A stretch of DNA of 20,515 nucleotides. Source: a virus. The notes under the pieces are model-generated. The model searched no databases. It was not told where the DNA came from and saw nothing but the letters and a program-made list of their open reading frames with translations. Positions 1 to 20,515 of the stretch are shown piece after piece; the stretch's first letter is position 1; each line of letters begins with the position of its first letter. Made by a program: the position numbers and the translations under genes. The DNA lies in IMG/VR virus record IMGVR_UViG_3300020453_000124, positions 1-20,515 of that record; one strand, written 5' to 3'.

Positions 1-177
1 AAGAGCAGAAGCATTTGTTACTTCAGGTGCAGTTATAGATGATATAACACTTTCTTGTACAAAATAGATTGCATAAAAATCTTTATTAGATTGTGCAGTA
101 GTTGTGAACACTTCAGTTCCACTACCCTTCCCTAACATCTCAAAGAGTAGGGTATTGTCAGTATCGTATGAACTCAT
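1..177 (-). CDS. Partial small phage protein, C-terminus outside window
   Basis: An open frame of 59 codons starts with ATG at 177 (MSSYDTDNTLLFEMLGKG) and runs without a stop off the left edge. The start is preceded by an A-rich leader and by a TATCTTTG promoter element at 207-214. The sequence is rich in Thr, Ser and aromatic residues (DFYAIYFVQESVISS) and alternates polar and hydrophobic residues, which suggests beta structure of the kind seen in small virion proteins. I do not recognise a named family. Its own promoter and the 795-base gene-poor gap before it suggest that it opens a separate leftward unit. That it is a virion protein is inference. Confidence 0.7.
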   Translation of the reverse strand, partial: MSSYDTDNTLLFEMLGKGSGTEVFTTTAQSNKDFYAIYFVQESVISSITAPEVTNASAL

Positions 178-206
178 TATATTTCTTTTTAAAAATTAAT
201 TTCTTG

Positions 207-214
207 CAAAGATA
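207..214 (-). promoter_or_regulatory. Bacteroidota-type -7 box for the leftmost gene
   Basis: The minus strand reads TATCTTTG, a perfect TAnnTTTG match, 29 bases before the ATG at 177. I see no good TTTG -33 box at the expected distance, so this is half a promoter by sequence. Confidence 0.4.
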
Positions 215-261
215 TAAATATAACCATTTTTTTAATACCTTATTTTTATATAAATATTAAA

Positions 262-381
262 TTAAAAATTATTTCCAAAAACTATGTGTTTTTTAAATAA
301 AAAATCAGTACCTTCACGAACTCTAAGAAGTATACTAACACTTCTTCTCGTTCTTACCCTATAGAAATCATTGTTGCTCAT
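262..381 (-). CDS. Possible 39-aa basic peptide (weak)
   Basis: An ATG-to-TAA frame begins MSNNDFYRVRTRRSVS and continues with ILLRVREGTDF; it carries six Arg residues. It starts directly beside the third 23-bp repeat and lacks the A-rich leader typical of its neighbours. Part of the frame coincides with an inverted repeat (318-353), so the open frame could simply result from a structured non-coding element. I list it because it is the only minus-strand frame of this size in the gap. Confidence 0.25.
   Translation of the reverse strand: MSNNDFYRVRTRRSVSILLRVREGTDFLFKKHIVFGNNF
318..353. repeat. Imperfect inverted repeat (hairpin)
   Basis: GAAC (318-321) and AAGAAGT (325-331) pair with ACTTCTT (340-346) and GTTC (350-353). 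The loop is 8 bases and there is a 3x3 internal mismatch. No T-run follows on either strand, so it does not look like a terminator. It could be a cruciform operator or an RNA element. Confidence 0.5.
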
Positions 382-384
382 ATC

Positions 385-445
385 GCAACTAACGATTTTG
401 TTACATAGCAACTAACGATTTTTTTAAATAGCAACTAACAATTTT
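385..445. repeat. Three direct repeats with exact 23-bp period
   Basis: GCAACTAACGATTTT occurs at 385-399 and 408-422, with a one-base variant (GCAACTAACAATTTT) at 431-445. The starts are exactly 23 bp apart, about two helical turns, so a bound protein would meet every copy on the same DNA face. This is the usual layout of replication iterons or a multi-site operator. Three copies of this size are too few and too closely spaced for a CRISPR array. Confidence 0.75.
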
Positions 446-461
446 AATCAAAACATACTAA

Positions 462-524
462 TTATAAAATTGAACTTCTAAATTTTTTTAGTAACTATTA
501 TAGAGTAGTTATAAAATTGAACTT
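462..524. repeat. Duplicated 16-mer TTATAAAATTGAACTT
   Basis: Exact copies lie at 462-477 and 509-524, 47 bp apart. In the second copy the TTG is the -33 element of a plus-strand promoter. In the first copy the same TTG is followed 19 bp later by TAACTATT, a degraded -7 box. The pair may be a duplicated promoter segment or operator. Confidence 0.55.
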
Positions 525-546
525 TGGTTTTTGTTATGTACGTTTG
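517..546 (+). promoter_or_regulatory. Plus-strand Bacteroidota-type promoter
   Basis: TTG (517-519), exactly 19 bp, then TACGTTTG (539-546) fits the TTTG/N19/TAnnTTTG consensus. It points right, against all the other genes in the window. Transcription would start near 553 and read through the small ORF at 583-687. Confidence 0.5.
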
Positions 547-582
547 TGTGGCTAAAAGGTTATAGGGCTTGAGTTTACGGAA

Positions 583-687
583 ATGAAACCCCAGAAAAAA
601 AACTTATTAATATTTGCCAATATGTCATGCGTTAAACTGTTAAAAGTTTGCGAAAAACTGCCGGAAGTTTGCAAAAGTTGGTTCTAG
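583..687 (+). CDS. Possible 34-aa plus-strand peptide
   Basis: ATG to TAG, beginning MKPQKKNLLIFANMSCVKLL and ending in a Cys- and Lys-containing segment (KVCEKLPEVCKSWF). It starts 37 bases after the plus-strand -7 box and would be the only rightward gene here. The DNA has internal near-repeats (AAGTTTGC, GAAAAACTGCC, AAGTTTGC) and is less AT-rich than its surroundings. It may be a small peptide, the 5' part of a non-coding RNA, or chance. Confidence 0.3.
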   Translation: MKPQKKNLLIFANMSCVKLLKVCEKLPEVCKSWF

Positions 688-906
688 TTTGAACCTAAAC
701 TGATACAAATACTTTGTTTTTATATCTTTTTATATCTTTTTTTATCTGTTTGAGTAAATCAAAAGAAAAAAAAGTTGATATACATAAACTTTGTTTAACA
801 AACATAACTACCTAAATAAATAATTAACGTATATAAACAAAGCTATTAAACACACTTTAAAAGCTATTTAAAGCATTTAAAATATAATTTAATAGTAAAG
901 TATACA

Positions 907-939
907 TATAAAAAAAAGACCCTTAAAAAAGAGTCTTTT
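907..939 (-). terminator. Rho-independent terminator closing the leftmost small-gene unit
   Basis: AAAAGAC/GTCTTTT (914-920, 933-939) plus CTT/AAG (922-924, 929-931) form a stem with one mismatch and an AAAA loop. On the minus strand it is followed by TTTTTTTTATA. It lies about 35 bases beyond the stop of the gene at 973-1134. Its A/T arms may also let it work for plus-strand transcription. Confidence 0.8.
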
Positions 940-972
940 AATATTGTTGTTTATTGTTTAATTAATATGTTT

Positions 973-1134
973 TTAGTTATTAATAGAAATTTTTATGCTT
1001 TTTATAGTATTATCATTGTTTAATAATTTTATTAAATTCTTATATAATTTTGTTTTTTTTGGATAATTGCAAAACTTATAAAAAAACTTTTCATTATTAT
1101 TTTTATATTCAATTGTAAATTTGTGTAAATACAT
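973..1134 (-). CDS. Small hypothetical protein, 53 aa
   Basis: ATG at 1134 to TAA at 973-975. The protein starts MYLHKFTIEYKNNNEKFFYK and is very rich in Lys and Asn with few acidic residues, hence basic. No family is recognised. The start follows a copy of the TAACTAAAAACA motif by seven bases, and the stop lies inside another copy (968-979), the same cassette-like layout as its upstream neighbours. It is the last gene of its unit, since a terminator follows. Codon use and regular spacing make it a real gene in my view; the function is unknown. Confidence 0.7.
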   Translation of the reverse strand: MYLHKFTIEYKNNNEKFFYKFCNYPKKTKLYKNLIKLLNNDNTIKSIKISINN

Positions 1135-1146
1135 TTGTTTTTGTTT

Positions 1147-1800
1147 TTAGTTAGTTATTAAATCTTCCTCTAGTCTTTGTTCTAATTCATCTTGCTCTGA
1201 CCATTCAAACAAATAAGAGTGTATCATGCCCTCATCATTCAATTTAAATAACTTTGCGTCAGTATAACCCCCTCTAACATCTGCACCGTTATGAATTTGG
1301 ATTAAGATATAATTGTCTTCATTTATTGTTATGTTTGCACCTTGTAAGCATTGCGTTAAATCATTCTCATAGTTATAAGTATTCCAGCTGTTTTTAATTT
1401 TAACATTTGCTTTAATATTTAAATGTTTATATCTATCACCAGTATTGTCTAACCTTGTATCTGGCAAAGATTTAAGATGTTGCCACGCTTCTTTTGATAC
1501 CCCATAAACAAAAATATCACCATTTATTTTAGCATCCCAATCTTGACAATTAGTATTGATTTTATTAAATTCATTGCAAATATCATCTAATTGTAATTCT
1601 GATAAATAATGAAATACACTTAAATCCCTGTAAATATAATCACCTTCTTTATATATATGCTCTTCTGGTTCGTTTTCAAAGTCTTCAATTGTTTTCTTTT
1701 GGTTTCTTTGCCAGTGCCTACCATCAGAAAATCCACTATCACAAATGTGCTTTCCAGTACATTCTGTAAGCATTTCGTAAATTAATTTTTTTGTTTCCAT
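1147..1800 (-). CDS. Conserved phage protein of unknown function, 217 aa
   Basis: The largest gene of the left block. Recognisable conserved-looking blocks are GRHWQRN near residue 27, SVFHYLSELQLDD around 61-73, and ILIQIHNGADVRGGYTDAKL near 165-184. I recall this combination from phage and plasmid hypothetical proteins, without any assigned function; that recollection is not verified here. There is no signal peptide or membrane segment, and the C-terminus is acidic (EQRLEEDLITN). The start follows TAACTAAAAACA (1810-1821) by nine bases, and the stop TAA lies within the next copy of that motif (1142-1153). Confidence 0.85.
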   Translation of the reverse strand: METKKLIYEMLTECTGKHICDSGFSDGRHWQRNQKKTIEDFENEPEEHIYKEGDYIYRDLSVFHYLSELQLDDICNEFNKINTNCQDWDAKINGDIFVYGVSKEAWQHLKSLPDTRLDNTGDRYKHLNIKANVKIKNSWNTYNYENDLTQCLQGANITINEDNYILIQIHNGADVRGGYTDAKLFKLNDEGMIHSYLFEWSEQDELEQRLEEDLITN

Positions 1801-1828
1801 TTTATTATTTGTTTTTAGTTAGTTTTAT

Positions 1829-1984
1829 TTATATTCTAGTTAATAATTCTAAAAAAAACACACCTAGAAAAATTGAACTTAGAAACAAAGCAAAGATATA
1901 AAAAATATTTTTTGCAATTTGTAAAGCTCTATTTTTGTTTTTTATAGTGTGTTTTTCAAGTATATTTAATTTAAATTTTTGCAT
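1829..1984 (-). CDS. Small predicted membrane protein, 51 aa
   Basis: ATG at 1984 to TAA at 1829-1831. A basic N-terminal half (residues 1-25, with many Lys and Asn) is followed by one strongly hydrophobic segment at about 27-48 (NIFYIFALFLSSIFLGVFFL). This suggests a single-pass membrane protein with the positive end in the cytoplasm. The start is preceded by an A-rich leader (AAAACAAAAATA). It sits between the genes at 2013-2405 and 1147-1800, with spacing typical of this operon. No family is recognised; a role at the host envelope is only a guess. Confidence 0.7.
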   Translation of the reverse strand: MQKFKLNILEKHTIKNKNRALQIAKNIFYIFALFLSSIFLGVFFLELLTRI

Positions 1985-2012
1985 TATTTTTGTTTTATTA
2001 GTTAATATTATT

Positions 2013-2405
2013 TTAAAAATTGTCTATTAAACACTCATTCATTTTTTTATAAGTGCAATTAGACAAAGCAAATTTTATATTTGGAAATTTTTGACTTGCA
2101 ATTTTTTTAATTTCTCTGCTGTTTTTTTGTTCCCAAAAAACAGGTTTGTTTTCCCAGTCTGTTAAAGGAACCCAACAATCCAAAAAATCAGTATGTAAAA
2201 AAGTTATCCAACATTTTTCTAATTTATTTTGTTTTTCTTTTTCTTCTTCTTCTAATATCTCTAAAGCATAGATACAATGCTCTATTTTTTCTTTATCATC
2301 CCACATCATAACACCCTTTTGAATTTCTATATTTGCTAAAGTAGTTTTTAACCTTTCTTTTATTGCTTTTATATTGCAATCAATAAGTAAATTTTCTTTT
2401 CTCAT
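2013..2405 (-). CDS. Hypothetical protein, 130 aa
   Basis: First gene of the second left-block unit, directly downstream of the promoter at 2431-2458. The N-terminal half is predicted helical and highly charged (EILEEEEKEKQNKLEK near residues 49-64), possibly a short coiled coil. The C-terminal half has aromatic residues (CWITFLHTDFLDCWVPLTDW) and several Cys, but no regular CxxC metal site. No family is recognised. The start is preceded by AATTAAAAACAATTAAAAAA, a form of the local start-region motif. Confidence 0.75.
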   Translation of the reverse strand: MRKENLLIDCNIKAIKERLKTTLANIEIQKGVMMWDDKEKIEHCIYALEILEEEEKEKQNKLEKCWITFLHTDFLDCWVPLTDWENKPVFWEQKNSREIKKIASQKFPNIKFALSNCTYKKMNECLIDNF

Positions 2406-2430
2406 TTTTTTAATTGTTTTTAATTTGATA

Positions 2431-2458
2431 CAAATATAATACTTTTTGACAAAACAAA
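2431..2458 (-). promoter_or_regulatory. Promoter of the 2405-to-973 unit
   Basis: The minus strand reads TTTG (2458-2455), 16 bp, then TATATTTG (2438-2431), a perfect -7 box with a slightly short spacer. Transcription would start close to 2424, about 20 bases before the ATG at 2405. It lies between the terminator at 2636-2669 and the first gene, and about 105 bp downstream of the CAGTTTC repeat array. Confidence 0.6.
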
Positions 2459-2563
2459 GTAAAAAATGTTAAAAAATAATATGTTAATTTGTCATGTAAT
2501 TTATTGACATTTAACAAATTACTAGATTTGACACTAAATAAAAAAGTCGCAAAGGCAAACACT

Positions 2564-2615
2564 AGCAGTTCCAACAGTTTCGGCAGTTTCGTAACAGTTT
2601 CGTAGCAGTTACAAA
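2564..2615. repeat. Array of five CAGTT(T/C)C-type repeats
   Basis: CAGTT units preceded by G or A begin at 2565, 2574, 2583, 2594 and 2605, spaced 9, 9, 11 and 11 bp. The best units read GCAGTTTCGTA and ACAGTTTCGTA. A related array with strict 11-bp spacing lies at 4821-4862. The array lies outside any gene, between a terminator and the promoter at 2431-2458, so it is a candidate multi-site operator or iteron set. Confidence 0.65.
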
Positions 2616-2635
2616 AAATATTTTTAAAAAATTTT

Positions 2636-2669
2636 GTAAAAAAAAAAGAGCATAAATAAATATGCTCTT
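2636..2669 (-). terminator. Rho-independent terminator after the 2692-2970 gene
   Basis: AAGAGCATA (2646-2654) and TATGCTCTT (2661-2669) make a perfect 9-bp stem with a 6-base loop, followed on the minus strand by a long T-run. It closes the unit starting at 4655. Confidence 0.9.
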
Positions 2670-2691
2670 AATTAGTATTAACACAAGTATT

Positions 2692-2970
2692 TTAATCGCT
2701 TATAAGATACTTTTGCTTATTAGCCGACAAAGATACTAAAGTATTGCAATTAATCATTCTAAACTCTCCCTTTTGCATATCAAAGGCAGTTATTAAGTTA
2801 TGGTCATCAGGATTAAACCTTAAGCCAACACCCTTAACACCTTTTTGCACTTGTAATCTTGCAGTCATTAGTCTGTGTGAGCCATCTTTTTTTATAAACT
2901 CTACACTAAATATCTTACAATTATTATTGTATATAAGATTTTTAGCTTGGTTAGTTGTAATAGTTTGCAT
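2692..2970 (-). CDS. Small phage protein with predicted beta-barrel, 92 aa
   Basis: The protein begins MQTITTNQAKNLIYNN and contains FSVEFIKKDGSHRLMTARLQ, then GVKGVGLRFNP, NLITAFDMQKGEFRMINC. The strand pattern (SVEFIKKDGS, ITAFDMQKGEFR) resembles a family of small phage proteins I know by look (xxVxFIKRDGxxRxMxxRxGV, then LxVxDxxxxGYRxI), probably a small beta-barrel, with no established function. The start follows TAACTAAAAACA (2978-2989) by seven bases. It is the last gene of its unit and is followed by a strong terminator. A G-rich tract (3024-3068) sits in its 5' leader. Confidence 0.85.
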   Translation of the reverse strand: MQTITTNQAKNLIYNNNCKIFSVEFIKKDGSHRLMTARLQVQKGVKGVGLRFNPDDHNLITAFDMQKGEFRMINCNTLVSLSANKQKYLISD

Positions 2971-3023
2971 AATTTATTGTTTTTAGTTATTATTATTTTT
3001 TTAATTTTATTAGAACAAAGGCA

Positions 3024-3068
3024 TACCCCCTAGTACCCCCTGTACCCCCCTGTACCCCCTTATCCCCT
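3024..3068 (-). promoter_or_regulatory. G-rich tract, candidate RNA/DNA G-quadruplex
   Basis: On the minus (transcribed-sense) strand five runs of four to six G are separated by short ATAA, TACA, TACA and TACTA linkers. This fits a quadruplex-forming sequence with loops of 4-5 bases, and GGGGGTACA-like units recur at 9-10 bp. It lies between the stop of the 29-aa ORF (3075) and the start of the 2692-2970 gene, so it would be in the mRNA leader of the latter. In such AT-rich DNA it is very unlikely by chance. Confidence 0.6.
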
Positions 3069-3074
3069 ATCACA

Positions 3075-3164
3075 TTAACAAAATATTAGAGTTATTATTA
3101 AATAAACCCATAATAAAATACTTTGTGAGATAAAAGGTAATTCTTTTGGTTTTACTTCTTTCAT
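3075..3164 (-). CDS. 29-aa predicted membrane microprotein
   Basis: ATG at 3164 to TAA at 3075-3077. A short charged start (MKEVKPKELPF) leads into one hydrophobic stretch (SILLWVYLIITLIF, about residues 15-28) that ends almost at the C-terminus. The start follows TAACTAAAAACA (3171-3182) by six bases, like its neighbours, and this is the main reason to believe it is translated. No family can be assigned to a protein this small. Confidence 0.55.
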   Translation of the reverse strand: MKEVKPKELPFISQSILLWVYLIITLIFC

Positions 3165-3175
3165 TTTATTTGTTT

Positions 3176-3355
3176 TTAGTTATTATTATTTTTTACAAAG
3201 ACCTCACCATATATATCAAATATATTGTTTAATACTTTTCTTTGTTGTTCTCTTTCATTATCATTCTTTTTTGATACTTCTTCTTTATCATTTACGTTAA
3301 TATGTTTATCACCTAACATATCATTTAATTTATTTTTAAATTCATCTAGTTTCAT
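3176..3355 (-). CDS. Small charged hypothetical protein, 59 aa
   Basis: ATG at 3355 to TAA at 3176-3178. The protein starts MKLDEFKNKLNDMLGDKH, continues with a highly charged helical middle (EEVSKKNDNEREQQRKVL) and ends in four Asn. No family is recognised. The start follows TAACTAAAAACA (3365-3376) by nine bases, and its own stop codon is inside the next copy (3171-3182). The asparagine-rich end is partly forced by that motif, which reads AAC TAA in frame. Confidence 0.7.
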   Translation of the reverse strand: MKLDEFKNKLNDMLGDKHINVNDKEEVSKKNDNEREQQRKVLNNIFDIYGEVFVKNNNN

Positions 3356-3369
3356 TTTTTTTATTGTTT

Positions 3370-3642
3370 TTAGTTATTATTTATTTTTTCTTTTTTAATT
3401 AATTTTGATTTATAAGTATGATTTTTAATCATTAATTCAAATTTAATTTTTGCTTTTTCATATGTTGTAAATAAACCATTTGAACAAAAAGGATTATTTG
3501 TTGTTTCATATACTGCATATGAAATGCCATTTGCATAAGGTTTATTAAGTTTAATAAGGTTTACAAAACTTTCATCTTGAAAATTTGCATACTCTATTAG
3601 TGGGCTATTAAAAGCCCTTTTTGGTAATATTAAATAAGACAT
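3370..3642 (-). CDS. Hypothetical protein, 90 aa
   Basis: Starts MSYLILPKRAFNSPLIEY and contains an ISYAVYETTNNPFC block, then a basic helical end (KAKIKFELMIKNHTYKSKLIKK). No family is recognised. The start follows TAACTAAAAACA (3646-3657) by only three bases. The stop TAA at 3370-3372 lies inside the next copy of the motif, so the protein ends in INNN, like the neighbouring proteins that end in Asn. Confidence 0.75.
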   Translation of the reverse strand: MSYLILPKRAFNSPLIEYANFQDESFVNLIKLNKPYANGISYAVYETTNNPFCSNGLFTTYEKAKIKFELMIKNHTYKSKLIKKEKINNN

Positions 3643-3661
3643 AATTGTTTTTAGTTAGTTA

Positions 3662-3832
3662 TTATTTATTTATATAGTTTTTAAAAGCAAATTCAAATGC
3701 TTCTTTTCTGTCTTGGTTTATTGGTTTGTTATCTTCTTGTATTTCTTTAGTTTCTGTGCCATTTATAACACCACTAACAAAACCAAAACCATAAGTTGCA
3801 ATTGCTAATATTATTGTAAGTATAAAGTCCAT
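3662..3832 (-). CDS. Small membrane-anchored protein, 56 aa
   Basis: ATG at 3832 to TAA at 3662-3664. Residues 3-24 (FILTIILAIATYGFGFVSGV) form an N-terminal hydrophobic anchor, followed by a soluble charged tail (TETKEIQEDNKPINQDRKEAF). The arrangement suggests a single-pass protein or an uncleaved signal anchor. The start is preceded by AACTAAAATAAAATAAA, a variant of the local motif. No family is recognised. It is one of three microproteins in this block with a clear membrane segment. Confidence 0.7.
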   Translation of the reverse strand: MDFILTIILAIATYGFGFVSGVINGTETKEIQEDNKPINQDRKEAFEFAFKNYINK

Positions 3833-3850
3833 TTTATTTTATTTTAGTTA

Positions 3851-4027
3851 TTATTTTTTACACAAAAAAAGTGTAATGCTTTCATCTCCATCATTCCATA
3901 CTTCAATATCATCGAAAATAATATCAAAGTCATCATCTTCTCCATTAATATTATTACCTAACAAGTGTATGTACTTATCTTGATTTTCCACTTGTTGTAG
4001 TTCTTTAATAAATTCTTTTACTGTCAT
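3851..4027 (-). CDS. Small acidic phage protein, 58 aa
   Basis: ATG at 4027 to TAA at 3851-3853. It begins MTVKEFIKELQQVENQDKYI and has an acidic middle (EDDDFDIIFDDIEVWNDGDE) with a hydrophobic end (SITLFLCKK). The N-terminal TVKEFIxxL and the DxEVWNDGDESITLFL block resemble a widespread class of small phage proteins that I cannot name. The strong negative charge could suit a DNA mimic or an inhibitor of a host protein, but this is speculation. The start follows AAACTAAAAACAAATAAAA. Confidence 0.7.
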   Translation of the reverse strand: MTVKEFIKELQQVENQDKYIHLLGNNINGEDDDFDIIFDDIEVWNDGDESITLFLCKK

Positions 4028-4044
4028 TTTTATTTGTTTTTAGT

Positions 4045-4272
4045 TTAACTTTTTTTATTATCGTTCAACACATATTTTGACATATCATTATTAATGATTA
4101 TACGTTTTTTAAATTTATATTCATTAACGAAATCAACAAATTTCTTTTTGACTTCTTGTTTTCCTGAATATGCAAAATAGTTATTCAAATCAATTGTATT
4201 TTGTCTATACAATTTGTCTAATTCTTTTTTTTGTTTAAGCTCTGCAATCATATTTAGCTTCTTGTAATTCAT
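4045..4272 (-). CDS. Basic hypothetical protein, up to 75 aa
   Basis: A Lys-rich helical N-terminus (AELKQKKELDKLYRQ) is followed by a segment containing NNYFAYSGKQEVKKKFVDFV. No family is recognised. With the first ATG (4272) it overlaps the upstream gene by 38 bases; the ATG at 4251 (MIAELKQ) would reduce that to 17, and both are possible. The stop TAA (4045-4047) merges with the local ACTAAAAACA motif. Confidence 0.65.
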   Translation of the reverse strand: MNYKKLNMIAELKQKKELDKLYRQNTIDLNNYFAYSGKQEVKKKFVDFVNEYKFKKRIIINNDMSKYVLNDNKKS

Positions 4273-4513
4273 ATATTCTTAATTGGTCGTATTCATAATC
4301 TTCTATAGGTTCGCATATATCATCACAACAATTGCAAACATATCTATCTATAAAATCTCTCTCTTCTTTGCAAGTATCACAATGAGCTACACCATCTATA
4401 ACCTCATTCTTTGTTCTAGTATCACATACATAGCAAAACTCTTGTAGTTCTTCCATACTATCACCACAACAATTGCTAACCATATCTATAAAATGTTGTT
4501 CGTAGTTGTACAT
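4235..4513 (-). CDS. Cys-rich, probably zinc-binding protein, 92 aa
   Basis: The frame is open from an ATG at 4537, but I choose the ATG at 4513 (MYNYEQHFIDMVSN), because the preceding 46-aa gene stops at 4515 and AAAAACAATTAAT sits directly before it. Cys motifs are SNCCGD, CYVC, CDTC and CNCCDDIC, giving about ten Cys, enough for two zinc sites. CYVCDTRTKNEVIDG then HCDTC resembles a zinc ribbon. The rest is acidic. Small phage zinc-ribbon proteins often act on host transcription or DNA, but nothing here fixes the role. Confidence 0.75.
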   Translation of the reverse strand: MYNYEQHFIDMVSNCCGDSMEELQEFCYVCDTRTKNEVIDGVAHCDTCKEERDFIDRYVCNCCDDICEPIEDYEYDQLRIYELQEAKYDCRA

Positions 4514-4514
4514 A

Positions 4515-4655
4515 TTAATTGTTTTTATATAATTCATTATACTTCATGTGTTCTTTGACATAATCTATATCATATTCTAATTCTCCTCTTTCATAAGATA
4601 ATTGATTTTCATAAGTGTCGTATGGTAGTATATATTTTTCTATGTAATCTTTCAT
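4515..4655 (-). CDS. Small hypothetical protein, 46 aa
   Basis: ATG at 4655 to TAA at 4515-4517, the first gene after the promoter at 4684-4714. The protein is Tyr- and Glu-rich (MKDYIEKYILPYDTYENQLS) and ends YKNN. One base separates its stop from the ATG of the next gene, which suggests coupled translation. The start follows TTAAAAACAATTAAT. No family is recognised. Confidence 0.65.
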   Translation of the reverse strand: MKDYIEKYILPYDTYENQLSYERGELEYDIDYVKEHMKYNELYKNN

Positions 4656-4683
4656 ATTAATTGTTTTTAATTGTTTTTTTTGA

Positions 4684-4714
4684 CAAATGTATAAAAAAAT
4701 ATTTAATAATCAAC
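4684..4714 (-). promoter_or_regulatory. Promoter of the 4655-to-2692 unit
   Basis: The minus strand reads GTTG, then exactly 19 bp, then TACATTTG (4691-4684), a perfect -7 box. Transcription would start near 4677, about 22 bases before the ATG at 4655. Confidence 0.7.
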
Positions 4715-4739
4715 ATTAATTTTAAAAAAATGTTAATAA

Positions 4740-4750
4740 GACAATTTGTC
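4740..4750. promoter_or_regulatory. Palindrome GACAATTTGTC, candidate operator
   Basis: GACAA and TTGTC flank one central base. It lies 26 bp upstream of the -33 element of the 4684-4714 promoter and next to a GTCGCAAA sequence that also occurs near the other left-block promoter. This is a possible binding site for a dimeric regulator. Confidence 0.35.
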
Positions 4751-4820
4751 GCAAAATATAAGTGGTTAGTTTTTAGTTGTTTATGATTTTTGTGTGCAAA
4801 ATCACCCTTCAAAAATACCT

Positions 4821-4862
4821 AGCAGTTTCACAGCAGTTTCACAGCAGTTTCACAGCAGTTTT
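4821..4862. repeat. 11-bp tandem repeat AGCAGTTTCAC, 3.8 copies
   Basis: Exact units lie at 4821-4831, 4832-4842 and 4843-4853, and a partial unit at 4854-4862. The period is one helical turn. The last 13 bases overlap the end of the VRR-NUC gene, whose stop TGA (4850-4852) is inside the repeat. A diverged array with the same CAGTTTC core lies at 2564-2615. Confidence 0.85.
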
Positions 4863-5197
4863 ATGTACCACTCTAAAGTTTCAATGCACTCATCAAGACC
4901 TTTGCAAACAACAGCGTAGTAACCTAGTTCGTTTAAATCTTCTATCCACTGCTTCTGATGTTTAGTTGGATAGCATTTCTTGTCTGCTTTTATTTCTATA
5001 AACAGTCCTGCATATTGTTTATTTGTTTTTAGTATTTGCATATCAGGAAAACCCTTAACATAGCCAGTCTTCTTAGCTAATATTGCTTGTTTCATTGATG
5101 TTCGTATGCCACCTAAACTGGCACAGTATCTAAGATTTGGGTATTGCAACTTTATATATGTACAAAAAGAAGATTGTACTGTTGCTTCTTTATTCAT
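4850..5197 (-). CDS. VRR-NUC domain nuclease
   Basis: The whole 115-aa protein is a VRR-NUC (PD-(D/E)XK superfamily) domain. The fit comes from a Q near residue 8, GIRTSMKQAILAKKTGYVKG (30-49), GFPDMQI with D52, FIEIKAD with E68 and K70, and Q81 before W84. Together these give the D-ExK-Q metal-dependent nuclease core. Stand-alone phage VRR-NUC proteins are thought to cut branched or flapped DNA during replication or recombination; cleavage specificity here is unknown. It overlaps the upstream HTH gene by 8 bases. Its last codons and its stop are made of the 11-bp repeat array. Confidence 0.88.
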   Translation of the reverse strand: MNKEATVQSSFCTYIKLQYPNLRYCASLGGIRTSMKQAILAKKTGYVKGFPDMQILKTNKQYAGLFIEIKADKKCYPTKHQKQWIEDLNELGYYAVVCKGLDECIETLEWYIKLL

Positions 5198-5399
5198 TAT
5201 AGGTTGTACCTTTAATAAGCTGATACATTAGTGGTTGTGATACCTCGTACTTTCTTGCTAATGCAGAAACTGATATACCCCCCCTATGGTACTCCCCCCT
5301 TATCCCCTCTGCTTCTTGGAAGGTAAACTTTCTTTTAGCATAGCCACCACCTCTGCTATCTTTTCTGTCTGATGTTTTTATCTTTCTAATTTTAGGCAT
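5190..5399 (-). CDS. Small helix-turn-helix DNA-binding protein, 69 aa
   Basis: A basic N-terminus (KIRKIKTSDRKDSRGGGYAK) is followed by a resolvase- or homeodomain-like HTH at about residues 28-62. The arrangement is FTFQEAEGIRGEYHRGGISV, then SALARKYEVSQPLMYQLIKG, as in HTH_38/Hin-type modules, where the second helix-turn is the recognition helix. There is no catalytic domain, so it is probably a regulator. The DNA encoding residues around EGIRGEYHRGG carries long G-runs, one of them sharing 14 bases with the G-rich tract at 3024-3068. Its own target site cannot be told from sequence. Confidence 0.75.
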   Translation of the reverse strand: MPKIRKIKTSDRKDSRGGGYAKRKFTFQEAEGIRGEYHRGGISVSALARKYEVSQPLMYQLIKGTTYNE

Positions 5400-5401
5400 A
5401 A

Positions 5402-5647
5402 TTAAAATCTATCTGTTGTAAAACCATACTGGTCTTCTACCTCTACATCTGTTATTGTTATCACTACTTTTTCTAATCTTTTTTTATTTAGATAACATAT
5501 TCTGTTTTTTATAACCTCATCTTGTTCTATAACTTTTTTGTCATCTGTTAGTGCAAATGTATCTATTACACCATTCTTACCTCTAGTTGCTTTTCCTTTG
5601 TTTCTTATATTGTATTTTACAAATACTCTATAGATTGGCTTTTGCAT
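5402..5647 (-). CDS. Hypothetical protein, 81 aa
   Basis: A small basic protein starting MQKPIYRVFVKYNIRNKGKA and ending VVITITDVEVEDQYGFTTDRF. The alternating pattern suggests beta strands. No family is recognised. It overlaps the DUF3310 gene upstream by 20 bases and stops three bases before the HTH gene, so it is part of the same operon. Confidence 0.7.
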   Translation of the reverse strand: MQKPIYRVFVKYNIRNKGKATRGKNGVIDTFALTDDKKVIEQDEVIKNRICYLNKKRLEKVVITITDVEVEDQYGFTTDRF

Positions 5648-6008
5648 CTTCTATCTTCTCTAGCTCAAATTCTAAATGAGCTATAGCTTTCTTTAGGCAA
5701 TCTACTGGTGTATCATGCTTGTGATAGCTTCGTAAGATGTAGGTCGTGGCAGTTGCTAAGTGGTAAGGCAAATCAAAGTTATCACAAACTTTTCTTGCTT
5801 CATAACCATTTCTACCTTTGTAGTAATAAGGCACTCTGTTATCTCTGTTCTCTTGTCTTACTCCTGTTGGAAATAATCCACCTGTAACAGTTTCATGCTT
5901 TTTTTCTAAACCTAATTCTTCTTTACTCATCCTCATTTTAGGGTTAATATTTGTTGTTGATGATGTGTTTCTATCAAACTCATAGTAATATTTACTTTTT
6001 CCTGACAT
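5628..6008 (-). CDS. DUF3310 family protein
   Basis: The C-terminal half (about residues 61-118) matches DUF3310: YYYKGRNGYEARKVCDNFDL, then LATATTYILRSYHKHDTPVD, then CLKKAIAHLEFELEKI, the usual Y-x-G...A-x-x-YILR...K-x-D-x-x-KA-x-x-L pattern. These proteins are widespread in phages near nucleotide and replication genes, and their biochemical role is not settled. Residues 1-60 are a polar, probably flexible extension. A TAAGTTTG -7-like box lies 20 bases upstream of the start (6028-6035). Confidence 0.85.
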   Translation of the reverse strand: MSGKSKYYYEFDRNTSSTTNINPKMRMSKEELGLEKKHETVTGGLFPTGVRQENRDNRVPYYYKGRNGYEARKVCDNFDLPYHLATATTYILRSYHKHDTPVDCLKKAIAHLEFELEKIEDAKANL

Positions 6009-6027
6009 AATTTATTTTTTGTTTTTA

Positions 6028-6035
6028 CAAACTTA
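6028..6035 (-). promoter_or_regulatory. Possible -7 promoter box before the DUF3310 gene
   Basis: The minus strand reads TAAGTTTG, a perfect TAnnTTTG match in the 67-base gap before the start at 6008. No TTTG is seen at about 19 bp further upstream, so it may be weak or accidental. Confidence 0.35.
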
Positions 6036-6075
6036 ATGTTTTTTTTTAATTTTTATTTTTTGTAAAATATATTTA

Positions 6076-6453
6076 TTAAGAATTAGTTGTTAATTGTTTA
6101 GGTTCAGGTCTATAGTATGGTACAATTCTAGGGTCTGCACCATTGTCTACCTTTGCTCTTGCGTTCCATATTAATTGTTTATGTTGCCTTAACCATTTCA
6201 TATAAGTTGGTACATTAAGATGTATAAAATCACCATTGTGCTGACTTCTTACACCTAAACTAAATGCATTTTTAGCATCATCAAAGTAAAAATTTTTGTA
6301 AACTCTTTGTAAATCATCAGCTAAACTTTCTGCTAACACCTCTAATGTTTCTTCTTCTACATTGTGCTGACCTAACTCAATATAGGTCTTACTTAAAATG
6401 TCTATGCATCTTATTACTAAATCTGATTTTGTCATTGTTTTAATTAACTTCAT
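6076..6453 (-). CDS. Conserved phage protein, replication-associated by position, 125 aa
   Basis: A mostly helical protein with the recognisable block FDDAKNAFSLGVRSQHNGDF near residues 57-76 and VPTYMKWLRQHKQLIWNARA near 81-100. I recall this block from proteins encoded beside replication initiators in Bacteroidota phages, but know no function. It overlaps the replication gene by 14 bases with the ATG at 6453. The ATG at 6435 (MTKSDL), preceded by AATTAAAACA, is an equally good start without overlap. Confidence 0.7.
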   Translation of the reverse strand: MKLIKTMTKSDLVIRCIDILSKTYIELGQHNVEEETLEVLAESLADDLQRVYKNFYFDDAKNAFSLGVRSQHNGDFIHLNVPTYMKWLRQHKQLIWNARAKVDNGADPRIVPYYRPEPKQLTTNS

Positions 6454-7096
6454 ATTTATTTTTTAATTTTTGTTTAACATTTATGTTCTTTTGTAAATGA
6501 GAATGTATTTTACTCATGCCCTTTACATTTTTTTTTCGGTTTCTCTCCCAATTTCTAATAGCAGCTTTCCAATCTTTCATCTTTGTCTTACCAACCATCC
6601 AACCCTTGCTCTGATAAAAATCATAGAACTGCTCTGCACTTATTCCATTATCCCTTAAACGACAATAGTCTTCTATCTCACTAACTAAAGGAACAATAAA
6701 ATTTTTTCTTTTTTTTATTTTTTCTTTTATTATACTTGTATTATTAATACTTGTATTATTATCCTTAAAGTTTTCTTTAATACCCCCCTTTAAGTTTTCT
6801 TTAATACCCCCTTTAAGAATACTTATATACCTCTTATCAATTTCTTTAGTACCCTCTTTATAAGTGTAACTTGTTGATACATAACCATTTACCACTAATT
6901 CGCTTATCCATTTAGAAATAGTAACTTTACTCTTCTCATAAAGGTCAGCAAAATACTTATTATTTGCAAAGCAAAAACCATTCTCATTTGTAAGACAAGT
7001 AATCTCACCATACAGCAGTTTCGCATTGGCTGATAATTTTTTATCATATCTGACCTCTGCAGATATTATAGCATAGTAACTTGGTTTCTCTTTCAT
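6440..7096 (-). CDS. Phage replication protein with winged-helix N-terminus
   Basis: Residues 5-75 (YYAIISAEVRYDKKLSANAK, then ITCLTNENGFCFANNKYFAD, then KVTISKWISELVVNGYVS) form the winged-helix domain common to phage and plasmid replication initiators (lambda O, DnaD and replisome-organiser type). A linker of tandem repeats follows: LKGGIKEN twice, then FKDN, then NNTSI twice. The C-terminal domain (about 138-190: VSEIEDYCRLRDNGIS, FYDFYQSKGWMVGKTKMKDW) resembles the end of DnaD-like replication proteins. The role is probably origin binding and helicase recruitment. The linker DNA is a 24-bp tandem repeat, which may itself be origin sequence. A terminator lies directly upstream (7103-7165), and no clear own promoter is visible. 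Confidence 0.8.
   Translation of the reverse strand: MKEKPSYYAIISAEVRYDKKLSANAKLLYGEITCLTNENGFCFANNKYFADLYEKSKVTISKWISELVVNGYVSTSYTYKEGTKEIDKRYISILKGGIKENLKGGIKENFKDNNTSINNTSIIKEKIKKRKNFIVPLVSEIEDYCRLRDNGISAEQFYDFYQSKGWMVGKTKMKDWKAAIRNWERNRKKNVKGMSKIHSHLQKNINVKQKLKNKYEVN
6768..6811. repeat. 24-bp-period repeat inside the replication gene
   Basis: AAGTTTTCTTTAATACCCCC occurs exactly at 6768-6787 and again at 6792-6811, and a third degenerate unit starts at 6762. It encodes the LKGGIKEN repeats. An adjacent ACTTGTATTATTA repeat (6734-6760) encodes NNTSI twice. In lambda and several Gram-positive phages the origin iterons lie inside the initiator gene in just this linker. Confidence 0.75.
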
Positions 7097-7102
7097 AGTT
7101 GT

Positions 7103-7165
7103 AAAAAAAGAGGGAAGGCAAAAACATTTAATATTATGAAAGGCAATATTGCCAACCTCCCCTCT
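7103..7165 (-). terminator. Terminator after the SSB-like gene, with an inner palindrome
   Basis: On the minus strand AGAGGGGAGG (7165-7156) pairs with CCTTCCCTCT (7118-7109), 10 bp with one G-U, followed by TTTTTTT. The large loop contains the perfect 12-base palindrome GGCAATATTGCC (7142-7153), which can form its own hairpin. It lies between the SSB-like gene and the replication gene and would lower read-through from the 8763 promoter. Confidence 0.7.
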
Positions 7166-7171
7166 GTATTG

Positions 7172-7426
7172 TTAAAATGGTAAATCTTCTTCTGTTTTAG
7201 TATTATCTACTGTTTCTTGTTTTGGTGGCTCATATGTGTTTTCATAAGCATAATGAGTAGCACCTTTTTCAGAAGGTTCTTTTCTTTCACATATTACAAG
7301 TGATACCCACCCTTTATTCTCTATTGCTTTTAGCTCATCCATTTTAAAGTTAGCTACAAGCATAGAACCATATTGAGTTTTTATCTCTTTAATGCTACTA
7401 GGCAAATAATTTTTCTCTTTTTTCAT
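7172..7426 (-). CDS. Small single-stranded-DNA-binding-like protein
   Basis: An 84-aa protein with a predicted small beta domain (SIKEIKTQYGSMLVANFKMD, then GWVSLVICERKEPSEKGATH), followed by a low-complexity acidic tail ending EEDLPF. The ending copies the bacterial SSB tip (DDDIPF type), which docks replication and repair proteins. The core is shorter than a normal SSB OB-fold (about 110 aa) but matches the look of small phage ssDNA-binding proteins, with GW-x-x-ITICxRKEPSxxGxTH-like features. It overlaps the DnaA-like gene by 29 bases and precedes the replication gene, which supports a replication role. Function is inferred from tail and context. Confidence 0.65.
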   Translation of the reverse strand: MKKEKNYLPSSIKEIKTQYGSMLVANFKMDELKAIENKGWVSLVICERKEPSEKGATHYAYENTYEPPKQETVDNTKTEEDLPF

Positions 7427-7832
7427 TTCTTTGTTTTTTAAGGTTATATAATTTGGTTAATTCTAAATTGTTTACTCTGTTTTGTTTTTCCAAAGCATCA
7501 ATCTTCTCATCTAATGTTACACTATCTATCTTACTTAAAATTGTTTTATAAGTTTCTGAATCAGTTATATAAGTTTTGTAGAAAAACTCTACTTGCCTAT
7601 AATGATACAAGACAGATGCATGATGCAGATTAGTTATACCACCAATCTCCTCTAAAGATAAATCAAATATTGTTCTAAGTACAAAAATATACATACGTTT
7701 AGCTTGTATAAAATTTTTCTTTCTTGAACCTAAAAATATTTCATCTTCTTTTACATTAAATTTGTTTTCTAATTCTTTAATAATTACATCGTGAAAGTAA
7801 CTACTAAACTTTAGTTTTCTTTTATTGTTCAT
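7398..7832 (-). CDS. Stand-alone DnaA domain IV-like DNA-binding protein
   Basis: Residues 25-85 match the C-terminal DNA-binding domain of DnaA (Bac_DnaA_C): GSRKKNFIQAKRMYIFVLRT (35-54), LSLEEIGGITN (59-69), then HHASVLYHYRQV (70-81), which corresponds to the DnaA signature (R/H)DHSTVLHA. There is no AAA+ ATPase domain, so it can bind DNA but not melt it as full-length DnaA does. A helical, charged tail (about 100-140) may form a coiled coil. It lies in the same operon as the SSB-like protein. Likely roles are binding the phage or host origin, or competing with host DnaA. The final His-Ala-Ser is a conservative variant of the usual Asp-His-Ser. Confidence 0.82.
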   Translation of the reverse strand: MNNKRKLKFSSYFHDVIIKELENKFNVKEDEIFLGSRKKNFIQAKRMYIFVLRTIFDLSLEEIGGITNLHHASVLYHYRQVEFFYKTYITDSETYKTILSKIDSVTLDEKIDALEKQNRVNNLELTKLYNLKKQRNEKREKLFA

Positions 7833-7838
7833 GTTTTA

Positions 7839-8081
7839 TTATTTTAAATCGTATTCTATTATATCTATTACATCTTTTACACTCATATTAAAGTGGTCGG
7901 ATATAATTCTCATGTGATAGTATCTTAATAAGGTAGTGTCTAAAATATATCTCCTAGCAGTTACTTCACTTATATCAAGTAAAAAAGAAAACTGTCTAGT
8001 AGACATTCCTTTAATTCTTAAAAATGCTTCAAACTCATTATGAGCTTCTCTTATCTGTTGGAATTTATATTTTTTTGTCAT
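7839..8081 (-). CDS. Small HTH protein, 80 aa
   Basis: A helix-turn-helix is visible at about residues 23-48 (IKGMSTRQFSFLLDISEVTA, then RRYILDTTLL), of the Cro/CI or phage-regulator type, followed by a short helical end (MSVKDVIDIIEYDLK). The protein overlaps the upstream gene by four bases (ATGA), so translation is coupled. It could be a repressor or a replication accessory factor. No specific family is assigned. Confidence 0.7.
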   Translation of the reverse strand: MTKKYKFQQIREAHNEFEAFLRIKGMSTRQFSFLLDISEVTARRYILDTTLLRYYHMRIISDHFNMSVKDVIDIIEYDLK

Positions 8082-8332
8082 TTAAACATACCATTTCTTA
8101 CCATCTGTTTATATTGGTCTTTAGGGTCGCTAGGTACTTGGTTCTCTAAAATATATAGTATAACCTCTTCTGCTTCTAATTCAGTATAGGTTGGTAATTT
8201 ATTTAAGATTTCTTGTTGTTCATCTAGTGGTAAAGCCGACCTGTGTATTCTTGTTTCAATGGTAGCCATTTGAAATAAAGTTATCTCGCATGGCTTACCA
8301 TCTAACAAATAATCTAACAAGTCATCATTCAC
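8078..8332 (-). CDS. Hypothetical protein, 84 aa
   Basis: An acidic, predicted all-helical protein (MNDDLLDYLLDGKPCEITLF, later LPTYTELEAEEVILYILENQ). No family is recognised. Its ATG overlaps the stop of the gene upstream as TAATG (8332), and its own stop overlaps the next start as ATGA, so it is locked into the 8763-7172 operon. Confidence 0.75.
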   Translation of the reverse strand: MNDDLLDYLLDGKPCEITLFQMATIETRIHRSALPLDEQQEILNKLPTYTELEAEEVILYILENQVPSDPKDQYKQMVRNGMFK

Positions 8333-8763
8333 TAATCTACTATCTCATCTTGCCCAAAGACACCTTGCTCATAAAACCCTGCTATCTTTAGAACAACTCT
8401 TGACATAGCTCTTTTTTCTGCCATAGCAACAGGAAACTTTTTTCCACCTCCCATTAAATTAGCATCAGCAGCTTCACCAAAAGACATCATGTTACGAACA
8501 TCTTTGTTTTTAGTTTTCATTGTAGCAACAGCTTTTATTACAACACCATCAGCATCTAACTTTATAACATCATATGCTACAGTAATACCCTGTTTGCTTA
8601 CAATTTTATCTATACCAGTTCTTGTAATTATGACAAAACCTCTTTTGTCTTTGTAAACATCTTCTTCAACTAAATTATTTTCTAAGAATAATCTTCTTAA
8701 AGCATCCTTTCTAGTTTCTTTTGTTTCTTCTGGTTGTTCAATTGTTTTATTTTTTCTACTCAT
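8332..8763 (-). CDS. Possible ssDNA annealing (ERF/Sak-like) recombination protein
   Basis: A 143-aa protein with a polar N-terminus, a central beta-rich part (GFVIITRTGIDKIVSKQGIT, then VVIKAVATMKTKNKDVRNMM) and a C-terminal motif FPVAMAEKRAMSRVVLKIAG (about residues 109-128) followed by an acidic end. The A-E-K-R-A-x-x-R-x-x-L-K-x-x-G helix resembles the A-E-T-x-A-x-G-R-A-L helix of ERF/Sak-type annealing proteins of phages. The protein is short for that family (about 180-200 aa), and the match is a motif only. It is first in a DNA-replication operon, with a strong promoter at 8790-8820 just upstream. Confidence 0.5.
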   Translation of the reverse strand: MSRKNKTIEQPEETKETRKDALRRLFLENNLVEEDVYKDKRGFVIITRTGIDKIVSKQGITVAYDVIKLDADGVVIKAVATMKTKNKDVRNMMSFGEAADANLMGGGKKFPVAMAEKRAMSRVVLKIAGFYEQGVFGQDEIVD

Positions 8764-8789
8764 TTTTTTTATTTTTAGTTAATAATGAG

Positions 8790-8820
8790 CAAAAGTATAA
8801 AATTGAAATTAACTACCAAA
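8790..8820 (-). promoter_or_regulatory. Consensus promoter of the 8763-to-7172 operon
   Basis: The minus strand reads TTTG (8820-8817), exactly 19 bp, TACTTTTG (8797-8790), a full Bacteroidota housekeeping consensus. It lies in the 73-base gap before the ATG at 8763, and a TAACTAAAAATA leader follows it. Confidence 0.85.
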
Positions 8821-8836
8821 CTTTTTTAACAAAATT

Positions 8837-9931
8837 TTAAAAATAATGTGTGATTCTTGCTACTTGACCTGATTTTTTCTCATGTAAAAACCCTTCTACA
8901 GCTTTAGGCACACCAGTAAAACCTTTTCTACTATGCCAACTATCTGTTCCTGATGGACTTCTTAGGTATTCTACAGTAACACCCACATAATCTTTAGCAT
9001 CTAACCACTTGTGCTTTACTTTATGGTGTATATGATGTAAGTAAAAATACCTATACTTAGTGTCAGACCACATTTTAGGTTGTTCTTGTGCCATCAAAAG
9101 AGGTAAGTTTATCATTTTAGCACCATCACCATGCTCTAAACCAATTAGATTACTACCATACTGGTAATATTTTCTGTGTGCTACACTAATATCAAACTGT
9201 ACATCATCATCTTTTCTAAACCAACTCTTTAATGCATGAGCCAAATGAAAACCTGACTGGTAATCGTGATTACTCATACTATGTAATACATCTACAGGTG
9301 CTATTTGTCTTAACATTTCTATACATTTTACATAAAGCATCAATGCAATCTCAAAATGCTCCCACCATTTACCATCAACATCTTGTCTTGTACCTGCTGT
9401 TGTTTGATTGTATACGTTGTCAATGTGCAATATATCGTTCCCTATGCAAAATAAAACCTTTTCTATAGCAAACCCTTCTGACTTCTGCAAAAGTCCTTGT
9501 ATACCCTCTAAAACACGATTTACAGCAGTTTCACAGTCATATGCACTACCAGTTTCTAATTCTTTAGCATATTTACCTATATGTATATCAGCAGGATTTA
9601 CAACAAGTAAATGATTGCTATCTTTATCTCTTTCTATTTTTGTGTAGGTTGGAGAGTAGTCTTCTATTAGGTCTGTTATCTTATTTAATATTTGGTCTTC
9701 AGCAATGCCATACTCTTCTTTTGTTACTATAGAGAATCTAAGTTCTCCCTTCATGTTTTGCCAATGCTTAACACTAACTACTTCCTTCTTGTCTATACCT
9801 CTCTCTTTTAAATGTAGGTCTAGTGCAGTATTGCCATTTATGTTGTCTACATCAGTTCCTCTGAACTCATATATTAAATCTGCTTCTTCAGCAGATAGTC
9901 TTAATCTTTTACCTTTTCTTTTTTCTGTCAT
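8837..9931 (-). CDS. Calcineurin-like metallophosphoesterase
   Basis: A 364-aa protein with all five metallophosphoesterase motifs. DIH is at 115-117, GND at 164-166 followed by H169, NHD at 221-223, HGD at 267-269 and HIHH at 300-303. These bind two metal ions and hydrolyse phosphodiesters or monoesters. Phage members of this type are often annotated as SbcD-like exonucleases, but there is no capping domain here, so substrate is open. The N-terminal 100 residues are a basic segment with a possible HTH (LSAEEADLIYEFRGTDVDNI). It has its own promoter candidate (9964-9990) after the late terminators and is separated from the next operon by another promoter. Confidence 0.85.
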   Translation of the reverse strand: MTEKRKGKRLRLSAEEADLIYEFRGTDVDNINGNTALDLHLKERGIDKKEVVSVKHWQNMKGELRFSIVTKEEYGIAEDQILNKITDLIEDYSPTYTKIERDKDSNHLLVVNPADIHIGKYAKELETGSAYDCETAVNRVLEGIQGLLQKSEGFAIEKVLFCIGNDILHIDNVYNQTTAGTRQDVDGKWWEHFEIALMLYVKCIEMLRQIAPVDVLHSMSNHDYQSGFHLAHALKSWFRKDDDVQFDISVAHRKYYQYGSNLIGLEHGDGAKMINLPLLMAQEQPKMWSDTKYRYFYLHHIHHKVKHKWLDAKDYVGVTVEYLRSPSGTDSWHSRKGFTGVPKAVEGFLHEKKSGQVARITHYF

Positions 9932-9963
9932 GATTTTTAATTTTTAGTTTTGCTAAAAGTATG

Positions 9964-9990
9964 CAAAATAATAGGTGCTTTTAAAACAAA
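9964..9990 (-). promoter_or_regulatory. Possible promoter of the metallophosphoesterase gene
   Basis: The minus strand reads TTTG (9990-9987), 15 bp, TTATTTTG (9971-9964). The -7 box has one mismatch and the spacer is short. The -33 box coincides with the T-run of the terminator before it. Confidence 0.4.
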
Positions 9991-10013
9991 AATGGGATGT
10001 TATTAACACCCCA
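9984..10013 (-). terminator. Terminator of the late operon
   Basis: On the minus strand TGGGGTGTT (10013-10005) pairs with AACATCCCA (10001-9993), 9 bp with one G-U and a 3-base loop. It is followed by TTTTTGTTTT. It ends transcription after the holin-like gene. Confidence 0.85.
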
Positions 10014-10024
10014 CTCTTGAAACT

Positions 10025-10053
10025 AAAAACAATTTTCAACCAGAATAGGTTGA
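10025..10053 (-). terminator. Second, weaker terminator hairpin
   Basis: TCAACC (10036-10041) and GGTTGA (10048-10053) form a 6-bp stem with a 6-base loop; on the minus strand AAATTGTTTTT follows. With the stronger hairpin beyond it, it would make a tandem terminator at the end of the late operon. Confidence 0.5.
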
Positions 10054-10070
10054 TAGAAGTGCAAATGTAA

Positions 10071-10355
10071 TTATTTTTTCTGATTACAATCGCCCTTTTG
10101 ACAATTTTTTTCAAATACTGAAAACAATAGTGGTAAGATTGCTAAAAAACTTAAACCCAAATTCATAATAGTGATGCCATTTAAAGATATATCTGCACTA
10201 GCAGCTATAACTAAAACACCACTTATAGTTCTCTTAGAAGAATACTTACCTTTAGTGTCTTTGAAAAGTTCTAATACTGATTTTATTAATTCAGTAATAG
10301 GGTTGATAGCTTGTTTTACTAAGCTACCTGTTATCATATCTACTATCTTACTCAT
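10071..10355 (-). CDS. Holin-like membrane protein, 94 aa
   Basis: An amphipathic N-terminal part (residues 1-36) is followed by a basic SSKRT segment and two hydrophobic stretches at about 44-58 (ISGVLVIAASADIS) and 61-81 (TIMNLGLSFLAILPLLFSVF). The tail is charged and has two Cys. Size, membrane layout, the SSKR motif and position beside an M15 endolysin fit a phage holin, which makes the inner-membrane holes that release the endolysin. Its ATG overlaps the stop of the preceding small membrane gene (TAATG). It is the last gene of the late operon. Holin function is inferred. Confidence 0.65.
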   Translation of the reverse strand: MSKIVDMITGSLVKQAINPITELIKSVLELFKDTKGKYSSKRTISGVLVIAASADISLNGITIMNLGLSFLAILPLLFSVFEKNCQKGDCNQKK

Positions 10356-10528
10356 TATTTTTTAATGTCAGCAATTCCCTGACCTAAAATTAAAGTTAGT
10401 ATTGCATAGTAAACCTTTTCAACTTCTGCTTCTGTTAAACCTAACTTTGCTGCTGCAAATGGTACTAAAACTGCTGAAACTGTATACCAAAACTTTTTTG
10501 AGTTAAACATCTTTTTTAACATTTCCAT
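10355..10528 (-). CDS. Small membrane protein of the lysis cassette, 57 aa
   Basis: ATG at 10528 to TAA at 10355-10357. It begins MEMLKKMFNSKKFWYTVSAV and ends ILGQGIADIKK. There are two hydrophobic stretches (about 14-29 and 39-52), the first after a Lys-rich N-terminus. NSKKFWY, then LGLTEAEVEK, then LILGQGIAD is a pattern I know from small phage proteins near endolysins. It may be a second holin, an antiholin or a spanin-like partner. An alternative ATG at 10522 would remove two residues. Confidence 0.7.
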   Translation of the reverse strand: MEMLKKMFNSKKFWYTVSAVLVPFAAAKLGLTEAEVEKVYYAILTLILGQGIADIKK

Positions 10529-10552
10529 ATTTTTATTTATTTAAATTAGTAA

Positions 10553-10912
10553 TTAATACAACCAAATAACTGGCTGTACCTTATCTTGGTCTGCATCTAC
10601 ATGAATAAAATTCCCTTCCTTACTCAAACCAATTCTGACAAACCCTGCCTCTGCAAGACCACCTAAAATCAATGCTCTCTGATATGAGTCTTTACATTCT
10701 ATATCACAAGCTATGCCTTTTATATGGCTGCTAGAAGGATTTTGTATTGACAGGGGGTGATTTGGACACCTATACCCTGATGTTATTTTATATTTAATAT
10801 TACTGTAAGACCTAGCTCTATCTAAATCTTCTACAAAGTCTAAGTCAATCATGTTAGTTTTACAACCACATTTACAAGCAAACTCGCTTTTCTTAAAGTG
10901 TTCAAATTTCAT
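10553..10912 (-). CDS. M15-family peptidase, probable endolysin
   Basis: A 119-aa single-domain peptidase of the M15_3 (VanY/D-Ala-D-Ala carboxypeptidase-like) family. Visible are FACKCGC at 11-17, TSGYRCPNHP at 44-53, SSHIKGIACDI at 61-71 with the zinc ligands H63 and D70, and FIHVD at 102-106 with the zinc ligand H104. Such phage enzymes cut cell-wall peptide cross-links (L-Ala-D-Glu or D-Ala bonds) to lyse the host. There is no signal peptide, so a holin is needed, and holin-like proteins follow. It starts at the TAATG overlap with the small basic gene upstream. The specific bond cut cannot be told from sequence. Confidence 0.9.
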   Translation of the reverse strand: MKFEHFKKSEFACKCGCKTNMIDLDFVEDLDRARSYSNIKYKITSGYRCPNHPLSIQNPSSSHIKGIACDIECKDSYQRALILGGLAEAGFVRIGLSKEGNFIHVDADQDKVQPVIWLY

Positions 10913-11034
10913 TATTTGCCCTGTCCTCTTTTAGGTTTTTTATAGCCATTCTGATTTACACTAGCATTTTTAGAATGTACTCCCTTTCTCTTTTTGTTTT
11001 TCTTTTTTCTGTAAGTAAATACTATCTTAGCCAT
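10912..11034 (-). CDS. Very basic 40-aa protein
   Basis: ATG at 11034 to TAA at 10912-10914, overlapping the endolysin start as TAATG. Nearly half the residues are Lys or Arg (TYRKKKNKKRKGVHSKNASV, then YKKPKRGQGK). The KGVHSK...YKKPxRGQG pattern resembles small phage proteins with such an ending that I have seen, without function. It could bind nucleic acid or the virion interior. Overlap with the endolysin gene and the conserved ending support its being real. Confidence 0.75.
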   Translation of the reverse strand: MAKIVFTYRKKKNKKRKGVHSKNASVNQNGYKKPKRGQGK

Positions 11035-11036
11035 AA

Positions 11037-11480
11037 TTATACACTAGCTACAAATATTTCTACATCTAAAGTAGCATTTGCTTTTACTTGTATACTTCCT
11101 AAATCAGCCATAGTACCAAAACTAGGAGATGTATCTGCTTCTCCTAATAGTATATCATCTGCACCACCTAAAATATGTGATTGTCCTGCTTTTAATTCAA
11201 CTTGATACAAACTATTAGAAGCTACACATGCCAATTCTAAAGTGTTTGTAGTGTCTAAGTTAGTTACTCTTATATACCTAACATCTTCTTTATCTATTTG
11301 AACTGCACCACCATAAGAATTAGCATCAAAAGCTGCTAAATAAGTTACTTGACCTGAAGTACAAGTTACAATCCTTTCATATACATTGTTAATTCCTGTA
11401 GTTGTTACAGTATTTGTTGTTCCTCTAATTGCACCATTTAAGGTTACACTCTCTGTTAAAGTTGTTACTAAGTCTGCCAT
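11037..11480 (-). CDS. Probable virion structural protein, 147 aa
   Basis: A Thr-, Ser- and Val-rich protein with the alternating pattern of beta structure (LVTTLTESVTLNGAIRGTTN, later RYIRVTNLDTTNTLELACVA, later HILGGADDILLGE). It has no membrane segment or catalytic motif. The pattern fits a small jelly-roll or Ig-like decoration or tail protein. Its ATG overlaps the stop of the preceding small membrane gene as TAATG. Late-operon position supports the virion role, which is inferred. Confidence 0.65.
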   Translation of the reverse strand: MADLVTTLTESVTLNGAIRGTTNTVTTTGINNVYERIVTCTSGQVTYLAAFDANSYGGAVQIDKEDVRYIRVTNLDTTNTLELACVASNSLYQVELKAGQSHILGGADDILLGEADTSPSFGTMADLGSIQVKANATLDVEIFVASV

Positions 11481-11635
11481 TATTTTTTTGTTTTTGTAAA
11501 TTTATATATTGAGAATCCTATCGCCATTAGTAAAGATACAGTCGTTAGCACCTCATTTACTGATGCTAAAGATATACCTATTGCTCCTGCATTTGCCACC
11601 CCCACTTGTATTGTATCTTCAATTGTTTCTTTCAT
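11480..11635 (-). CDS. Small predicted membrane protein, 51 aa
   Basis: ATG at 11635 to TAA at 11480-11482, again overlapping the next start as TAATG. A short acidic N-terminus (MKETIEDT) is followed by a hydrophobic or weakly polar stretch (about 10-45: GVANAGAIGISLASVNEV, then LTTVSLLMAIGFSIYKF) and a Lys-rich end (TKTKK). It is one or two transmembrane helices. It looks like a class of small holin-like proteins, but it lies among virion genes rather than in the lysis cassette. Confidence 0.7.
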   Translation of the reverse strand: MKETIEDTIQVGVANAGAIGISLASVNEVLTTVSLLMAIGFSIYKFTKTKK

Positions 11636-11648
11636 TGTATTTTTATTA

Positions 11649-12284
11649 TTAATTGTCATATCCTACTCCTATTCCTAACTTAAAAAATGTCGTTGCTGCA
11701 CTTGATGCTTTTACCATAGCAAACAAAACATCACCCTTTGCTAAACTTGTTTCAGGGGATGCATTAGTTACAGACTGTAAATTATCATTGCTTGACTGTC
11801 CTGTTATGCTTAATTCGTTTAACAAAGTAGGTGTTACTGTATCTGTGCTACCTGCAACAAAAGTTTGTTTACACAAAGCAACTGTTATTGTTGCTCCTGT
11901 AGTAGCATTTGCCCACATTGTTATTGTGTTTAAAGTACACGCCTGATGCATAACAAATAATTTTACTTTAAAAAAATCTCCTACATCTAAAGTTGCGTTA
12001 CCTATTGTATTTGCACCATAATCTACATTATACTGATTTGGTGATTGACCATCAGTCATGTTTGCTGCATAATGATAATTAGAATTGCTTAATGTAGCAT
12101 AACCTTGTATGTCATATGAATCTACTTTAATTAAGTTTTTCTTTACCCATAACAAACTACCATCAGTATTGTTTGTACCACTACCAACTGTTTTGCTCAA
12201 TAACGTATCATTTGTAGCAGACTCAAAACCTTTTGGGTTGTGTCTGTTTACATCAGTTAAATTTTTATGTTCGTTTGCTGCCAT
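11649..12284 (-). CDS. Probable tail or decoration protein, 211 aa
   Basis: The N-terminus (MAANEHKNLTDVNRHNPKGF) is a motif I recall from Bacteroidota phage virion proteins: ANEHxNLTDVNRHNPxGFE. The rest is Thr-, Asn- and Val-rich beta structure (LDVGDFFKVKLFVMHQACTL, then TGATITVALCKQTFVAGST) with no enzymatic signature. It may be a fibre, adhesin or capsid-decoration protein; it would lie on the particle surface. It overlaps the upstream gene by 20 bases. Confidence 0.65.
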   Translation of the reverse strand: MAANEHKNLTDVNRHNPKGFESATNDTLLSKTVGSGTNNTDGSLLWVKKNLIKVDSYDIQGYATLSNSNYHYAANMTDGQSPNQYNVDYGANTIGNATLDVGDFFKVKLFVMHQACTLNTITMWANATTGATITVALCKQTFVAGSTDTVTPTLLNELSITGQSSNDNLQSVTNASPETSLAKGDVLFAMVKASSAATTFFKLGIGVGYDN

Positions 12285-12735
12285 GTTTATTTATAAAATT
12301 ATTAAATAATATGTCAAGTATATTTTTTTCTTTGTCTATTTGTTCTAGCTTTCTAATAGCCCAATTAATTCCACTCGTACCTCCCCAACAATCCCACATT
12401 AGTCCTCCACAGCCCTCATCGTAAGGAACATCTTTATGTTGTTGGTGTCTTTTAAACGATGCCATACGAGCTATGGTATCTCTTGATAAACTTTCTCTAT
12501 TTGCTAATTGCCTAGCTCTTTTTTTTCCTACATCAGTACCACAAGAACCCCATCCATTTTCTTCTACCCACTTTAAAGCTCTCTTTGCGTTGTTAGTTGC
12601 AGACTGTGGATAGTCATTATATGTCTTTGCATAGTAGTCCTTGTTAGCAGTTTCACACGAATTTTTAGTTTCGTACTGACACTTGCCAGTTTCACCAAAT
12701 TTCCATAATCCATTTTCACATTCGTAACAAGGCAT
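12265..12735 (-). CDS. Conserved phage head-region protein, 156 aa
   Basis: The N-terminus is Cys-rich (PCYECENGLWKFGETGKCQY, residues 2-21) and could bind metal. The conserved block is AKRALKWVEENGWGSCG (about 49-65), RARQLANRESLSRDTIARMA (74-93), then KDVPYDEGCGGLMWDCWGGT (about 101-120). I recall this last part from proteins of Caudoviricetes head modules, in some cases fused to prohead proteases, but the function is not established. Here it is a separate gene between connector and surface protein genes. The C-terminus overlaps the next gene by 20 bases. Confidence 0.7.
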   Translation of the reverse strand: MPCYECENGLWKFGETGKCQYETKNSCETANKDYYAKTYNDYPQSATNNAKRALKWVEENGWGSCGTDVGKKRARQLANRESLSRDTIARMASFKRHQQHKDVPYDEGCGGLMWDCWGGTSGINWAIRKLEQIDKEKNILDILFNNFINKHGSKRT

Positions 12736-12746
12736 ATCTCTAAATT

Positions 12747-13334
12747 TTAACAGTCATCACATGGACAGAAATCTCTCCAACTATTATAGTTATACGTTCT
12801 TGGTCTTGAGTATATGCTATCATACATAATGATACCATGATTTTTGTAAGCATATCCTCTTGTAGGTCTATCAGACTCATATGTAGGATATAAACCATTT
12901 TGGTCAGAATCTTCCATATAGTCAATCATATCTTTTAAATATATTTCTGCTTTTCTGTATGTATCTTGCTTATATGCATTTAACTCTGAAGGGTCTACAA
13001 TAGTAGCAAACTCATCTACATTATGTACAATACCCATACTACTACTATTGCTTTGCACTTCATTTATAACCTCAAACCTTACAAACCAACATAAAGTTCT
13101 AGTCATAAAATCATCCATAAGTGTCTGATTAGCAGTAGTTAAAGTGCCATTATTGTGTTGTGTCTTTAGCTCTTCATAAAACTTTTTACCAATAGCAGGT
13201 TTTATGTGTGCTAATTCTGTAAGCAAAATAGTATTGTTAGATATTAGTGCAGGGTCTGTGTTAGCATTTGTAAAACTATTACTAATTACTTCTCCTGCAG
13301 TTACTAAAGGTATATATTGATTTACGTTTGCCAT
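12747..13334 (-). CDS. Head-tail connector or adaptor protein
   Basis: A 195-aa largely helical protein (LLTELAHIKPAIGKKFYEEL, then LMDDFMTRTLCWFVRFEVIN, then AYKQDTYRKAEIYLKDMIDY). It lies immediately downstream of the portal gene with a two-base gap, the usual place of head-completion (gp6-like) adaptors. The layout resembles DUF6712-type proteins of Bacteroidota phages. These form a ring beneath the portal and link head to tail. The C-terminus is Tyr- and Cys-rich (DFCPCDDC), which is unusual for the class. Confidence 0.65.
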   Translation of the reverse strand: MANVNQYIPLVTAGEVISNSFTNANTDPALISNNTILLTELAHIKPAIGKKFYEELKTQHNNGTLTTANQTLMDDFMTRTLCWFVRFEVINEVQSNSSSMGIVHNVDEFATIVDPSELNAYKQDTYRKAEIYLKDMIDYMEDSDQNGLYPTYESDRPTRGYAYKNHGIIMYDSIYSRPRTYNYNSWRDFCPCDDC

Positions 13335-13336
13335 AT

Positions 13337-14677
13337 TTATTCTTCTTCGTTTTGTGATTCAACTTGTGTTACTTGCAATTCACTCTCACTATCTCCTTTA
13401 CCATCTCCATCATTATCTCTAGTTACAATAATTTGCTCTCTGTCAGTTATGAACATATCTCCTTCTTCTAGCATAGGGAAGTCCTCATCTAACATTTTTC
13501 TTTGCTCATTAATTGTAAGAATCTTAGTAGGGTCTAATTGAGTTGCAAAAGATACTGGTGGCTCGTATTGTATTAATAAGTCTTCTCTTGCAAAACCCAT
13601 CTCTTTTAAAAGTATGTCTTTTATACCATCTAATAATAAATCAGATGTATCTTTAATTACAGTAGTCATTGCCATATCATATGCAATTCTAATCTCACTT
13701 CCTGTGTTGTTCATCTTACCTGAACTAACAATACCTGATAAAGCAGGTTGCCATCTATGTGCTGTAATTATGTTTTGGTCAGTAATTTTTTGTAAGTCTA
13801 ACCAACTACCATCTTGGTCATCTTTTATTATAGAAACATTTGCAGGTGAAGTATCGCCATTCTTTACAATAAACATAATCTTGCCATTGTTACCTTCTCC
13901 AACAAACTTTTTCTGTGCTTCTTTTACTAATTTTTTTGCTTCTTCTTCTCCCATATCTCCTGATATTTCTACAATAGCAGAAGGTTGAAAACCATTTTGA
14001 AACTTAGTGTGATTCCATTTACCTATCTCATAATCTACAGCTATGTGGTCAAGAGCTGCTACATAGTCAGGTAAACCATAGTAAGAAAATGTAGGTTCAT
14101 AATCTTTAAAATGCATTACAAACCTTTTGCCTTTTAAATTAGGGTAAAGAGGTATTGTTTGTGTTTTGTCTTTCATTGTATTGTACTTTGCCCAATCAGG
14201 GTGTACATATACTTCTTTCTTGTTTTTAGCCATTCTAACAGTAGTTGCATCTATATGGTATAGGTTTACCCCACCATCATATAAAACACCCTCTACATAA
14301 GCATTACCAAAAGTATAGTAATCATCAGCTAACTTCTTATATACTTGTCTTAAAGTTTCTTTGTCAGCATTTACATCTTTTATATATGCTTGTATATCTT
14401 GATTGTTTGTTACAAATTTAGCACCACTTGTAAACACAGTCTTTTGTGCTAATACACTTCTGTGTGTAGAAGATTTACGTTTTAGTTCTGCTAAATATTG
14501 TGGAAACAAATTGTTGTTACCAAAAGGTATGTACTTAGTTAGTACCTTTGATAAGTCTTGTGGTTCTTCTACGTTTTGTGGTACTGCTAAATCAAAAACA
14601 CCAAACTCAAAAGTATTACTCTTCTGTTGAGTCTGCTTTCTTACTTGACTTTTTCTTGCTTGTTTTCTCTGACTCAT
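13337..14677 (-). CDS. Phage portal protein
   Basis: A 446-aa protein of HK97-like portal type. The N-terminus is very basic (MSQRKQARKSQVRKQTQQKS). It is followed by an alpha/beta wing domain (DDYYTFGNAYVEGVLYDGGV, then LYHIDATTVRMAKN), then the DYEPTFSYYGLPDYVAALDH block (about 193-212), which is the strand and loop before the portal stem. After this comes a helical clip/stem region and an acidic, Asp-rich end (TRDNDGDGKGDSESELQ). Portals form the dodecameric DNA gate at one capsid vertex. The start overlaps the preceding small gene by 62 bases. Length is typical for the family (about 400-500). Confidence 0.85.
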   Translation of the reverse strand: MSQRKQARKSQVRKQTQQKSNTFEFGVFDLAVPQNVEEPQDLSKVLTKYIPFGNNNLFPQYLAELKRKSSTHRSVLAQKTVFTSGAKFVTNNQDIQAYIKDVNADKETLRQVYKKLADDYYTFGNAYVEGVLYDGGVNLYHIDATTVRMAKNKKEVYVHPDWAKYNTMKDKTQTIPLYPNLKGKRFVMHFKDYEPTFSYYGLPDYVAALDHIAVDYEIGKWNHTKFQNGFQPSAIVEISGDMGEEEAKKLVKEAQKKFVGEGNNGKIMFIVKNGDTSPANVSIIKDDQDGSWLDLQKITDQNIITAHRWQPALSGIVSSGKMNNTGSEIRIAYDMAMTTVIKDTSDLLLDGIKDILLKEMGFAREDLLIQYEPPVSFATQLDPTKILTINEQRKMLDEDFPMLEEGDMFITDREQIIVTRDNDGDGKGDSESELQVTQVESQNEEE

Positions 14678-14828
14678 CTTTTGTTTTTGTTATTTTTTCT
14701 ATTAAATTACTAAGCCCTGCTTCTTCGTAAGCATAAGCTAATTCTTCTTGTGTTGCTTTCGCCCAAGAAATACTAAAATCTCCTTTGTAAGTTCTACCTG
14801 AAGATAATTTTGCTTTGTAAGTTGCCAT
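14616..14828 (-). CDS. Small late protein, 70 aa
   Basis: The frame is open from an ATG at 14885, but I choose the ATG at 14828 (MATYKAKLSSGRTYKGDFSI), because the 19 residues before it look unlike a protein start and the MATYKAKL start is preceded by an A-rich leader. The protein has a short beta-like part, then a helical part (WAKATQEELAYAYEEAGLSN) and a very charged tail (TKTKDESEKTSKKKSSKKAD). I recall small ATYKAKLxSGxTYKG proteins from Bacteroidota phages, function unknown. The last 62 bases overlap the portal gene in another frame. Confidence 0.7.
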   Translation of the reverse strand: MATYKAKLSSGRTYKGDFSISWAKATQEELAYAYEEAGLSNLIEKITKTKDESEKTSKKKSSKKADSTEE

Positions 14829-14888
14829 AATTGTATAAATTTTTAAATGTGATAAATCTACAATTTTTTTGTTGCAATCACACATATT

Positions 14889-14937
14889 AAAAAAAAAGAT
14901 ATTAATAGGATTTACAAAACCTCAGTTTATACCTATT
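14889..14937 (-). terminator. Possible terminator after the tail tube gene
   Basis: On the minus strand AATAGG (14937-14932) pairs with CCTATT (14909-14904), with a possible inner AAAC/GTTT pairing, and the stem is followed within ten bases by nine T. The loop is large, so this is only moderate evidence. Confidence 0.4.
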
Positions 14938-14953
14938 ATGTATCTAATTAGTA

Positions 14954-15535
14954 TTAAGAAGTAGTTGCAGTTAATGCTGAAGTACTTACAGTTAATGTAC
15001 CTGTGTATAATCTAGGTAATTCAAACTGTCTTGACATTAAGCTAACTGTTATACCATTCTCATCTGAATAAGCTGCACCAGTTCCACCTTCCATACTTGC
15101 TAAATTTAAGAATGTTTGATTTCTAGCAGCATTAATTTCATTTTCATATTTTTCACTAACACCTAAAACCAATTCTTTACCATTAGTATCAATAGCAATT
15201 GCCATCATGCAAGTATTCAACATTTTTTGTAGCTCACTAAATTTATCTTCAGCAATTTTAGGTAGCATAAAAGATAACCCACATTCAAATGAAGTTGAAC
15301 CATTTTCTTTAGTTGCATTTATTGTTAAAGCAGGAGTTTCGTTTTTAAATTCAAAAACAAACCAACTTGCTGTAGTACCTCCTGTATCAACTATACTGCT
15401 AATACCATGCTTACCTGTTGAATTATCATATGTAATAGCATCACCATCAGCCCATGAACGAAGACAAATTTGCTTAATACCACCTGTTGCTTGTAAATCT
15501 GTACAACCAACACCTAATCCATTATCTATAGCCAT
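14954..15535 (-). CDS. Probable tail tube protein
   Basis: A 193-aa protein with mixed beta structure (NGLGVGCTDLQATGGIKQIC, then WFVFEFKNETPALTINATKE, then SFECGLSFMLPKIAEDKFSE) and a conserved-looking middle (LVLGVSEKYENEINAARNQT, then ASMEGGTGAAYSDENGITVS). This pattern is shared by a set of phage proteins I take to be major tail tube or tube-like subunits. The GAAYSDENGITVSLM strand and a C-terminal Thr/Ser-rich end support it. Tube subunits stack to form the channel through which DNA passes. Position just after the capsid gene suggests a highly expressed virion protein. A specific family cannot be confirmed. Confidence 0.65.
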   Translation of the reverse strand: MAIDNGLGVGCTDLQATGGIKQICLRSWADGDAITYDNSTGKHGISSIVDTGGTTASWFVFEFKNETPALTINATKENGSTSFECGLSFMLPKIAEDKFSELQKMLNTCMMAIAIDTNGKELVLGVSEKYENEINAARNQTFLNLASMEGGTGAAYSDENGITVSLMSRQFELPRLYTGTLTVSTSALTATTS

Positions 15536-15559
15536 ATTATTATTATTTATTAAAAGTTA

Positions 15560-15598
15560 TTAAAAAGTAAAGTAGAGAGAGCTTTTACACTCTCTCTA
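15560..15598 (-). terminator. Hairpin after the major capsid gene
   Basis: TAGAGAGAG (15573-15581) and CTCTCTCTA (15590-15598) form a perfect 9-bp stem with an 8-base loop. On the minus strand CTTTACTTTTTAAT follows, a broken T-run. It would give partial termination, or protect the capsid mRNA 3' end. Confidence 0.65.
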
Positions 15599-15614
15599 TA
15601 TTACATTATTGTTA

Positions 15615-16619
15615 TTACTCAATGATTCCCCATTGTACAAGTGAAGGGTACAAGAACTGTACACCTAACTTAAAGTAACCTCTAAAGAACATTTTTTCTT
15701 CTAAATCATCATAGAATACTTTAAATGAACCTTCAGGGTCAGTTACATCAGAACCTATAATTAAGTTCTCTGTTGCACAATAACAAGCACCATTAGTGTA
15801 GTTAGTACCTCCTTTTTCAAACATTGTAGGGTTAGTATCAGATAAGATAGTATCCCACTCATACATAGGTACAATTTCTACACCTCTAAACATAACTCTT
15901 CTTAATCCATCTACTTGATTAACAATTGCTAAATCTGCAGAAGAACCTTCTAAGTTTGCTAAATATGCATTAAAGATTTTTGGAGTTACAAAAATTTTCT
16001 TATCTCCAGAAGGAACTTGCTGTAGGTTTGCAGGAGCATTGTCATACATTGTTCTAATAAGACCAATTGCATCTGCTGCTGTTGGAGCTGCTTCAGTACC
16101 TGCATATTCAGTTCTAGCTGCTAATACAGTTGCATCTGCACCCATTAACTTCATCCAACCATCAAAAGCAGTATAACCAGAAGTTGAACTATCACCACCC
16201 CAAGCTAATCTTACAACATCAGAACCAATACCTTTTACAGCACGATTTACGATTGCATCAGCTAATTGAGTACCTTCTAGGTTCATTACATCTACACCAT
16301 TTCTGTACATTTCTTCAATGTAAGTTCCAAAGAACTCATCAGTACATTGCTCTAAAGCAACTCTACATCTACCTGCAGTAATTGTTTTATTATCAATGTT
16401 AAATTGAGTAGAACCACTTGTTGCAGAACAAGCTGTGTAAGGGTCTACAATTTTAGTTAGAGCAGCAGAAGTGTAAACATTCATTTTATGCTTAACATTA
16501 GGGATAACTCTGTAGTTACGCATTAAATCATCACTTCTAAATACTGGCTCATAAAAGATTTCGTTTAAATTAGCACCTCCATAAGTTGCGAAAGTACCTT
16601 TATTTGCTACGTTTGCCAT
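15615..16619 (-). CDS. Major capsid protein (HK97 fold)
   Basis: A 334-aa protein with the look of HK97-fold capsid proteins of Bacteroidota phages. It begins MANVANKGTFATYGGANLNE and has no long helical delta domain, which agrees with a separate scaffold (see the fused protease gene upstream). Visible blocks are the helical spine (ALEQCTDEFFGTYIEEMYRN, about 88-107), an A-domain-like region (IVNQVDGLRRVMFRGVEIVP, about 230-249) and the C-terminal strand set (YDDLEEKMFFRGYFKLGVQF). It is the building block of the icosahedral head. It follows the protease/scaffold gene by 20 bases, and a hairpin lies behind it. Codon use is slightly richer in G/C than the left block. Confidence 0.85.
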   Translation of the reverse strand: MANVANKGTFATYGGANLNEIFYEPVFRSDDLMRNYRVIPNVKHKMNVYTSAALTKIVDPYTACSATSGSTQFNIDNKTITAGRCRVALEQCTDEFFGTYIEEMYRNGVDVMNLEGTQLADAIVNRAVKGIGSDVVRLAWGGDSSTSGYTAFDGWMKLMGADATVLAARTEYAGTEAAPTAADAIGLIRTMYDNAPANLQQVPSGDKKIFVTPKIFNAYLANLEGSSADLAIVNQVDGLRRVMFRGVEIVPMYEWDTILSDTNPTMFEKGGTNYTNGACYCATENLIIGSDVTDPEGSFKVFYDDLEEKMFFRGYFKLGVQFLYPSLVQWGIIE

Positions 16620-16639
16620 TTTTTATTTATTTTAGATTA

Positions 16640-17044
16640 TTAATTATTAAATTTTGCTCTAACTCTATCAGCTAATGCATTGTAAAAACTTGCATTACCA
16701 TCAACAGTTTTATTTTCAACTACAGCAGGGTCGCCTTCAGTTACTACTTCTGTACCTTTAGCATCTGCTTTGTTTAATAAAGCATTTAGTCTTTCTATTT
16801 CAGTAGAAAGAGTTTCGTTTTCTCCTTTAGCAGAAGTTAAGTCTTCTTCTAAAGAAACAATTTTACTATTTAAGTCAGTTACACTTGCTTCAAAAGAAGA
16901 TAATTTGTTTGATATTTCTTCATTATCTGAAAGCATAACATTGACTTCAGTAACAACATCTTCTGATGTATTTTCAGCTCCTTTTACAGAGTTTACAATC
17001 TCATCAACTTTGTTGTTAAACCAATTTTTTAACTCTTCAGTCAT
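16640..17044 (-). CDS. Possible nested scaffold gene, in frame inside the protease gene
   Basis: The ATG at 17044 (MTEELKNWFNNKVDEIV) is preceded on the minus strand by GTAAATAACAAAAAA, an A-rich leader much like those before other starts in this window. It would make a 134-aa coiled-coil scaffold without the protease domain. The same arrangement is known in lambda (C and Nu3). The boundary is also where the protease fold ends and the linker begins. Not proven; it is based on start context only. Confidence 0.5.
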   Translation of the reverse strand: MTEELKNWFNNKVDEIVNSVKGAENTSEDVVTEVNVMLSDNEEISNKLSSFEASVTDLNSKIVSLEEDLTSAKGENETLSTEIERLNALLNKADAKGTEVVTEGDPAVVENKTVDGNASFYNALADRVRAKFNN

Positions 17045-17671
17045 TTTTTTGTTATTTACGTTAATATTTAATTTATTATGTATTTGTTCAGTAGTAATGT
17101 TTTTGAATTTAGAAACATCATACTTAGCTGCTACTTTAATAGAATCAGATATAGAATCTATAAACCCAAGCTCATATGCTTCTTCAGCATTTAACCAAGT
17201 TTCTTCATCCATCATATCAGTAATTCTATCTAACGACAATCTTGTTTTTCTTTTGTAAATATTAGCAATTTCACCACTAATTTTTTCCAAAACTGATGCA
17301 GTCTTTCTCATGTCTTCTGCCTCACCCATTGCACCACCCCAAGCATTGTGTATCATAAAAAGAGAATTTTCTGCCATAACTACCTCATCAGCAGCTAAAG
17401 CTATAACACTACCCATACTTGCAGCTATACCCTCAATATATGCAGTAGTTTTTGCTTCTCTCTTTTTTATTATATTGTACATAGCCATCCCATCAAACAC
17501 ATCACCACCTATACAGTTGATTCGTAAATTAACAGGAGTATCTTTGTACTCTTTCATTTCTGCAATAAAATCTTGTGCAGTTATTCCATATGCACCAATC
17601 TCATCAAAAATGTATATTTCTGCAACAGCATCTGTTGCTTTTCCTTGTATATTGTACCATTTGTTATTCAT
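16640..17671 (-). CDS. ClpP-like prohead protease fused to a scaffold domain
   Basis: Residues 1-180 form a ClpP/S14-type serine protease. NCIGGDVFDGMAMYNIIKKR (52-71) is the oxyanion region, GIAASMGS has S85 as nucleophile, FMIHNAWGG has H108, and D155 in MMDEETW is the likely third residue. Phage forms cut scaffold and capsid precursors inside the prohead. After a linker, residues 238-300 are a coiled coil (SFEASVTDLNSKIVSLEEDL, later ENETLSTEIERLNALL), the typical scaffolding region that guides capsid assembly. An internal ATG (M210, 17044) may produce the scaffold alone. The capsid gene follows by 20 bases. The length of 343 aa fits fused protease-scaffold proteins. Confidence 0.9.
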   Translation of the reverse strand: MNNKWYNIQGKATDAVAEIYIFDEIGAYGITAQDFIAEMKEYKDTPVNLRINCIGGDVFDGMAMYNIIKKREAKTTAYIEGIAASMGSVIALAADEVVMAENSLFMIHNAWGGAMGEAEDMRKTASVLEKISGEIANIYKRKTRLSLDRITDMMDEETWLNAEEAYELGFIDSISDSIKVAAKYDVSKFKNITTEQIHNKLNINVNNKKMTEELKNWFNNKVDEIVNSVKGAENTSEDVVTEVNVMLSDNEEISNKLSSFEASVTDLNSKIVSLEEDLTSAKGENETLSTEIERLNALLNKADAKGTEVVTEGDPAVVENKTVDGNASFYNALADRVRAKFNN

Positions 17672-17728
17672 AGATGCAAAATTAAAATCTAATAGACTTA
17701 TAATCTACCTAATTTGTGGAAAAAACTT

Positions 17729-18052
17729 TTAGTAAGTTATATTTTCAGATGCTTTAGATTTTTTTCTGTATTTATATACTATGTTTTGTGCTTGACTTTC
17801 ACTAATATCATATTTATATGATAAATCCATAAAGGTATGTGTTCTGTTACCTTTATTATGCACTAACCTTCTGTCAAAGTCAGCTATTAGCATATAATTT
17901 CTTAGTCTTTTAGGTTCTACCATACCTCTTTCAACTAAGTGTCTTAATATATCTTTTTGTGTAGCAGTTTCACCAAACCTTTTAGAAATTTCTATATCTA
18001 ACAATTCTAAGTAGTCATATACTACATCTACTTTATTTTGTCTTTTTGACAT
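17729..18052 (-). CDS. Helix-turn-helix protein, 107 aa
   Basis: The frame is open from an ATG at 18085, but I choose the ATG at 18052 (MSKRQNKVDVVYDYLELLDI), because the earlier start lies inside the previous gene with no good leader. A helical N-terminal half (YDYLELLDIEISKRFGETAT, then QKDILRHLVERGMVEPKRLR) is followed by an HTH at about 75-98 (THTFMDLSYKYDISESQAQN, then IVYKYRKK). The second part looks like a Mor/phage-activator or terminase-small-subunit HTH. It lies just upstream of the head genes. Either late gene regulation or DNA packaging is possible. Confidence 0.6.
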   Translation of the reverse strand: MSKRQNKVDVVYDYLELLDIEISKRFGETATQKDILRHLVERGMVEPKRLRNYMLIADFDRRLVHNKGNRTHTFMDLSYKYDISESQAQNIVYKYRKKSKASENITY

Positions 18053-18308
18053 TTTTTTTAGGTTTTTCTTTTGACCACTCATCACACATTGTATTCCAAA
18101 ACTTTACAACAGCATTTCTACACGATGAACAATTAATATCTTGTTTGTGTGTAGGAAAATATTTATGCCACAAACTATACATAACATTTATTGCATCACC
18201 TTTGTGTTGGCTAAAATTTGCGTTGTAACTTATGTTTTCTGCTACAGATTTTATAATAATCTCTCTGTCTGTCTTTACAACAGATTTTGCTATTTCTTGT
18301 ATATTCAT
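18033..18308 (-). CDS. Small protein with a CxxC motif, 91 aa
   Basis: The frame is open from 18350, but I choose the ATG at 18308 (MNIQEIAKSVVKTDREIIIK), because it follows AAAATAACAAT directly after the stop of the previous gene. The protein is helical. FPTHKQDINCSSCRNAVVKF (about 51-70) contains CSSCR, a feature of small phage proteins I recall from Bacteroidota and other tailed phages. It has only one CxxC, so one metal site would need partners. The C-terminus is Lys-rich (KEKPKKNVKKTK). It overlaps the next gene by 20 bases. Confidence 0.65.
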   Translation of the reverse strand: MNIQEIAKSVVKTDREIIIKSVAENISYNANFSQHKGDAINVMYSLWHKYFPTHKQDINCSSCRNAVVKFWNTMCDEWSKEKPKKNVKKTK

Positions 18309-18321
18309 ATTGTTATTTTGA

Positions 18322-18516
18322 TTACCACTTACCTTCAGGACACTTGCCATACCAGTCAGCTTTTAGTGATGTCTTTGCATCTAGAAAACAAGAGCATTTA
18401 CCACATCTTGAACCTATATTAATAACTGGTTTTTTAAGCATTAAAAAGTTTCTGTAAAAAGTACATTTTTTACAAATAGCTAATCTTTCTAACTTAGTTT
18501 TTTTATCAACAAACAT
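18322..18516 (-). CDS. Small zinc-ribbon-like protein, 64 aa
   Basis: A Cys-rich protein with LERLAICKKCTFYRN (about 9-23), then GSRCGKCSCFLDAKTSLKAD (about 35-54), then YGKCPEGKW at the end. CKKC and CGKC with a further Cys pair make a likely zinc-binding site. The pattern CxxCxFY...CxxCxCFLxxKTxLKxxxCPxGKW is common in small phage proteins without assigned function. It starts ten bases after the tape measure stop and is in the same late operon. Confidence 0.75.
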   Translation of the reverse strand: MFVDKKTKLERLAICKKCTFYRNFLMLKKPVINIGSRCGKCSCFLDAKTSLKADWYGKCPEGKW

Positions 18517-18526
18517 TTGTTAAGTT

Positions 18527-20515
18527 TTAAAATGTTGCTTCAGCTTCTATCACAGACACAGTATTTTGTACTTGTGATATATCTGATTCTACTACGACTA
18601 CTTTACTTCCCTGTCCAATTGCACCCATCATACCTGCTTGACTTGTTGCATTAAACTGTGATTGTGCAAATGATGGCATATTCATTAAACCACCATCAGC
18701 AAACTTTACACCACCACCTGCAACATTCATTGCAGATAATTGGTTTCTAAACATAGATGTACTACGTTTATTTATAACTGCCTCTCCTCCCTCTAATTCT
18801 ACTACTCTACCACCTACTGCAAACTTCTCTCCACCTTGTGCATGAGATTTTCCATGTACCATACCACCATGTGCATATTCTTCTATCATACCACCTTTAG
18901 CAAAAGTGTTAGGTATTTGTGCTAGAGCTTGGTCAAATAAACTAGAAATAACATAACCTATACCTCCTGCTACAACAAGGTTAAATGGAAATGGTACTTT
19001 TTTCATAATTTGTACAATTTCTTCAGCTACAGCTTCCATTGCTCTAGCTCTTACTACAGACTTCATAGATTCTATTGCACTTTGACCACGCAATGCAGCA
19101 TGGGCTATATCTTCTTTAAATTCTTTATCTTTTTGTGCTTGAGATTTTTCAGATAATTTAATTTCTAAATCATTATATCTTTGTATTAAAGCCATTCTTT
19201 CTTCTACAGACAACTCCATGTTTTCAAGTTGTTCTCTAATTCTATTCATTTCAGCTCTATGCAAATCTTTCCTAACCTTATCTGCTTCTATATCATTTAA
19301 TAAACCTTGCTGTAATAAATTAAAACGAAAATTTAATATTTCTTCATCAATTAATTTATTTAGATTTTTTTCTTCTGTATTTGCTTTTGTTGCTTTTGTG
19401 TTTTCATCAAGTTTAGTATTAATCTCATCTAAAGAATTTTTCTGTAAATTAGCAATATCTTCTTGTGTATAACCTAAAGAATTTAATTGCTCTAAAAGAA
19501 CAGCCCTCTCTTCATTTAATTCAATGTTTTGATTTTTTAAAGGTATATTTTTTTGTTGTAATGTGTTTATTTTGTTTTCTAAATCTATTTGTTCTTGAGT
19601 TTTAGCTATTACTTTTGATGTTACATTTTCTTGTATTTGACCTTCAGCATTAAGCATTTTTATTGCATTTGCTTGTTGTTGTGTGTTTACATAGTTATCA
19701 GCATCAGTTTTTGACTTTTCATCTAATAAGTCTTGATTTTGTTGTATTACTGAATTGTTATCACCTAATGATTTTGTATTATCATCTATTTGTTTTTTTA
19801 ATTTATTTAATTGATTAACTAATTTTACAGCTTCATCATCAGCTAATAAAGCATGTCTTGCAATAGCAGCATCTAATGCTTGACTATTTAAAACCAAAGC
19901 ACCTGTTTCTTTATTTATAATTTTTATAGAATCACCTATATTTTCTTCTAATTCTGTAGTTACTAAATTAAATTTTGTTTTTTCTTCTTTTGTTTTATCT
20001 ACTATAGAATCTAATCTTGCGTATTCTGTAATTAGTTCTTCTGTTCTTTTTTTCTCTTCTAAATGCGATTTAGCAGTTTGTACTATTTTGTCATTTAAAC
20101 TATCGTAACCTTCTACAAAAAATGTTATTTTATTTATGATTTCTGCTAAATTATCTATAAATGCCTGATAACCTCTTCCTAAAAAAGATTCTGTTATTAC
20201 TATTTGTAAACCTTGCCATGCAGATGTTAATCTTAAAAATGCTCCTTGTAAATTATCACCGACAATTTCTGCCATTTCTGAAGCTGCACCATTTGCATTT
20301 ATCATAGCATCTCTTAAAGAAACAGTTGCATCCTTACTTGTAATCATTTGCTCAAAAGCTGCTGCTTGTCTTAAATCTACAACTTCCATAATTTGTGCTA
20401 AATCACCCCCCTCTTCACTAAATTTAGTTAAAGCAGGTACTAATTCATCTAAAGAATGTATGGTTTTACCAAATGATTTTACTAAATCAGAATTTGGGTC
20501 TTGCATTTTTAAAAG
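18527..20515 (-). CDS. Tail tape measure protein, 5' end outside window
   Basis: The frame is open to the right edge (codons before the first in-window Met continue), so the start is missing; 662 codons are visible. The first part (LVKSFGKTIHSLDELVPALT, then GGDLAQIMEVVDLRQAAAFE, later DNLQGAFLRLTSAWQGLQIV) matches the TP901-type core of tape measure proteins. A long helical, Gln/Lys/Glu-rich coiled coil follows (about residues 145-485), then a hydrophobic segment (FPFNLVVAGGIGYVISSLFD) and a Gly-rich end (GGMVHGKSHAQGGEKFAVGG, then VVELEGGEAVINKRST), typical of this family. It fixes tail length and is ejected with the DNA, which indicates a long-tailed (siphovirus or myovirus) particle. Confidence 0.9.
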   Translation of the reverse strand, partial: LLKMQDPNSDLVKSFGKTIHSLDELVPALTKFSEEGGDLAQIMEVVDLRQAAAFEQMITSKDATVSLRDAMINANGAASEMAEIVGDNLQGAFLRLTSAWQGLQIVITESFLGRGYQAFIDNLAEIINKITFFVEGYDSLNDKIVQTAKSHLEEKKRTEELITEYARLDSIVDKTKEEKTKFNLVTTELEENIGDSIKIINKETGALVLNSQALDAAIARHALLADDEAVKLVNQLNKLKKQIDDNTKSLGDNNSVIQQNQDLLDEKSKTDADNYVNTQQQANAIKMLNAEGQIQENVTSKVIAKTQEQIDLENKINTLQQKNIPLKNQNIELNEERAVLLEQLNSLGYTQEDIANLQKNSLDEINTKLDENTKATKANTEEKNLNKLIDEEILNFRFNLLQQGLLNDIEADKVRKDLHRAEMNRIREQLENMELSVEERMALIQRYNDLEIKLSEKSQAQKDKEFKEDIAHAALRGQSAIESMKSVVRARAMEAVAEEIVQIMKKVPFPFNLVVAGGIGYVISSLFDQALAQIPNTFAKGGMIEEYAHGGMVHGKSHAQGGEKFAVGGRVVELEGGEAVINKRSTSMFRNQLSAMNVAGGGVKFADGGLMNMPSFAQSQFNATSQAGMMGAIGQGSKVVVVESDISQVQNTVSVIEAEATF

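Follow-up and report, generated by a model that had tools for sequence, protein, structure and literature searches.

A repeated stop-and-start leader at sites of single-gene turnover in the small-gene block of a probable Flavobacteriia phage

A 12-base sequence, TAACTAAAAACA, is repeated at the gene junctions of a block of tiny genes in a phage genome record, and single genes turn over at its copies, with empty sites in relatives. Close relatives of the phage gain, lose or swap whole genes at copies of the motif, and the repeat thereby serves as a standard joint in the exchange of genes. In the reading that we favour, and hold with moderate confidence, the motif is the leader of small accessory genes, combining a stop with an initiation function, and the block behaves as a cassette array in a marine phage of Flavobacteriia. 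The 5' part of the leader, (TAAC)nTAA, provides stops in two or three frames, often including the upstream gene's own stop, and the 3' part, CTAAAAACA followed by 3-9 A/T-rich bases, would form an unstructured initiation signal in which the A-run falls at about -10 to -14, with further A bases at -6 and -3. A unit made of a leader and its gene could be deleted, inserted or exchanged between leader copies with the reading and translation of its neighbours unharmed. Since the same leader is nearly universal in the block, such units would be exchangeable without harm and the block would behave as a cassette array. The exchange itself may proceed by annealing or recombination between leader copies, perhaps through a Rad52-like protein of the phage.

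A phage genome with a low-GC block of tiny genes

The window (the whole stretch of DNA analysed) is a virus record of 20,515 bases with its genes on the minus strand. These genes encode a tail tape measure fragment, a head maturation protease, a capsid-type protein, a portal, an endolysin, an exonuclease, a replication initiator and a VRR-NUC nuclease, after which comes a low-GC block of tiny genes (968-4655) of mostly unknown function. A DNA search found no close isolated phage and a protein search found distant isolated relatives only. The host is very probably a flavobacterium, because relatives of a 143-aa protein (8332-8763) are found solely in Flavobacterium and Tenacibaculum phages (49/49 records). 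The capsid-type gene has hundreds of uncultivated relatives, and none in 84,980 bacterial and archaeal species (one genome each). The relatives compared here are metagenomic fragments with mechanical gene calls, and gene families were merged at a fixed threshold; motif copies in relatives were counted in a non-redundant set of 703 kb.

The motif is confined to the coding strand and precedes gene starts

Seven exact copies of TAACTAAAAACA were found within 968-3657, all on the minus (coding) strand and none on the plus strand, while 0.009-0.09 copies are expected (Markov orders 1-4). When up to two mismatches were allowed, 29 matches were obtained, whereas 100 shuffles gave 16 on average and 26 at most. 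This bears out the original prediction, which had placed seven exact copies and several near-copies at the junctions of this block. In the relatives, 80 copies were counted; for 76 of them an ORF starts within 15 nt, and the opposite strand adds one more copy. The motif is therefore not equally common away from junctions. Letter-permuted 12-mers average 1.8 copies in the same 703 kb, which, together with the Markov and shuffle expectations, rules out chance or A-rich composition as the source of the motif. Host-wide use of the exact motif was also rejected, as it occurs in six bacterial genomes with 1-7 copies per genome, near the reversed control. The copies in the window are as follows:

968-979, minus strand: exact copy; supplies the stop of the last gene (973-1134), with similarity to the closest relative picking up again at 974
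1142-1153, minus strand: exact copy; supplies the stop of the 217-aa gene; leader of the 53-aa gene
1810-1821, minus strand: exact copy; leader of the 217-aa gene (1147-1800)
2415-2426, minus strand: near copy AAATTAAAAACA; heads the second operon as its leader; the relative is similar up to the ATG
2978-2989, minus strand: exact copy; leader of the WYL_2-domain gene (2692-2970)
3171-3182, minus strand: exact copy; supplies the stop of the 59-aa gene; leader of a 29-codon ORF
3365-3376, minus strand: exact copy; supplies the stop of the 90-aa gene; leader of the 59-aa gene
3646-3657, minus strand: exact copy, lengthened to TAACTAACTAAAAACA; leader of the 90-aa gene; in relatives, several different genes follow this upstream end
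3839-3850, minus strand: near copy TAACTAAAATAA; leader of the 56-aa gene
4035-4046, minus strand: near copy AAACTAAAAACA; leader of the 58-aa gene

The leader joins stop codons to a putative initiation signal

The second TAA of the motif is the stop codon of the upstream gene at exactly four of the seven exact copies (stops ending 973, 1147, 3176 and 3370), in line with the expectation of at least four; at the other three, the upstream gene ends before the motif. An ATG follows 3-9 nt 3' of the motif at six of the seven copies, again as anticipated, and opens ORFs of 29-217 codons. The seventh copy (968) stands after the last gene, with only a terminator beyond. Upstream genes that read into the leader acquire the C-termini NN, NNNN or KNN, which explains why several unrelated proteins end in Asn: those of 217, 53, 59 and 90 aa and likewise the 46-aa protein (...YKNN), whose end lies inside a variant leader copy. 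Overlapping TAAC units yield TAACTAACTAA, which carries stops in all three frames. Three-frame stops within the 19 nt ending in the core were counted in 20 of 53 distinct leaders (mean 6.5 and maximum 13 in dinucleotide shuffles), a count that overstates independence because the leaders are related by descent. In a second lineage, one gene reads LTKNKNK through the leader and stops at an ATGA overlap.

Flavobacterium uses no Shine-Dalgarno sequence, and A at -3, -6 and -12/-13 was identified by profiling and reporters in F. johnsoniae as a positive determinant of initiation (PMC6847099). In the phage block, A reaches a frequency of 0.80 at -12, 0.80 at -6 and 0.72 at -3, compared with 0.59, 0.49 and 0.46 at the same positions in 276 genes of a Flavobacteriales genome. 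Folding energy at the leaders (-25 to +20) averages -0.15 kcal/mol versus -1.95 at the other genes of the window, and in Bacteroidota genomes where TAACTAAAAACAATT-ATG is present, it often sits before real genes. From this known biology, we infer that the motif would act as a translation-initiation leader of the Bacteroidota type, with an A-run around -12 and A also at -6 and -3; the composition fits the translational role that had been proposed for the A-rich leader. Its A positions, low structure and lack of a Shine-Dalgarno sequence liken it to the Kozak-like region of Flavobacteriia (PMC6847099), but that region is a loose base preference, whereas the phage leader is a near-identical repeat fused to stop codons.

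Relatives differ by whole genes between leader copies

The closest relative, IMGVR_UViG_3300030451_001097, is collinear with the window over 4653-18878 at ~95% identity, and no aligned piece has more than 48 gap positions, so no gene was gained or lost across this region. This stable core of 14 kb beside the array provides an internal control: within 968-4655, only 17% matches the same relative at ≥85%. The following elements are involved in the differences:

4653-4669, minus strand: first copy of a 17-bp direct repeat, TAAAAACAATTAATATG; leader heading the first operon
4511-4527, minus strand: second copy of TAAAAACAATTAATATG; marks where the 46-aa gene ends and the next one starts
4515-4655, minus strand: 46-aa gene; not in the closest relative (empty site)
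3851-4027, minus strand: 58-aa gene; between leaders, not in the closest relative
3370-3642, minus strand: 90-aa gene; one of several alternative genes in its slot

Similarity to the closest relative breaks on the ATG after the first leader. There, the window reads candidate promoter, TAAAAACAATTAATATG, 46-aa gene, TAAAAACAATTAATATG, next gene, and the relative reads candidate promoter, TAAAAACAATTAATATG, next gene, which makes a clean empty site for the 46-aa gene exactly between the two 17-bp leader copies. The 58-aa gene is also missing between leaders in this relative, and at the head of the second operon, candidate promoter and leader are common to both genomes up to the ATG and are followed by unrelated genes. 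Across close relatives, a conserved 56-aa gene end and leader are followed by several different genes. The second lineage behaves similarly: beyond a gene end with 86-93% identity across 300 nt, six different genes are found, the switch always coming after the leader, and a second empty site is seen (L157 vs L129). DNA similarity ends within 20 nt of the motif for 34% of right ends and 21% of left ends compared with ~8% of random positions, an excess that is in part automatic, since any alignment will run on to the gene border through a leader that both sequences share. Gene content in relatives thus does differ between motif copies, and the original prediction that genes are swapped as cassettes stands to this extent, with empty sites and alternative genes in two lineages. 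Exchange at the motif only, however, does not hold: swaps also occur at motif-free junctions, one junction with the motif is mostly stable and one breakpoint is intragenic (see below).

A predicted Rad52-like protein could mediate exchange between leaders

A candidate for the exchange machinery is encoded outside the block:

8332-8763, minus strand: 143-aa protein, predicted to fold like Rad52 and a candidate for an annealing recombinase; its leader is the near copy TAACTAAAAATA at 8770-8781

The model of this protein (pLDDT 84.6) has a three-strand sheet with helices, and its best PDB matches are human RAD52 chains, which are weak (E 3e-3, TM ~0.4). It has no HMM match, and records of isolated Flavobacterium and Tenacibaculum phages list it as a hypothetical protein. 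Names such as Rad52, ERF and RecT appear among its viral matches. Phage recombinases of this broad group tolerate diverged substrates in vivo (PMC3945230), and the predicted annealing protein makes leader-mediated exchange plausible. In another lineage (L105, L128, L139, L149), the gene for the Rad52-like protein itself has the exact motif as its leader.

We tentatively raise the possibility that the leader is a self-maintaining exchange site and the block a cassette array without an integrase. Selection for translation would keep the stop-start sequence identical at each gene, this identity would let the annealing recombinase of the phage gain, lose and reorder single genes, and the three-frame stops would make any upstream gene acceptable.

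Turnover extends beyond the leader junctions

Neighbour turnover was 56% at leader junctions versus 41% at junctions without the leader, a modest difference, and a strict rule in which a leader means a variable junction and its absence a stable one was rejected, as the two values amount to a modest trend. The exact motif before the WYL_2 gene is retained at a mostly stable junction. In gene 3176-3355, the C-terminal 30 residues are kept and the N-terminus is changed in the closest relative, which is an intragenic exchange. No signal of homogenisation of leaders within a genome was seen: leaders of one genome are not more alike than leaders of different genomes, which gives no hint of gene conversion. 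Comparing the heads and tails of leaders position by position proved too dependent on spacing to place crossovers. For the phage recombinases that are known, 12-17 bp of identity is a short stretch. Given the modest gap in turnover, the mostly stable WYL_2 junction, the intragenic exchange, the lack of any sign of gene conversion and the fragmentary loci, crossing-over inside the leader is a step that we infer.

Several of these observations would also be expected if the leader were purely a translation signal, with illegitimate recombination striking at random places and selection retaining intact genes with their leaders. This explanation, which we regard as possible if somewhat doubtful, is consistent with the fit of the leader to a Bacteroidota initiation signal, with the WYL_2 junction and the swaps that lack the motif, with the absence of within-genome homogenisation and with the single intragenic exchange. 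General initiation, however, needs only loose A-richness, and no repeated exact leader was found in four related isolated phages checked (Flavobacterium, Tenacibaculum) or in sampled bacterial genomes. Furthermore, in two lineages the borders of the empty sites coincide exactly with the repeat, and the stop-codon part is unnecessary for initiation.

As a separate observation, gene 3176-3355 and L238 4657-4839 share the conserved C-terminus KNDNEREQQRKVLNNIFDIYGxVFVKNNNN with the N-terminus exchanged.

Candidate promoters and terminator-like hairpins lie at the operon ends

Candidate promoters and hairpins delimit two operons in the block:

4684-4691, minus strand: candidate Bacteroidota -7 box (TAnnTTTG), TACATTTG; just 5' of the first operon; consensus match only
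2646-2669, minus strand: terminator-like hairpin after the first operon
2431-2438, minus strand: candidate -7 box, TATATTTG; 5' of the second operon; consensus match only, kept in several relatives
914-939, minus strand: terminator-like hairpin after the second operon

TAnnTTTG has 51 matches in the window versus 40 in shuffles. Hairpins lie at the ends of both operons and at two other places, and none at leader junctions.

The presence of one sequence at many starts of a single gene block could also point to a regulatory site, where a protein or RNA of the phage or host binds at each early gene and turns the whole block on or off, and regulation has been suggested for the SAS of mycobacteriophages, discussed below. 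We consider this improbable: the opposite strand is almost bare of copies (1 beside 80), and hence there is no obvious antisense partner, the conserved positions are ordinary initiation determinants, and no candidate regulator was found. An integron-like, site-specific system, with the motif recognised by an integrase or transposase, would suit a small-gene array with uniform junctions and precise gain or loss of single genes, but is very improbable, as the motif has no inverted repeat, no integrase or transposase match was found among the window proteins scanned, and leader variants are tolerated.

Comparison with known systems

How phage genes are swapped cleanly has long been debated, with homology at short boundary sequences on one side and random breakage followed by selection on the other. 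Boundary sequences are, to our knowledge, rarely seen. This clade offers one identifiable boundary sequence, many times repeated and with an understandable job, and the array is an easy source of small accessory phage genes that can be read off between leaders.

In lambdoid phages, conserved boundary sequences at mosaic junctions have been described (Clark et al. 2001, Susskind and Botstein 1978, as related in PMC3029335). The phage leader resembles them in being a short conserved sequence at gene borders where the gene content of relatives changes; unlike lambdoid boundaries as described there, it recurs at most junctions of a single block, with a job of its own in stop and initiation. The SAS of cluster K mycobacteriophages is an asymmetric repeat found 3-7 bp before the starts of non-structural genes, mostly in one orientation and rare in hosts, for which a role in initiation has been proposed (PMC3203893). 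The phage motif also lies a few bp (3-9 nt) before the ATG, in a similar place and before a similar type of gene. The SAS consensus GGGATAGGAGCCC is, however, unrelated to TAACTAAAAACA, and the stop-codon part belongs to the phage leader, none being reported for SAS in the account given in PMC3203893. According to the same account, extended inverted repeats accompany about half of SAS genes, whereas none was seen at the phage leader junctions examined. The PeSL of T4-like phages, summarised in PMC4503421 (Arbiol 2010, Comeau 2014), are cassettes of a promoter and a stem-loop, and like the phage leader are repeated intergenic elements tied to the shuffling of small genes. In contrast to the PeSL so summarised, the phage leader junctions mostly have neither promoter nor stem-loop, and their common part is a translation leader. 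An integron-type array has a recombination site with inverted repeats, whereas the phage motif and leaders are not self-complementary.

Other repeats in the window

A 23-bp tandem repeat, GCAACTAACGATTTTGTTAAATA, occurs in 2.7 copies in a non-coding stretch (385-445), and a tandem 24-bp repeat lies within the replication-initiator gene (6763-6817), where the protein repeats LKGGIKEN. A series of G-runs (GGGGG each 5-7 nt) stands 5' of the WYL_2 gene (3024-3069, minus strand) and is kept in all close relatives; a similar series lies at 5277-5310, inside a 69-aa gene (5190-5399). Tandem 11-bp repeats, AGCAGTTTCAC and AACAGTTTCGT, are found at 4821-4861 and 2573-2610, upstream of the two operon heads, where they may be operators, and L238 has a similar tandem repeat series before its second operon.
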